A stretch of DNA of 50,778 nucleotides, taken from positions 1 through 50,778 of the forward strand of contig SLKC01000108.1 in the NCBI GenBank assembly GCA_007134775.1, in the 5' to 3' direction. Numbering within the stretch: the first letter of the stretch is position 1; every line of letters starts with the position of its first letter. The notes under the pieces were generated by a model. It was given only the letters and a program-made list of their open reading frames with translations. It made no database searches and was not told the DNA's origin. The position numbers and the translations under genes are program-made. The DNA is from Ectothiorhodospiraceae bacterium (GTDB taxonomy: Bacteria; Pseudomonadota; Gammaproteobacteria; XJ16; Halofilaceae). Of the stretch, positions 1 through 50,778 are shown in pieces.

Positions 1-183
1 GGCGAAGCCGATGGTGCCGAAGACCCCGTTGAAGATCATCACCATCATGGGGTCCTCACTGCCCGCTTCGTAGGGCAGGCTCGCAATCCAGCCGCCGGCG
101 GCAATGAATACGAGGACGATGACGGCGAAGATCAGGGCCCGGATGGGCAGGGGCAGATCCTGAAGTTCCGGCAGATTCGGCAT
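1..183 (-). CDS. Partial small membrane protein (N-terminus only)
   Basis: A leftward frame starts with ATG at 181-183 and runs off the left edge, so only the first 61 codons are visible. It begins MPNLPELQDLPLPIRALIFA and continues with one strongly hydrophobic stretch (about residues 16-35), a short polar loop with PYEAGSEDP, then a second hydrophobic stretch. This looks like the start of a small integral membrane protein. No family is recognised and no function is proposed. It lies 79 bases downstream of mnmA on the same strand and could be co-transcribed with it. Because it is cut by the window edge, its length and C-terminus are unknown. Confidence 0.5.
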   Translation of the reverse strand, partial: MPNLPELQDLPLPIRALIFAVIVLVFIAAGGWIASLPYEAGSEDPMMVMIFNGVFGTIGFA

Positions 184-262
184 GGGGCCTCCAGCGGACA
201 GAGCGGCGCAGTGTAGCGTGCGCCCGGCCACCCGTCAGCGGTCGGCGAGTCCGCCCAGCGGA

Positions 263-1387
263 CTAGCCGCTGGCCGCCGCGGTTGCCGGACAGACCTCGG
301 CATCGGCGTCGCGCAGGAGCTGGCGGATGACCGCGCCGCCGAGGCAGGTCTGCGCGTCGTACAGGACAATGGATTGACCCGGGGTCGCCGCCCGCACGGG
401 CTCGTCGAAGCGGACCGCGAGTTGGGTGGGACTCGGGGTGACCGTGCAGGCGACGGGCGTCTGGCGGTAGCGGACCTGGGCGGTGCAGCGGAAGGGGGCA
501 TCGGGCGGCGATACCAGCCAGGACGGGACTTCGGTCTCCAGGCGCCGGGTCAGCAGGCGCGGATGATTATGGCCCTGGCCGACGATCAGCCGGTTGTTCG
601 CCAGGTCCTTGTCGACGACGTACCAGGGGGCATCCGCATGCGCTCGGTCGCCCCCGATGCCGAGGCCCTGGCGCTGGCCGAGGGTGTAATACATCAGCCC
701 CTGGTGGCGACCGAGGACCGCACCCTCGGTGGTCATGATTTCGCCGGGCTGCGCGGGCAGATAGGCCGCGAGAAAGGTACGGAAATGGCGCTCGCCGATG
801 AAGCAGATCCCGGTGCTGTCGCGCCGGTCGTGGTTCGGCAGGCCAGCCGCGCGCGCCCGGGCGCGGACCTCGTCCTTGTACAGCTCGCCCAGGGGGAAGA
901 GGGTGGCTGTGAGGGCCTCGCCGTCGATCGCGTGCAGGAAATAGCTCTGGTCCTTGCCGGGATCCCGCCCGCGCAGCAGTCGCGGACCATCGTCGGTGTG
1001 CGCGACCCGGGCGTAGTGGCCGGTGGCGATGCGATCGGCGCCGAGCGCGCGGGCATGCTCGAGGAAGGCGCGGAACTTGATCTCGCGATTGCACAGGATG
1101 TCGGGATTGGGCGTGCGCCCGGCTTCATGCTCGGCGAGGAAGTGCTCGAATACCTGCTGCCAGTAGCGGCCGGTGAAGTCGACGCGGTGCAGCCGGATGC
1201 CGAGATGCTCGCAGACGGCTTCGGCCGCGGCGAGATCGTGGGGGATCGAGCAGTGGCCGGGGTCCTCGGGGTCGTCCCAGTTCTTCATGAACAGGCCCGC
1301 CACTTCGTAGCCGGCCTCGGCGAGTTGCAAGGCCGCCACCGCGGAGTCGACCCCGCCGGAGATGCCGACAATCACGCGCTCACTCAT
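263..1387 (-). CDS. mnmA: tRNA-specific 2-thiouridylase MnmA
   Basis: This cytoplasmic enzyme puts sulfur on C2 of the wobble uridine (U34) of tRNA-Lys, -Glu and -Gln, using ATP to adenylate the base and persulfide delivered through the Tus relay. The 374-residue protein has the PP-loop SGGVDSA at residues 10-16, the catalytic cysteine in NPDILCNRE (C99) and the second catalytic cysteine in [10 protein letters not shown] (C195). Its length matches the family (E. coli 368). It lies 14 bases downstream of nudJ, an order also found in E. coli, so the two are very likely one transcript. The start MSERVIVG places the PP-loop at its usual distance from the N-terminus. Confidence 0.97.
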
Positions 1388-1401
1388 CGTTACGTTCCCG
1401 T

Positions 1402-1857
1402 TCAGGCCAGGTCGCGCAGCAGGTCCAATGGATAGGACTGGCCACGCCGGTAGTCATCGAGGCAGGCGAGCACCATGGGGCTGCGCAGCGCACCACCGAG
1501 GTCGGCAACGTCCTCGTAGGGCAGCCAGTGTGGTGCGACGATGCACCCGTCGAGGGCGCGGCCCGGCTCGGAGCCCGTCGCACGCCCGTGGAACGCCACG
1601 CGCATGTGGGTCTCGCCATTGTGGGGATGGACCCATCGGTAGATGCCGACGATGCCGGTCGGCTCGAAATGCGTCGCCGCCTCCTCGAGGACCTCGCGGC
1701 GCACGGCCTCCATGAGCGATTCGTCCGGCTCGAGGTGCCCGGCCGGCTGGTTGTACACATACTGACCATCGGCGATCTCCTCGACCAGGAGGAAGTGCTG
1801 GTGATGCTCGATGACGGCGGCGACCGTGACATGGGGCGTCCAGACCTGGGGATACAT
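1402..1857 (-). CDS. nudJ: NUDIX hydrolase, NudJ type
   Basis: This is a 151-residue Nudix pyrophosphatase. The Nudix box reads [20 protein letters not shown], fitting GX5EX7REUXEEXGU except that Ala replaces the late Gly. The N-terminus [17 protein letters not shown] and the stretch [12 protein letters not shown] are typical of NudJ, which hydrolyses HMP-PP, thiamine pyrophosphate and nucleoside di- and triphosphates. The frame stays open much further upstream (to about 2298), but the ATG at 1855-1857 gives the normal family length and N-terminus; the extension is Arg/Pro-rich and looks like noise. It sits directly upstream of mnmA, as in E. coli, and diverges from clpS. The family call is firm; the exact substrate is by analogy. 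Confidence 0.92.
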
Positions 1858-2123
1858 CGTCGTGGGTGCCCTCCCGGGCAGTGATTCGGGTGCACGGGCC
1901 GTTGCCTGGCAGAGTACACTGGTTACCGGTAGCCGATGATATGATATTTCCGTGCTCCCTTGCCGCCCCCCGCGCCGTCGGGCCGCATATTGAGGGCACA
2001 CCCGTGCGGGCACCTTGAAATTGCCCGGCTGTTGCCTAAAGTTGGAGAGGTTGAAGGCGCCGCGGTGTTCGGAACCGGCGGCGCATTGACCGGTCGAAGA
2101 CGTCAGCGGTGGGAATCGCCCCG

Positions 2124-2441
2124 ATGAGCAACCAGGATCCCCGTCGAGACGAAGACATTGCCGTCGAGACCTCGCAGCCGGAAGTCCGACGGCCGCCGCT
2201 CTACAAGGTGGTGCTGCTGAATGACGATTACACGCCGATGGAGTTCGTGGTCCATGTACTCGAATTTTTCTTCCGCATGACACGGGAACAGGCGACACAG
2301 GTCATGCTGCATGTCCACACGCGCGGCAAGGGCGTGTGCGGCGTCTACAGTGCGGACGTGGCGGAGACGAAGGTAAACCAAGTCAACCAGTATGCACGTG
2401 AGCACCAGCATCCGTTGCTGTGCTCGATGGAAGAGGCCTGA
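2124..2441 (+). CDS. clpS: ATP-dependent Clp protease adaptor ClpS
   Basis: ClpS is the N-recognin adaptor that binds proteins with bulky hydrophobic N-terminal residues and hands them to ClpAP. The 105-residue product has the family core: [20 protein letters not shown], followed by the helical segment with [27 protein letters not shown]. The [10 protein letters not shown] element carries the substrate-binding and ClpA-contact residues. The ATG at 2124 is preferred over the GTG at 2109 because it gives the usual length and disordered acidic N-terminal tail. A GGTGGG tract about 10 bases upstream may serve as the ribosome binding site. clpA starts 16 bases after its stop, so the partner genes form one operon. 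Confidence 0.97.
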
Positions 2442-2457
2442 TGGCCGGGGGTCCACG

Positions 2458-4725
2458 ATGCTGAGCAAAGAGCTCGAGTTTACGCTGAATACCGCCTTCA
2501 AGGAGGCGCGTGAGCGGCGCTACGAATTCATGACGGTCGAGCACCTGCTGCTGGCATTGCTCGACAACCCGACGGCGACCTCCGTGCTGCGCGCTTGCGG
2601 TGCCGACATCGAGAAGCTGCGCGTCGCGCTCGAGCAGTTCGTCGAGGAGAACACGCCGCTGCTCGACCACGAGGACGCGCGTGAGACCCAGCCCACGCTC
2701 GGGTTCCAGCGGGTGCTGCAGCGCGCCGTCTTCCATGTGCAGTCCGCGGGCAGCAAGGAGGTCACCGGGGCCAATGTGCTCGTGGCGATTTTCGGCGAGC
2801 AGGAGTCGCACGCGGTCTATCTGCTGTCGGAGCAGAACATCAGCCGGCTCGATGTCGTCAATTACATCTCCCATGGCATCTCGAAGGTGCCCGGTGAGGA
2901 GAGCGACGAGAACGAGTCGGAGAGCAGCGACAGTGTTAGTGAGCAGGGTGATGGCGAAAAGGCCCCGCTGGAGAATTTCGCCACCAACCTCAACGAGAAG
3001 GCGCTTGCCGGTACGATCGATCCGCTGATCGGGCGCGAGCACGAGGTCGAGCGCACCATCCAGATCCTCTGCCGGCGGCGGAAGAACAACCCGCTGCTCG
3101 TCGGTGAGGCCGGGGTTGGCAAGACCGCGATCGCCGAGGGGCTCGCGAAGAAGATTGTGGACGGCGAGGTGCCCGAAGTGCTCGAGGATGCGCATATCTA
3201 TGCGCTCGATCTCGGTGCGCTCGTCGCCGGCACGAAGTATCGCGGCGATTTCGAGAAGCGGCTCAAGAGCATCCTTGCGCAGCTCAAGAAGGAGAAGCAC
3301 GCCGTCCTGTTCATCGACGAGATCCACACGATCATCGGTGCCGGTGCGGCTTCTGGCGGCGTCATGGACGCTTCGAACCTGATCAAGCCGATGCTGGCGT
3401 CGGGCGAACTCAAGTGCATCGGCTCGACGACCTACCAGGAGTTCCGTGGCATCTTCGAGAAGGACCGCGCCCTGGCGCGCCGTTTCCAGAAGATCGACGT
3501 CAACGAGCCCTCGGTCGAGGAGACCGTGACCATCCTCAAGGGGCTGAAGAGCCGCTTCGAGGAGTTCCACCGGGTGCGTTTCACCCAAAGTGCACTGCGC
3601 TCGGCGGCCGAGCTGTCCGGGCGTTACATCAATGATCGCTACCTGCCGGACAAGGCGATCGATGTCATCGACGAGGCCGGCGCGAGTCGGCGGCTGCTGC
3701 CGGAGAGCAAGCGCAAGAAGACCATCGGCGTCAACGATATCGAATCGGTGATATCGCGTATCGCGCGGATTCCGGCGAAGAATGTTTCGCGGACCGATCT
3801 GTCCGTGCTACGCACGCTCGATCGCGATCTCAAGATGATGGTGTTCGGCCAGGACGAGGCGATCGACACGCTGGCGTCCGCGATCAAGATGTCACGCTCG
3901 GGCCTGGGTACCCAGGATCGTCCGATCGGCAGCTTCCTGTTCGCCGGGCCCACAGGCGTTGGCAAGACCGAGGTCACGCGCCAGTTGTCCTCCGCGCTCG
4001 GCATTGAGCTGCTGCGCTTCGATATGTCTGAGTACATGGAGCGCCACACCGTCTCGCGCCTGATCGGTGCGCCGCCGGGCTATGTCGGATACGACCAGGG
4101 CGGGCTGCTCACCGATGCCGTGCTGCAGAGCCCGCACTCGGTGCTGTTGCTCGACGAGATCGAGAAGGCGCATCCGGACGTGTTCAATCTGCTGCTGCAG
4201 GTGATGGATCACGGCACGCTCACGGACAACAACGGGCGCAAGGCCGATTTCCGCAATGTCATTATTGTGATGACGACCAACGCCGGTGCGGAGGCACTGT
4301 CCAAGCGCTCGATCGGCTTCCACGACGCGGATCACAGCTCCGATGTCATGGGTGTGATCCAGCGGACCTTTACCCCGGAGTTCCGCAATCGCCTGGATGC
4401 GATCATCCAGTTCCGTGGCCTCGACGAGCGCACGGTGGCGAACGTCGTCGACAAGTTCATCATCGAATTGGAAGCGCAGCTCGAACAGAAGCGGGTCTCG
4501 CTGCAGGTCGACGAGCTGGCACGGGCCTGGCTCGCCGAGCACGGTTATGACCGCACCATGGGGGCGCGGCCGATGGCCCGCGTGATCCAGGATAACGTCA
4601 AGAAGCCGCTGGCCGACGAGATCCTCTTCGGCCGTCTGAGCAAGGGCGGGTGCGTGCGCATCACCGTCGATGATGAGGGCCAGCAGCTCAAGCTGGAGGT
4701 GGACGAGCCGGAGGCCGTCCACTGA
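2458..4725 (+). CDS. clpA: Clp protease ATP-binding subunit ClpA
   Basis: ClpA is the hexameric AAA+ unfoldase that feeds substrates into the ClpP peptidase. The 755-residue protein (E. coli 758) has the Clp-N double repeat at about residues 1-145, an acidic linker rich in Glu/Ser, a first AAA module with Walker A GEAGVGKTA and Walker B VLFIDEIH, and a second with GPTGVGKTE and LLLDEIEKAHPDVFN, then the ClpB D2-small C-terminal domain. The start MLSKELEF at 2458 matches the family N-terminus; upstream codons overlap clpS in another frame. The gene faces infA convergently, as in E. coli. clpP itself is not in this window. Confidence 0.97.
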   Translation: MLSKELEFTLNTAFKEARERRYEFMTVEHLLLALLDNPTATSVLRACGADIEKLRVALEQFVEENTPLLDHEDARETQPTLGFQRVLQRAVFHVQSAGSKEVTGANVLVAIFGEQESHAVYLLSEQNISRLDVVNYISHGISKVPGEESDENESESSDSVSEQGDGEKAPLENFATNLNEKALAGTIDPLIGREHEVERTIQILCRRRKNNPLLVGEAGVGKTAIAEGLAKKIVDGEVPEVLEDAHIYALDLGALVAGTKYRGDFEKRLKSILAQLKKEKHAVLFIDEIHTIIGAGAASGGVMDASNLIKPMLASGELKCIGSTTYQEFRGIFEKDRALARRFQKIDVNEPSVEETVTILKGLKSRFEEFHRVRFTQSALRSAAELSGRYINDRYLPDKAIDVIDEAGASRRLLPESKRKKTIGVNDIESVISRIARIPAKNVSRTDLSVLRTLDRDLKMMVFGQDEAIDTLASAIKMSRSGLGTQDRPIGSFLFAGPTGVGKTEVTRQLSSALGIELLRFDMSEYMERHTVSRLIGAPPGYVGYDQGGLLTDAVLQSPHSVLLLDEIEKAHPDVFNLLLQVMDHGTLTDNNGRKADFRNVIIVMTTNAGAEALSKRSIGFHDADHSSDVMGVIQRTFTPEFRNRLDAIIQFRGLDERTVANVVDKFIIELEAQLEQKRVSLQVDELARAWLAEHGYDRTMGARPMARVIQDNVKKPLADEILFGRLSKGGCVRITVDDEGQQLKLEVDEPEAVH

Positions 4726-4859
4726 GGCGCTCGGTTGCAGCCTTCCGTCCGCACTGACTCGTCGGCCGCTGTGGTGGCGTACCGACGGCGAGCGGGCGGC
4801 CTGGCTGCGCCAGCCGACGGTTGAGCGAAGCGGAGGTGCGCTCGCCGCGCAGGCGGCGA

Positions 4860-5078
4860 TCAGCGGGTGCGGTAGACGATCCGGCCCTTGGAAAGGTCGT
4901 AGGGCGTTAGCTGGACGGTGACCTTGTCACCGGTGAGGATGCGGATGTAGTGCTTGCGCATCTTGCCGGAGATGTGGGCTGTCACCACATGCCCGTTCTC
5001 CAGCTCGACGCGGAACATGGTGTTCGGGAGGGTGTCGATGACGGTCCCCTCCATCTCGATGTGATCTTCCTTCGCCAT
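4860..5078 (-). CDS. infA: Translation initiation factor IF-1
   Basis: IF-1 binds the ribosomal A site during initiation. The 72-residue product is a single S1/OB-fold domain beginning [20 protein letters not shown] and ending in [12 protein letters not shown], full length and near-canonical. The ATG at 5076-5078 follows GGAGAG (GAATGGAGAGCCC on the minus strand), a good ribosome binding site. It stands as a single gene, convergent with clpA and downstream of ppsA on the same strand. A sigma-70-like promoter is visible immediately upstream. The 134 bases between clpA and infA (4726-4859) contain no tRNA or other gene that I can see. Confidence 0.98.
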
Positions 5079-5128
5079 GGGCTCTCCATTCGGTGTCTGT
5101 CGCGACGCCGGGGGCGCAACGGGCGCTC

Positions 5129-5156
5129 ATTATGGACAAATCGGCGATTCGTGCAA
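5129..5156 (-). promoter_or_regulatory. Predicted sigma-70 promoter of infA
   Basis: On the minus strand TTGCAC (5151-5156) is followed after 16 bases by CATAAT (5129-5134). These match the -35 and -10 consensus hexamers at four and five of six positions. Transcription would start near 5122, leaving a leader of about 44 bases before the infA ATG. This is a motif-based prediction. Confidence 0.5.
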
Positions 5157-5180
5157 GAGAAAGGGGCTGCTGCGGACGTA

Positions 5181-7589
5181 TCAGCCCCGCCGCCGTCCCT
5201 GTTCCGCCTCCACATCCGCCGTGAGCTGCTTCATGGTGAGCAGGCTGTCGGGATTCAGTGAGATCGACTGGATGCCGTGCTCGACGAGGAAGCGAGTGAT
5301 CTCGGGGAAGTCCGACGGGGCCTGGCCGCAGATGCCGACATACTTGTCGGCGCTGCGGCAGGCGCGGATCGCCCGCTCCATGAGCTCCAGCACGGCGGGG
5401 TCGCGCTCGTCGGCTTCGGTGACCGAGGAGGCATCGCGGTCGATGCCCAGGGTGAGTTGGGTGAGATCGTTCGAGCCGATGGAAAAGCCGTCGAAGTGTG
5501 CCAGAAAGTCATCGGCCCGGATCGCGTTGGTCGGCAGCTCGCACATGAGATAGACGGCCAGGCCGTCGCGACCGCGCTCGAGTCCGTTTTCCGCCAGCAG
5601 ACGCAGGACGTTGTCGCCTTCTTCGGGGGTGCGCACGAACGGAACCATCAGGATCACGTTGTCGAATCCCATGGTCTGGCGCACCTTGTAGAGTGCCTGG
5701 CATTCCAGCGAGAACGCATCGGCGAAGTCCGGGGAGAAGTAGCGCGAGGCGCCACGGAACCCGAGCATGGGGTTCTCCTCCTCGGGCTCATAGGCGCTGC
5801 CGCCGACCATCGAGGCGTACTCGTTCGACTTGAAGTCGGAGAGTCGCACCACCACAGGCCGCGGGTGGAAGGCGGCGGCGATGGTGCCGACGCCCTCGGC
5901 GATACGGTCGATGTAGTACTGACGCGGACTCTGGTAGCCAGCGGTACGCTCGTCGATCTCGGCACGGACCTCGTCGGGGACCTGCTCGTAATCGAGCAGG
6001 GCGCGCGGGTGGATGCCGATGGTGTTGTTGATGATGAACTCCAGGCGCGCCAGGCCGACACCGTCGGCCGGCAGGAAGGAGGCTTCGAAGGCCTGTTCCG
6101 GATTGCCCAGGTTGAGCATCAGCGACGTCTGGGTGTCGGGCAACTGCGTCGCATCGATCTTCTCGGAACGCCAGCGCAGCTGGCCGTCGTAGATGTAGCC
6201 GAGATCGCCTTCGGCACAGGAGATCGTGACCGTGCGTTCGTCGCCGATCCTTTCCGTGGCGTCGCCGCAGCCGACGATCGCGGGGATGCCGAGTTCGCGC
6301 GCGATGATGGCGGCGTGGCAGGTCCGGCCGCCGCGATTCGTGACGATGCCACCGGCGCGCTTCATCACCGGCTCCCAGTCCGGGTCGGTGATGTCCGTGA
6401 TCAGGATCTCGCCCTCTTCGAGGTCGTGCATGTGACTGGCCTCAAGGATGACACGGCTTCGCCCCGCGGCAATCTTGCGCCCCACGCTCTTGCCCATGGC
6501 GAGGACATCACCCTTTTCCTCGAGCCGATAGGTTTCCTGGAAACGGATATCCTCGACGCGGCTCTGCACTGTTTCAGGCCGCGCCTGGACGATGAACAGC
6601 TCGCCACTCTCGCCATCCCGGGCCCATTCGATGTCCATCGGTGTGGGAAAACCGTTGCGCTTGGAGTAGTGCTCCTCGATGAGGGTCGCGTAACGCGCGA
6701 GGGTGAGCACCTCCTCCTCGCTGATCGAGAAGCGCCGGCGGTCGACGGGCTTGACCTCGACATTGCGCGTGGATACGCCGCGGACATTCTCCTCGGCGTA
6801 GATCATCTTCTGTTCCTTACTACCGATGTGGCGCTGCAGGATCGGTGCATAGCCCGCCATCAACTTGCCCTTGTGGACGTAGAACTCGTCCGGGTTGACC
6901 GATCCCTGGACGACGTTCTCGCCCAGGCCGTAGGCGGAGGTGATGAAGACCACGTCGGGGAAGCCGCTCTCGGTGTCGAGCGTGAACATGACGCCGGCTG
7001 CGGACTGGTCCGAGCGCACCATCTTCTGCACGACGATCGAGAGCGCGACATCCATGTGATCGAAGCCGCGGTGTACGCGATAGGCGATCGCACGGTCGGT
7101 AAACAGCGAGGAGAAGACCCACTTGCAAGTCGCGATGAGATGCCGGGTCCCGCGCACGTTGAGATAGCTTTCCTGCTGGCCCGCGAAGGAGGCGTCGGGC
7201 AGGTCCTCGGCCGTGGCGGAGCTACGCACCGCGACATCGGGATTGTGCCCGTACTGCTCGCCGAGTTCACGATAGGCGGCGATGATCTCTTCGCGCATTG
7301 GCGTTGGCATATCGCCGTGCGTGATGCCCGCGCGGATCATCCCGCCGACATCGCGGAGCTGGCGCGTGTCGTTCGGGTCGAGGCTGGCCAGTAGTTCGCG
7401 GATCTCCTCGTCGAGTCCGTTGAATTCAAGGAAGTGGCGATAGGCGTCCGCGGTCACGGCGAAACCGTTCGGGACTTGCACTCCGAGACGCCCCAGCTCG
7501 CGGTACATCTCGCCCAGGGAGGCATTCTTGCCCCCGACGATGCCAACGTCGTCGTAGCCGATCTCGTCGAATCGCTTGATGTAGTCCAT
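5181..7589 (-). CDS. ppsA: Phosphoenolpyruvate synthase PpsA
   Basis: PpsA converts pyruvate and ATP to phosphoenolpyruvate, AMP and phosphate, a gluconeogenic step in the cytoplasm. The 802-residue protein has the N-terminal ATP-grasp-like PEP/pyruvate-binding domain (starting MDYIKRFDEIGYDDVGIVGGKNASLGEM, with AVRSSATAEDLPDASFAGQQ near residue 125), the swivelling phosphohistidine domain with GGRTCHAAI (catalytic His at residue 425), and the C-terminal PEP-utilising TIM barrel ending in ICGQAPSD...LNPDSLL. Length is close to E. coli PpsA (792). The regulatory kinase/phosphatase PpsR, often divergent from ppsA, is not adjacent here. Confidence 0.97.
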   Translation of the reverse strand: MDYIKRFDEIGYDDVGIVGGKNASLGEMYRELGRLGVQVPNGFAVTADAYRHFLEFNGLDEEIRELLASLDPNDTRQLRDVGGMIRAGITHGDMPTPMREEIIAAYRELGEQYGHNPDVAVRSSATAEDLPDASFAGQQESYLNVRGTRHLIATCKWVFSSLFTDRAIAYRVHRGFDHMDVALSIVVQKMVRSDQSAAGVMFTLDTESGFPDVVFITSAYGLGENVVQGSVNPDEFYVHKGKLMAGYAPILQRHIGSKEQKMIYAEENVRGVSTRNVEVKPVDRRRFSISEEEVLTLARYATLIEEHYSKRNGFPTPMDIEWARDGESGELFIVQARPETVQSRVEDIRFQETYRLEEKGDVLAMGKSVGRKIAAGRSRVILEASHMHDLEEGEILITDITDPDWEPVMKRAGGIVTNRGGRTCHAAIIARELGIPAIVGCGDATERIGDERTVTISCAEGDLGYIYDGQLRWRSEKIDATQLPDTQTSLMLNLGNPEQAFEASFLPADGVGLARLEFIINNTIGIHPRALLDYEQVPDEVRAEIDERTAGYQSPRQYYIDRIAEGVGTIAAAFHPRPVVVRLSDFKSNEYASMVGGSAYEPEEENPMLGFRGASRYFSPDFADAFSLECQALYKVRQTMGFDNVILMVPFVRTPEEGDNVLRLLAENGLERGRDGLAVYLMCELPTNAIRADDFLAHFDGFSIGSNDLTQLTLGIDRDASSVTEADERDPAVLELMERAIRACRSADKYVGICGQAPSDFPEITRFLVEHGIQSISLNPDSLLTMKQLTADVEAEQGRRRG

Positions 7590-7655
7590 GGTCTGCAGGA
7601 TCAGTCTCTGTGGCGGGTAAAAATAACGGATTCACTGCGCCGTTCGCGCCGGCGC

Positions 7656-7661
7656 ACTATA
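7656..7661 (-). promoter_or_regulatory. Possible -10 element upstream of ppsA
   Basis: TATAGT on the minus strand matches the -10 consensus at five of six positions. It lies in a short A+T-richer patch about 65 bases upstream of the ppsA start. No convincing -35 hexamer is seen at the right spacing, so this is weak. Confidence 0.3.
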
Positions 7662-7792
7662 CCATCGACCTTGGTGCGGGCACGACCTCGCACCCGATCG
7701 CTGCCGAGGCCGGATTCGCCCGGCAAAACGGCACGCACGGGCGAAGCAGTGCCGGCGTGGAGGCGTGGGCCAGGGCGCTCGGGCGTCCATGG

Positions 7793-8311
7793 TCACGCTC
7801 CAGGTTTGCGCTCCTCGTCGCGGGGGCTTTCCTCCTCCTCGGGTTGGGCTGTGGCAGCAGAGGAGGGTGAGGCCTCGACGTCCGCGCGGTCGACGGTGTC
7901 GGCATCCGCCTGGCTCGTGGTTGCCGCATGCTCCGCGCTGTCGCCGTCTGTGGCATCCGCATTGCCCGCGCCACCGGCGCTGACTCGCTCAGCGACCAGG
8001 CTGGGATCAGCCTGTTGCAGCAGGGCATTGGTGCGTCCTTCCGACAGTCCCAGGTTCTGTGCCGTGCGCGCAAATTGCTGGAAGAAGTTGTGGTAGTCGG
8101 TCGCGAGCTGACGGAACATCTGCGCGCTCTCTTCGAAGTGGCGATCGACCTCGCGGCGGACGGCGTCGGCGTCGGCCTGTGCGGCATTGCGCTCGCGCTC
8201 CATCGCCGCGAGTTGACGCTGACGTGGCGCCGTCAGCCGTCCGCCGACGAAACCGGCGAGGAGAGCCACCACGAGTCCGCCTCCGAAAAGCATCCAGTAC
8301 TCCGCTGTCAT
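7793..8311 (-). CDS. zapG: YhcB/ZapG family (DUF1043) inner-membrane protein
   Basis: The 172-residue product has one N-terminal transmembrane segment (about residues 5-22: WMLFGGGLVVALLAGFVGGR), then a charged coiled-coil stretch rich in Ala, Glu and Arg. The family signature follows: DRHFEESAQMFRQLATDYHNFFQQFARTAQNLG. The C-terminal third is an acidic, low-complexity Ala/Asp/Glu/Ser tail. ZapG (YhcB) of E. coli is an envelope-biogenesis and division-associated membrane protein, and the same role is inferred here. The start at 8311 is chosen because GGAGGT lies about 7 bases upstream and because the transmembrane segment then begins near the N-terminus; an alternative start at 8335 adds eight residues. 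Confidence 0.9.
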   Translation of the reverse strand: MTAEYWMLFGGGLVVALLAGFVGGRLTAPRQRQLAAMERERNAAQADADAVRREVDRHFEESAQMFRQLATDYHNFFQQFARTAQNLGLSEGRTNALLQQADPSLVAERVSAGGAGNADATDGDSAEHAATTSQADADTVDRADVEASPSSAATAQPEEEESPRDEERKPGA

Positions 8312-8652
8312 TGAGCTACCTCCTGAGCGTGCCAATTTTCGGCTGTTGTGCGTCTACCATGTCGCCGCAGCCGCGATGCTGGTTGGTGCGGTCAAGGGCG
8401 GATCACGGAATCCAGTCCTTCATTACCGAATACAATAAGCCCTGCAGGACGACGGGTCGAGCACGATCTGTCGGCGGCGCTGACTCTGCGCGCGCACGCT
8501 TGCGGTCGGGCGGGCGTGGCGTGGCGGTGCACGCGAGTGACCTGGGTGGTGCAGCCGTGTGATCTCTGCCGACGGAGTTTCGCCACTGGCCGCTGCCGTG
8601 TAGGCTGAGCCGCCCATCGAGCCGAGATCGGAGTACGCAGCACGCGGTCGTC
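8312..8652. other. Intergenic gap with no recognisable gene
   Basis: These 341 bases between the divergent zapG and DUF1249 genes contain only short, low-quality frames in all six readings. No tRNA-like fold or strong terminator is apparent. It presumably contains the promoters of the two divergent genes, but no clear -35/-10 pair was found. Confidence 0.5.
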
Positions 8653-9141
8653 ATGCAACAGGTACGCACTCGTCCCCGTTTCCTCTCAACAGCCGCCCAT
8701 TGTGACCTGGGGGGGTTGATGGCGCTGTATGAGGAAAACTATATCCGGCTGCGGACGCTGCTGCCGAGCCTTGAGCGGTTGCCGCGACAGGCGGTATCCC
8801 ACGTCCCCGGCTGCGTCGACCTCCATGTCGAAATCCGTGAGCGGGCACGTTATACGACCACGCTGAACATGACCTGCCGCTTCACCCACGACGGCTGCGT
8901 GCGCCACGAGCCGGATCTCCTCGTCCGGATCTGCCACGATGCCCGCACGGCTGAGGTGCTCGAGCTGCGGGGCCGGCGCCGGGGGGATGGTCATACGGAT
9001 GCCCGACGCACACTGGCTCGTCGCTGGCGGTGCAACCGTTTCCTCTACAAATGGCTGAGTTACTGTCTGCGCCGCGGCCACCGGTTCCCGCCCGATCAAC
9101 AGCCTTCCACCTGTTCCGAGGAGGCATTGCCGCCCGCCTGA
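8653..9141 (+). CDS. DUF1249 (YqiB-like) protein
   Basis: This 162-residue protein resembles E. coli YqiB. The block LMALYEENYIRLRTLLPSLE aligns with YqiB's MMRLCEMNFSQLRRLLP. Further on, RARYTTTLNMT, LLVRICHDARTAEVLEL and the C-terminal RCNRFLYKWLSYCLRRGHRF correspond to ESTRYTTLV, VRLYHDAMVAEV and NQFLADWLRYCLAHG. YqiB function is not well defined; in E. coli it sits beside nudF and cpdA. The start at 8653 keeps the N-terminal residues conserved in the family; MALYEEN at 8719 would cut into the domain. The 3' end overlaps the convergent transglutaminase gene by 46 bases. Family membership is confident, biochemical role unknown. Confidence 0.88.
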   Translation: MQQVRTRPRFLSTAAHCDLGGLMALYEENYIRLRTLLPSLERLPRQAVSHVPGCVDLHVEIRERARYTTTLNMTCRFTHDGCVRHEPDLLVRICHDARTAEVLELRGRRRGDGHTDARRTLARRWRCNRFLYKWLSYCLRRGHRFPPDQQPSTCSEEALPPA

Positions 9142-11087
9142 GCGCGGCGTGGGCGGAATCGCCGCACGGCGCGTTCGAATGCGACCCGCGTGGTCGGCGC
9201 CGGGTCGGGCTGATAGCGTAGTCGGTCGTGCAACGCGGCCAGCTCCTGCAGCGCCGGAGCGAGGTCGGGACGCCGGTGCGCGACGCGGCGCAGGAAATCG
9301 TGTACGCCTTCATGGGGCACGCGACGATGGCCGAGGCGGGCCAGGCGCCGCTCGACGCGGCGCCAGTGGCGCTCGATGCGATCGCGGGGGCGGTCCGGTG
9401 GCCGGCTGAATAGCCAGAGGCCGGCGACCAACAGCCCAGCAGTGGCGATGCTGAGGACGCCGAGCGCATAGCGGCCCAGATCTTCCAAACCCACCCGCTC
9501 GAGCAGCCGCTCCTGCAGATCGGGGCCATAGCCGAGCACCAACCGGTTCCAGGCGTGGTTCACGTTGTCCCATGCAAGCGCCACGCTGCGGCGCAAGGAG
9601 TCGTCGCGGCGCGCGATGTCGGAGAGCATATCCTCGGTCCCCGGGATGCTGTCGAGTCCGAGGTCGATGCGATCCGGCGCCACGGTCGCCGTCGGGTCGA
9701 CCCGCACCCAACCCTGTTGCGGCAGCCAGACCTCCGCCCAGGCGTGGGCGTCGGACTGGCGCACGATGTGGTAGTCGCCGGCGTCCTCCATCCCGAGGTA
9801 GCCGGTGACGACGCGGGCGGGGATGTCCGCCGCGCGCATGAGTACCACGAAGGCACTGGCGAAGTGCTCGCAAAAGCCCGCGCGGGTGTCGAAGAGGAAA
9901 TCGTCGACCGGGTCGTCGCGGAGTTGTTGTGGTGTGAGCGTGTATTCGAAGTCGCTGTCTTCGAACCATTCGAGGGCCAACTCGACGACGGCGAGATCGT
10001 CGTCGCCATCTTGTCCGCGGAGTTCGTCGGCCAGCTCGCGCGCCTGCGGTGCGGCGTCGTCCGGCAGCTCGAGCGCCTCTACGCGGCGGGTGGCGGGCAG
10101 CTCGGGCTCGAGGCGGTAATCGCGGTAGGAGCGTAGGTCGAAGCGCTGGTTCCTGCGTACGGGATCAGCGGTCAGGAGCTGGCGCCCCGGGTCGAAGCCG
10201 GTGTCGCTCGGGGTGTCATCGCCATGCACGTCGAGGGTGAACAGCCAGCGCTGATCATGGGACTCGAGCGTGATCGTGTACTCAAGCGGGGCGCCGGGGT
10301 CGGCGATCGCGGGTGCCTCGCCATTGTCCCAGTCCTCACTGGAGGACTCGCGCCAGGTCTCGCCGTCGTAGTCGGTGAATACCGGCCCACGCCAGTACTG
10401 CTCTTGCGGGTCGGGGATCTCGTCGTCGAACTCCACACGGAAAGCGACAGCGTGCGACATCGCGAGCTCGCTTACACCTCCAGGAGACATGCTGTCACTC
10501 AGCCCCGTGGCGGCCCCGCTTCCCTCGTGCAGGCTCCAGAGTGGGCCCGGGATGCGAGGAAAGAGCACGAAGAGCACGAGCATAATCGGCACGGCCTGTA
10601 CCAGCAGACCGCCGGCCACGGCGAAGCGCTCCCGCGGCGGTGTTGTCCGCGGCTCGGCGAGCGTGATCAGCGCGGTGGTGGTGAGCAGCAGCGAGCCCGC
10701 GACGTAGACGGCCATCCCGATCTGTTCGCTGTAGAGGAAGATGGCGATCGCGAGGAAATAGGTGAGACAGGCGAGCAGACCGCCGTCGCGGGTAGAACGG
10801 CTCTCGAGGAACTTCAGCGCCACCATGGCGGTGAAAAAGGCACCGCCGGCATCCGGACCCGATATCGCGCGGAATTCCACGACCACACCGGCCAAGGCGG
10901 CCAGGGCCAGCGGGATCAGCAACCAGCGCCCCGGTGGCCGAGCGAGGGCGAGGCGTAGCAGCAGTGCCCCCGGCACAAGCACCGACACCCACAGCGGGAG
11001 GTGCATGGCGTGGGGCAGCGCCGCGACGAGGAGCGCGGTCCCGAGCCAGCGGAAGACCGTCTCGTCCGGTGCAGGCGCAGCGGTCAT
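9096..11087 (-). CDS. TgpA-type transglutaminase-like membrane protein (DUF3488/DUF4129)
   Basis: This 663-residue inner-membrane protein has about six hydrophobic segments in the first 190 residues (DUF3488), a periplasmic transglutaminase-like domain and a further transmembrane segment near residue 565, then a cytoplasmic DUF4129-like tail. The transglutaminase triad is visible: Cys in DTRAGFCEHFASAFV, His in SDAHAWAEVWLP and Asp in WVRVDPTA. The nearest described relative is Pseudomonas TgpA, a protein-glutamine gamma-glutamyltransferase. It is the last gene of a MoxR-DUF58-TgpA operon, with its ATG overlapping the DUF58 stop by 4 bases. MoxR/DUF58/transglutaminase sets are widespread, and the substrate is generally unknown. 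Confidence 0.92.
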   Translation of the reverse strand: MTAAPAPDETVFRWLGTALLVAALPHAMHLPLWVSVLVPGALLLRLALARPPGRWLLIPLALAALAGVVVEFRAISGPDAGGAFFTAMVALKFLESRSTRDGGLLACLTYFLAIAIFLYSEQIGMAVYVAGSLLLTTTALITLAEPRTTPPRERFAVAGGLLVQAVPIMLVLFVLFPRIPGPLWSLHEGSGAATGLSDSMSPGGVSELAMSHAVAFRVEFDDEIPDPQEQYWRGPVFTDYDGETWRESSSEDWDNGEAPAIADPGAPLEYTITLESHDQRWLFTLDVHGDDTPSDTGFDPGRQLLTADPVRRNQRFDLRSYRDYRLEPELPATRRVEALELPDDAAPQARELADELRGQDGDDDLAVVELALEWFEDSDFEYTLTPQQLRDDPVDDFLFDTRAGFCEHFASAFVVLMRAADIPARVVTGYLGMEDAGDYHIVRQSDAHAWAEVWLPQQGWVRVDPTATVAPDRIDLGLDSIPGTEDMLSDIARRDDSLRRSVALAWDNVNHAWNRLVLGYGPDLQERLLERVGLEDLGRYALGVLSIATAGLLVAGLWLFSRPPDRPRDRIERHWRRVERRLARLGHRRVPHEGVHDFLRRVAHRRPDLAPALQELAALHDRLRYQPDPAPTTRVAFERAVRRFRPRRAQAGGNASSEQVEGC

Positions 11088-12055
11088 GCCGGCGATTCCC
11101 CATAGTGGGCCAGGGCTGCCAGGCAGTGGTGGCGGTGCTCGGGGCCGCTGTCGGCGTCGAGGGTGACCCCGGGTAGCTGCAGGGCATAGCGCTCACCCCG
11201 GCTCTCTGCCGCGACCACCCAGCAGGCCAACTGTTCAAGGCGGGCCTCGCGGTCCAGGCCACTGAGCTCGTACCAGTCGAAAACCCGCTCACCGGCGGCT
11301 TCCGCCTCGAACAGCTTGGTCTGTAGGTCCCCTGTCCGGGCGTAGGATTTCCAGGCGATGCGCCGGAGTGAATCCCCGGGGGCGTATTCGCGCAGGCCGG
11401 CGAGTTCGTCGTCGCCACTGCGCTGGCGCACACTCCCGCTGCCGGCGGTGTGGTGGTTCGGCGGCGGGTGTCCGTGGTCGACCGGCCGGGGATAGACGAT
11501 GCCCTCGGTTCGGGGGTAGACCCAGGACCACACGGCGAACAGCGCCAGTGGCCAGCTCGTCGCCACGCTCAGCCGCGGCAGGCGCAGACGCCCCCGGCGT
11601 TGGGTTCGGCGGGTGACCGCCGTCGCAAACGGAATGCCAGCGGCCACCATCGGCGTGACTTCGTCATCGAGGCGGATCGCGCGGCGGTCGAGCTGCTGGC
11701 CATCGATGGTGACCGGGAAGTGTGCCGTATCCCCGGCAAAGACCGGCTGCGCCGGCCCGAACTGGAGCCCGAGCCCGTGGAGATTGCGATAGGTACGGAT
11801 CATCCCCGTGATGCCGAGCCCGGCGAGCAGGAACGTCGCGCCGAAGCCCAGGTTGGTCTCGTAATTGACCGAACCGAGCAGCAATGCCAGGACAATCACG
11901 GCGTAGACCCAGCCGAGTCGCGTGGGCAGGATGAACAGGCGCCGCCGGTGAAGCCGTATTCGCGGCGCTTCGGGGGGGACACGGCGGGTCAGCCAGCTCT
12001 CTGCAAGCCGTTGACGCTGCCGCCGGAGCCAGGGTAGGAAGGCTAGCTGCATCAT
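11084..12055 (-). CDS. DUF58 domain protein
   Basis: The 323-residue protein has two hydrophobic segments near the N-terminus (about residues 50-90, GWVYAVIVLALLLGSVNYETNLGFGATFLLAGLG). The DUF58 block follows, with GSVRQRSGDDELAGLREYAPGDSLRRIAWKSYARTGDLQTKLFE, the hallmark of the family. DUF58 is related to von Willebrand type-A folds and is typically coupled to MoxR ATPases. It lies between moxR (gap 21 bases) and the transglutaminase gene (4-base ATGA overlap), so the three are translationally linked. Its likely role is a membrane-anchored partner of the MoxR chaperone, an inference from conserved gene order. Confidence 0.93.
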   Translation of the reverse strand: MMQLAFLPWLRRQRQRLAESWLTRRVPPEAPRIRLHRRRLFILPTRLGWVYAVIVLALLLGSVNYETNLGFGATFLLAGLGITGMIRTYRNLHGLGLQFGPAQPVFAGDTAHFPVTIDGQQLDRRAIRLDDEVTPMVAAGIPFATAVTRRTQRRGRLRLPRLSVATSWPLALFAVWSWVYPRTEGIVYPRPVDHGHPPPNHHTAGSGSVRQRSGDDELAGLREYAPGDSLRRIAWKSYARTGDLQTKLFEAEAAGERVFDWYELSGLDREARLEQLACWVVAAESRGERYALQLPGVTLDADSGPEHRHHCLAALAHYGESPA

Positions 12056-12076
12056 GCTTCGTCATCGCACGCGGGG

Positions 12077-13018
12077 TCAGGGAATGCCGACCCGTGTCTG
12101 CAATATCCGACCGGGGCTGCCCTCCGGCCCGCCGTGCACCACCTCGAGGCGGTGGTCGACGACGGGGCCGAGTACCCCTTGGACGTCCTCGGGTCGCACG
12201 TGATCCCGTCCATCCAGTAGCGCGTGCGCACGTGCGGCGTTGAGCAGGGCGAGGCCGGCCCGGGGCGACAATCCCTGGACGAAAAGGTCCCCGGCACGGC
12301 TGGCATGCAGCAGGGCCTGGACGTAGTCGAGCAGGGCCGGGGCCGCATGGACCTCATTGACGCGCTGCTGGAGGCCGAGGATGCGGTCGGGGTCAAGTAC
12401 CGGCTCGAGTGTCTCGATTTGGCTGCGGCGGTCGGCGCCGGCGAGCAGCTCGCGCTCGGCGGAACGTGCGGGGAAGCCGATGGACAGCCGCATCAGGAAA
12501 CGGTCGAGTTGCGATTCCGGCAGCGGGAAGGTGCCGGCCTGTTCGCGCGGATTCTGTGTGGCGATGACGAAAAAGGGCCGGGGCAGGGCGTGTGTGGAGC
12601 CCTCGATGGTGACCTGGCCCTCCTCCATCGACTCCAGTAGCGCGCTCTGGGTCTTCGGCGGTGCACGGTTGATCTCGTCGGCCAGCAGCAACTCCGTGAA
12701 TACCGGCCCACGCTGGAAATGGAAGGTGCCCTGGTCGCGTTGGAAGATCGAGGAACCGACCACGTCCGCGGGCAGCAGATCGCTGGTGAACTGGATCCGC
12801 CGATAGTCGAGGTGCAGGATGCGGGCGAGGGCGTGGGCCAGGGTTGTCTTGCCGACACCGGGCACGTCCTCGATGAGCAGGTGGCCTCGTGCGAGCAGGC
12901 AGCAAAGCGCCAGGCGCACGATGTCGTCCTTGCCGAGCAGGATCTGGCCGCAGGCGGTGACGATCGCGTCGGCGAGTTGTCGAGTCGCTGGCGAATGACT
13001 ACGCGGTTGTGCGTTCAA
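12077..13018 (-). CDS. MoxR-family AAA+ ATPase
   Basis: This 313-residue cytoplasmic AAA+ protein has Walker A EDVPGVGKTTLA at about residues 50-61, Walker B LLLADEINRAPPKTQSALLE, sensor 1 VIATQNPREQAGTFPLPESQLDRF, and the C-terminal lid domain with GLSPRAGLALLNAARA. These are textbook MoxR features. Members act as chaperones that insert cofactors or assemble complexes with VWA/DUF58 partners. It is the first gene of the leftward operon moxR-DUF58-tgpA. The start MNAQPRSHSPATRQL is the only in-frame candidate near the domain boundary; its first codons overlap an unused upstream extension of the AsmA-like gene on the opposite strand. Confidence 0.94.
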   Translation of the reverse strand: MNAQPRSHSPATRQLADAIVTACGQILLGKDDIVRLALCCLLARGHLLIEDVPGVGKTTLAHALARILHLDYRRIQFTSDLLPADVVGSSIFQRDQGTFHFQRGPVFTELLLADEINRAPPKTQSALLESMEEGQVTIEGSTHALPRPFFVIATQNPREQAGTFPLPESQLDRFLMRLSIGFPARSAERELLAGADRRSQIETLEPVLDPDRILGLQQRVNEVHAAPALLDYVQALLHASRAGDLFVQGLSPRAGLALLNAARAHALLDGRDHVRPEDVQGVLGPVVDHRLEVVHGGPEGSPGRILQTRVGIP

Positions 13019-13161
13019 CTCGTTCCTCCTCTGCGTGTTGGCCGCTCGCTGTGTGCCGCGAGTCGTTGGATGTGGCAGGGTGCCGTGCGGCGGCGGGCAC
13101 GGCTGACGCGGGGTGGAGCGAGGCCGGGCGCAAGGATAACGCGATTGTGGGAGCGATGCGC

Positions 13162-13866
13162 ATGCGGATAGTCCTGATCGGGTTGGTGCTGATCGCGATT
13201 GTGGCGGGGGCGAGCGGGTACTACGTCAACAGCCGGATCGCGGTGGCGGTGGAGAGCAGTGCGACCCGCGCACTCGCCACCGGCGTCCGTGTCGGAGATG
13301 TGCGGCCCGGCTGGGATGCCGGCCCGATCGTGACGCTGCGCGATGTAGTGGTCGACAATCCGGAGGGCTTCAGCGACGAGGCGGCAATCCACATCGCGCG
13401 GGTACACCTGAGACCGAGCGGATGGTACCCGGACGGGCGTTTCGATCGGATCACGCTCGATGGTTTCACCCTGCGCCTGGAGAAACGGCGGGGTGCAATG
13501 AATTTCCTCCCGTTCTTTAGCGCCCTCGATCGTGTGCATCGCCGGGCGGACGCTCCGGCTTCCGGCGAGGGGATTCGCATCGCTCATGTGGCGTTCGAAG
13601 GGGGGCATTTCACGAGCCATCTCGGCCCGGCGCACGGCCGGGCGGGGTTGCTCGACCGAGGCCTACAGCCGATGCGTTTTGCACCCGGCGAGGAAGGGCC
13701 CGTCCGTCACGATCGCGTGCACTGGTCTGCACGTATTGCCGACGGCTTGCTATTCCACAGCCTGGCTGCGGTACGTGGCGATTTGCCGCCGGTGATCGTG
13801 CAGCAGCTCGATGTTGCGATCGGCGATCGCCCCGATGCGCTGGCCGCCGACTGGCGAACCGAGTAA
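13162..13866 (+). CDS. AsmA-like membrane-anchored protein
   Basis: The 234-residue protein starts with an N-terminal hydrophobic anchor (MRIVLIGLVLIAIVAGASGY). An AsmA-like N-terminal module follows: VRVGDVRPGWDAGPIVTLRDVVVDNPEGF, then IHIARVHLRPSGWYPDGRFDRITLDGFTLRLEKR, the usual beta-strand pattern describing thin acyl-rich leaflets. It is much shorter than AsmA proper (about 600 residues), so it resembles the small single-module relatives. Two ATGs lie at 13156 and 13162; GGGAG at 13149-13153 is spaced well (8 bases) only for the second. The frame is open further upstream, but that extension overlaps moxR and lacks family features. Role unknown; envelope function is inferred. Confidence 0.7.
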   Translation: MRIVLIGLVLIAIVAGASGYYVNSRIAVAVESSATRALATGVRVGDVRPGWDAGPIVTLRDVVVDNPEGFSDEAAIHIARVHLRPSGWYPDGRFDRITLDGFTLRLEKRRGAMNFLPFFSALDRVHRRADAPASGEGIRIAHVAFEGGHFTSHLGPAHGRAGLLDRGLQPMRFAPGEEGPVRHDRVHWSARIADGLLFHSLAAVRGDLPPVIVQQLDVAIGDRPDALAADWRTE

Positions 13867-13995
13867 GGTGCATCGGTCATGCGTTGACGGCCGATCGGGA
13901 GTTCAGCTCCAATGCGCCAGCGTCTTTGGCGCGGTGACCCGGGTACGTCCCTTCCTCGGGCTGCTGTCTTCGGTCCATCCGATGCCGAGATCCCC

Positions 13996-15165
13996 ATGAG
14001 TGACATGCCCGAGCCGGATGGCGACACGCGTGGCGCGGTAGCCGAGAAATCCCGGGTGACGCTCATCGGCGGCGCCGTCAATCTCATCCTGGGTATCGGC
14101 AAGGTGGTTGCCGGTCTCGTCGGGCAGTCACAGGCGCTGCTGGTTGACGGCCTCCATTCGCTCTCCGATCTGCTCTCCGATGTCATGGTCCTGGTTGCCG
14201 CGCGCATCGGCAGTCGGTCGGCGGACTCCGATCATCCCTACGGCCACGCCCGGGTCGAGACGGTGGCGAGCGCGGTGGTTGGGGCGTTTCTGCTGCTCAT
14301 CGCGGGCGGTTTCATCTACGACGCCCTGCGGCGCCTGCTGCTCGATCCCGACACGCTGCTGCAGCCCGGCGCACTCGCGCTCGGCGCGGCGCTGGTCTCG
14401 ATCGCGATCAAGGAGGGCCTGTACCACTACACGATGCATGCGGCGCATCGGGCTCGATCGAACCTGCTGGCGGCAAACGCTTGGCACCACCGCTCCGACT
14501 CGCTCTCCTCGATGGTCGTCGTCGGCGGCATCGTGGGTGTGCTGATCGGCATCCCGTGGCTGGATGCGATTGCTGCGATCATCGTGGCGCTGATGTTGGC
14601 CTGGGTCGGTCTGAAGATTGCGTGGGGGTCGCTGCGCGAACTCGTTGATACGGCGCTCAGCCCCGAGGAGATCGCGGAGATCGAACGGGTGGTCATGGCG
14701 ATCGACGGCGTGCGTGGGGTCCACGGCGTGCGTACCCGGCGCATGGGGCAGAATGCGCTCGCCGATCTGCACATCGTCGTCGATCCGCGGCTCAGTGTTT
14801 CCGAGGGCCATCGCATCAGCGAGGAGGTCCACGACCGCCTGATGCGCCATATCCGTGACATCAGTGACGTGCTCGTGCACACCGAGCATGAGGACCCCGT
14901 GTGGGACGATCACACGGTCCAGCTGCCGCTGCGTCGTGACATCCGTCGAGAGCTAGTGGAGCGCTGGACGGGGTTGCCCGGCGCGGACCGGATCGAGCGC
15001 ATCGACCTCCACTACACCTGCGGCGAGCTGGAGGTGGAGATCCATCTGCCGTGGGAGCCCGAGCGCGATCCGGCCGCGGTGCGCGCGGAGATCGACCGCC
15101 TCGCCGCCGCCGTCGAGGCCAGCGACCATGTCGCGAGCTGTCGCGTGCACTTGATCGGTCGTTAA
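13996..15165 (+). CDS. Cation diffusion facilitator (CDF) transporter with C-terminal extension
   Basis: This 389-residue proton-coupled divalent metal exporter has a six-helix core with the transport-site motifs LLVDGLHSLSDLLSDV (Asp pair in TM2) and NAWHHRSDSLSS (H-x3-D in TM5), and the typical DHPYGHARVET loop. A cytoplasmic regulatory domain (about residues 215-300, IERVVMAIDGVRGVHGVRTRRMG...LHIVVDPRLSVSEGH) is followed by an extra segment of about 85 residues ending in CRVHLIGR that resembles a second ferredoxin-like module. Most CDF proteins stop near 300 residues. Metal specificity (Zn, Fe, Mn) cannot be read with certainty. The start at 13996 is preferred over an Arg-rich extension to 13912. 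It is a monocistronic rightward gene. Confidence 0.92.
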   Translation: MSDMPEPDGDTRGAVAEKSRVTLIGGAVNLILGIGKVVAGLVGQSQALLVDGLHSLSDLLSDVMVLVAARIGSRSADSDHPYGHARVETVASAVVGAFLLLIAGGFIYDALRRLLLDPDTLLQPGALALGAALVSIAIKEGLYHYTMHAAHRARSNLLAANAWHHRSDSLSSMVVVGGIVGVLIGIPWLDAIAAIIVALMLAWVGLKIAWGSLRELVDTALSPEEIAEIERVVMAIDGVRGVHGVRTRRMGQNALADLHIVVDPRLSVSEGHRISEEVHDRLMRHIRDISDVLVHTEHEDPVWDDHTVQLPLRRDIRRELVERWTGLPGADRIERIDLHYTCGELEVEIHLPWEPERDPAAVRAEIDRLAAAVEASDHVASCRVHLIGR

Positions 15166-15286
15166 GCGGGGGACCATCGCAGCGAACCACACAATGGCCG
15201 GCCCGCGGGATGTCGGGGGCCGTACACAATCGCGTGTGCGAATGGCAAGCTTGTGGCTCCAAAGTGCTCGACACAGGTGAGAGGCA

Positions 15287-16819
15287 ATGCCGAATCCCGC
15301 GTCCTGGCTGCAGCAGGCCGGGCGGCTCTATCCGAGTTCGCCCGCGGTCGCCCGCGGCCGCACCGTGGTCGCGCACTACGCCGAGCAGGCCGAGCGGGTC
15401 GCCGCGCTGGCCGGCGCCCTGCGCGCAGGGGGGCTTGAACGCGGCGACCGGGTCGCGCTCTACATGCGCAATACTCCGGCCTATCTTGAGGCCCTGTTCA
15501 CCGCCTGGCACGCCGGGCTCGTCGCCGTTCCGATCAACGCCAAGCTCGCAGCGGACGAGGTCGCCTACATCCTGCGCCACAGCGGTAGTCGCTGGTGTTT
15601 CGTCACCCGCGAGCGCGCGGCGATGATTGCTGGGCTGCAGTCCGAACTGCCCGAGCTGGCGCACGTGATCGACACCGACGGCGGTGACTACCAGCGCCTG
15701 CTCGCGGCGGCACCCGTCGACGTCGCGGACGGTGGGCCCGATGACCCGGCCTGGCTGTTCTACACCAGCGGGACGACCGGTGCCCCGAAGGGCGCCGTAC
15801 TGACCCAGCGCAACCTCGTTGCGATGAGCGCTGCCTACTTCATGGATGTCGATACCATCGATGTCGGTGACGCCATCCTCCATGCCGCGCCGCTGTCGCA
15901 CGGTTCGGGTCTCTACGCACTGCCCCATGTCGCCGCAGGTGCCCTGCATATCCTTCCGGAAACGGGCGGTTTCGACGTCGATGAGGTCTGTACGCTGCTG
16001 GCAGCGCACGAGCGCGTCGCCTTCTTCGCCGCGCCTACCATGGTCAAGCGCCTCACGCGCCATGTGCGCGAGCAGGAACTGGAAACGCCCGGCCTGCGCA
16101 CCATCGTCTACGGCGGCGGCCCGATGTACCTCGCGGATCTCAAGGAGGCGCTCGATGTCTTCGGCTACCGATTGGTGGAGATCTACGGCCAGGGTGAGAC
16201 GCCGATGACCATCACGGCGAAATCGAAGACCCTCCACGCGCGCTGTCACAATGCGACGGACGAGGCGCTGCTCACGGCCGTGGGCCGTCCCCACGGCGTG
16301 GTCGACGTGCGCGTCATCGATGATCAGGGGCGTGAGCGGCCGGCCGGGGAGGTCGGCGAGATCATCGTCCGCGGCGACACCGTGATGAGCGGCTACTGGC
16401 AACAGCCCGAAGCAACGGCAAAGACGCTGGTCGGCGGCTGGCTCTACACCGGCGATCGGGGCTGTTTCGACGCGCACGGGCTGCTCTATCTCAAGGACCG
16501 CTCGAAGGACGTCATCATCAGCGGCGGCACCAATATCTATACCCGCGAGGTGGAGGACGCGTTGCTGATCCACCCCGGCGTGTTCGAGGTCGCGGTCGTG
16601 GGGCAGCCCGATGCCGAATGGGGCGAGGTGGTCGTGGCCTTTGTCGTGGCGACCGCCGACGCAGGCGTCGATGCCGCCGCGCTTGATCGCCATTGCCTGG
16701 AGCGGATCGCGCGCTTCAAGCGGCCGAAGGCATACTACTTCGTCGACGAGCTGCCGAAGAACGCCTACGGCAAGATCGTGAAGAACTGCCTGCGCGAGCA
16801 GTTACCGGGGGGCCGCTGA
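15287..16819 (+). CDS. AMP-forming acyl-CoA synthetase/ligase
   Basis: This 510-residue ANL-superfamily adenylating enzyme activates a carboxylic acid with ATP and then CoA. Motifs in order are the P-loop-like FYTSGTTGAPKGA (about residues 163-175), the A5 motif IYGQGETPMT, the A7 motif WLYTGDRG, and the A8/A10 region LKDRSKDVIISGGTNIYTREVEDALL and PKNAYGKIVKN with the catalytic Lys. GxTE is replaced by GQGETP, seen in several medium- and long-chain ligases. The substrate cannot be determined from sequence. It starts ATG 15287 after GAGAGGCA and stands alone between the CDF gene and the TPR/ATP-grasp pair. Confidence 0.9.
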   Translation: MPNPASWLQQAGRLYPSSPAVARGRTVVAHYAEQAERVAALAGALRAGGLERGDRVALYMRNTPAYLEALFTAWHAGLVAVPINAKLAADEVAYILRHSGSRWCFVTRERAAMIAGLQSELPELAHVIDTDGGDYQRLLAAAPVDVADGGPDDPAWLFYTSGTTGAPKGAVLTQRNLVAMSAAYFMDVDTIDVGDAILHAAPLSHGSGLYALPHVAAGALHILPETGGFDVDEVCTLLAAHERVAFFAAPTMVKRLTRHVREQELETPGLRTIVYGGGPMYLADLKEALDVFGYRLVEIYGQGETPMTITAKSKTLHARCHNATDEALLTAVGRPHGVVDVRVIDDQGRERPAGEVGEIIVRGDTVMSGYWQQPEATAKTLVGGWLYTGDRGCFDAHGLLYLKDRSKDVIISGGTNIYTREVEDALLIHPGVFEVAVVGQPDAEWGEVVVAFVVATADAGVDAAALDRHCLERIARFKRPKAYYFVDELPKNAYGKIVKNCLREQLPGGR

Positions 16820-16894
16820 GTAGTAGCCGCTCGCGGCGGCGCGGTGGCCTGCCTGGGCGGTCGCCGCGGCGCGGCCCGCAGCTCCCGGCGGTGC

Positions 16895-16900
16895 TACAAT
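16895..16900 (+). promoter_or_regulatory. Predicted -10 element of the TPR/ATP-grasp-sapC operon
   Basis: TACAAT (in GTGCTACAATCC) is a five-of-six match to the -10 hexamer in a very GC-rich context, 65 bases upstream of the start codon. No good -35 is seen. AGGAGGGGCGG just before the ATG is a strong ribosome binding site. Confidence 0.4.
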
Positions 16901-16965
16901 CCGGCGCGCATGCGGGTGGGGTGTGCTCTAACCCTGGCCAGGGGACCGGTGAATAGGAGGGGCGG

Positions 16966-18537
16966 ATGGCCTCGACCGAGACAGCGGCATCGGCGCCGCG
17001 CAGTGAGGACGCCTTGGGCGCACAACGCGAGGCGCTCCATGTGCGCCTGCGCTCCTCCACGGATCCCGCGGCCGCCCTCGCGGCGGGGCGCGAGCTGCTC
17101 GCCCTGGAGCCCGCCGACCCGGATGCCCTGTACGGTACGGCGCGGGCACACGCGCGGCGTGGCGAGACCCATGAGGCGTTGACGCTGCTTACACGGGCCG
17201 GTGTGCTCGCGCCTGAGCGCGGTGATGTGGTCGCCCTGCTCGCGGATCAGGCCGCGCGCGCCGGGCAGCTCCACCTCGCGCTCTGCGCGGTCCGTCGCTG
17301 GCTCGATATGGAGCCCTTCAACGCCCGCGCACGCCTGTTGCTCGCGGGGCTGTATGGCAGTCTCGGCCACGACGAGATGAGCCGGCGCCACGCCCGCCGC
17401 GCCGCTGGCGCCCAACCCCTCGTCGCGCAGACGGCGCGTGGCGAGGCCCGCCTGCGCGTGCTGGTACTGCAGACCGTCGCCAGCGGGAGTTGCTCGGTGC
17501 AGCCCAACAGCGCCACGGTGCAAATATCTGAGGGCCACAACAATCTGCCGCAACTGCTTGATCCCCGGCACATCGCGCAATACACCCTACGTGTCGACGG
17601 GTTGACCGAGCATCCGGACATCGCCGCCGAGCTGCCCGCCATCGATCTCGTCTACAACGGCATCACCGATCCGGAGCGCTGCCGCCATGCGCTCGAGGCG
17701 GCGGACTCGCTCTGCGCCCGCCTGGTCGACGAACGCGAGGTCCCCGTGGTCAATGCCCCCGCCGAGATCCTCGCCTGCACCCGCGACGGCAACGCCGCGC
17801 GCCTGGCGGACTGGCCGCAGCTCATCGTGCCCCGCAGTGTTGCATTGGGGCGCCTTGTGGGCGACATCGGCGCGACCGTGCGCGCGGCGATCGCCGAGCA
17901 GGGCTTGCAGGTCCCGGTGATCCTGCGTGCGGCGGGTTTCCAGGGTGGGCGCAATATGCACCTGATCACCGATCCCGCGCGTTGCAACATCCGCCTGCAG
18001 AAGCCGGCCGAGGTGTTCCTGGTGCAGTACCACGACGTCAGCTACGCCGACCGCCGATTGCCGGAGCGGCGCCTCTACCCGAAGTACCGCGCCATGCTGG
18101 TCGGCGGCACCCTCTATCCGTGCCATCGATTCGTGACAGCCGACGATTACAACGTCCATCGGCAGAATTCTCTGCCGCTGGCGCAGGCACACGAGTGGAT
18201 ACGGGCCGAGGAGCGCGCTTATTTGCGCGATCCGGCCGGCTATCTGCCGGCGAACCAGTGGCGGGAGCTCGAATCAGCGCTGCGCCAGCTTGGACTCGAT
18301 TACGTCGGCGTCGATTTCGCGCCCGCGACGGGCGAGGCTGAGCAGGGGCGGTTAGTGCTGTTCGAGATCAACGCCGCGATGCGCAATTGGGTGCTCCAAC
18401 TGCCCACGGACGATCCCGTGCAGCAGGCCTGGAAGCGCATCACGGCCGCGGTACACCACCACTTCTGCCGACGTGCCGGGGTCGAACCCTGGTCGTTCTC
18501 CCTGCCGGCGCCGGCGCGCGGGGGGGTGCGGGGATGA
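16966..18537 (+). CDS. TPR repeats fused to an ATP-grasp-like domain
   Basis: The first 140 or so of 523 residues are alpha-helical repeats with TPR character (for example ALYGTARAHARRGETHEALTLL, VVALLADQAARAGQLHLALCAV and ARLLLAGLYGSLGHDEMSRRHARRA). The remainder looks like an ATP-grasp enzyme. It has an N-terminal Rossmann-like part (IDLVYNGITDPE, VPVVNAPAEILACTRDGNA), a probable ATP-binding region (VILRAAGFQGGRNMHLI, VFLVQYHDV, YPKYRAMLVGGTLYPCHRF) and a metal-ligand-like end (LGLDYVGVDFAPA...LVLFEINAAMRN). ATP-grasp enzymes join a carboxylate to an amine or thiol, but the substrate here is unknown. The stop overlaps the sapC start (ATGA), so the two products are probably made in fixed ratio. 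I do not know a characterised homologue with this fusion. Confidence 0.75.
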   Translation: MASTETAASAPRSEDALGAQREALHVRLRSSTDPAAALAAGRELLALEPADPDALYGTARAHARRGETHEALTLLTRAGVLAPERGDVVALLADQAARAGQLHLALCAVRRWLDMEPFNARARLLLAGLYGSLGHDEMSRRHARRAAGAQPLVAQTARGEARLRVLVLQTVASGSCSVQPNSATVQISEGHNNLPQLLDPRHIAQYTLRVDGLTEHPDIAAELPAIDLVYNGITDPERCRHALEAADSLCARLVDEREVPVVNAPAEILACTRDGNAARLADWPQLIVPRSVALGRLVGDIGATVRAAIAEQGLQVPVILRAAGFQGGRNMHLITDPARCNIRLQKPAEVFLVQYHDVSYADRRLPERRLYPKYRAMLVGGTLYPCHRFVTADDYNVHRQNSLPLAQAHEWIRAEERAYLRDPAGYLPANQWRELESALRQLGLDYVGVDFAPATGEAEQGRLVLFEINAAMRNWVLQLPTDDPVQQAWKRITAAVHHHFCRRAGVEPWSFSLPAPARGGVRG

Positions 18538-19337
18538 GTATTCAGGTGCGTGGTCTCAACGCGGATCGCCACCACCATCTCGGGTTGCGCCGCCAGCGCG
18601 ATCACCGCTTCTTCAACGGCCACATCACCGTGCCGCTGTGGGGGCCGGAGGTGGCGCAGGCCTGCCGCTGTTTGCCGATCGGCTTCCTGCGCGAGCGCGG
18701 ACAGCTACAGCTGGTCGCGATCACGGGGCTGCGGCAGCGGGAGAACCTCTTCGTCGACGCCGCGGGCCGCTGGCTGGCCGACTATGTCCCAGCCCATGTG
18801 CGCGCTCACCCCTTTCGTTTCGCCCGGCGCCAGGAGGACGGCACCACCCCCGTGCTCGCACTGGTCGAGAACGACCGGGACGTGGTTGGGGCCGATGGGA
18901 TCAGTGTCGGCAACCGGGAGGCCCTGTTCACCGAGCACGGCGAGCCGGGGCCGCCGACGCAGTGGGCGATGCGACTCTTCCGTGAGCTCCTGCGCCAGGA
19001 CCGCGCCGGGGAGATCCTCGAACGCTGTGACCGGCTCGGCCTCGTCATCCCCTGGGAGATCCAGACCGAGGAGCCCCGGTCGGGTCGCGTGATCCACGTC
19101 GATGGTCTCCATCGGATCGATGAATCCCGCCTCAATGCACTGGCCGACGGCGATTTCCTCACGCTGCGGCGGGGCGGCGGCCTCGCCCTGATCTACGCCC
19201 ATCTGATCTCGGTACCGCTGCTCGCCAACCTGAAACAGCGCCTGCGCAGCCGGCCGGCGCAGCAGGCCGCGACCACCAGCGAAGGCCTCGACCGCGTCGT
19301 CGCCGGAGATGACGAGGAACTCTTCGAGTTCTATTGA
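18534..19337 (+). CDS. SapC-family protein
   Basis: The 267-residue product has the SapC family pattern: NADRHHHLGLRR near the N-terminus, CLPIGFLRERGQLQLVAITGLRQRENLFVDAAGRWLADYVPAHVRAHPFRF, then the acidic block EALFTEHGEPGPPTQWAMRLFREL and a C-terminal all-alpha part. SapC was named from a Campylobacter surface-array locus. In proteobacteria, homologues sit beside TonB receptors, flavin-dependent tryptophan halogenases and cupin-like proteins, and their biochemical role is unknown. None of those partners is here; instead it is coupled by a 4-base overlap to the TPR/ATP-grasp protein. No signal peptide or membrane segment is apparent. Confidence 0.82.
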   Translation: MSIQVRGLNADRHHHLGLRRQRDHRFFNGHITVPLWGPEVAQACRCLPIGFLRERGQLQLVAITGLRQRENLFVDAAGRWLADYVPAHVRAHPFRFARRQEDGTTPVLALVENDRDVVGADGISVGNREALFTEHGEPGPPTQWAMRLFRELLRQDRAGEILERCDRLGLVIPWEIQTEEPRSGRVIHVDGLHRIDESRLNALADGDFLTLRRGGGLALIYAHLISVPLLANLKQRLRSRPAQQAATTSEGLDRVVAGDDEELFEFY

Positions 19338-19362
19338 GAGTGCCCTTGGATTCGGTGCGCGC

Positions 19363-19845
19363 TCACCGCGCCGCGGACGCGGCAATCCGCGTGAGTTCCC
19401 CGCCAGTGGCGCGGATCAGTTCCTGCGGTTCGATGGGGAAGACCGACCGCGGCGTGCCCGCAGCCGCCCAGATGCGATTGAACGCCAGCAGATCCGCGTC
19501 GATCAGGATCGCGCTCATCCCCTCGTGCCCGACCGGCGGTACGCCGCCGATGGCGAACCCGGTGGCGGCCCGCACGAAGTCGGGATCGGCCAGCGCTACG
19601 GCGGTGCCCAGGTGTTCGCCGACCTGCGCTTCGTCGACCCGGTTCGTGCCACTGGCGATCACGAGCACGGGCTCATCCGTATCCGTGCGCCGGAACACGA
19701 GTGATTTGGCGATCTGGGCGACACTGCAGCCGAGCGTACGGGCAGCATCACGCGCAGACCGTGTGGAATCGGCGAGATCGGTGACCGTCGCCGCGATCCC
19801 GAGTTGGTCCAGCGCGGCCTGCACACGGTGCGTTGACGATCCCAT
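19363..19845 (-). CDS. YbaK/EbsC-type aminoacyl-tRNA deacylase
   Basis: This 160-residue protein belongs to the YbaK/ProRS-INS superfamily that hydrolyses mischarged aminoacyl-tRNA in trans. It shows the conserved lysine in QIAKSLVFR (about residue 48), the VLVIASGTNRVDEAQV strand-helix, and the glycine-rich FAIGGVPPVGHEG motif of the active-site loop. The overall pattern is closer to EbsC-like members than to E. coli YbaK. Which tRNA it edits (Cys-tRNA-Pro, Ala-tRNA-Pro or another) cannot be decided from sequence. It is convergent with sapC and lies just left of the tmRNA region. Confidence 0.88.
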   Translation of the reverse strand: MGSSTHRVQAALDQLGIAATVTDLADSTRSARDAARTLGCSVAQIAKSLVFRRTDTDEPVLVIASGTNRVDEAQVGEHLGTAVALADPDFVRAATGFAIGGVPPVGHEGMSAILIDADLLAFNRIWAAAGTPRSVFPIEPQELIRATGGELTRIAASAAR

Positions 19846-19949
19846 GCACTGACCTCCCCTCGATGTCCGCCGCCGGCTAGCCTACCAAAGATTCCGGCAC
19901 AGTCCCTGAGTATACCCGGCTCGGGCGACCGCAGCGGGCGATTCGAGAT

Positions 19950-20147
19950 GACCTGGAACGGGGGGGGGGCAGGGTGCGTGGGGGCAGTCGGGAGGAAGCC
20001 CTGGAGACGGCGAACGAGGCGGTGGCACTCTGGGTCGAGACGGCACGCGAGCAAGGCCGCCCCCCGGTCCCGGAACGCAAGGACCGACGGTTGCTGCATG
20101 TCTGCGGGTGGGGCCGGATGTGGGGTAACGGCGATGTACGTCCGTAA
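19950..20147 (+). pseudogene. Decayed HicB-type antitoxin fragment
   Basis: The frame ending with TAA at 20145-20147 encodes SREEALETANEAVALWVETA followed by REQGRPPVPERKDRRLL. This closely matches the C-terminal half of HicB antitoxins (EEALxNAREAIELWIETAREEGxPVPEPKGRRL). The N-terminal half, with the expected DLPGC motif, is absent or scrambled; a run of ten Gs (19960-19969) lies exactly where the frame becomes unrecognisable. No start codon, HicA toxin or DNA-binding domain is visible. The left boundary given is approximate. The location directly at the 3' end of ssrA, a frequent integration site, suggests a relic of an integrated element (inference). Confidence 0.55.
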
Positions 20148-20169
20148 CCCCCTGATCATCAGGTAGGTT

Positions 20170-20530
20170 TGGTGGAGGCGGGGGGAGTCGAACCCCCGTC
20201 CGCGGTACCTCCGCCCTCGGTTCTACATGCTTAGCCTCGTCCATTGTGTTTAGCCATCCGGCCGCCGACGGGCAGGCTGCTCGGATGACGACCCCCATTT
20301 CAGTTTTAACGGTGAGGCCCGGGGGCGACCCCACCGCGATCCCGTGTTCAGCGACCCCGGAATGACCGCCCACGGGCAGGCGACCATCCGAGGCTCACGG
20401 CTGTTTAGGCCGCGAGAGCGTAGTTGTCGTCGTTGGCAACTATTTTACATGCAGCGTGTTTTACGAGGTTCACTGCAACCTCGGCATGCACCTCAGGTTT
20501 CGCGTACCACGTCGAAGCCGTATCGCCCCC
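20170..20530 (-). ncRNA. ssrA: Transfer-messenger RNA (tmRNA)
   Basis: The minus-strand transcript starts GGGGGCGATACGGCTTCGACG and ends GACTCCCCCCGCCTCCACCA with an encoded CCA. Seven base pairs close the tRNA-like acceptor stem (GGGGGCG with CGCCTCC, one G-U), and GGGGGTTCGACTCCCCC forms the T arm. The tag frame begins with the resume codon GCC (20435-20437), reads ANDDNYALAA and stops with TAA at 20405-20407. This is the proteobacterial degradation tag recognised by ClpXP and ClpAP; clpA and clpS lie elsewhere in this window. tmRNA with SmpB rescues stalled ribosomes; smpB is not in the window. Length 361 nt is normal. Confidence 0.97.
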
Positions 20531-20542
20531 TGATCGTTCACT

Positions 20543-20548
20543 AGTATA
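20543..20548 (-). promoter_or_regulatory. Predicted -10 element of ssrA
   Basis: TATACT on the minus strand lies 12 bases upstream of the mature tmRNA 5' end, consistent with transcription starting a few bases before the RNase P processing site. The surrounding 20530-20580 patch is unusually A+T-rich for this window. A -35 match is not clear. Confidence 0.5.
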
Positions 20549-20753
20549 CTGTATAAGTCCGCACATTCGCTACAACCGACCGGCCATCCGACAATCTGTG
20601 GCGTCGTATGACGCTTGTTGGCATGAACTGACGGTCTCCGTTACACTGGGCCTCAGGTTGTTGTGCAGTACTCCGCGCGCGCGATTTTGATTGTGCGTTG
20701 CGCACCGGATAGAGTGCTGCCGCCATAGACCCTTTTCAAGGGGGAGCATTGCC

Positions 20754-22139
20754 ATGAGCCGTTCGCAGTCCAGCACCGCGATCCCCGTGAGTCTCCTGCG
20801 CCCAGGCGTCCATGTCGTCGAACTCGACCGACCCTGGACTGAGACCCCGTTCCTTTTCCAGGGGTTCCGCATCGCTAGTGACGAAGAGCTGTCGATGCTG
20901 CGCAAGTATTGTCGCTTCGTCTATGCGGACCTCCGTCGCTCCGATTCGGCCGCCGTTCAGGCGCTGCGCGACGAGGCGGAGCGCGCGCGCGCGCGTCGGC
21001 GCAATCGCGATGCGACTGCACAGGCTCCAGCCTCCGCTCCTCCCGAGCCCGTGGCGAAGGCGGACAGCACCCCCCTGCCGAAACCGGCGCCGCGACCTTC
21101 GGAGGCCGCGCGGCAGGAGAGTGTTGGGGCGCTGATCGAGGAAGTCCCACACCCGGATCGGGATCGTTTCACCACGCTCGTCCAGCACGCGCATGCGGTT
21201 CGCTACGACGCCCACGAACTGATGGGGCTGAACCTGCAGCAGGCGCGCGATGCCGCCGCGATCGATGCCCTGCAAGCACGCAGTGCCGCCGAGGAGATGG
21301 CCGCGACGGTGCTGGAGGACCCCGCGGCGGCGTTGTGGCTGACCCATCTGCGCGATCGCGATCAATATCTCGCGACCCATTCGGTCAATGTCTGCATCCT
21401 CGCACTCGCGGTCGGGCACCACATGGGCCTCGCACGCGGACAGCTGATGCAGCTCGGGGTGGGCGCGCTGCTCCACGCCATCGGTCGCGTGAGCATCCCG
21501 CAGCACATCCTGGACAAACCCGGTGAGCTGAGCATCCCCGAGCGGGATCTGGTCCAGCGCTATCCCGAAGATGGCTTCCGCATGCTGGTCGAGAATGGGG
21601 GCGTACCCCGGATCGCCAGCCTGATCGTGCGGCGCCACCAGGAGCGTTGGGCGGGGCACGGCTATCCCGACGGCCTGTTCAGTGACGATATCCCGCAGCT
21701 CGCGTTGATCACGGGTATTGCGGACGCCTATGACGCCATGACCAGTGATCGCCCCTACCGTGCCGCAATGGCCCCGGATGAGGCGCTGCATGTCCTCTAC
21801 GAGAGTGCGGAGCGCGAGTTCGGCACGCGCGTCGTGCAGGCGTTCATGCGGGTAGTGGGCGCTTTCCCGATCGGCAGCCTGGTCGAACTGGACAACGGCG
21901 CGGTCGGCATGGTCGTCGGCCTGAAGCCGGGGGCGGGCCTGTGGCCGACCGTGCTGATGCTGCGGACTCCGGACGGTGCCCCCTATGAGAAGCGGTTGCT
22001 CCTCAATCTGGCGGCCACCCAGGGGGCTGAACAGGGACTCCAGGGGCGGCGCATCCGGCGTGCCCGGCGTCCATCCGATCTGGGGATCGATACCGGGGCC
22101 CTCGTCGCCGAGGAGTTCGGTCTCGCGACCAACGCCTGA
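20754..22139 (+). CDS. DUF3391 / HD-GYP-like protein with degenerate active site
   Basis: The 461-residue protein has an N-terminal DUF3391 module (IPVSLLRPGVHVVELDRPW...FLFQGFRI), a low-complexity Pro/Ala linker (about residues 85-125), an HD-GYP-type domain (about 195-370) and a short C-terminal tail. HD-GYP proteins normally hydrolyse cyclic-di-GMP at a two- or three-metal site. Here key ligands are changed: the HD dyad is H241-A242, the later His is Y270 (QRYPEDG), HHE is H295-Q296-E297, and DGxGYP is A300-G-H-GYP. H209 and the Asp of ADAYDAMTS remain. It is therefore probably catalytically weak or inactive and may act as a sensor or binding protein (inference). GGGGGAG lies 7 bases before ATG 20754. 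Confidence 0.9.
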   Translation: MSRSQSSTAIPVSLLRPGVHVVELDRPWTETPFLFQGFRIASDEELSMLRKYCRFVYADLRRSDSAAVQALRDEAERARARRRNRDATAQAPASAPPEPVAKADSTPLPKPAPRPSEAARQESVGALIEEVPHPDRDRFTTLVQHAHAVRYDAHELMGLNLQQARDAAAIDALQARSAAEEMAATVLEDPAAALWLTHLRDRDQYLATHSVNVCILALAVGHHMGLARGQLMQLGVGALLHAIGRVSIPQHILDKPGELSIPERDLVQRYPEDGFRMLVENGGVPRIASLIVRRHQERWAGHGYPDGLFSDDIPQLALITGIADAYDAMTSDRPYRAAMAPDEALHVLYESAEREFGTRVVQAFMRVVGAFPIGSLVELDNGAVGMVVGLKPGAGLWPTVLMLRTPDGAPYEKRLLLNLAATQGAEQGLQGRRIRRARRPSDLGIDTGALVAEEFGLATNA

Positions 22140-22346
22140 GCGCGGTCACCCGTCGCGGCATCCTCGGGACTGCGCTCGACGCCGGCAGCGGATCGAGGCC
22201 GGCTGTCGGGCGCGCGCCCATTCGTTTATCATTCGGCGCTCGCGATACCGGCGCCCGCGGGCTGATCACGTTCGGCACCCTTGCATGCCCGGACCTCCCC
22301 CCGCCGGCGGGCCGCCCGGTCGACCCTGTCCCTCGTGGAGAGATCG

Positions 22347-25300
22347 ATGCTCTGCCTGCCCGGGCCACCGGCGTTCTCGGACTTTCGTATCGACAAGGTA
22401 CGGGCGGCGCTCGCCGCGCAAGGGTGCGAGATCGACGACCTGTACGCGTTCCATCTCCATTTTGTCGATGTTGAACGCCCACTGACCCGGATCGAGCGGG
22501 AGCGTCTCGACATCCTGCTCGATTACGGCGACAGCGAGGCGATGACGGATGCGAACGATCTGTCGCTGTGTGTCATGCCGCGGATCGGGACGGTCTCGCC
22601 GTGGTCGTCGAAGGCGACCGACATCCTCCATCGTTGCGGACTTGCGGCGGTTCGGCGCGTTGAGCGCGGGACCGCCTGGCGCCTGGGAGCGTCGGGCGAG
22701 ATGGTCACGGGAGAGGCAGCCCTGGCCCTTGCGGGGGCGCTCCACGACCGGATGACGGAGACGGCCTGCACCGATCCCGAGGACGCCGTCGCGCTGTTCG
22801 AGCACCACGCGCCGCAGCCGCTGCGCCGTATCGAACGGGGGGCGGACGCACGCCAGGCGCTGATGCGCGCCAGCGAGGAACTCGGACTCGCTCTGGCCGC
22901 GGACGAGATCGACTATCTGGTCGCGCAGTACGCCGAGCTTGGACGCGATCCGAGCGATGTCGAACTGATGATGTTCGCGCAGGCCAATTCGGAGCACTGC
23001 CGGCACAAGATCTTCCGAGCCGGCTGGACCATCGATGGCGCCGAGCAGAGCGAATCGCTGTTCGACATGATCCGGGCCAGTTACGAGGCCAACCCGCACG
23101 GGATCCTCTCGGCCTATCACGACAATGCGGCCGTCCTCGACGGACCCGATGTGCGGCGCTTCTTCGTCGACCCCGCGAGCCGCCACTACGCGCACACGGA
23201 CGAGCGGGCCGCGATCCAGATCAAGGTCGAGACCCACAATCACCCGACCGCGATCTCGCCCTTTCCCGGGGCCGCCACCGGTTCCGGTGGCGAGATCCGT
23301 GACGAGGCCGCCACCGGCCGCGGTGCCCGACCGAAGGCGGGGCTTTGCGGCTTTTCCGTATCGAACCTGCATATCCCCGGCTTCGAGCAACCCTGGGAGC
23401 TCGACCACGGCCGGCCCGCGCGGCTGGCTTCGGCGCTCGAGATCATGCTCGACGGGCCCGTTGGTGCTGCAGCGTTCAACAACGAATTCGGACGGCCGAA
23501 CATCTGTGGCTATTTCCGCACCTGGGAGGACGAGGTGCCGGGTCGTGATGGGCCCGAGCTGCGCGGGTATCACAAGCCGATCATGATCGCCGGGGGGCTG
23601 GGCAATATCCGCCCACAGCTTGTCGACAAGCAGCCGATCCCCGCGCATGCACGGGTCATCGTCCTCGGGGGGCCCGCCATGCGGATCGGCCTCGGTGGCG
23701 GTGCCGCCTCCTCCGTGGCGAGCGGTCAGAGCCATGCGGATCTCGACTTTGCCTCGGTCCAGCGCGGCAATCCGGAGATGCAGCGCCGGGCGCAGGAGGT
23801 CATCGAGCGCTGCGCCGCGGCGGGCGCAGCCAATCCGATCCTCTCGATCCACGATGTCGGCGCCGGGGGGCTGTCCAACGCGATCCCGGAACTGCTCGAT
23901 GACGCGGGTGTGGGAGGGGAGCTGGAACTACGGCATATTCCCAACGCCGAGCCGGGGATGTCGCCCCTGGCGATCTGGTGCAATGAGGCGCAGGAACGCT
24001 ACGTACTGGCGATCCGGCCGGGCGATGCCGAACGCTTCGCCGCGCTGTGCGAGCGTGAGCGCTGCCCCTGGGCCGATCTGGGGGGGGTCACAGCCGAGCG
24101 CCATCTCCACGTGAGTGATCGCGAACTCGGCCCTGCGCCGGTCGACGTACCGCTGTCGCTGTTGCTGGGCAAACCGCCGCGGATGCACCGCAACGGCGAG
24201 CGCCGAGCGCGGACTGGCGACGATCTGGATACAGCGGGCATCGATCTCGCCACCGCGATCGACAGGGTACTGCACCTGCCGACGGTGGCTAGCAAGGAGT
24301 TCCTGATCTCGATCGGCGATCGTACCGTCGGCGGTCTCGTCGCGCGTGACCCAATGGTGGGCCCGTGGCAGGTCCCCGTGGCGGATTGCGGGGTCACGCT
24401 CAGCGGTTATTATGGCTACACGGGCGAGGCGATGGCGATGGGGGAGCGCGCCCCCTTGGCGCTGCTGGACGCCCCCGCGTCCGGGCGCATGGCCGTCGCC
24501 GAGGCGGTGACCAATATCGTGGCCGCACCGGTGCGTGCGCTGGAAGATATCCGGCTGTCGGCGAACTGGATGGCGGCGACGGGAGAGCCGGCCGAGGATG
24601 CGGATTTGTTCGATACCGTGCGCACCGTCGGTGCGGAGTTCTGCACCGAACTCGGTATCGCCATCCCCGTGGGCAAGGATTCGCTGTCGATGCAGGCGGT
24701 CTGGGCGGCCGACGACGGCGAGCGGCGCATGCGGGCACCGCTGTCGCTGATCGTCTCGGCTTTCGCCCCCGTTGGTGATGTCCGCCAGTCGCTGACGCCA
24801 CAGTTGCGCAGCGATGCGGGCGACACGCGACTCCTGCTGATCGATCTGGGGGAGGGCCGCAACCGCCTCGGGGGCTCGGCCCTGGCCCAGGTCTGGAACC
24901 GCCTGGGGCGGGACGTCCCCGACATCGACGCGCCCGCGAAGCTGCGCGGCTTCTTCGACGCGATCGGCGCGCTGCGCGCGCAGCGGCGGTTGCTCGCCTA
25001 TCACGATCGCAGTGATGGCGGCCTGCTCGTCACCGTGCTGGAGATGGCGTTCGCGGGGCGCTGTGGGCTCGATATCGATATCGCCGGCCTGGACGCCGAC
25101 CCCATCGCCGCGCTATTCAGCGAGGAGGCGGGGGCAGTGGTGCAGGTTCGCGCCAACGAACTCGGCGAGATCACGGAGTGCCTGGTGCAGGCCGGCCTCG
25201 CCGACTGCGTTCACGACCTCGGCCAGCCAACGACCGATGATCGGATCGCGCTGCGCGTCGGTGCGCGCTCGGTCTACGAGGCCGCGCGGACCGATCTGCA

Positions 25301-26231
25301 GCGGCGCTGGCATGAGACGAGCTACCGCATGCAGGCGCTGCGCGATAATCCGCGCATGGCGGAGGAGCAGTACGAGTTGATTGCCGCCGGCGACGACCCC
25401 GGCCTGACCCCTGAGCTGCGCTTCGATCCATCGGTCGATGTGGCGGCGCCCTACCTCGCGCGAGGCAGTCGACCTAGCGTAGCGATCCTGCGCGAGCAGG
25501 GCGTGAACGGACACAACGAGATGGCCGCCGCCTTCGACCGGGCCGGGTTCACCGCCGTCGATGTGCACATGAGCGATCTGCTCGACGGCCGTACCCGCCT
25601 GGACGGGTTCGTCGGCCTCGCCGCCTGTGGCGGATTCTCGTTCGGTGACGTGCTGGGTGCGGGGGGGGGCTGGGCGCGCTCGATCCTCTACAACGAGGGC
25701 ACGCGCGACGAGCTGGCGGCTTTCTTTGCGCGTGGCGACACCTTCACACTCGGCGTCTGCAACGGCTGTCAGATGCTGGCGCAGCTGCGCGAGCTGATCC
25801 CCGGCACCGAGCATTGGCCCGACTTCATCCGTAACCGCTGTGAACAGTTCGAGGCGCGGCTTGCGCTGGTGGAGGTCGCCGAATCGCCGTCGCTGTTTCT
25901 CCAGGGCATGAACGGCTCGCGGCTGCCGATCGCGATCGCCCATGGCGAGGGGCGGGCGAGCTGGGGCGGTGGCGGCCCGCCCGTGCTCGAGCCGATCGCA
26001 CTGCGATACGTTGATCCCTGGGGCCAGACCACGGAGACCTATCCCTGGAACCCGAACGGTTCGGCGTGCGGAGTCACCGGCGTGACCAGCAGTGACGGCC
26101 GCGTCCTCGCCATGATGCCGCACCCGGAGCGCGTCTTCCGCACGGTGCAGCACTCCTGGCATCCCGACGACTGGGGCGAGGATGGTCCCTGGCTGCGACT
26201 GTTCCGCAACGCCCGCTTGTGGGTCGACTGA
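22347..26231 (+). CDS. purL: Phosphoribosylformylglycinamidine synthase PurL
   Basis: PurL makes FGAM from FGAR, glutamine and ATP in step four of purine synthesis. The 1294-residue protein is the large single-chain form typical of gammaproteobacteria (E. coli 1295). It has an N-terminal PurS-like domain (PGPPAFSDFRIDKVRAAL), a linker, two AIR-synthase-like halves (SEHCRHKIF; VETHNHPTAISPFPGAATGSGGEIRDE) and a C-terminal class I glutaminase with the nucleophile C1138 in LGVCNGCQML and His/Glu in MPHPERVF. The ATG at 22347, after GTGGAGAGATCG, gives the family N-terminus; the open frame to 22281 is Arg-rich noise. It is a single gene. Confidence 0.97.
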   Translation: MLCLPGPPAFSDFRIDKVRAALAAQGCEIDDLYAFHLHFVDVERPLTRIERERLDILLDYGDSEAMTDANDLSLCVMPRIGTVSPWSSKATDILHRCGLAAVRRVERGTAWRLGASGEMVTGEAALALAGALHDRMTETACTDPEDAVALFEHHAPQPLRRIERGADARQALMRASEELGLALAADEIDYLVAQYAELGRDPSDVELMMFAQANSEHCRHKIFRAGWTIDGAEQSESLFDMIRASYEANPHGILSAYHDNAAVLDGPDVRRFFVDPASRHYAHTDERAAIQIKVETHNHPTAISPFPGAATGSGGEIRDEAATGRGARPKAGLCGFSVSNLHIPGFEQPWELDHGRPARLASALEIMLDGPVGAAAFNNEFGRPNICGYFRTWEDEVPGRDGPELRGYHKPIMIAGGLGNIRPQLVDKQPIPAHARVIVLGGPAMRIGLGGGAASSVASGQSHADLDFASVQRGNPEMQRRAQEVIERCAAAGAANPILSIHDVGAGGLSNAIPELLDDAGVGGELELRHIPNAEPGMSPLAIWCNEAQERYVLAIRPGDAERFAALCERERCPWADLGGVTAERHLHVSDRELGPAPVDVPLSLLLGKPPRMHRNGERRARTGDDLDTAGIDLATAIDRVLHLPTVASKEFLISIGDRTVGGLVARDPMVGPWQVPVADCGVTLSGYYGYTGEAMAMGERAPLALLDAPASGRMAVAEAVTNIVAAPVRALEDIRLSANWMAATGEPAEDADLFDTVRTVGAEFCTELGIAIPVGKDSLSMQAVWAADDGERRMRAPLSLIVSAFAPVGDVRQSLTPQLRSDAGDTRLLLIDLGEGRNRLGGSALAQVWNRLGRDVPDIDAPAKLRGFFDAIGALRAQRRLLAYHDRSDGGLLVTVLEMAFAGRCGLDIDIAGLDADPIAALFSEEAGAVVQVRANELGEITECLVQAGLADCVHDLGQPTTDDRIALRVGARSVYEAARTDLQRRWHETSYRMQALRDNPRMAEEQYELIAAGDDPGLTPELRFDPSVDVAAPYLARGSRPSVAILREQGVNGHNEMAAAFDRAGFTAVDVHMSDLLDGRTRLDGFVGLAACGGFSFGDVLGAGGGWARSILYNEGTRDELAAFFARGDTFTLGVCNGCQMLAQLRELIPGTEHWPDFIRNRCEQFEARLALVEVAESPSLFLQGMNGSRLPIAIAHGEGRASWGGGGPPVLEPIALRYVDPWGQTTETYPWNPNGSACGVTGVTSSDGRVLAMMPHPERVFRTVQHSWHPDDWGEDGPWLRLFRNARLWVD

Positions 26232-26352
26232 CGCGGAACGATGGTTGCGCGTGCGGTAAGCGAGCGCGGTACGACCTCCCTGCTGGTCGCGGAACGGGCT
26301 CGGGGCAAGCAGGGCAGCGGTTGCGGCGATCGGGGGCAGGAGATCCTGAGCG

Positions 26353-26721
26353 GTGATGAGCGGCTCCGACCCCGCTGAGATCCCGGCGACGCCGCGGTTG
26401 CGGGCTCTGCTTGAGCCCGTCGCGGCGCGTGGGGATACGCTGACCTACCAGCAGGTGGCGCGCTCGCTCGGGCTGCAACCACCCAACACGATACATCGCG
26501 TCAGCGTCGCGCTGGAGGCATTGATGGACGAGGATGCGGCCGCGGAGCGGCCGCTGCTCGCCGCCGTTGTCGTCAGCCGCAACCGCGGCGGCCTGCCCGC
26601 GCCCGGCTTTTTTGCCAAGGCGCAGGCGCTGGGGCGGTACACGGGGCCGGAGACGGGTGGGGAGGCGGCCGCCTGGCACGCCAGCGAGCGGCGCGCCCTA
26701 CAGGCGGAGCAACCGGAGTAG
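26353..26721 (+). CDS. Small conserved hypothetical protein
   Basis: This 122-residue soluble protein has the central block LTYQQVARSLGLQPPNTIHRVSVALEALMDEDAAAERPLLAAVVVSRNRGGLPAPGFFAKAQALGRY. The first part looks like a winged-helix or helix-turn-helix element. The second part (VVSRNRGGLPAPGFF) recalls the MGMT-like DNA-binding fold, but the catalytic PCHR motif is absent. I recognise the sequence type as a recurrent small family without a known function. AGGAG at 26338-26342 is spaced for the GTG at 26353; ATG at 26356 is an alternative. It follows purL by 121 bases in the same direction and is convergent with the DUF3047 gene. Confidence 0.7.
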   Translation: MMSGSDPAEIPATPRLRALLEPVAARGDTLTYQQVARSLGLQPPNTIHRVSVALEALMDEDAAAERPLLAAVVVSRNRGGLPAPGFFAKAQALGRYTGPETGGEAAAWHASERRALQAEQPE

Positions 26722-26733
26722 GGGAGCGCGCCG

Positions 26734-27378
26734 CTACTCCGAAGTGAACCGGATGTTGCCGTACCAGGCTGCCATCTCCTCGCCGACATCATCGCAATCG
26801 GTCATGATGGCGACGGCGTTGATCTCGTCGAGATCGCGATCGTGGTAGCGCGCGAAGTCCTCGATGACGTTGCGCCGCTCGGTCTGCCAGCCACTGCCGG
26901 CGTCGTCGCCACTGCGTACCGCGATCATTCGGGCCTGTGAGGCGTAGGCGTTGGGCCAGTCGGTGCCCACTTCCTTCTCGCTCGCCCAGACATAGTTGAG
27001 CGCGCGCGTGCGCCAGCGCAGAATACGGTGCTCGTCGACGACGTAGAGCCGGGCGGCGTAGTCGTCACCGGCCTTCACGGTCTCGTCGATGCCGCTGAAG
27101 GTCTCGTCGACCCGCCACTCCCATTCCAGGATCGGGGTTTCCGATAGGTTGATATCCTCCTCGTAGAAGAGGCCGGAGGCCGTCCCCTCGGTGCAGTGGG
27201 CATGAATCGCCTCGCGGCCGTCGATCTCGACGAGCTGGTAGTCCGTCTCGCCCGCGAACGAGTGCGGTTCCCACTCGATGATGTCTGCCGGGGTGAACGC
27301 AAGCTCAGCGTGGGACGCAGTCGGCAAGCCCAGAGCGAGTACGAGGCAGGCTGCGCCGATTTGCGGGGTCTTGTTCAT
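26734..27378 (-). CDS. DUF3047 exported protein
   Basis: The 214-residue protein has a clear Sec signal peptide (MNKTPQIGAACLVLALGLPTASHA, predicted cleavage after ASHA). It then has a DUF3047 domain: TDYQLVEIDGREAIHAHCTEGTASGLFYEEDI, LEWEWRVDETF, GDDYAARLYVVDE, the strongly typical NYVWASEKEVGTDWPNAY, then VRSGDDAGSGWQTERRNVIEDFARYH and IAVAIMTDCDDVGEEMAAWYGNIRF-like ending. The fold is thought to be beta-sandwich-like, and no enzymatic role is known. It should be periplasmic. The ATG at 27378 is preferred because GGAGGATG lies just before it and the signal peptide follows directly. Confidence 0.85.
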   Translation of the reverse strand: MNKTPQIGAACLVLALGLPTASHAELAFTPADIIEWEPHSFAGETDYQLVEIDGREAIHAHCTEGTASGLFYEEDINLSETPILEWEWRVDETFSGIDETVKAGDDYAARLYVVDEHRILRWRTRALNYVWASEKEVGTDWPNAYASQARMIAVRSGDDAGSGWQTERRNVIEDFARYHDRDLDEINAVAIMTDCDDVGEEMAAWYGNIRFTSE

Positions 27379-27543
27379 CGCATCCTCCGAAATCCGCCTT
27401 GGCATGACGTCGCGTATTCTCTGCTGGGGTGCCCTTGGCCACCATGCGCGATCTTACGTAGACAGTGCCAGGTGTCTGGTGTTGCGGAGCGGGTCGTGGC
27501 ACGGTAGCCGGCCAAGCGCAGCCCGAAGAAGGAGTAGCCGCCG

Positions 27544-27852
27544 ATGACCGGGACGCCCCGCCTGATCTTCAGTGCCCGCGCCGTCGAACGTCTGCGCGCC
27601 GTGCTCGACGACGAGGGCGGTGATGTCCGGCTGCGGGTTACCGTCTTCGGCGACGAGACCGAGCCACAGTTCGGCTTCTCGCTGGAGCGCGAGGTCGGGC
27701 CCGAGGATACCGTCGTCGAGTTCGGCCAGATCGACGTGGTGCTGGACGCCCAGAGCGCCGCGGCGCTCGACGGCAGCGAGATCGACTATCTCGATGATGA
27801 TCAGGGCGAGCGCTTCATCGTCCGTGCGCAGCAGCCTCAGGGGCTTTGGTAA
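27544..27852 (+). CDS. A-type Fe-S carrier-like protein lacking all cysteines
   Basis: The 102-residue protein aligns along its length with the HesB/IscA/ErpA fold. IFSARAVERLRAVLDDEGGDVRLRVTVFG matches the N-terminal helix and first strand, QFGFSLEREVGPEDTVVEFGQIDVVLDAQSAAALDGSEIDYLDD matches the middle, and GERFIVRAQQPQGLW replaces the usual end. All three cluster-binding cysteines are missing: GCSGFQY is replaced by DETEPQFG, and the CxC tail is replaced by PQGLW. There is no Cys at all, so it cannot carry a cluster in the normal way. AAGGAG lies about 10 bases before ATG 27544. It is divergent from the DUF3047 gene. Fold assignment is fairly sure, function unknown. Confidence 0.8.
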   Translation: MTGTPRLIFSARAVERLRAVLDDEGGDVRLRVTVFGDETEPQFGFSLEREVGPEDTVVEFGQIDVVLDAQSAAALDGSEIDYLDDDQGERFIVRAQQPQGLW

Positions 27853-27857
27853 GTCGC

Positions 27858-29546
27858 TCAGTCGGGCGTCGCGACGTCGACGATGACGGGGTCGTGATCG
27901 GAGGAGCGCCAGGGGCCAGCGACTGGCCGGATCTCGTGGAGCTCCGCGGGCTCATCGGCGTTGATGTCCCAGACCGCCACGCCCTCGACGCTGTCGGCCA
28001 GCGCCTCGGAGGCGAGGGCCACGTCGAGGTTGCCCGACATGCCGCGAAAGACGTAGGTCGAGCGCGCCGCTGGCGGCAGCCGCCGCAGCAGGTCACCGTA
28101 GCCCGCCTGCGCGAGTAGCTCGACCGGATCCTCGCGCGCATAGCTGTTGATGTCGCCGATGATCAGGACGCGCTCCGTGCCCGTCTCCTCGCGCTTGCGC
28201 GCGAGGAACTGGGCGAGCGCCTGCGACTGCTCCGTGCGGCGCTCGTTCCAGCAGCCCTGGCCGCGGTCGACGTCGCCCTCGTCGGGACAGCCGCGCTTCG
28301 CCTTGTGGTGGACCACGGCGACGAGTTTGCCGGGGCCATCGTCGCCGAAGCGGAAATGGGCCGCTATCGGCGGGCGGTGGTGGACGGGGTCGTCGTCGAA
28401 GAAGGGCCCGGCGACGGGTTCGACCCGCTCGGGATCCCAGGCCAGTGCGACCCGGATGCGATCGGTGCCGACGGGCGCGTCGACGTTGAAGTGGGCATAG
28501 CCGCCTGCGACGCCGGCCGCCTCGCCCAGGCGCTGCGCCAGATCCGCGACCGCGGCCGGCTCGTTCTCCACCTCGACGATCCCGAAGAGATCGGGCCGCA
28601 GGCCCGTGGCGACCGCCTCGAGCTGTTCGCGCTGGCGTGTCAGCTCGGCCTGGGTCTGTGCGCCGCGATCACCCAGCGTGAGGAAGTAGTCCTCGACGTT
28701 GAACCCGACGATGCGTACCCCTCCGGGCGGCCGTCCCGGTGGATCGGGACGCGGGTTCGCCGAGATCCACTCGACTTGGTCGGTAGCGAGCGGGTGGATG
28801 CGCCAGTCATCGAAGGCGTGGGTCAGCACGCCCGTGAGTTCCGGGATGACGCTGCCGACCCGGCGCGTTCCCTCCGCATCGAGGAAGGGCACGGTCTCGG
28901 GGTAGGTGACGTAGCGCCCGTCGTCGAGAGTCAGTCGGCGTGCGTCGTGATCGGCGCCGTCGTAGTCGGCGAGCTGCGTCGGCTGGTACAGCCGGCCGCG
29001 CGCGGCGAGATCGAGCGTGCCGTAGCGCACCAGTTCGTAGTTCCCGGTGACCGTCAGTGGTTCCGTCACCCGTACCTTGACGCCCGCGAGTGCCTCCCAG
29101 GCGTCGCGTTCGGCGCTGGGGAAGGGCAGATCGGCCGGTTCCGGCAGGCCGGGCCGGTCGCAGACCGTGATCGCGTCGACCCACCCGATCTGGCGCTGCT
29201 CCCGGTGCTCGCTGACCTCGCCGGCGACCACGACCTCGGCCCCGGGGCCGTAGCCGCCGGCGTCGGGAGGGCGATCGGGTGTGAACACGAATGTGCCGCG
29301 CGGGGGGGCGCCGTCGTCCGCCGCCGACTGCTGGAGGAAGAACCCGCGCAGGGCATCGTCGCCACGGTAGTCACCGGTGATTACCCCGCGTACCCGGACG
29401 GAGTCGCCGACGCTCGCGACCGGCTCGGGCCCGGCGATGTCGGCGATCCGGTCGTCGGCGGGTGGACAGTCGGCGCCTGCCGGCACCGCCGCAACGAGCA
29501 GCATGAAGCCGATTGCGGCGCTGCCTCGATATCCCTTCGATTGCAT
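27858..29546 (-). CDS. Exported endonuclease/exonuclease/phosphatase protein (ExeM/NucH type)
   Basis: This 562-residue secreted nuclease has an N-terminal signal peptide (MQSKGYRGSAAIGFMLLVAA with cleavage near PAGA|DC). An OB-fold-like region follows (VASVGDSVRVRGVITGDYRG...GFFLQQSAADDG), then a C-terminal EEP (DNase I-like) catalytic domain. Active-site features are GFNVEDYF, GIVEVEN (metal-binding Glu), VVHHKAKRG, LIIGDINSY (catalytic Asp/Asn) and the terminal WRSSDHDPVIVDV (SDHDP catalytic Asp-His). Relatives are extracellular DNases used for DNA uptake as nutrient or for biofilm release. The frame is open upstream to 29858, but the signal peptide fixes the start at 29546. Confidence 0.92.
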   Translation of the reverse strand: MQSKGYRGSAAIGFMLLVAAVPAGADCPPADDRIADIAGPEPVASVGDSVRVRGVITGDYRGDDALRGFFLQQSAADDGAPPRGTFVFTPDRPPDAGGYGPGAEVVVAGEVSEHREQRQIGWVDAITVCDRPGLPEPADLPFPSAERDAWEALAGVKVRVTEPLTVTGNYELVRYGTLDLAARGRLYQPTQLADYDGADHDARRLTLDDGRYVTYPETVPFLDAEGTRRVGSVIPELTGVLTHAFDDWRIHPLATDQVEWISANPRPDPPGRPPGGVRIVGFNVEDYFLTLGDRGAQTQAELTRQREQLEAVATGLRPDLFGIVEVENEPAAVADLAQRLGEAAGVAGGYAHFNVDAPVGTDRIRVALAWDPERVEPVAGPFFDDDPVHHRPPIAAHFRFGDDGPGKLVAVVHHKAKRGCPDEGDVDRGQGCWNERRTEQSQALAQFLARKREETGTERVLIIGDINSYAREDPVELLAQAGYGDLLRRLPPAARSTYVFRGMSGNLDVALASEALADSVEGVAVWDINADEPAELHEIRPVAGPWRSSDHDPVIVDVATPD

Positions 29547-29679
29547 CGTCCCCGTCTCCCCAAGGCATCGGGGCGCGATTGTGCCAGCGCGCCTGACCGG
29601 GCGGTAGCACCATGCCCCGGTTCCGCACGATTCACGAGGGATGGGCCTCATCCCTGGTGGCCGGTGCAATCGGCGTCTC

Positions 29680-30072
29680 TCAGCTAGAGGCCTTGCTGAT
29701 TTCGCCAACCCGATCGGCGGTCTTGCGCGCCTCGATGAAGACGCGACCGATATTCGCCTTCGTGTCCGTGGAGACGGCGAGGACCTGGTCCGAGCCGGCC
29801 TGAACCAGCAGCATTCGCCCCTTTTCGCCCTCGACGAGTACCTGGCGCAGCGTCCCACTGCGGATTTCCGCCGCCGCCTGCTCGGCGAGGGCCAGCAGCG
29901 TCGCGGACATGGCGCCGAAACGATCTTCGTCGATCTCGGCTGTAAGGGCGCTCGCCTGCGGCAGGCCGTCGCTGGTGATGACCGCTACCGCCTGGATGCC
30001 CGTCACTGCCGAGTGCAGTTGGCGGATGATGCGCCGCAACGACCGCGCGAGTTCTTCGTTCGTTTTCATCAT
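29680..30072 (-). CDS. Roadblock/LC7 domain protein (MglB-like)
   Basis: The 130-residue protein is a single roadblock/LC7 domain: LRRIIRQLHSAVTGIQAVAVITSDGLPQASAL, then DEDRFGAMSATLLALAEQAAAEIRSGTLRQVLVEGEKGRMLLVQAGSDQVLAVSTD, then a C-terminal helix FIEARKTADRVGEI. Bacterial roadblock proteins such as MglB dimerise and act as GAPs or scaffolds for Ras-like GTPases; a COG2229 GTPase is encoded three genes upstream. It is the last gene of the five-gene leftward operon, 104 bases after the other roadblock-like gene. Tandem ATGs at 30070-30072 and 30067-30069 are equivalent start choices. Family call is confident; partnership with the GTPase is inferred from the operon. Confidence 0.9.
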   Translation of the reverse strand: MMKTNEELARSLRRIIRQLHSAVTGIQAVAVITSDGLPQASALTAEIDEDRFGAMSATLLALAEQAAAEIRSGTLRQVLVEGEKGRMLLVQAGSDQVLAVSTDTKANIGRVFIEARKTADRVGEISKASS

Positions 30073-30109
30073 TGCTGTAGCTGTGGTTTTCCTGCTGCGC
30101 GCACGACCG

Positions 30110-30143
30110 GCCCGCGACGAGCATGGCGACGACCGTCGCGGGC
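30110..30143 (-). repeat. Perfect 10-bp inverted repeat between the two roadblock genes
   Basis: GCCCGCGACG (30110-30119) and CGTCGCGGGC (30134-30143) are exact reverse complements separated by 14 bases. In the leftward transcript this forms a strong GC hairpin in the 104-base spacer, without a following U tract. It could be an mRNA-stability or processing element that sets different levels of the two roadblock proteins (inference). Confidence 0.6.
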
Positions 30144-30176
30144 AGGATCGGGATCGCGCCGTTATCCGGGCCGCCT

Positions 30177-30590
30177 TTAGGCGGCCGCCCCTTCGACGTC
30201 GGGCATGGCCGCGCGCGCCTTGGACAGAGCCATGCCCAGATTCGCTGAAATCCGGCAGACGAAGCCGGCGACATGCTGTGGATTCGTTCGGCTGCGGATG
30301 AAGAGGTGGATCAGGTTGTCACTATTGACGATCATTTCATTGAAATAATGATCGCCGTCATCCTTCACGCCACGGGCGTTCTTGAACATCTTCTCGATGG
30401 TCACGACATTCGACCCCTGAAACATTTCCGCAGTCGCCGCAGCCAGCAGGTCGAGCACTTCACTGGGATGCGAATCCACCGTCCGTATCCCGAGCAGCAT
30501 GCCACTATCGAGATCGACGTAGCCGGCTGCCAGGCATTCCGGCACCTTCGAAACCGCACGCTGCAGTGCATTTTCCAATTCGTCTGCCAT
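30177..30590 (-). CDS. Divergent roadblock-like protein
   Basis: The 137-residue protein starts MADELENALQRAVSKVPECLAAGYVDLDSGMLLGI, a roadblock-like pattern (helix, then strand with Y-V-D-x-x-S-G). It continues LDLLAAATAEMFQGSNVVTIEKMFKNARG, NEMIVNSDNLIHLFIRSRTNPQHVAGFVC and a terminal helix LGMALSKARAAMPDVE. It is less canonical than its neighbour but has the same alternation of two central strands flanked by helices. I recall similar proteins in proteobacterial GTPase/roadblock clusters. Two roadblock-type proteins could form hetero- or homodimers on the GTPase. AAAGGAGG lies 12 bases before ATG 30590. It is separated from the ABC-phosphatase gene by 59 bases. Confidence 0.75.
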   Translation of the reverse strand: MADELENALQRAVSKVPECLAAGYVDLDSGMLLGIRTVDSHPSEVLDLLAAATAEMFQGSNVVTIEKMFKNARGVKDDGDHYFNEMIVNSDNLIHLFIRSRTNPQHVAGFVCRISANLGMALSKARAAMPDVEGAAA

Positions 30591-30649
30591 GCTTCTCTCT
30601 CGCCTCCTTTGGGTTCAGTTTGAGATGGAGTACAGATTGCCTGGTTGTG

Positions 30650-32047
30650 TCAGCAACGCTCGCACACATCCCCCCTCGGTGTGCGCAATCGCGCCGTTTG
30701 ATGTGCCTGCGGCTGATCCGTGATCGGGGTGCTGCCGTTGCGTCGGCGCACGACCTCTGCAAAGCGCTCGAGGAACCGGACCTGTTCGTCGGACTGCACC
30801 CAGCGCGCATCGATGTGCCGGACCGCTTCGAGTGCATCCAAGGGGTCGCTTCCCTCCCAAATCAAGTAGCTGGCGAGAATCGCCCCGGTCCGGCCCTTGC
30901 CGGCGCGGCAATGCACCGCGACCACTTCGCCGGCCGTGAGTTGTTCCTCGATCCAGGAACAAAGCCCCCAGGCCTGGGTGACACTCGGTGCGCACATGTC
31001 GGGCACGGGAGACCGATGCACGCGCAAGCCGCGTGCCGCCAGCGCGGCGATATCCGGCTCGACCTGGGTGAGTGATACCAGCACCGTTACGCCCATGCGC
31101 ACGAGCGCATCGGTGTCATATTCGACCGGATGGAACACGCCCGGCATTGGCGTCCCCGCGAGACGGCCGGCGTGCAACCAGAGGAAACCCGAAGGCCCGC
31201 GCGATTCTACCGGAACGGGCGGGGCAGCCCGTACAGGGACGCCGAAAGGGGTCGGGGCGTCGTCGGCCAGCGTCATCGGATCCGCGTCCGGTGACGGTAC
31301 CTGACAGGTTCCCGTGCGGACGAACCGGCGGCCGAGTTCGCTCTCCGGCTCATCGAGCAGGCAGCGGGTTGCCCGACTCTCAACGATGCAACCACCGGCG
31401 AGCAATGCGGCCTGCCCACCCAGTTGGTAGGCGTGCCTCTGATTGTGTACGACGACCAGCACCGCGCGTCGTTCGGCTTCGTACTGGATCTGCTGCAGAA
31501 TGAACTCCGCTTCGGCATCCCCGATGTGGCTGGTGGGCTCGTCGAGGCAGATCAGCGGCGGATCAGCCGCTATCAGGCGTATCAGGGAGATCATGCGCTG
31601 CTCGGCCAGCGAGCGGTCGATGACTGTGTCGTCGAGGTAGGCCCGGTACTCGGGGATACCGTGATCGATGCAGAGCTGGGCCGCGAGATCGCGCTGGTCT
31701 CGCGGCGACAGGTGCCGGCGATCGGGGTGATTGTGAACCAGATTCTGGGCGACGGTGGACATCACCAGGCGAGCGTTCTGAGCGATCAACGCGGGACGCG
31801 GGCCGTCGTCGAGTTCCGCGCCTGCGTAGATGGCTCTCCCCCAGCTCGCAAAGGCCGGATTGGCGTCATTGAAGCCCGCCAGACTCCGGAGCAGCGTGGA
31901 TTTCCCCGTGCTGACCGGGCCCATGAGGACGAATGGCCCGGTGGGGGGGACCTCCAGGTCGACCGCCGCAAGGATTACCCGATCGCCAAAGCGGACGCCG
32001 TATTGGTCCAGCGACAGGATCGACAGGATGCGGGCCGGATCGACCAT
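30650..32047 (-). CDS. ABC ATPase domain fused to a dual-specificity/tyrosine phosphatase domain
   Basis: Residues 1-245 of 465 form an ABC-type ATPase with Walker A GPVSTGKS (43-50), Walker B LICLDEPTS with catalytic E170 and an H-loop H201 in VVVHNQRHA. The signature motif is degenerate (DRSLAEQR at 144-151 instead of LSGGQ). No transmembrane segment or permease is present in the operon. Residues about 285-440 form a cysteine phosphatase with the P-loop HCRAGKGRTG (C380, R386) and probable general acid D350 in PVPDMCAPS, resembling CDC14/dual-specificity enzymes. So one polypeptide combines an ATP-driven switch with a phosphoprotein phosphatase. It starts 3 bases after the GTPase stop. Substrate unknown; regulation of the GTPase or roadblock partners is inferred. 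Confidence 0.88.
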   Translation of the reverse strand: MVDPARILSILSLDQYGVRFGDRVILAAVDLEVPPTGPFVLMGPVSTGKSTLLRSLAGFNDANPAFASWGRAIYAGAELDDGPRPALIAQNARLVMSTVAQNLVHNHPDRRHLSPRDQRDLAAQLCIDHGIPEYRAYLDDTVIDRSLAEQRMISLIRLIAADPPLICLDEPTSHIGDAEAEFILQQIQYEAERRAVLVVVHNQRHAYQLGGQAALLAGGCIVESRATRCLLDEPESELGRRFVRTGTCQVPSPDADPMTLADDAPTPFGVPVRAAPPVPVESRGPSGFLWLHAGRLAGTPMPGVFHPVEYDTDALVRMGVTVLVSLTQVEPDIAALAARGLRVHRSPVPDMCAPSVTQAWGLCSWIEEQLTAGEVVAVHCRAGKGRTGAILASYLIWEGSDPLDALEAVRHIDARWVQSDEQVRFLERFAEVVRRRNGSTPITDQPQAHQTARLRTPRGDVCERC

Positions 32048-32050
32048 GAC

Positions 32051-32596
32051 TCACCGACCTTTCGGGTGCTGCACCAGCGTGAGCAGCGTCGTGACCGCCT
32101 GGCGCACGTCATCGGCCGCGCGTGTATCCATGGCCATCACGGGCGCGTTGACTCCCAGCGACCGGACATGCCGGCGGAAGGGGTCGATACCTGCGTTCCC
32201 TCCTTGATCAAGGCGGGTGATGCCGATGACCGCTTCATGAGTGCGCATGAACCCCTTGAACGCCGTGGTGAACCGTTCCAGTTCCTCGAACACGGTTTCT
32301 GAGCGGGCCGAGGCGAGCATGACCAGACCGATCGCGCCGCGCGTCAGTATCGGCAGCATGAAACCGAAACGCGCCTGTCCGGGGGTGCCGTAGAGATGAA
32401 CAACCTCGTTGTCATCGAGGCGAATCTGGCCATAGTCCATCGCAACCGTGGTGCGCTCCTTGAGCTTGGCCGTCTCATCGCTTGCGCGCGCCTCGGTGCT
32501 CACAACGGGGATGTCCGAGAGTGCGCCGATTGCGGTCGTCTTGCCGGCACCGGGTGGTCCTGAGAACAGAATCTTGTTGTCGACCTGGGCGCGCAT
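32051..32596 (-). CDS. COG2229-type small Ras-like GTPase
   Basis: This 181-residue cytoplasmic GTPase has the P-loop GPPGAGKTT at residues 13-21, the switch I region with TTVAMDYGQIRL, and switch II YGTPGQARFGFM, where the usual DTPGQ Asp is Tyr. The base-recognition motif NKxD appears as TRLD, so nucleotide specificity may differ. These two deviations are common in the COG2229 branch found with roadblock proteins in conservon-like clusters, related to MglA. The 30-residue in-frame upstream extension is rejected: the ATG at 32596 lies 1 base after the stop of the preceding gene, giving tight translational coupling. It probably cycles under control of the two roadblock proteins encoded downstream. 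Confidence 0.9.
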   Translation of the reverse strand: MRAQVDNKILFSGPPGAGKTTAIGALSDIPVVSTEARASDETAKLKERTTVAMDYGQIRLDDNEVVHLYGTPGQARFGFMLPILTRGAIGLVMLASARSETVFEELERFTTAFKGFMRTHEAVIGITRLDQGGNAGIDPFRRHVRSLGVNAPVMAMDTRAADDVRQAVTTLLTLVQHPKGR

Positions 32597-32597
32597 G

Positions 32598-33248
32598 TCA
32601 GCTACCACGCAGTCTGCGCAGCAGGGACGTGATGAGCGATGAACCGCCGTCAGGTTCGACTTCCAGGCCGGACTCGGGCTCGGCATCGGAGCGGTTCACC
32701 ACCCGGATGAGACCGGCACACCAGGCCGCACTCAGGAACTGCTGGACCTCCGTGCGCCCGGCGCCGGACAGTCTTGAGGCGATCGAGATCGATGTCGGGC
32801 GCCGGCGGAACAGCACGGCCAGGCGCACGCCTTGCGCACCCATGGGCACACGGGTGAGATTCGGCCACTCGGTCAGCTCGGTGACATCCGTTGGCGCGAG
32901 TTCATCGATCAGCCGGCCACGGGAGGCAGCGAAGCCGACGGTCCAGAGCAGGTCTTCCAGGCCACCCCATGCCGCCGCATCGAGCCGGAGCGTATCATCC
33001 GCGCGTAACCGACGGATGCGATAGGCCCCCGGTTCATCCGCACACAGGGGGAGCAGGTCGGCTCGGTCGGTATGAAAACGCCGTGCCTGGGACTGCACGA
33101 AAATGTGCCCGGGCGGTGTGGAGTGTTCGATGGCGATGTCCTTGCCACGCACCATGGCGCCGCGGATCGCGCTATGGAGGCATCCGCTGGCTGCGAATTC
33201 CGTAGGGTCGTTGTTGGATCCCGATAACGGGATAGCGCGCGTTTGCAT
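32598..33248 (-). CDS. Hypothetical protein, first gene of the roadblock/GTPase operon
   Basis: The 216-residue protein starts MQTRAIPLSGSNNDP after AGGAGGT, a near-perfect ribosome binding site. The N-terminal half has no motif I recognise. The C-terminal half (about residues 100-185: GLEDLLWTVGFAASRGRLIDEL, then LFRRRPTSISIASRLSGAGRTEVQQFLSAAWCAGLIRVVNR) looks like two helical bundles ending in a winged-helix-like unit, similar in character to DUF4388/PatA-type effector regions that accompany GTPases. No signal peptide or membrane segment is seen. It is tightly coupled to the GTPase gene (1-base gap). Role as GTPase effector or sensor is inference only. Confidence 0.75.
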   Translation of the reverse strand: MQTRAIPLSGSNNDPTEFAASGCLHSAIRGAMVRGKDIAIEHSTPPGHIFVQSQARRFHTDRADLLPLCADEPGAYRIRRLRADDTLRLDAAAWGGLEDLLWTVGFAASRGRLIDELAPTDVTELTEWPNLTRVPMGAQGVRLAVLFRRRPTSISIASRLSGAGRTEVQQFLSAAWCAGLIRVVNRSDAEPESGLEVEPDGGSSLITSLLRRLRGS

Positions 33249-33296
33249 TACGCACCTCCTCGGTAGCGTTCGCTGGTTCGATACGCGCACTAGGTT

Positions 33297-33316
33297 GCGG
33301 TGATGGTCATCACCGC
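33297..33316. repeat. Perfect 8-bp inverted repeat in the operon leader
   Basis: GCGGTGAT (33297-33304) and ATCACCGC (33309-33316) flank GGTC and are exact reverse complements. The element lies 49 bases upstream of the first start codon of the operon and adjacent to a weaker TATACC hexamer (33317-33322, minus strand). It could be an operator or a leader-RNA hairpin. Confidence 0.55.
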
Positions 33317-33439
33317 GGTATAAAGTTCGCGAATCCGGTGTTCTCGCGGGAGAAGTCTTCCGTCGGTAACCTGCCGCTTTCCAGGCCCGCAACTCGCTCC
33401 GTGACGTCGGTCGGCAGGCGCTTCTTATCGTTTGGGGGA

Positions 33440-33445
33440 ATTATA
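33440..33445 (-). promoter_or_regulatory. Perfect TATAAT -10 element of the roadblock/GTPase operon
   Basis: TATAAT on the minus strand, in an A+T-rich island (33425-33500) that stands out in this GC-rich window. With the hexamer at -12 to -7 the predicted start is 33433, giving a leader of about 185 bases before ATG 33248. The absence of a good -35 fits an activator-dependent promoter. Confidence 0.6.
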
Positions 33446-33463
33446 CTATGAATTGTTATGTGT

Positions 33464-33485
33464 GGAATTGATCTAGATCAATTCC
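33464..33485. promoter_or_regulatory. FNR/ANR/DNR-type binding site in a 22-bp perfect palindrome
   Basis: The core TTGATCTAGATCAA (33468-33481) is an exact match to the FNR consensus TTGAT-N4-ATCAA and sits inside a 22-bp perfect palindrome. Its centre (between 33474 and 33475) falls at exactly -41.5 relative to the start predicted from the TATAAT at 33440-33445, the position used at class II FNR-activated promoters. This supports leftward transcription of the roadblock/GTPase operon under low oxygen or nitric oxide. The orientation is not toward the rightward FAD-oxidoreductase gene, where no -10 is seen at suitable spacing. Confidence 0.75.
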
Positions 33486-33919
33486 GTCATTGACGAATTG
33501 GGCCCGGGTGGAACTGTACGAGCCGGGCCGCCGAGGTGGCAAGACCTTTTGGGCCAGCTACACGTCCGTCGTAGCGGGTAAGTGCAATCCCTCCCGAATT
33601 GAGGTGCTGTCCTTTCCAAAGTCGCGCTGAGGCACTAGGCTTACGCGCGTCTTCGGCATTCCACCCGGGACCGGGCCAACATGGCAGTCGATTTCACAGC
33701 GGTCACGCCGATCCGTGAGGCCTCCTGCGCCTCGATGTCGGCGGTTCATCGCGATGATGCGCCGCCCAGCAACGCCCTGCTCCAACGGAGCCACAGCAAG
33801 GTGGTGGGCGTTCCCGTGGACAGCGTGTTCACGCCCCACCAGGCCATCGCGCAGCAGTGCGACGACGAGTGCCCGGTGCGCCGGCTTGCCCATCGTCGAA
33901 TGGGCAGCGGGTGGGCGCG
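33486..33919. other. Intergenic stretch with no recognisable gene
   Basis: About 430 bases lie between the FNR-type site and the FAD oxidoreductase start. Short frames exist on both strands (for example 33558-33932 minus and 33681-33923 plus), but neither has a recognisable motif, convincing start signal or typical composition. It may hold the promoter of the rightward gene or a remnant; nothing specific is seen. Confidence 0.5.
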
Positions 33920-35323
33920 ATGACGATTGCACGGGCGCTCGCGCTCGCTGTGGGCGCGGATCGGGTGAGCGGGCCCGAGGAAGATCTCACCGCGTACGAG
34001 CGGGGCTGGCGCGGCGACCGTGGCCACGCGGCCTGCGTTGTGCGTCCGCGCTCGACGGTCGAGGTGTCCGCGGCCGTGGCGACCTGCGTGCGCGCGGGTG
34101 TTGCCTTCGTCGCGCAGTCGGCCAATACCGGCGTGGTCGGCGGCTCGACGCCCGATGATTCGGGCGCGCAGGTGGTCATCAGCCTGGAGCGCCTGACCGA
34201 TCCCTGCCGCCTCGACCCGGACAATCGCACGGTCGAAGTGGGGGCGGGGGTTCGTCTGTCGGCGCTGAACGCGCGAATCGAGGACGCTGGGTTCTTCTTC
34301 CCCATCGATCTCGGGGCTGACCCGATGATCGGCGGCATGGTCGCAACGAACACCGGTGGTGCCCGTTTCCTGCGCTATGGCGATGTCCGGCGCAATACGC
34401 TGGGCCTGACCGTGGTCCTCGCCGATGCCGAGGGCACGATCCTGCGACTGGGATCGGGCCTGCGCAAGGACAACACCGAGCCGGACTGGAAGCAGCTCTT
34501 CGTCGGCACGGCGGGGGCGTTCGGTGTGGTCACCGAGGCCATCCTCAATGTCGAGGCGCTGCCGCAGCAGCGCGCGACGGCCGTCGTCGTCCCGCGCGAC
34601 AATGACGCGATCCTGGAGCTGCTGCGCCGGCTCGAGGCCGATGTCGGCCCCGCCCTGAGCGCCTTCGAGCTGATGTCGGGCAATGCGCTCCGGCACGCGC
34701 TCGCGCACGCCCCGGCCGTGCGCAACCCCTTCTCCGGCGACGACATCCCTGCCACTGCGCTGCTGATCGAGTTGGCGCTGGGGCGCGTCGGCGGGCCCAT
34801 CGACAATCTGCTCGAGGAGACGCTGGCGACCTACTGGGAGGCGACCGAGCGTCCGATATCCGACGCCGTGTTGTGCCCACCGGCGGAGATCTGGCCCCTG
34901 CGCCATGCGCTGTCGGAGGGCGTGCGGACTGCGGGAGAACTCTTCGCCTTCGACCTCGCGTTCGAGCGTCCCGGTCTGATCGCCTTCCGCAGCCGCATGG
35001 TCGAGCGCCTCGCCGCTGAGTGGCCGGAGCTGGAGCTGTGCGATTTCGGCCATGTTGGCGACGGCGGGGTGCACTTCAATCTGGTTGGCCACGATCGCGA
35101 GCGCTGCCGTGCGCCCGGCTATGCCGAGCGACTCCGCGACTGGGTGCTGGAGCAGGCGGTCGAGGAATTCGGGGCCAGCTTCAGCGCCGAGCACGGCATC
35201 GGGCGCAGCAACCAGGCCTATTACGATCGCTACACGCCGGCGGCGCGCAAGACCCTTGCGACCCGCTTCGCCGAGGCCCTGGGGCTGCAGCCGGGAGCGG
35301 GCAGCCGCTTCGGGGACACTTGA
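33920..35323 (+). CDS. FAD-binding oxidoreductase (D-2-hydroxyacid dehydrogenase type)
   Basis: The 467-residue protein has a PCMH-type FAD domain (FAD_binding_4), with VVRPRSTVEVSAAVATCVRAGVAFVAQSANTGVVGGSTPD at about residues 35-80 and the later DLGADPMIGGMVATNTGGARFLRYGDVRRN. A FAD-oxidase C-terminal domain follows, with FGHVGDGGVHFNLV and FSAEHGIGRSNQAYYDRYTP. This architecture is shared by D-lactate dehydrogenases, D-2-hydroxyglutarate dehydrogenase and GlcD. The precise substrate cannot be assigned; the NTG-x-x-GGSTP motif also recalls the quinone-dependent Dld. The ATG at 33920 is chosen because it places the FAD domain at normal distance. Two further FAD enzymes follow in the same direction. 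Confidence 0.9.
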   Translation: MTIARALALAVGADRVSGPEEDLTAYERGWRGDRGHAACVVRPRSTVEVSAAVATCVRAGVAFVAQSANTGVVGGSTPDDSGAQVVISLERLTDPCRLDPDNRTVEVGAGVRLSALNARIEDAGFFFPIDLGADPMIGGMVATNTGGARFLRYGDVRRNTLGLTVVLADAEGTILRLGSGLRKDNTEPDWKQLFVGTAGAFGVVTEAILNVEALPQQRATAVVVPRDNDAILELLRRLEADVGPALSAFELMSGNALRHALAHAPAVRNPFSGDDIPATALLIELALGRVGGPIDNLLEETLATYWEATERPISDAVLCPPAEIWPLRHALSEGVRTAGELFAFDLAFERPGLIAFRSRMVERLAAEWPELELCDFGHVGDGGVHFNLVGHDRERCRAPGYAERLRDWVLEQAVEEFGASFSAEHGIGRSNQAYYDRYTPAARKTLATRFAEALGLQPGAGSRFGDT

Positions 35324-35449
35324 TCGTCGGCCATTGAACCCGGCTAGCGCTCGGTGGCGAAGTTGATCCGCAAGCGGGCACTGCGGCAGAGTCGGGCGCC
35401 GGGCCGACAGTCCACCCGCGCCGCATGACGCCGAAGGGGAGAGCGAAAC

Positions 35450-36739
35450 ATGGTCGCCTACACCGAACGCAACCTCTGGCGCGAGACCGCCCCGGAAACC
35501 TGGACCGCAGCACCGCTCGATGACGTCGTCCAGGCCGATCTGGTCGTGGTCGGCGGTGGCTTCACCGGCTGCTCGGCGGCGCTGCACGCTGCGCGCGCTG
35601 GCCTCGATGTGCGCCTGCTCGAAGCGGAGACCTTCGGCCATGGCGGCTCGGGCCGCAATGTGGGCCTCGTCAACGCCGGGCTCTGGATGCCGCCCGACGA
35701 CATCGAGCAGGTCCTCGGCGCCGAGGTCGGTCGCCGCCTCAATGCGGTGCTCGCCGACGCGCCGGAGCGGGTCTTCTCGCTCATCGAGGACAACGGCATT
35801 GCCTGCAACGGCGTACGCAACGGTACGCTACATTGCGCGCATTCCGCGGGCGGGCTGCGCGAGCTGGAATCGCGCCGCGACCAGTTGCAGGCACGGGACG
35901 CCCCGGTCGAGCTGCTCGATGCCGAGGAGACGGCACGGCGCACCGGATCGCAGGTCTTCCACGGCGCACTGTTCGATCCGCGTGCCGGGACGATCGAGCC
36001 CCACGCCTACTGCCGCGGCCTGGCCCGCGCCGCTGCGGAGGCGGGCGCGAGCGTGCACGAGGGATCCCCCGCACGGGCGATCGAGCGCGGTGGCCCGGGC
36101 TGGCATGTGACGACGCCGTCCGGACGGGTCGCCGCGCCGGCGTTGCTGGTCGCGACCAACGCCTATCACCAGCCGGTGACCGGCGTGAGCGCGCCCGCGT
36201 TCACGCCGGTGCACTTTTTCCAGTTCGCGACCGCGCCGCTGAGTGAGGAGCAGCTCGCTTCGGTGTTGCCGAACCGCGAGGGCTGCTGGGATACGGGCAA
36301 GGTCATGTCGGCGTTCCGCCGCGACGCGGCGGGGCGGCTCATCGTCGGCAGCATCGGCGCGCTCGATCACGCCGCTGCCGGCGTCCATCGACGTTGGGCG
36401 CAGCGCAAGCTGGCCGTGCTCTTTCCCCACCTCGCCGGGCAGCGCCTGGAGCAGTGCTGGCACGGGCGTATCGCGATGACGGAGGACCATCTGCCCCGGA
36501 TCGTGCGCCTCGCCGATCGCGCGCTGATGATCTTCGGTTATTCGGGCCGCGGGATCGGGCCGGGGACGGCGTTCGGCAAGGCCGCCGCGCAAGCGCTGGC
36601 CACCGGCGATGAGGGCGCCCTGCCGATTCCGCCCAGCAGCCATTATGTGGAGACCCGCACCGGCGTGCGCGAGCGCCTGTTCGAGATGGGCGCCGTGGCC
36701 GATCACACCGCATGGATGCTGCGCAACGCATGGCGCTAG
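35450..36739 (+). CDS. FAD-dependent amine oxidoreductase (DAO family, PuuB-like)
   Basis: The 429-residue protein has a dinucleotide-binding motif VVVGGGFTGCSAALHAARAGLDVRLLEAE at about residues 32-60. Next comes GGSGRNVGLVNAGLW, which is typical of gamma-glutamylputrescine oxidase/PuuB and related DAO-fold enzymes. Further family blocks are GTIEPHAYCRGLARAAAEAG and the C-terminal FGYSGRGIGPGTAFGKAAAQ that closes over the flavin. It likely oxidises a secondary or primary amine substrate with release of H2O2 or electron transfer; the substrate is not evident. It begins ATG 35450 (preceded by GGGGAGAGCGAAAC). It lies 126 bases after the previous FAD enzyme and 90 before glpD, so co-transcription is possible. 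Confidence 0.9.
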   Translation: MVAYTERNLWRETAPETWTAAPLDDVVQADLVVVGGGFTGCSAALHAARAGLDVRLLEAETFGHGGSGRNVGLVNAGLWMPPDDIEQVLGAEVGRRLNAVLADAPERVFSLIEDNGIACNGVRNGTLHCAHSAGGLRELESRRDQLQARDAPVELLDAEETARRTGSQVFHGALFDPRAGTIEPHAYCRGLARAAAEAGASVHEGSPARAIERGGPGWHVTTPSGRVAAPALLVATNAYHQPVTGVSAPAFTPVHFFQFATAPLSEEQLASVLPNREGCWDTGKVMSAFRRDAAGRLIVGSIGALDHAAAGVHRRWAQRKLAVLFPHLAGQRLEQCWHGRIAMTEDHLPRIVRLADRALMIFGYSGRGIGPGTAFGKAAAQALATGDEGALPIPPSSHYVETRTGVRERLFEMGAVADHTAWMLRNAWR

Positions 36740-36829
36740 GAGGGTCGGATCGGTCAGCCCCGCCGCCTGCCGGCAGTCGGCGATGGCCCGTCGCCCGTGC
36801 CGGATAGGCAATATAGGGGAACCTCTTCG

Positions 36830-38359
36830 ATGGCATCCGCAAGCGCGTCCTACGATCTGGTCGTCATTGGCGGCGGCATCAACGGTGCTGGCATCGCGCG
36901 CGATGCCGCCGGGCGGGGATTGCGCGTACTGCTGTGCGAGCGCGACGATCTCGCCGCGCACACGTCCTCGGCGAGCACCAAGCTGATCCACGGCGGCCTG
37001 CGCTACCTCGCCTCCTACGAGTTGCGACTCGTACGCAAGGCCCTGCGCGAGCGCGAACTCCTGCTGCAGGCGGCGCCCCACATCATCTGGCCGCTGCGCT
37101 TTGTCATGCCGCATACCCGCGAGCTGGGCTCGCGCTGGATGGTCCGGCTGGGGCTGGCGCTCTACGATCGGCTGGGTGGGCCTACGCGGCTCGCGCGCTC
37201 GGGCGCGGTTCGGCTGCGCGAGCATGCCGCGGGGGCACCGCTGCATGCGGATTTCGCCGACGGCTATGTCTACTCCGACTGCTGGGTACAGGATTCGCGC
37301 CTCGTGGTGATCAATGCGCAGGATGCGGGCGAGCGCGGCGCGCGCATCGCCACGCGCACGGCCTGCACGGGCGCGTCGTGCCGCGACGGGCGCTGGCAGG
37401 TGACGCTGCACCACGCGGCTACGGGCGAGGAGGAGACGGTCGGCGCGCGCGCGCTGGTCAATGCGGCGGGGCCCTGGGTCGATTCGGTGCAGGAGGGCAT
37501 CACGGGTGATACGGCCCAACGCGCCGGCCATCGGCTGCGCCTGGTCAAGGGTAGCCACGTCATCGTGCCGCGGCTGTTCGAACACGACTGCGCCTATCTG
37601 CTGCAGAACCCCGATGGGCGTGTCGTGTTCGCCATCCCTTACGAGGGCGATTACACGCTGATCGGCACCACGGACGAGCCCTTCACCGGCGATCCCGCAA
37701 CGGTCGGGATCTCGGCGGCGGAGACGGAGTACCTGTGTGCGACGGTCACGCGCTATTTTCGCCAGCCGGTGCGGCCCGACGATGTGCTCTGGAGCTACGC
37801 TGGGGTGCGGCCGCTCTACGACGATGCCGCCACCGACGCCTCGGCGGTCACCCGGGACTACGTCCTGCAGCGCGATGACGCCAGCGGGGCACCGCTCGTC
37901 TCGGTCTTCGGTGGCAAGATCACCACTTATCGCCAGCTCGCCGAGGACGCCATGGGACTGCTTGCGGAGCCGCTCGGCTGCACGGCCCCGGCCTGGACCG
38001 CCGACGCTGCGTTACCCGGCGGCGATATCCCCGATGCCGACTTCGAGCGCTGGTTCGCCGGGCTGCACCGCGCCTATCCCTTCCTGCCGGCGGGCCTGCT
38101 GTGGCGCTATGCGCGCAACTACGGCACGCGCATCGCCACGCTCGTCGGCGATGCCCGCAGTGTCGCCGACCTCGGCACCGACTTCGGCGGCGGCATCCAC
38201 GAGGCCGAACTCGACTACCTGGTCCGCCACGAGTGGGCGCGCACGGCAGATGATGTGCTCTGGCGTCGCTCGCGCATGGGGCTGCACGTGCCGGGGGCGA
38301 CACGTGCGGCGATCGAGCGCTGGTTCGCTGGCGATGGCGCCGCGAGCGATCTCCCGTGA
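36830..38359 (+). CDS. glpD: Aerobic glycerol-3-phosphate dehydrogenase GlpD
   Basis: GlpD oxidises sn-glycerol-3-phosphate to dihydroxyacetone phosphate and passes electrons to the quinone pool at the inner membrane. The 509-residue protein (E. coli 501) has the FAD motif YDLVVIGGGINGAGIARDAAGRG at the N-terminus, followed by SSASTKLIHGGLRYL (flavin contact), TKxxxDS-like blocks VKGSHVIVPRLF and FAIPYEGDYTLIGTTDEPF, VSVFGGKITTYRQLAE, and the C-terminal helical domain. AGGGGA lies 9 bases before ATG 36830. No glpF or glpK is in the window. The end of the gene is overlapped antisense by the unknown leftward frame starting at 38777. Confidence 0.95.
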   Translation: MASASASYDLVVIGGGINGAGIARDAAGRGLRVLLCERDDLAAHTSSASTKLIHGGLRYLASYELRLVRKALRERELLLQAAPHIIWPLRFVMPHTRELGSRWMVRLGLALYDRLGGPTRLARSGAVRLREHAAGAPLHADFADGYVYSDCWVQDSRLVVINAQDAGERGARIATRTACTGASCRDGRWQVTLHHAATGEEETVGARALVNAAGPWVDSVQEGITGDTAQRAGHRLRLVKGSHVIVPRLFEHDCAYLLQNPDGRVVFAIPYEGDYTLIGTTDEPFTGDPATVGISAAETEYLCATVTRYFRQPVRPDDVLWSYAGVRPLYDDAATDASAVTRDYVLQRDDASGAPLVSVFGGKITTYRQLAEDAMGLLAEPLGCTAPAWTADAALPGGDIPDADFERWFAGLHRAYPFLPAGLLWRYARNYGTRIATLVGDARSVADLGTDFGGGIHEAELDYLVRHEWARTADDVLWRRSRMGLHVPGATRAAIERWFAGDGAASDLP

Positions 38360-38777
38360 CCACGGTACACCCTGCGCCACGGCGGGCTCGAACGCGCGCC
38401 TGGCGCGCCTCAGCCCGCCCCTGCCGTAACACGAACTGGTACCACCAGTGGCGTCGGGGCGCCGAGGTGTTCTGTGTGGTGGCGTCACCGCGAGACCAGG
38501 CCGTGATGTCGCCGCCACCCGGGCGCGGATCACGGACATAGATCGCCTCCGTGCGGCGGTGCAGGGTCTCGTAGAGGCGGACCTCGGTCACGATGGGATC
38601 GCGGCTGCGCACGCAGAACAGCTCCGCTCGGAACGTACGGTCGCCGGGTTTGCGCACGTTCATCAGCGAGAACATGTTGTCGTCGATGAAGGACTGCTCC
38701 ACACGCACCCGGTAGCGGTGGTTCATCGCGCAGATCGGGCAGTAGCCTTCCACCTGGACTTCGCTGGAGCGCAACAT
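37920..38777 (-). CDS. Unknown protein with CPIC motif; C-terminal part doubtful
   Basis: ATG 38775-38777 follows GGGAG at good spacing. The first 90 or so residues look like a real protein: MLRSSEVQVEGYCPICAMNHRYRVRVEQSFIDDNMFSLMNVRKPGDRTFRAELFCVRSRDPIVTEVRLYETLHRRTEAIYVRDPR. The CPIC pair and the later Cys suggest a small zinc-ribbon-like fold. From about residue 105 onward the frame becomes Arg/Ala-rich and runs some 440 bases antisense to glpD before a stop at 37920. The real gene probably ends near 38360-38450, with a lost stop or frameshift, or the tail is non-functional. I do not recognise the family. Confidence 0.45.
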   Translation of the reverse strand: MLRSSEVQVEGYCPICAMNHRYRVRVEQSFIDDNMFSLMNVRKPGDRTFRAELFCVRSRDPIVTEVRLYETLHRRTEAIYVRDPRPGGGDITAWSRGDATTQNTSAPRRHWWYQFVLRQGRAEARQARVRARRGAGCTVVTGDRSRRHRQRTSARSPHVSPPARAAPCASDARAHHLPCAPTRGGPGSRVRPRGCRRRSRCRGRRHCGHRRRAWRCACRSCAHSATAGPPAGRDRRGAARRTSARSRHRGYRRRVTQRRRSRPGPCSRAAPQAVPWRPRRAGDKW

Positions 38778-38934
38778 GGCGTTGCTCCCTGGTGCGGAAG
38801 CGCCGACGGTTGCCCATCGACGCCACACCGCGGCAGTCGACGCTTGCACGAGTCATTGAAGCACGGAACGCGGGTCCCGCCCAGTCTTCGGCGTCGGACC
38901 TCGCCATCTCGGGCGCGGGGCAGCCGCGCGTTGC

Positions 38935-40788
38935 TTAGACACGATCGAGATCGGTGAGCGCTTCCAGGAAGGCCTCGCCGTAGTGGTCGAGCTTGTGCTG
39001 GCCGATACCGGGCACCCGCGCCAGATCCACCAGGTCCTGCGGCCGCCGTTCCAGCAGCGCCGCCAGGGTGGCGTCGTTACAGATGACATAGGGCGGAACG
39101 CCCTCGGCATCGGCGAGCGCCTTGCGCCAGCGCCGCAGGGCCTCCCATTCCCCCGAGTCCGCGGCCGTGGGCGGACCGGAGTGCCCGGCGCCGCGTCGAC
39201 GCTGCGCCCCGCTGGCGAGTTCTGCGCGCAGCTGCAACGGCTCTTCGCCGCGCAGTAGCGGGCGACAGCCGGCGCCGAGCTGCAATCCGCCGTGGCCGCT
39301 GGTGTCGGGCTGCAGGTAGCCCCGGGCGAGTAGCTGGCGCAGTATCGAATGCCAGGTCGAGCGGGTGTGGTCGGAGCCGACGCCGAAAGTGGGCAGGCGG
39401 TCGTGGCCGAGCCGCCGGACGCGTTCCGTCTCCTGGCCCAGCAGGACGTCGATGACATGGTTCGCGCCGAAGCGCTGCCCGGTACGGTAGACCGCGGACA
39501 GCGCCATGCGGGCGGGTTCGGTCGCGTCCCAGGTCGGCGGTGGCGACAGGCAGTTGTCACAGTTGCCGCAGTCCGTCGCCATGACCTCGCCGAAGTAACC
39601 GAGCAGCGCGCGGCGGCGACACCCCGTCTCTTCGCAGAGGCCAAGCAGCGCCTCCAGGCGCTGGCGCTCAACCCGCTGGTGCGCCTCGCTCGCGGTCGAC
39701 TCGGCGAGCATCTGACGGATGTGGGCGACATCGCGGGTGCCGTAGATCAGCCAAGCGTCGGCGGGCAGGCCGTCGCGTCCGGCGCGCCCGGTCTCCTGGT
39801 AGTAGGCCTCCATGCTCTTGGGCAGATCGAGATGGGCGACGAAGCGCACGTCGGGTTGGTCGATCCCCATGCCGAAGGCGATGGTGGCGACGATGATGAC
39901 GCCGTCGTCGCGCTGGAAGCGCGCCTGATGCAGCTGACGCACCTCGGCGTCCAGCCCCGCGTGGTAGGGCAGGGCGGTGAAGCCGCGTTCGCTCAGCCAG
40001 GCCGCCATCTCCTCGCAGCGCCGGCGGCTCATGCAGTAGACGATGCCGGAGTCGGCGGGGTGCTCGTCGCGCAGGAAGGCGAGCAGTTGCTCGCGTGGCC
40101 GCTCCTTGGTCGTGATGCGGTAGCGGATATTCGGCCGATCGAAGCTGGCCACGAACCATGCGCCGCCGTCGGGCAGCAGCTGCTCGGCGATCTCGCGTCG
40201 GGTGCGTTCGTCGGCCGTAGCAGTCAGGGCGATGCGCGGCACCCCGGGGAAGCGCTGGTGCAATACGGCGAGCTGGAGATACTCGGGGCGGAAGTCGTGG
40301 CCCCACTGCGAGACGCAGTGGGCCTCGTCGATGGCGAATAGCGCGATGCGGGCCTGCTCCAGGCGCGCGAGCGTCGCCGGCTGCACCAGGCGCTCGGGGG
40401 CCACGTAGAGCAGGTCGAGCTCGCCGGCGGCGAGCGCGCGCTCGGTCTCGCGCCGGGTCTCCGGATCGAGTGTGGAATTGAGGCAGGCGGCGCGGACCCC
40501 GTTGTGCTCGAGTGCCGCGACCTGGTCGCGCATGAGCGCGATCAGGGGGGAGACGACGATCGCTGTGCCGGGACGCAGCAGGGCCGGAACCTGATAGCAC
40601 AGAGACTTGCCACCACCGGTGGGCATGAGCACGAGCGCGTTGCGGCCCGCGGTGACGGTCGCGACGATCTCGCGTTGGGCACCGCGGAATTCGCGGAAGC
40701 CGAACACGCGGCGCAGCACGTCGCGGGCCGCATCGGGCGCTGTGTCGATCTCCCCTTCTGCTGGCGTCCCTCGCTCCACTCCGTCCAC
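38935..40788 (-). CDS. recQ: ATP-dependent DNA helicase RecQ
   Basis: The 617-residue 3'-5' helicase acts in recombination and fork repair. Domains in order are SF2 helicase (Walker A MPTGGGKSLCYQ, DEAHC, LTATA, GRAGRDG), the RecQ-Ct zinc-binding region with CEETGCRRRALLGYFGE and DCGNCDNC, a winged-helix part, and a C-terminal HRDC domain (RRWRKALADAEGVPPYVICNDATLAALL, then VPGIGQHKLDHYGEAFL). Length matches E. coli RecQ (609). I chose GTG 40786-40788 because GGAGG lies about 10 bases upstream and the product then begins VDGVERGTPAEGE just before the helicase domain; ATG 40872 or 40926 would add Arg-rich residues. It diverges from the methyltransferase gene. Confidence 0.94.
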   Translation of the reverse strand: MDGVERGTPAEGEIDTAPDAARDVLRRVFGFREFRGAQREIVATVTAGRNALVLMPTGGGKSLCYQVPALLRPGTAIVVSPLIALMRDQVAALEHNGVRAACLNSTLDPETRRETERALAAGELDLLYVAPERLVQPATLARLEQARIALFAIDEAHCVSQWGHDFRPEYLQLAVLHQRFPGVPRIALTATADERTRREIAEQLLPDGGAWFVASFDRPNIRYRITTKERPREQLLAFLRDEHPADSGIVYCMSRRRCEEMAAWLSERGFTALPYHAGLDAEVRQLHQARFQRDDGVIIVATIAFGMGIDQPDVRFVAHLDLPKSMEAYYQETGRAGRDGLPADAWLIYGTRDVAHIRQMLAESTASEAHQRVERQRLEALLGLCEETGCRRRALLGYFGEVMATDCGNCDNCLSPPPTWDATEPARMALSAVYRTGQRFGANHVIDVLLGQETERVRRLGHDRLPTFGVGSDHTRSTWHSILRQLLARGYLQPDTSGHGGLQLGAGCRPLLRGEEPLQLRAELASGAQRRRGAGHSGPPTAADSGEWEALRRWRKALADAEGVPPYVICNDATLAALLERRPQDLVDLARVPGIGQHKLDHYGEAFLEALTDLDRV

Positions 40789-41005
40789 GAACGCTGATCC
40801 TCCGGTCTGCTTCCATCCCCGTCGTCCCGCCCCGGCTTCGCGGGGTGGGCGGCGCGCGAGTATAGCGGTCATGCCCCGGTATCGCGATCGCCCAGGCAGG
40901 CGGCGGCGCACAGTGCTCCGGGCCACTGGCAGGGGCAGGTTGCGAGTGCTCGGGACTCGGGTATCGTGGGGTCCTTACGAAGAGCAAAACAGCGAGGCCA
41001 TCCCC

Positions 41006-41647
41006 ATGTCCGAGCCATCGCAGGATTTTCTCGAGAAGGTCTACTCTGCCGGCGATCTCGACGAGCTGCGCGACAGCTACGCTGCCTGGGCGGAGCAGTA
41101 CGATCGCGACGTATTGAAGATGGGATATCAGACGCCCGGGCTCGTGGCGGCCATGGTGGCGCGCCACGTCGAGCCCTCGGCGCAGCCGTTGCTCGATTGC
41201 GGCGCGGGTACGGGTCTGGTGGGTCTGCTGCTCGCGGGGCTCGGTTACCGCGATGTCCGCGCCATGGACCTCAGTGAGGACATGCTCGCTCTCGCCAATG
41301 CCCGCGGCTGCTACAGCGAGATCCGGCAGGGCATTCTCGGCGAGCCGCTCGAGTATCCCGATGGGGCGTTCGCCGCTGCGGTTGCCGGTGGAGTCTTTAC
41401 CCGCGGCCACGCACCGGCCGAGGCCTATGATGAGATCGCCCGGGTGTTGCGCCCGGGCGGCCGGTTCATCGTCAGCGAGCGCGTCGACAACGATGCCAAT
41501 GCCCACTACCGCGCACGCCGCGAGGCGCTCGCGGCGGACGGCGTATGGCGCTGCCTCGAGGCGAGCGAGGCGATCCAGCCCTTCCCGCTGGAGCCGTCCG
41601 AGGCGCATGTGCGCCAGCAGGTGTTCGTCTACGCCAAGGCGGGATAG
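41006..41647 (+). CDS. Class I SAM-dependent methyltransferase
   Basis: The 213-residue protein has the Rossmann methyltransferase motif I LLDCGAGTGLVGLLLAGLGY (about residues 70-89), motif II AMDLSEDMLALANARG, and the post-motif region DGAFAAAVAGGVFTRGHAP and EIARVLRPGGRFIVSERVD. An N-terminal YSAGDLDELRDSYAAWAEQYDRDV element resembles Williams-Beuren-type methyltransferases. The substrate is unknown; small molecule or protein methylation are both possible. The start at 41006 follows AGCGAGGCC. It is a single rightward gene between divergent recQ and the convergent Old Yellow Enzyme gene. Confidence 0.88.
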   Translation: MSEPSQDFLEKVYSAGDLDELRDSYAAWAEQYDRDVLKMGYQTPGLVAAMVARHVEPSAQPLLDCGAGTGLVGLLLAGLGYRDVRAMDLSEDMLALANARGCYSEIRQGILGEPLEYPDGAFAAAVAGGVFTRGHAPAEAYDEIARVLRPGGRFIVSERVDNDANAHYRARREALAADGVWRCLEASEAIQPFPLEPSEAHVRQQVFVYAKAG

Positions 41648-41669
41648 GGCCTCTGCCCCGCGGCCTGGG

Positions 41670-42770
41670 TCACCGCCGGAACAGCCCCCGCTGGTCGGCG
41701 GGCTCGCAGCGCAGGTACTGGCGGGCGGCGTCGATGCGCCCGTGCTCGCCCAGGGTCGCCGCCGCATGCCATGGCCAGCGGGGGTTGTAGAGCATGCCGC
41801 GGGCGAGGGCGACCGCATCGGCACGGCCGGTGGCGATGATCTCCTCGGCCTGCTGCGCGTCGGTAATCAGGCCGACGGCGATGGTCGTCATCCCGGTCTC
41901 CTGGCGGATGCGCTCGGCGAACGGGACCTGGTAACCCGGCTCGGCGTGCACGCCCTGGTGCGGCGACACCCCCCCGCTGGAGACGTCGATGTAGGCACAG
42001 CCGCGCTCAGCGAGTGCGTGGGCGAAGGCGACGGTATCGTCGCGATCCCAGCCGCCGTCGATCCAGTCCGTTGCCGAGACGCGCACGCCGAGCGGTACCG
42101 TGGCGGGGATGGCCGCGCGCACGGCGTCGAAGACGGCGAGCGGAAAACGCATGCGCTGCTCCCGTGGGCCGCCGTAGGCGTCCTCCCTACGGTTGGCGAG
42201 CGGTGACAGGAACTCGTGGAGCAAGTAGCCGTGGGCCGCGTGGAGTTCGATGGTGTCGAAGCCGAGCCGACAGGCCCGCTGCGCGGCGGTGACGAAGGCT
42301 TCGCGGATGCGCCCGAGGCCCGCCTCGTCCAGGGCGAGCGGGGCGACATCGTCGTCGTTGTGGGCGATCGCCGACGGCGCCACGGTTTGCCAGCCGCCGG
42401 CCGCTGGCGGGATCTGCTTGCCCCCTTCCCATGGTGCGCGGCAGGAGGCCTTGCGACCGGCATGGGCGAGCTGGATACCCAGGGGCATCGCGGAATGATT
42501 GCGGACGGCCGCCAGCGTGCGCGCGAGTGCGGCCTCGTTTGCGTCCGACCAGAGCCCCAGATCACCGGGCGAGATCCGGCCCTCCGGCTCGACCGCCGTT
42601 GCCTCGGTGAACAGCAGGCCGGCGCCGCCGAGAGCGAGGTGGCCGAGATGGATCAGGTGCCAATCGGTGGCACACCCGTCCTCCGCACTGTACTGGCACA
42701 TGGGGGCGACGATGATGCGGTTGTCCAGGGTCAGGGTGTCGAGGGCTAACGGCGAGAACAGATGGCTCAA
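41670..42770 (-). CDS. NADPH-dependent Old Yellow Enzyme (NamA/YqjM-like), TTG start
   Basis: The 366-residue FMN-dependent TIM-barrel ene-reductase begins LSHLFSPLALDTLTLDNRIIVAPMCQYSAEDG. It continues with HLGHLALGGAGLLFTEATAV, IQLAHAGRKAS (FMN contact), the catalytic HAAHGYLLHEFLSPL with Asn in place LANRREDAYGG, VRVSATDW and VGLITDAQQAEE, all typical of YqjM-type enzymes. There is no ATG near the domain start: AAGGAG is followed after 8 bases by TTG (42768-42770), which I take as the start codon. The much longer open frame to 44561 is an antisense extension over the RNA methyltransferase gene. Physiological role (enone/peroxide/oxidant reduction) is not known. Confidence 0.9.
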   Translation of the reverse strand: MSHLFSPLALDTLTLDNRIIVAPMCQYSAEDGCATDWHLIHLGHLALGGAGLLFTEATAVEPEGRISPGDLGLWSDANEAALARTLAAVRNHSAMPLGIQLAHAGRKASCRAPWEGGKQIPPAAGGWQTVAPSAIAHNDDDVAPLALDEAGLGRIREAFVTAAQRACRLGFDTIELHAAHGYLLHEFLSPLANRREDAYGGPREQRMRFPLAVFDAVRAAIPATVPLGVRVSATDWIDGGWDRDDTVAFAHALAERGCAYIDVSSGGVSPHQGVHAEPGYQVPFAERIRQETGMTTIAVGLITDAQQAEEIIATGRADAVALARGMLYNPRWPWHAAATLGEHGRIDAARQYLRCEPADQRGLFRR

Positions 42771-42887
42771 CGGGATGGCTCCTTGCGATGGGCTCACATT
42801 GATCGGCGGTGAACCGGTCCGCACAGTGTAACCGAGTGCGGGTTGCCGGCGCGGGCGGCAGGCCGGATGCCGATGCGCTGACTGCGC

Positions 42888-42893
42888 TACAAT
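42888..42893 (+). promoter_or_regulatory. Predicted -10 element of the RNA methyltransferase gene
   Basis: TACAAT in GCGCTACAATGAACAC, 75 bases upstream of ATG 42969. Five of six match to the -10 consensus; no strong -35 partner. It is the same hexamer seen before the TPR/ATP-grasp gene. Confidence 0.35.
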
Positions 42894-42968
42894 GAACACT
42901 CGGCGGTGACTCCCGATTCGCGCTGCCGATCCCCCCACGGAGTCATGGGAATCAAAGAGGATGCACCA

Positions 42969-44297
42969 ATGACCGAAGCCACGGCGGTCGCCGATGAGGC
43001 GCGCGTGCTCACGATCGAACGCCTCGGTGGCGGGGGCGATGGGGTCGCCGAGGTCGCTGGCGAGCGCTGGTTCATCGCCGGGGCGCTGCCGGGCGAACGG
43101 GTGCAGGCGCGGGCGACAGCGCGTACGCGCGATGGGGTCCACGCCGAACTCGTGCGGATCGACGCGCCCGCGGTCGATCGCATCGCTCCACCCTGTCCGC
43201 ACTTCAGGGACGCCCGCGCGCCTTGCGGTGGCTGCAGCCTTCAGCATCTCGCGAGCGCGCCCTATGCCGCGTTCAAGCGCGATCTGATCACCACGGCCCT
43301 GCGCCATCGCGGCCTCGAGTCCGTGGCGCCACCCGTGGCCGAGCCCGTGATCACCCCGCCGCACAGCCGTCGGCGGGTCGGGCTGAGCGCGGTGGGGACC
43401 TATGAGGGCGCCGTACTCGGCTTCCATCAGCGCCGCTCGCGACGTGTGGTCGACCTGCAGGACTGCATGATCGCCCTGCCCGCGATTAGCGACGCCCTCC
43501 CTGCCCTGCGCACGACGCTCGGCGCCATCCTGCGCCCCGGCGAGCGCGCCGGTGTTGCCGTCACCGCGCTGACCAGTGGCGTCACCGTCGAACTCACCGG
43601 GCCGGCCCGCTTCCCCGGGCGCCGCTCGCGCGCGCGGCTGGAGGAGCTGGCGTCGGAACTCGATTGGGTCCACGTCGCCTGGCGCGCACATGCGCGCCAG
43701 GCGTTTCGCGAGATCGTCGCGCGGCGCCCCGCTACGCATACCTTCGCCGGTGTCGAGGTCGCGCTGCCCTATGCCGCCTTCCTGCAGGCGACGGCGGAGG
43801 GTGAGGCGGCGGTCGCCGATGTCGCGTGTGCGGCGCTGGCGACTGATGGTGGCGCGGCGGCGCTCGCCGACCTTTATGCCGGCTGCGGCAGTCTCACCTT
43901 TCGCCTCGCCCGTGACGGCCACCAGGTCGCCGCGTTCGAAGGCGAGCGCGATGCGGTCCGGGCGCTGCGGCGGGCAGCGCACGATGCCGGGTTGGCGGTG
44001 ACGGCCGAGCGCCGCGACCTCGAGCGGCAACCGCTGTCCCCGCGCGAACTCAATCGTTTTGATGGCGTCGTCTTCGACCCACCGCGCGCGGGCGCGCGCG
44101 CCACCGCCGCTGCGCTGGCGCGCTCGACGGTGCCGCGGGTCGTCGCTGTCTCCTGCCATCCGGGCACGTTCGCGCGTGATGCCCGGACGCTGGTCGACAG
44201 TGGCTATCGCATCGAGCGCATCCAGCCCGTGGATCAGTTCCTCTATAGCAGTCATGTCGAACTCGTCGCCGTGTTCCAGCGCGAGGGTGGGTCCTGA
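42969..44297 (+). CDS. TrmA/RlmD-family RNA 5-methyluridine methyltransferase
   Basis: The 442-residue enzyme methylates C5 of a uridine in 23S rRNA or tRNA using SAM. Features are an N-terminal TRAM domain (about residues 10-70), an iron-sulfur site with four cysteines (CPHF...APCGGCSLQHL plus the later DLQDC), a central domain, and the C-terminal methyltransferase with LADLYAGCGSLTFRLA (motif I), VFDPPRAGA and the catalytic SCHPGTFARD cysteine. The Fe-S ligands argue for the RlmD/RlmC side of the family, but RNA and site are not certain. The start at 42969 is favoured over the 21-residue extension; GGAATCAAAGAGG lies before it. It is convergent with the YhaN-like gene. Confidence 0.85.
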   Translation: MTEATAVADEARVLTIERLGGGGDGVAEVAGERWFIAGALPGERVQARATARTRDGVHAELVRIDAPAVDRIAPPCPHFRDARAPCGGCSLQHLASAPYAAFKRDLITTALRHRGLESVAPPVAEPVITPPHSRRRVGLSAVGTYEGAVLGFHQRRSRRVVDLQDCMIALPAISDALPALRTTLGAILRPGERAGVAVTALTSGVTVELTGPARFPGRRSRARLEELASELDWVHVAWRAHARQAFREIVARRPATHTFAGVEVALPYAAFLQATAEGEAAVADVACAALATDGGAAALADLYAGCGSLTFRLARDGHQVAAFEGERDAVRALRRAAHDAGLAVTAERRDLERQPLSPRELNRFDGVVFDPPRAGARATAAALARSTVPRVVAVSCHPGTFARDARTLVDSGYRIERIQPVDQFLYSSHVELVAVFQREGGS

Positions 44298-44383
44298 CCA
44301 CGAAAGGCACGAACAAGCACGCAAGGTAGAAACGGATTTGTGCGAGGGGTTGGGCGCTGGGGGGCTGAGCGCGAGGGTCGCGT

Positions 44384-47300
44384 TCAGGTCGGGTGATGCG
44401 GATCCGGCGCCGGTGTGAGGCTGCGGATCAGCTCGCGGGTCTCGTGCAGCAGGGTTTCGCGCTCGCTCAGGTAGGCCGCCATCGCGCCGGCGACGCGCAG
44501 TTCGATTTCGGCCGGGGTCAGGGGGGCACGCGGGTCGATGTAGCCGTGCTCGGATAACCACTCCTCCAGCTCCACACGCTTCTTATCCCGGAAGTTGCGC
44601 ACGGCGTTGTTCGCCAATGCCGCGATCAGCCGCTCGCCATTGCCGCCGGCGGCGTCGGCTTCGGCGGCGACGGCGTCCAGGAAGCGCGCGCTGACGGCCG
44701 GTGCGGCGTCGAGGACGCTGCGGTCGACGGGATGGCCGCGGCCGTGGCGCCACGCCTCGATGAAGGCGGTGGCGCCGGCGGTGCGCGCCCGCAGGCGGGT
44801 GATCTCGGCCGCGTCGAGGAGTGTGGTGACATGCGGCGAGTCGAGGATCGATTGCAGCGGACCGAGGCGCTCGATGCTCGCCGCAAGCAGGCGGTGGAGC
44901 AGCACCAGGTCGTCGCGCAGCAGATGGAAGCAGTGGATCGCCGTCACCGGTGCCCAGGGATCGACCGGCGGGACCCCGAGCGTGAGGGCGTACGCCTCCG
45001 GCGTCTGCGAGCCGGGCGCGGGGGGTGAGCGCGGCGGCGCGAGTGCCACGGCGGCCGGGGTCTCCACACCCCGCTGTTGACCGCGCAGTGCGGCGAGGTC
45101 GAGCGTGTGGCAGTCGGGGGCGTGGCACTGCCAGTAGGCGACATCCTCGGGCTGGGATGTGAGGTAGAAGACCTGCCGGCCCTCGTCGTGAGCGAGCACG
45201 GTAAGGGCATCCGCGGCCGCGCTGAAGCGTTCCGGGTCGGCCGTGGTGAGCGCCTCGTCGAGGAACAGCGGCAGACGGCTGCGGTCCTGTTCGGCCGTCA
45301 ACGCGAAACCCACGCGCACGGCGAGCAGCAGCTGCATGCGCGTGCCGCTGGAGAGTTCGTTCAGGGCGCGGCGCTCGTCGCTCGCGGTCTCGCGTGCGGC
45401 GAAGCGCGAACGCTCCTCGCCGATGAGTTCGAGCGCGTACTGGTGGTGGGTGAAGCGCCCGAGCCAGTCGCTGGCCCGGCGCAGGGCAGGGGGCTGGACC
45501 GTATGCTCGTACTCCGCCTCGATCTCATCGAGTAGGCAGCGCCCGGCCTCGGCGAACAGCGCTTCGTCGAGGCGCTCCCGCAAGGCCTCGACCGCCTGCT
45601 GATAGCGTGCCCGTCCGTTCTCCAGTGTCCGCTCGTGGCCGGCTGCGGCGATCGCGTTCTCGATGCGTTCGATCTCGCGGATCAGCGCCTCGTGGCGGCC
45701 CGCTTGCTCGCGGTAGCGCTCGAGGCGACCCTGCAGGGTGTCCTCGTCGTCGGCATCGACGCGGGCGAGCAGATCGTCGCGTCCGCGCAGCGTCTCGCGC
45801 CGGTCGTTCTCGCGCACCCGGGCGGCCTCGAGTTCGCTGCACAGCGACCGCCACGAGGGCAGCCACTCGGCCCACTGGCGCAGCGTCGCGTCGTCGCCGG
45901 GGTCGAGATCGAGCCGCGTGAAGCGCGCGGCGATGCGGCCTTCGAGGGCTTCGCGCTCGCGCTCGAGGCGTACGCGCTCGCGTTCCGCCTCGGCGATCTC
46001 GCCCTGTGCCCCTTCGTGCGCGCGCAGGCGCTGCCCGAGGTGGTCGAGGCGAGCGAACAGGGTCTCGGCGTCGGGGCTTGCGCTGGTGGGTGCCTCGTCG
46101 AATTGTGCGAGCAGGGCCAGGGCGTCGCGCCGCCGCTCTTCGGCTTCGCCTTGCAGACGTTCCACCTGGGCCTGCGCCTGCGCCACGTCACGCTGCGCCT
46201 GATCCCAGTCCGCGACCAGGCGCAGCCAGCGCTGGAACGAGGCGTCGAGCTGCTCCGGGTCGTAGCCGAGCCGCTGAGCGTCGGAGCCGAGTTGCTCGCG
46301 GGCGGCGGCAAGGTCACGGCGCAGGACTTCCAGCTCGCGCTCGACCTCGGCGCGCCGACGCTGCTGGCGCTTGGCCTCCTCGGCCGCCGCGAGTTCCGCG
46401 TCGAGTGCCTGGAGGCGCTGATCGACGGCGTCCGCATGCCATGCTGTCGGTGGCGCCAGGCCGGTCTCGGTGAAGCGGCGACGGGCCGCCGCGCGCTCGG
46501 CGCTACCCGATCCGGGACCGGCGAGCCAGTAAGCCCCCAGGACGAGGGGCAGAAGCAAGGCCAGCAGCGACCCGTGGAGGTAGACGCCTGCGGCGACCAG
46601 GCCCGTGAACGCCGGTAGCAACACCGCCGCGGCTGCGGCCAGGCGCCGGGGCGTCCACGCTGCTGCCCGCGCGGCGCCGCGCCAGTCGAGCAGGGCGGCG
46701 CGCGCTCGCCGCAATGGCTCGGGCGCGGGTCGCTCCGCGTCCGCGGCCGGCAATTGGCGCCACTCGGCCTCGGCGCGGTGGATCGCGGCTTCGAGTTCGC
46801 GCTTCGCGTCGAGTCTCTGTTCGACCTCGTGCAGGGTGGCTGGGTCGAGTGTGGGTACCTGTTCGGGGGTGCCGCCGAGGAGTTCGGCCGCCTCGTTCCG
46901 CCGACTGCGGGCCGCGGTCCGTTCCGCACACTGTGTCGCCAACTGCTGCTCACACTGCTGCAGGTGGCGCAGATTCTTGCGCTGGTCCTCGAGCCTGTGG
47001 GCATCGAGATCGCTGCTTTCGAATCCGCACTGTTGGAGGGTCTCGGTGGCCCGTTCGCGGCGTTCGCGGATCTGTTCGAGCTGTTGCACCAGGCTACGGT
47101 GTTGCTCGCGCAGCTCGGTGAGCGTGTCGAGTTCGTCGTCGCGCAGCCGCTCCATCTCCGCAGGGTAGGTTGCGTGCCGCGCGGCCAGACTGCGGACCTC
47201 GCGCACGGCCGCGAGCAACTCCAGCGCCCGCTCGTGCTGTTGCGCTTCGCGCCCCGCTTCGTCCGCGGACTCCTTGTCGGCACGCAGGGTGGCCAGCTGA

Positions 47301-47848
47301 TTCGCGTCGCGCTGGAGCTGTTGCTGCTGCTGCTGGAGCTGGCGCAGCGCCTGGCGGCTGGAGCGCAGCGCCTCTGCCTCGTTGTAGCCGTGCCGTGGGC
47401 GCAGGTGCAGTGGTGCGGTCGTGCGCAGGGCGCGCAGGTCGTAGCCACCGGCCAGTTCGCGCGCGAGGCGGCTGGCGATCTCGCTGTCGGTCGCCGCGCT
47501 CGCGTCGAGCAGATCCTCGACGTGCAGGGTGTAGCAATCGACGAAGCGGTGTTCGGGCAGCGGTGGCGGATCGACGCGCTCGCCCGCACGCTGCCAGTGC
47601 AGGTCGTCGCCGATGCGCAGCGCGCGCCAGCGTTCCTCGCTGGCCTCGTCGCCGAACACGGCCTCAAGGTCAACCGGCTGGCCGCGCTGTTCGTCGCGGT
47701 AGAGCAGGGCGCGCAGGGCGCGGATGAGGCTGCTCTTGCCGCTGGCATTGGGGCCGATGATGACGTTGATGCCGGGGCCCGTGCCGCTGAGGGTGAAGCC
47801 CTCCTCGATGCCAGGCAGGCGCCGGATCGTGAGCGTGTCCAGTCTCAT
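44384..47848 (-). CDS. YhaN/SbcC-like SMC-type ATPase with unusual C-terminal extension
   Basis: The 1154-residue protein begins with Walker A IIGPNASGKSSLIRALRALLY (about residues 30-50). Two long coiled-coil arms (glutamine-, glutamate- and arginine-rich, with a Gln run near residue 170) flank a hydrophobic hinge near residues 400-445 that could insert in a membrane (LLPAFTGLVAAGVYLHGSLLALLLPLVLGAYWLAG). The ABC signature ELSSGTRMQLLLAVRVGF and Walker B LPLFLDEALTTAD follow (about 835-870). Instead of ending about 50 residues later, it carries a further 230-residue all-alpha region. It overlaps the YhaO-like nuclease gene by 4 bases. The pair resembles B. subtilis YhaO-YhaN and SbcCD/Mre11-Rad50, acting on DNA ends (inference). 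Confidence 0.9.
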   Translation of the reverse strand: MRLDTLTIRRLPGIEEGFTLSGTGPGINVIIGPNASGKSSLIRALRALLYRDEQRGQPVDLEAVFGDEASEERWRALRIGDDLHWQRAGERVDPPPLPEHRFVDCYTLHVEDLLDASAATDSEIASRLARELAGGYDLRALRTTAPLHLRPRHGYNEAEALRSSRQALRQLQQQQQQLQRDANQLATLRADKESADEAGREAQQHERALELLAAVREVRSLAARHATYPAEMERLRDDELDTLTELREQHRSLVQQLEQIRERRERATETLQQCGFESSDLDAHRLEDQRKNLRHLQQCEQQLATQCAERTAARSRRNEAAELLGGTPEQVPTLDPATLHEVEQRLDAKRELEAAIHRAEAEWRQLPAADAERPAPEPLRRARAALLDWRGAARAAAWTPRRLAAAAAVLLPAFTGLVAAGVYLHGSLLALLLPLVLGAYWLAGPGSGSAERAAARRRFTETGLAPPTAWHADAVDQRLQALDAELAAAEEAKRQQRRRAEVERELEVLRRDLAAAREQLGSDAQRLGYDPEQLDASFQRWLRLVADWDQAQRDVAQAQAQVERLQGEAEERRRDALALLAQFDEAPTSASPDAETLFARLDHLGQRLRAHEGAQGEIAEAERERVRLEREREALEGRIAARFTRLDLDPGDDATLRQWAEWLPSWRSLCSELEAARVRENDRRETLRGRDDLLARVDADDEDTLQGRLERYREQAGRHEALIREIERIENAIAAAGHERTLENGRARYQQAVEALRERLDEALFAEAGRCLLDEIEAEYEHTVQPPALRRASDWLGRFTHHQYALELIGEERSRFAARETASDERRALNELSSGTRMQLLLAVRVGFALTAEQDRSRLPLFLDEALTTADPERFSAAADALTVLAHDEGRQVFYLTSQPEDVAYWQCHAPDCHTLDLAALRGQQRGVETPAAVALAPPRSPPAPGSQTPEAYALTLGVPPVDPWAPVTAIHCFHLLRDDLVLLHRLLAASIERLGPLQSILDSPHVTTLLDAAEITRLRARTAGATAFIEAWRHGRGHPVDRSVLDAAPAVSARFLDAVAAEADAAGGNGERLIAALANNAVRNFRDKKRVELEEWLSEHGYIDPRAPLTPAEIELRVAGAMAAYLSERETLLHETRELIRSLTPAPDPHHPT

Positions 47849-49131
47849 GGGCCGCTCCGGCGCTGGGCGTCCAGTTCCTCGAGCAGGCGCAGCGCGGCCG
47901 CTTCGAGATGCGCGGCAACGGCTTCGTCGTCGGGCGGTGGTGCCGCGAGATCGGCGTAGGGGCGGCGCTCGATCACGCCGGTCATGCGTTCCCGGGCGGC
48001 TGCGATCAGGCGCCGCCGCTGCGCTGAGTCACCGCCGCGCAGCACGAGCAGGCGGCGCGCAAGCAGGGCGACTGGGTCGTGGCCGCGTGCGGTCGCTTCG
48101 AGGTCGATGGTGGGCTGGACCTGCAGTCGCCAGTCGTGGATGAAGTAGTCGATGCCGTCTTGCGGGTAGAGGGTCGCGGTGAGATCGGCTTCCGTCAGTG
48201 TCTGCTCGAGCGCCCGGCGCAGGTGGGTGCGACCGGTAAGCAGGAGGCGGCAGCCGACCGCCACGGGTCGGTAGGGCTGGCTTGTCAGGTCCGCGTGCAA
48301 TGCGTCGAGTGCGCGTGTGATCCGGCCATGCACATCCTCGGCGGCCTGCAGGTCGTCGACGCTGATGGGCAGCGACTCCCAGCGTAACGGGGCCAGCGGC
48401 CGGTGCTCGACGCCCAGGGTGCCGTCGCCGGCCACGGTAACCAGCCAGGGGCCGCGCGCCCCTGCCTCGCCCGGATCGAGACCGGTCAGCGAGCCGAGAT
48501 AGCCGATCGGGCGCTCGCGATCGAGATCGTCGGGCTGATGGATGTGGCCCAGCAGCCAGGCATCGACCGGGGCGCCCCGAAGCTCGTGGCTGCGCACCGG
48601 TGCATGGCCGCTGCCCGGTTGATCGCGATCGCAGTGGAGCAGGCCGATCGTTGTCGTGGCGTCGGTTCGTGCGGGGAGGGCCTGCGCCAGTGGGCTGAAC
48701 TCGACACGAGGGGCGGGGAAGGACCAGCCGACGATGCGTACGCGCTGCCCGCTTGCGGCCACGACCTCCGCCGTCTCCCATACTCCGCCCTGGCCCAGCA
48801 GGCGGAAGTCCGGGATCTCTGCGGCAAGCCGCGGCAGGACCTCGCCATCGTGGTTGCCGGAGACCCCGATGACCGCGATGCCGCGGCCGGCGAGGCGCTC
48901 GACGCCGGCCCGCAGATCGACGAAGGCCTCGTGGAAATCGTCGGCCTGCTCAACGACATCGCCGGCGAGCAGCACCGCATCGACGGCCTGTTCGCTGGCG
49001 TGCTCGATCGCCCGCTGCCAGGCCATGGCCGGTCCGGGGACCCGGGCTCCCGTGCTGGTCGTCAGGGGCTCGGGCAGCCGTGAAGGCCTACGGCCGAGGT
49101 GGACATCGCCGATCGCGAGCAGGCGGATCAT
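47845..49131 (-). CDS. Mre11/SbcD-like metallophosphoesterase (YhaO type)
   Basis: The 428-residue predicted DNA nuclease has the calcineurin-like phosphoesterase motifs: IGDVHLG (I), LLAGDVVEQ (II), GVSGNHD (III), GLLHCD and LGHIHQP (IV/V). A C-terminal domain of about 180 residues would dock on the partner ATPase. Partner proteins with this organisation cut DNA ends in an ATP-regulated manner. The gene is followed directly by the SMC-like ATPase gene (ATG overlaps the stop by 4 bases), so translation is coupled. I chose ATG 49131 (MIRLLAIGDVHLG) because the metal-binding motif then starts at residue 7; GTG 49158 adds nine residues with no family support. Confidence 0.9.
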   Translation of the reverse strand: MIRLLAIGDVHLGRRPSRLPEPLTTSTGARVPGPAMAWQRAIEHASEQAVDAVLLAGDVVEQADDFHEAFVDLRAGVERLAGRGIAVIGVSGNHDGEVLPRLAAEIPDFRLLGQGGVWETAEVVAASGQRVRIVGWSFPAPRVEFSPLAQALPARTDATTTIGLLHCDRDQPGSGHAPVRSHELRGAPVDAWLLGHIHQPDDLDRERPIGYLGSLTGLDPGEAGARGPWLVTVAGDGTLGVEHRPLAPLRWESLPISVDDLQAAEDVHGRITRALDALHADLTSQPYRPVAVGCRLLLTGRTHLRRALEQTLTEADLTATLYPQDGIDYFIHDWRLQVQPTIDLEATARGHDPVALLARRLLVLRGGDSAQRRRLIAAARERMTGVIERRPYADLAAPPPDDEAVAAHLEAAALRLLEELDAQRRSGP

Positions 49132-49191
49132 CGTGGTTGGAGTGTTCGAGGACGGCACATCCCTGTGCCGTTGGCCCTCGTCAGTGTTGCG

Positions 49192-49974
49192 CTATCGCGA
49201 GGAGGACTTCTTCTTGGAGCGCCGCTTCTTCTTGCCGATCTGATCGACTTCCTTGAGGAGCTTGCGCTCGGTCTGGGCGGCGGCCTTGGCCATCGCCTTC
49301 TCCTTGGCTTCGCTGAGCTTGCGCAACGCCTTTTCGCGCTTCTCCGCGAGCTTGAGCTCTGCCATCGTCTCCTTGATCTCATCCTTGAGTTCGCGGATCT
49401 GTGAACGCAGCTGTTCGTTCACCTCCGTAGCAGCCGAGGTGGCCTTCTTCTTGCTGCCAGCCTTCTTCTTCGCGGTGGCCTTCTTGGTGGTGGCCTTCTT
49501 CTTGGTCGCAGCCGTTGCCTTCTTGGTACTGGCCTTCTTCTTCGAAGCAGCCGTGGTGACGGTCTTCTTCTTCGATGTGGCCTTCTTCTTCGTGGCAGCG
49601 GTCTTCTTCGCCGCGGCCTTCTTCTTCGAAGTCGCGCTGGCGGTCTTCTTCGCAGAAGCCTTCTTCGCCGCGGTCTTTTTTGTACTCGCCTTTTTCTTGC
49701 TCGCGGTCGCGGGAGCTGTGGGCGTTGCGGTCGTTCTATCGGTCGATGCTGGCCCGGTCTCCGTCCTTGCTGCCGGCGATGGCGTTGGAGATGCAGGAGC
49801 CGTTGGCGGTTCGCGCCGGGCTTCGCCTTCCGAGCCGGATTGGCCGGCCGGCGTGGGCTGGGATTCCGTTGACGGTCGCGGCATGATGCCGGGTGTTCCG
49901 GGTTGGCGTGAAGCCGGCGTGGATCCGGACTGTTCAGGATTGTCCGACTTTGGATCCTGTTTTTCGTCTTCCAT
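49192..49974 (-). CDS. Lys/Ala-rich histone H1-like protein
   Basis: The 260-residue protein has three parts. An acidic and Pro/Ser/Thr-rich head covers residues 1-105. A long Lys/Ala/Thr low-complexity stretch follows (about 110-200, repeats such as ATSKKKA, KKTAAKK and KKATTKKATAKKKAGSKKKA). The tail is a coiled coil with EVNEQLRSQIRELKDEIKETMAELKLAEKREKALRKLSEAKEKAMAKAA, ending in a basic KKKRRSKKKSSSR. This resembles the AlgP/histone-H1-like proteins of Pseudomonas and relatives, which bind DNA through the KTK-type repeats. The coiled coil suggests dimerisation. Repeats may vary in number between strains. The ATG at 49974 is preferred over upstream starts that add 28 unlike residues. Confidence 0.75.
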   Translation of the reverse strand: MEDEKQDPKSDNPEQSGSTPASRQPGTPGIMPRPSTESQPTPAGQSGSEGEARREPPTAPASPTPSPAARTETGPASTDRTTATPTAPATASKKKASTKKTAAKKASAKKTASATSKKKAAAKKTAATKKKATSKKKTVTTAASKKKASTKKATAATKKKATTKKATAKKKAGSKKKATSAATEVNEQLRSQIRELKDEIKETMAELKLAEKREKALRKLSEAKEKAMAKAAAQTERKLLKEVDQIGKKKRRSKKKSSSR

Positions 49975-50172
49975 CGATGGCCCCCATCGGATCATTGAAC
50001 GGTGCGCAACGAGCGTGATGCGCCGACTGCCCGATTGTGGATAAGAGCACAGCGGCAATCAACTACCGAATCGATGTGCAAGTCATTCGCGCCTGGGCAC
50101 GCGTGAACTCTGAAACCGAAACGGTGGCGAAGCGGTTGATAACACTACGAAAAAGAGAAACCCATCGAGGCC

Positions 50173-50370
50173 CTAGTCGTCGATCTGTTCAACGGCCACG
50201 CCATTGGCGGTCAACGAGTCTGGCGCAATGCCGCTGCGCACGAAATCGCGGGCACCTCGCTCACAGGCGGAGGCTTCGTCGTCGGCTTCAATCTCGGTTT
50301 CGGGCGCCATTCCATCGGAGCGAGCAGACATTACTCCCTCGTCCGTAATCCAGCAGCGATAGATGGGCAT
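50173..50370 (-). CDS. Small hypothetical protein
   Basis: This 65-residue protein starts MPIYRCWITDEGV and has an acidic central part with a single helix-like EADDEASACERGARDFVRSG. The ATG at 50368-50370 has a poor ribosome binding site. The amino acid composition is balanced rather than Arg-rich, which favours a real protein over a shadow frame in this GC-rich sequence. No family is recognised. It could be a small domain with beta-strand then helix (YRCWI...DEASACERGA), but this is guesswork. Confidence 0.45.
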   Translation of the reverse strand: MPIYRCWITDEGVMSARSDGMAPETEIEADDEASACERGARDFVRSGIAPDSLTANGVAVEQIDD

Positions 50371-50601
50371 AGGGCATCGCTCCGCGTCGAGTGTGGCGGT
50401 GATGCTAGCACGACACCTGCGCTCGATCAGGCGCAGACTGCCAGTCGAGGATTCGATCCGTGGCGGCGGATTCCGATCGCTTGCACTGGCCCGCGCATCC
50501 GGGAGACCCGCGGGAGGTCATGGCCTACAATGACGCGTAGAGTTCGTTCGACGCGGGCAGGGGTTGGCGCGGGCTGCCGGTAATCTGGAGGAGGGCGATC
50601 G

Positions 50602-50778
50602 ATGAGTGATGACGAGCGTAGCAACGACCCACGCCGGGGAGAAGAGCGCCGCCGGTTCCTCTATCGCATCGGCAGCGCGACCGGCAAGCAGTTCCGCAAA
50701 GGCAGTCCCGGGCGGGAGGTCGCGCGGCGTGTCGGCAGGACGGTCATCCGGCGGGGGTTGTGGCGATTCCTGCGGTGA
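50602..50778 (+). CDS. Small Arg-rich hypothetical protein (58 residues)
   Basis: ATG 50602 follows GGAGGAGGGCGATCG, a strong ribosome binding site with good spacing, and TGA is the last codon of the window. The product begins MSDDERSNDPRRGEERRRFLYRIG and ends VIRRGLWRFLR. It is strongly basic (about one third Arg), with an acidic first ten residues, and might form an amphipathic helix. No family is recognised. The good start signal and the sharp contrast between acidic head and basic tail are the main reasons to accept it. It could be the first gene of an operon continuing beyond the edge. Confidence 0.5.
   Translation: MSDDERSNDPRRGEERRRFLYRIGSATGKQFRKGSPGREVARRVGRTVIRRGLWRFLR

Follow-up and report, generated by a model that had tools for sequence, protein, structure and literature searches.

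A cysteine-free ErpA-like protein in an Ectothiorhodospiraceae-like genus, a candidate A-type carrier paralogue working without a cluster

Cysteine-free relatives of the A-type carriers

In the A-type carrier family, three cysteines serve as cluster ligands (excerpt of PMC8593673). A cluster-free version of the A-type fold is already known from DsrR and from the A-type domain of NfuA, and PdhI/YneR reuses the fold. In the excerpts available, the degenerate A-type domain of NfuA is described as binding no cluster and as targeting NfuA to apo-proteins, and NfuA is reported to interact with ErpA in an ErpA/NfuA complex (PMC8593673); DsrR, a Cys-less IscA-like protein, is reported as a regulator of sulfur oxidation (PMC11406059), and PdhI/YneR as an inhibitor of pyruvate dehydrogenase E1 (PMC10090944). 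Our text search of the literature listed no paper dealing with an ErpA paralogue devoid of Cys or with an operon that combines rubredoxin and ErpA.

We herein describe a gene of an Ectothiorhodospiraceae bacterium (GCA_007134775.1, contig SLKC01000108.1), located in a stretch of 50,778 nucleotides that was analysed as a whole and is referred to as the window. Its product is closest in sequence to ErpA (A-type carrier; PF01521, NF010147) by every profile used, and shares with it the predicted fold and a similar length, but it lacks the three Cys ligands together with the tail, scores far below the ErpA equivalog cut-off and occurs beside a normal ErpA. Like DsrR of Allochromatium vinosum (PDB 2k4z) and other proteins of the DsrR type, it is a stand-alone IscA-like protein without ligand Cys and with a matching predicted fold; unlike them, it has another tail and no MGFDD stretch, is placed outside the clade of DsrR in the best tree, and its gene, whose immediate neighbours encode a DUF3047 protein and a nuclease, has no known dsr link. 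The N-terminal A-type domain of NfuA is likewise degenerate and devoid of cluster ligands, whereas the window protein ends after the A-type domain, carries no Nfu domain (PF01106) and reaches only 24.4 bits against the N-domain profile. PdhI/YneR of Bacillus subtilis is a small stand-alone protein of the same fold, but it belongs to another phylum and no sequence similarity to the window protein was found. We could not file the branch of the window protein under either DsrR or NfuA.

The window gene, its product and its surroundings

The earlier note on this DNA had described a relative of A-type carriers that is devoid of cysteine and ends in PQGLW, and our analysis bears this out. The protein (Table 1) contains no cysteine, has RAQQPQGLW as its C-terminal end and matches PF01521 (HesB/IscA family) over residues 7-95 (E 3.4e-7), with 30.9 bits exceeding the gathering cut-off of 26.3. 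Among the NCBIfam models, ErpA fits best (49.8 bits, E 3.3e-13), although the cut-off of 117 for the equivalog NF010147 is not reached, and the PDB entry closest in sequence is HI1723 (2apn, E 4e-8), a protein of the ErpA type. The three Cys ligands of a functional A-type carrier are absent: in the ligand columns, defined as those with Cys in more than 90% of 71 aligned ErpA rows, the protein has Cys at none of three, and it terminates at the point where the ErpA rows go on into their Cys-bearing tail, the CGCG tail being gone. Since there is neither a cysteine nor the tail that supplies two of the three ligands, the canonical cluster should not be held. G+C content at the three codon positions (0.78/0.40/0.84) is like that of neighbour genes. 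The opposite strand is likewise open, as is common for antisense frames in DNA of 68% G+C, and the forward strand was taken as coding because of the homology. The gene is probably functional.

Table 1. Positions of the features discussed (positions in the window unless a congener locus is named)
Feature	Position	Strand	Remarks
Cys-less ErpA-like gene (PF01521)	27544..27852	+	ATG, 102 codons, stop; based on profile matches, Cys count and fold model
AAGGAG, probable ribosome-binding site (predicted)	27529..27534	+	nine bases 5' of the ATG; read from the sequence
DUF3047 gene (PF11249)	26734..27405	-	divergent neighbour, context only; E 1.2e-54
ExeM/NucH-type extracellular endonuclease gene	27858..29858	-	convergent neighbour, context only; start codon uncertain; 408.7 bits, cut-off 300
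Roadblock/LC7 protein	29680-30072	-	
ABC-ATPase fused to a dual-specificity-phosphatase domain	30650-32047	-	
Small nucleotide-binding protein, PF03029	32051-32602 (stretch searched)	-	
Rubredoxin gene, then Cys-less carrier gene after 6 bases	L066 9423-10470		congener G002
Rubredoxin gene, then Cys-less carrier gene after 6 bases	L067 9261-10299		congener G001

The IscA/HesB fold is predicted to be kept. A model built from a 37-row alignment (the window protein, a congener protein and 35 proteins of viral-contig loci) has a mean pLDDT of 83.7 and matches IscA (1r94) at Z 13.8 (rmsd 2.6, 96 aligned), followed by DsrR (2k4z, Z 13.1), SufA (12.6), HI1723 (10.3) and YneR in 9a4q (8.8). When two rows were aligned instead, helices and strands followed one another in much the same order; however, the pLDDT drops to 58.2, and we take the model as support, not as independent evidence. 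Together with the PF01521, ErpA and HI1723 matches, the model upholds the relation to the HesB fold on which the earlier note depended.

The match to YneR also bears on another explanation, in which the fold is reused and the protein regulates or inhibits an unrelated metabolic enzyme, as PdhI/YneR reportedly does with pyruvate dehydrogenase, and plays no part in Fe-S assembly. The window gene stands alone between the DUF3047 and nuclease genes, in an immediate setting that is neither Fe-S nor dsr, which suits such a role; nevertheless, no sequence similarity to YneR was found and ErpA is a closer relative than the proteins of Firmicutes, and we consider this explanation quite unlikely.

The window corresponds to contig C165 of a 3.06-Mb assembly of 201 contigs (99.6% complete, 1.35% contamination). 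No sign of a contaminant contig was seen, as the tetranucleotide profile of the window correlates at 0.994 with other stretches of its genome and at 0.98 with the congeners described below. This genome also encodes a canonical, Cys-bearing ErpA and a canonical IscA, the iscA gene lying directly downstream of an IscS-like gene (IscS-like as read from the translation); hence, the Cys-less protein is a third, extra paralogue. Separately, the reverse-strand genes at 29680-33392 resemble a cluster of the Roadblock/GTPase type that includes an unusual fusion of ATPase and phosphatase.

A phage or plasmid origin of the gene was considered and rejected. Searching by tblastn returned 4 phage and 28 plasmid records (20 of the latter listed), all below 60% identity among the matches listed; the labelled ones among these are ErpA or iron-sulfur assembly proteins, and the others had no listed feature. 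A scan of viral contigs with the window protein as query found no relative. The same scan with an ErpA alignment gave many carriers (the best 80 of 590 were kept): contigs listed as viral (L090-L169) frequently bear ErpA-like and IscA-like genes whose CGCG tails are intact, and on several of these contigs, e.g., L124 and L163, one gene of each kind occurs within 2 kb.

Counterparts in the genus and placement among carrier families

Our search for relatives covered 37 genomes, including two others of the same genus as the window genome (congeners G001 and G002), one of which is an uncultured Ectothiorhodospiraceae assembly (CAJXKK01). Each congener encodes two canonical carriers and a 104-residue paralogue without ligand Cys, its single Cys being at another position; hence a copy lacking the ligand Cys is carried by all three sampled genomes of the genus. 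PF01521 scores 18.3 on one of the congener proteins (cut-off 26.3) and does not list the other. A wider search of genome contigs found a single locus, that of congener G001. The congener pair is under purifying selection (dN 0.068, dS 0.467, dN/dS 0.145), with 27 of 41 base differences at third positions. Because both congeners also lack the ligand Cys and this pair is under purifying selection, recent local decay in the window genome is ruled out, in keeping with the earlier note, which had proposed a conserved version of the protein.

The window protein itself is more remote, being identical to the congener paralogues at 33-36 of 97 positions (34-37%), no closer than to the ErpA of its own genome (34/100), which counts against the explanation preferred below. 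ErpA, by comparison, shares 98/114 or 100/117 positions across the same three genomes. The window and congener loci are not syntenic, since the DUF3047 homologues of both congeners lie in another setting, the nuclease has no match in the two congener genomes, and the fdxA gene of the window genome is on another contig, without a neighbourhood of the congener type. Such fast divergence within the genus, the loss of ligands and tail and the lack of synteny would also fit a relic, i.e., an erpA duplicate that, having lost the ligands, drifts without function in the window species. However, the frame is intact and preceded by a predicted ribosome-binding site, about a third of the residues were retained over a long divergence, the congener dN/dS is low and no sampled genome of the genus lacks a copy; we therefore regard a relic as very unlikely.

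The earlier note had suggested a search for relatives without cysteine in other gammaproteobacteria, and such proteins were found. We searched 18 genomes further, the two congeners and 16 multi-copy gammaproteobacterial genomes, and fetched 40 matched places; 16 of these, one in each genome outside the genus (16/16, which is not a class rate, as the genomes were picked for many carrier matches), encode proteins of about 105 residues without ligand Cys. These 16 proteins are of the DsrR type, as their profile matches DsrR (2k4z) at 1.1e-39. Hence the wide distribution belongs to DsrR-type proteins, while we encountered the lineage of the window protein in its own genus alone, in three genomes. 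A profile of the trio (the window protein and the two congener proteins) run on 369 genomes of the class and 398 of the phylum gave 156-198 bits within the genus and at most 74.2 elsewhere. The ErpA-type rows inspected from the relatives and class searches carry the CGCG tail; only part of the class and phylum matches was inspected, so low-scoring Cys-less rows may be missed. The search of the 18 genomes also brought up a Cys-bearing carrier family in which a Gly-rich GxCGxCG..GGGC tail replaces CGCG, in at least 14 genomes of the class (L200-L217), and in several of them its gene and erpA are about 7 to 19 kb apart on one contig.

The window protein scores 59.6 bits against the ErpA profile, 34.3 against IscA, 27.5 against the tail-variant carriers, 27.1 against the DsrR type and 24.4 against the NfuA N-domain; seven carrier rows fitting no set were left out of this comparison, and six of ten NfuA regions gave an N-domain row. 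By hhalign, the trio aligns with ErpA at E 1.2e-19 and with the DsrR type at E 8.1e-12. In the tree (24/71 ErpA, 8/13 IscA, 8/15 tail-variant, 16/16 DsrR-type and 6/6 NfuA rows, picked randomly except that the genus rows were retained), the trio forms one clade (99/96) beside unresolved ErpA rows and separate from the clades of DsrR (100/100) and NfuA (100/100), and when either part of the trio was omitted, the other part still fell among ErpA rows. This placement near ErpA rests on long branches, and the AU test rejected none of the alternatives (p 0.67 for the trio with DsrR, 0.47 for the trio with NfuA and 0.54 for the window protein alone with DsrR). Because of these two points, a separate loss of the ligands from ErpA is favoured by the sequence comparisons, but not proved.

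A rival explanation is a fast-evolving offshoot of DsrR that would regulate sulfur oxidation in a DsrR-like manner. Such an offshoot would share the absence of cysteine and the predicted fold (Z 13.1 to 2k4z), and the tree uniting the trio with DsrR, left standing by the AU test, exceeds the free search by 3.2 log units. On the other hand, the score of the window protein against the DsrR-type profile is just half of what ErpA rows average on it (54.5 bits; the DsrR rows, from which the profile was built, average 157.8), the DsrR-type tail and the MGFDD stretch are missing, PDB searches with the window protein and with the trio profile returned no DsrR at E up to 1, and the best trees put the trio with ErpA. 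We hence judge this combination of descent and role quite unlikely.

The congener loci and possible roles of the protein

In both congeners, the Cys-less gene follows a rubredoxin gene (Table 1), whose 68-residue product is the second rubredoxin of those genomes; a second rubredoxin is absent from the window genome, in which the search gave a single rubredoxin match. Both loci adjoin fdxA and a gene of the Rrf2 family, for which NsrR is the best equivalog match (105.7 and 100.7 bits, below the cut-off of 182). Using the published NsrR consensus (excerpt of PMC1274295), we found a predicted NsrR-type site with 11 of the 12 specified consensus bases just upstream of the rubredoxin gene in both congeners, where shuffling leads one to expect 0.06 and 0.04 matches; there is no such site within the window. 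The combination of rubredoxin, Cys-less carrier, fdxA and NsrR-type site may constitute a nitric-oxide-responsive operon (predicted). This points to nitrosative or redox stress as the likely context in the congeners, whereas the window genome lacks the arrangement.

Possibly, then, the Cys-less protein is a stress partner that assists the small rubredoxin in iron loading, docking or protection, the window copy being a relocated orthologue with the same job. The tight and repeated gene order and the predicted site speak for such a partnership; against it, the window genome has neither a second rubredoxin nor, within the window, an NsrR-type site, the congener regulator stays under the NsrR cut-off, and co-location is not equal to interaction. 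We regard this explanation as unlikely. A broader proposal seems to us still rather doubtful, namely that one A-type carrier lineage arose from ErpA in a single Ectothiorhodospiraceae-like genus, gave up cluster binding in an event distinct from those behind DsrR and NfuA, and was recruited in two of the three sampled members into a nitric-oxide-responsive operon, where it would be the cluster-free partner of a dedicated rubredoxin, immune to poisoning at Cys thiols.

The explanation that we prefer, tentatively and at somewhat less than even chances, is that the window protein is a third A-type-carrier paralogue that works without a cluster as a protein-binding adaptor or regulator module. An ErpA-like ancestor would have given rise to this paralogue before the genus split; the paralogue would then have lost the three cluster-ligand Cys and the C-terminal tail while retaining the fold, and, judging from the family, would no longer hold the canonical cluster. 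Surfaces inherited from ErpA may allow it to pair with ErpA, IscA or a client of theirs, ErpA partners being the first guess because of the descent from ErpA, and cluster delivery could be modulated or targeted through such pairing; the A-type domain of NfuA acts in this way in cis, and DsrR reportedly does so in regulation. As to the decoy function in Fe-S assembly raised by the earlier note, our results speak neither for nor against it. Against this adaptor or regulator role stands the fact that the window gene shows no partner, operon or regulon tie to Fe-S assembly. We also considered that the protein may stand in for a missing NfuA, as PF01106 has no match in the three genomes of the genus; this idea has little weight, because only 82 of 369 class genomes gave such a match, so its absence from the genus says little. 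That count itself indicates that NfuA/Nfu seems far from universal among gammaproteobacterial genomes, or that a first look misses some.

If the preferred explanation is true, the fold was kept while cluster binding was lost at least three times in A-type carriers (in DsrR, in the NfuA domain and in the lineage of the window protein), and the surface of ErpA itself, beyond its cluster, would be a selected product. The window protein would then be a natural separation-of-function variant, and setting it against the ErpA of its own cell would reveal client-docking surfaces. For annotation, it carries a warning that a match to PF01521 need not mean an Fe-S carrier.

Follow-up and report, generated by a model that had tools for sequence, protein, structure and literature searches.

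The palindrome, its probable promoter and the downstream genes

The window, by which we mean the whole 50,778-nt stretch of DNA that was analysed, carries a symmetric box between a minus-strand gene cluster and a divergent plus-strand gene for an FAD oxidase. On the side of the cluster we find the following features:

33464-33485, no strand assigned: box of FNR/ANR/DNR type, a perfect 22-bp palindrome with 11-bp arms, GGAATTGATCTAGATCAATTCC
33468-33481, inside the palindrome: box core TTGATCTAGATCAA, a perfect TTGAT-N4-ATCAA
33445-33440, minus: perfect -10 hexamer TATAAT, 22 nt downstream of the box
33433, minus: putative transcription start (+1)
33297-33316, minus: second perfect palindrome, GCGGTGATGACCATCACCGC, in the leader; a CRP-type core (GTGA-N6-TCAC) or an RNA hairpin
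33260-33253, minus: ribosome-binding site AGGAGGTG, preceding the ATG at 33248
32598-33248, minus: P0001, 216 aa
32051-32596, minus: P0002, small GTPase with motifs GPPGAGKTT, YGTPGQ and TRLD
30650-32047, minus: P0003, fusion of an ABC-type ATPase and a dual-specificity phosphatase whose HCRAGKGR (HCX5R) is intact
30177-30590, minus: P0004, roadblock/LC7 fold, the most conserved member (62-71% identity)
29680-30072, minus: P0005, roadblock/LC7 protein (Robl_LC7, PF03259, 2.3e-16)

The minus-strand sequence of the box and -10 region is GACGGAATTGATCTAGATCAATTCCACACATAACAATTCATAGTATAATTCCCCC. Because the start at 33433 is placed from the TATAAT, the position of the box depends on it; with +1 there, its centre falls at -41.5. 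Among the positions from which FNR activates in E. coli, a class II one near -41.5 is the most frequent (PMC7349173). The promoter has a good -10 and lacks a proper -35, and a scan for consensus sigma-70 promoters called none at this TATAAT. The perfect core occurs once in the window, and shuffled windows gave 0.22 matches even with one mismatch permitted. The surrounding island (33425-33505) is 62% A+T; the window as a whole has about 67% G+C. Elsewhere in the window, positions 49001-50000 show a strong A/T skew (-0.44 to -0.55) and a G+C content below that of the neighbouring sequence.

An earlier sequence-only reading of this DNA had placed a TTGAT-N4-ATCAA site, within a 22-bp palindrome, at -41.5 from a minus-strand TATAAT, and had judged this geometry in an A+T island improbable by chance. 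Our analysis bears out both points: the coordinates and the 22-nt spacer are as described, and when the island was shuffled with dinucleotides preserved, the core appeared in 17 of 60,000 shuffles, TATAAT appeared anywhere in about 10%, and the core with TATAAT at a spacer of 21-23 appeared in none of the 60,000.

The ATG at 33248 is likely, from its sequence context, to be the first start codon of the operon, leaving a leader of 185 nt from the putative +1; since this is long, an alternative start site is possible. The leader has no match in Rfam, and its folding (z -1.1) is not exceptional. We rejected its palindrome as a class II CRP-type site because no -10 lies at the matching position; GGTGA-N6-TCACC occurs 15 times in the window's genome. 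The first three genes are separated by only 1-3 nt. The gaps before P0004 and P0005 are wider, 59 and 104 nt, and it is therefore less certain that these two are co-transcribed with the rest.

The small GTPase is thus encoded in one gene cluster with two roadblock proteins. Its sole Pfam match is PF03029. Two paralogues lie elsewhere in the window's genome, L029 (contig C162) and L031 (contig C121), with 42% and 36% identity, and no FNR box, perfect or with one mismatch, lies near either of them. The 216-aa protein belongs to a family without a Pfam name and matches only the C-terminal part of a protein of 384-400 aa in most relatives; relative to those homologues, its N-terminal domain is missing. 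Although Pfam has no match to P0004, roadblock structures match the AlphaFold model of the protein (pLDDT 75), with 3kye best (5e-7) and MglC (7ct3) and MglB (6hjm) next.

The same box and spacer in the genome and its congeners

Scanning the window's genome (3.06 Mb, 99.6% complete) for the perfect TTGAT-N4-ATCAA returned ten matches at nine distinct sites, the window's included; L004 and L006 are a single site at two contig ends and were counted once. The expected number is 0.19 from base composition and 0.41 from a first-order model built on the window, a roughly 20- to 50-fold over-representation. Two congeners hold 13 and 9 perfect boxes; the reversed pattern, used as a control, occurs in them 0 and 1 times. 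In the window's genome, seven of the eight other boxes adjoin identifiable genes, and one (L007) has no clear target gene. The seven are:

aa3-type oxidase subunit II (coxB)
cytochrome bd oxidase subunit I (cydA/cioA)
CCP/MauG-family di-haem peroxidase; MsrP lies across the box from it
NirK-like copper enzyme, scoring under the curated NirK cut-off
globin
universal stress protein (uspA)
protein with two ferredoxin motifs (read from sequence)

The congener boxes precede hemN (with moeA on the opposite side), ccoN, cioA, narK, an azurin-like gene and a ferredoxin reductase (fpr), names that we read from the translations. Before the NarK-like transporter, both congeners carry two perfect boxes 39 bp apart (L051/L053 in G002; L058/L060 in G001). 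Reported Pseudomonas Anr targets include hemN, cioA, azu, ccoN, narK1 and ccpR (PMC6588701). Within one genome, then, the window operon and known FNR/ANR regulon genes have this box in common.

The spacing recurs as well. For every distance from a box, the hexamer found there was given a score from an approximate -10 matrix for E. coli. In a set of 27 flanks, most of which face genes and one of which is the window's, the mean score peaks at exactly 22 nt, and the window's hexamer is the best-scoring -10 of them all. With the window excluded and both sides of every other site taken (48 flanks), a spacer of 22 came top of 50 distances (z 3.3), with a score that was reached in 0 of 20,000 random draws. 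The 22-nt spacer, and hence the -41.5 position, is the rule at the other boxes of this genome and of the two congeners.

Candidate regulators and competing explanations

A protein encoded on contig C132 has matches to FNR structures of Aliivibrio fischeri at 2.8e-58 and scores 222 bits against the NCBIfam Fnr model, just under the cut-off of 228. Aligned to A. fischeri FNR, it has the N-terminal CX2CX5C (three Cys), the central Cys, the reading motif ETVSR and the GDEQ loop. By these features it is a true FNR/ANR, an FNR-family activator able to read the box. Contig C39 encodes a Crp/Fnr member with the motif ETLCR and without the cysteine cluster; one P. putida FNR in which Cys replaces Ser retained binding to the FF site (PMC4505428). 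Contig C123 encodes two further members, with the motifs ETFSR and ENLSR; the DNR structure of P. aeruginosa matches one of the two proteins at 7e-11. The genome therefore holds at least four regulators with an E-x-x-S/C-R motif, the C132 protein among them. L106 (C123), positions 1-9312, has the appearance of a cluster for nitric oxide and denitrification control, with NnrS-, NsrR- and NarK-like genes (names read from sequence) beside the two DNR-type regulators.

We favor, with a probability of almost nine in ten, the reading of this site as a class II activator promoter, of FNR/ANR/DNR type, that drives the minus-strand operon. Falling oxygen would lead a dimeric activator of the FNR family to bind the palindrome at -41.5 and help sigma-70 RNA polymerase to use the TATAAT; the most likely candidate is the FNR/ANR of C132 with its four cysteines. 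Such activation would drive expression of the 216-aa protein, the small GTPase, the ABC-ATPase/phosphatase fusion and the two roadblock proteins. Because several regulators share the reading motif, and because DNR-like proteins and NnrS/NsrR-like genes are present, oxygen and nitric oxide are inseparable as the signal. A genuine box read mainly by a DNR/NNR-type nitric oxide sensor is accordingly the alternative that we take most seriously, albeit as the less probable one: the DNR-like proteins adjoin the nitric oxide genes on C123, and Anr and Dnr boxes are indistinguishable in P. aeruginosa (PMC6588701). Oxygen is nevertheless favored, because the boxed genes of the genus (oxidases, hemN, uspA, azurin) are for the most part not denitrification genes but FNR/ANR targets of the oxygen type, and the genome encodes a full FNR/ANR.

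Other explanations fare worse. The regulator might repress, for example by occluding a basal promoter, much as Anr is reported to repress Pseudomonas cioA despite a box there (PMC6588701); but a box at -41.5 with a good -10 and no proper -35 is activator geometry (PMC7349173), and the consensus scan found no promoter at this -10, which makes repression unlikely. That the box and TATAAT are a non-functional chance product of the A+T-rich island is more improbable still. Such an island yields a TATAAT in about 10% of shuffles, and the box does not accompany the operon in relatives (see below), but the joint arrangement never arose in the shuffles and perfect boxes are over-represented and located at respiratory genes. 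We give least credence to the idea that the palindrome serves the divergent oxidase gene. Its symmetry and its place between divergent genes would allow this, but the plus strand is GC-rich at the class II -10 position, the oxidase start lies about 380-450 bp from the box, and no perfect box lies near the orthologous oxidase (65% identity) in either congener.

Relatives, globin neighbors and known systems

The phosphatase fusion is rare, being found in 4 of 369 genomes of the class, with the window's own counted. Neither congener has the GTPase or the fusion, and the oxidase that lies beside the operon here has different neighbors in them. The operon (29680-33248) has a slightly lower G+C content than its flanks, is missing in both congeners and is patchy in the class, a distribution that could come from horizontal gain or repeated loss.

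We read the operon in eight distinct other holders, including Thiobacillus sp. UBA2186, betaproteobacterium SCN2 and Thiohalophilus thiocyanatoxydans. The non-coding stretch before it contained a perfect or one-mismatch TTGAT-N4-ATCAA in none of the eight, and a search there for TTGAY/RTCAA variants gave none that was convincing. A weak candidate in L078, TTGACCTTAAACAA, was rejected because it has no -10 at the right spacing. The conservation of box and spacer for which the sequence-only reading had proposed looking, in relatives that keep the operon, was therefore not seen in these holders, whose proteins are 40-50% identical to the window's. That reading had named loss of the palindrome in relatives with the operon as a refutation; the loss is seen only at this distance, at which promoters are expected to have turned over. 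The box may be either specific to the window's lineage or too fast-changing to be visible. A further check it proposed, a genome scan for an FNR/ANR/DNR regulator and its site, was productive, yielding the C132 and DNR-like C123 proteins and the nine boxes. Its broader claim, that FNR, ANR or DNR links the operon to oxygen or nitric oxide, thus has good support across the genome, from the regulator, the boxes at respiratory genes and the spacer, but none from conservation of the box with the operon.

What does accompany the operon is a globin of bacterial type, beside it in all eight other holders and fused to a ferredoxin reductase in five:

L032, 6829-8421: globin beside the operon
L033, 6803-8359: globin beside the operon
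L034, 5762-6397: globin beside the operon
L073, 3402-4937: globin beside the operon
L074, 3680-5263: globin beside the operon
L076, 4018-5571: globin beside the operon
L077, 7227-7790: globin beside the operon
L078, 4478-5041: globin beside the operon

These neighbors tie the module to oxygen or nitric oxide independently of the FNR box, so that the box in the window and the globins in eight relatives are two independent lines leading to one physiology. The window's genome yielded no match to the globin part of these partners. We suggest, very tentatively, that the GTPase/roadblock/ABC-ATPase-phosphatase module is an oxygen- or nitric oxide-responsive switch whose gas input is a globin or ferredoxin-reductase-globin in most holders; in the window's species, where the partner globin is missing, the FNR-type promoter would provide the input instead.

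The promoter is ordinary in kind, and the module downstream is the interesting part. What is new is the assignment, from sequence, of a GTPase/roadblock/phosphatase module to a putative FNR-type regulon. The box would group these genes with the respiratory genes of the bacterium, and the promoter offers a handle, through a low-oxygen or nitric oxide cue, on an unstudied bacterial signaling module; our literature search for the module found nothing specific.

Comparison with known systems separates the familiar from the unusual. Close to the window promoter stand the class II FNR promoters of E. coli and a synthetic reporter, FF(-41.5). The window core is identical in every letter to the FF site of PMC4505428, and, as in these systems, the box would be centred at -41.5 with a TATAAT -10 and no need of a -35. 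Unlike them, the window has a longer, perfect palindrome of 22 bp, a 185-nt leader, unusual downstream genes and a GC-rich host. The box is also identical to that of the Pseudomonas Anr/Dnr regulon, whose targets hemN, cioA, azurin, ccoN, narK and a di-haem peroxidase recur in the window's genus; a roadblock/GTPase operon is not among the targets named in the available part of that source (PMC6588701). The module itself resembles the MglA/MglB and actinobacterial conservon systems (PMC4316618), in which a small GTPase is encoded with roadblock proteins, and the predicted fold of P0004 matches MglB and MglC structures. It goes beyond those systems in having an ABC-ATPase/phosphatase fusion and, among relatives, a globin as well.
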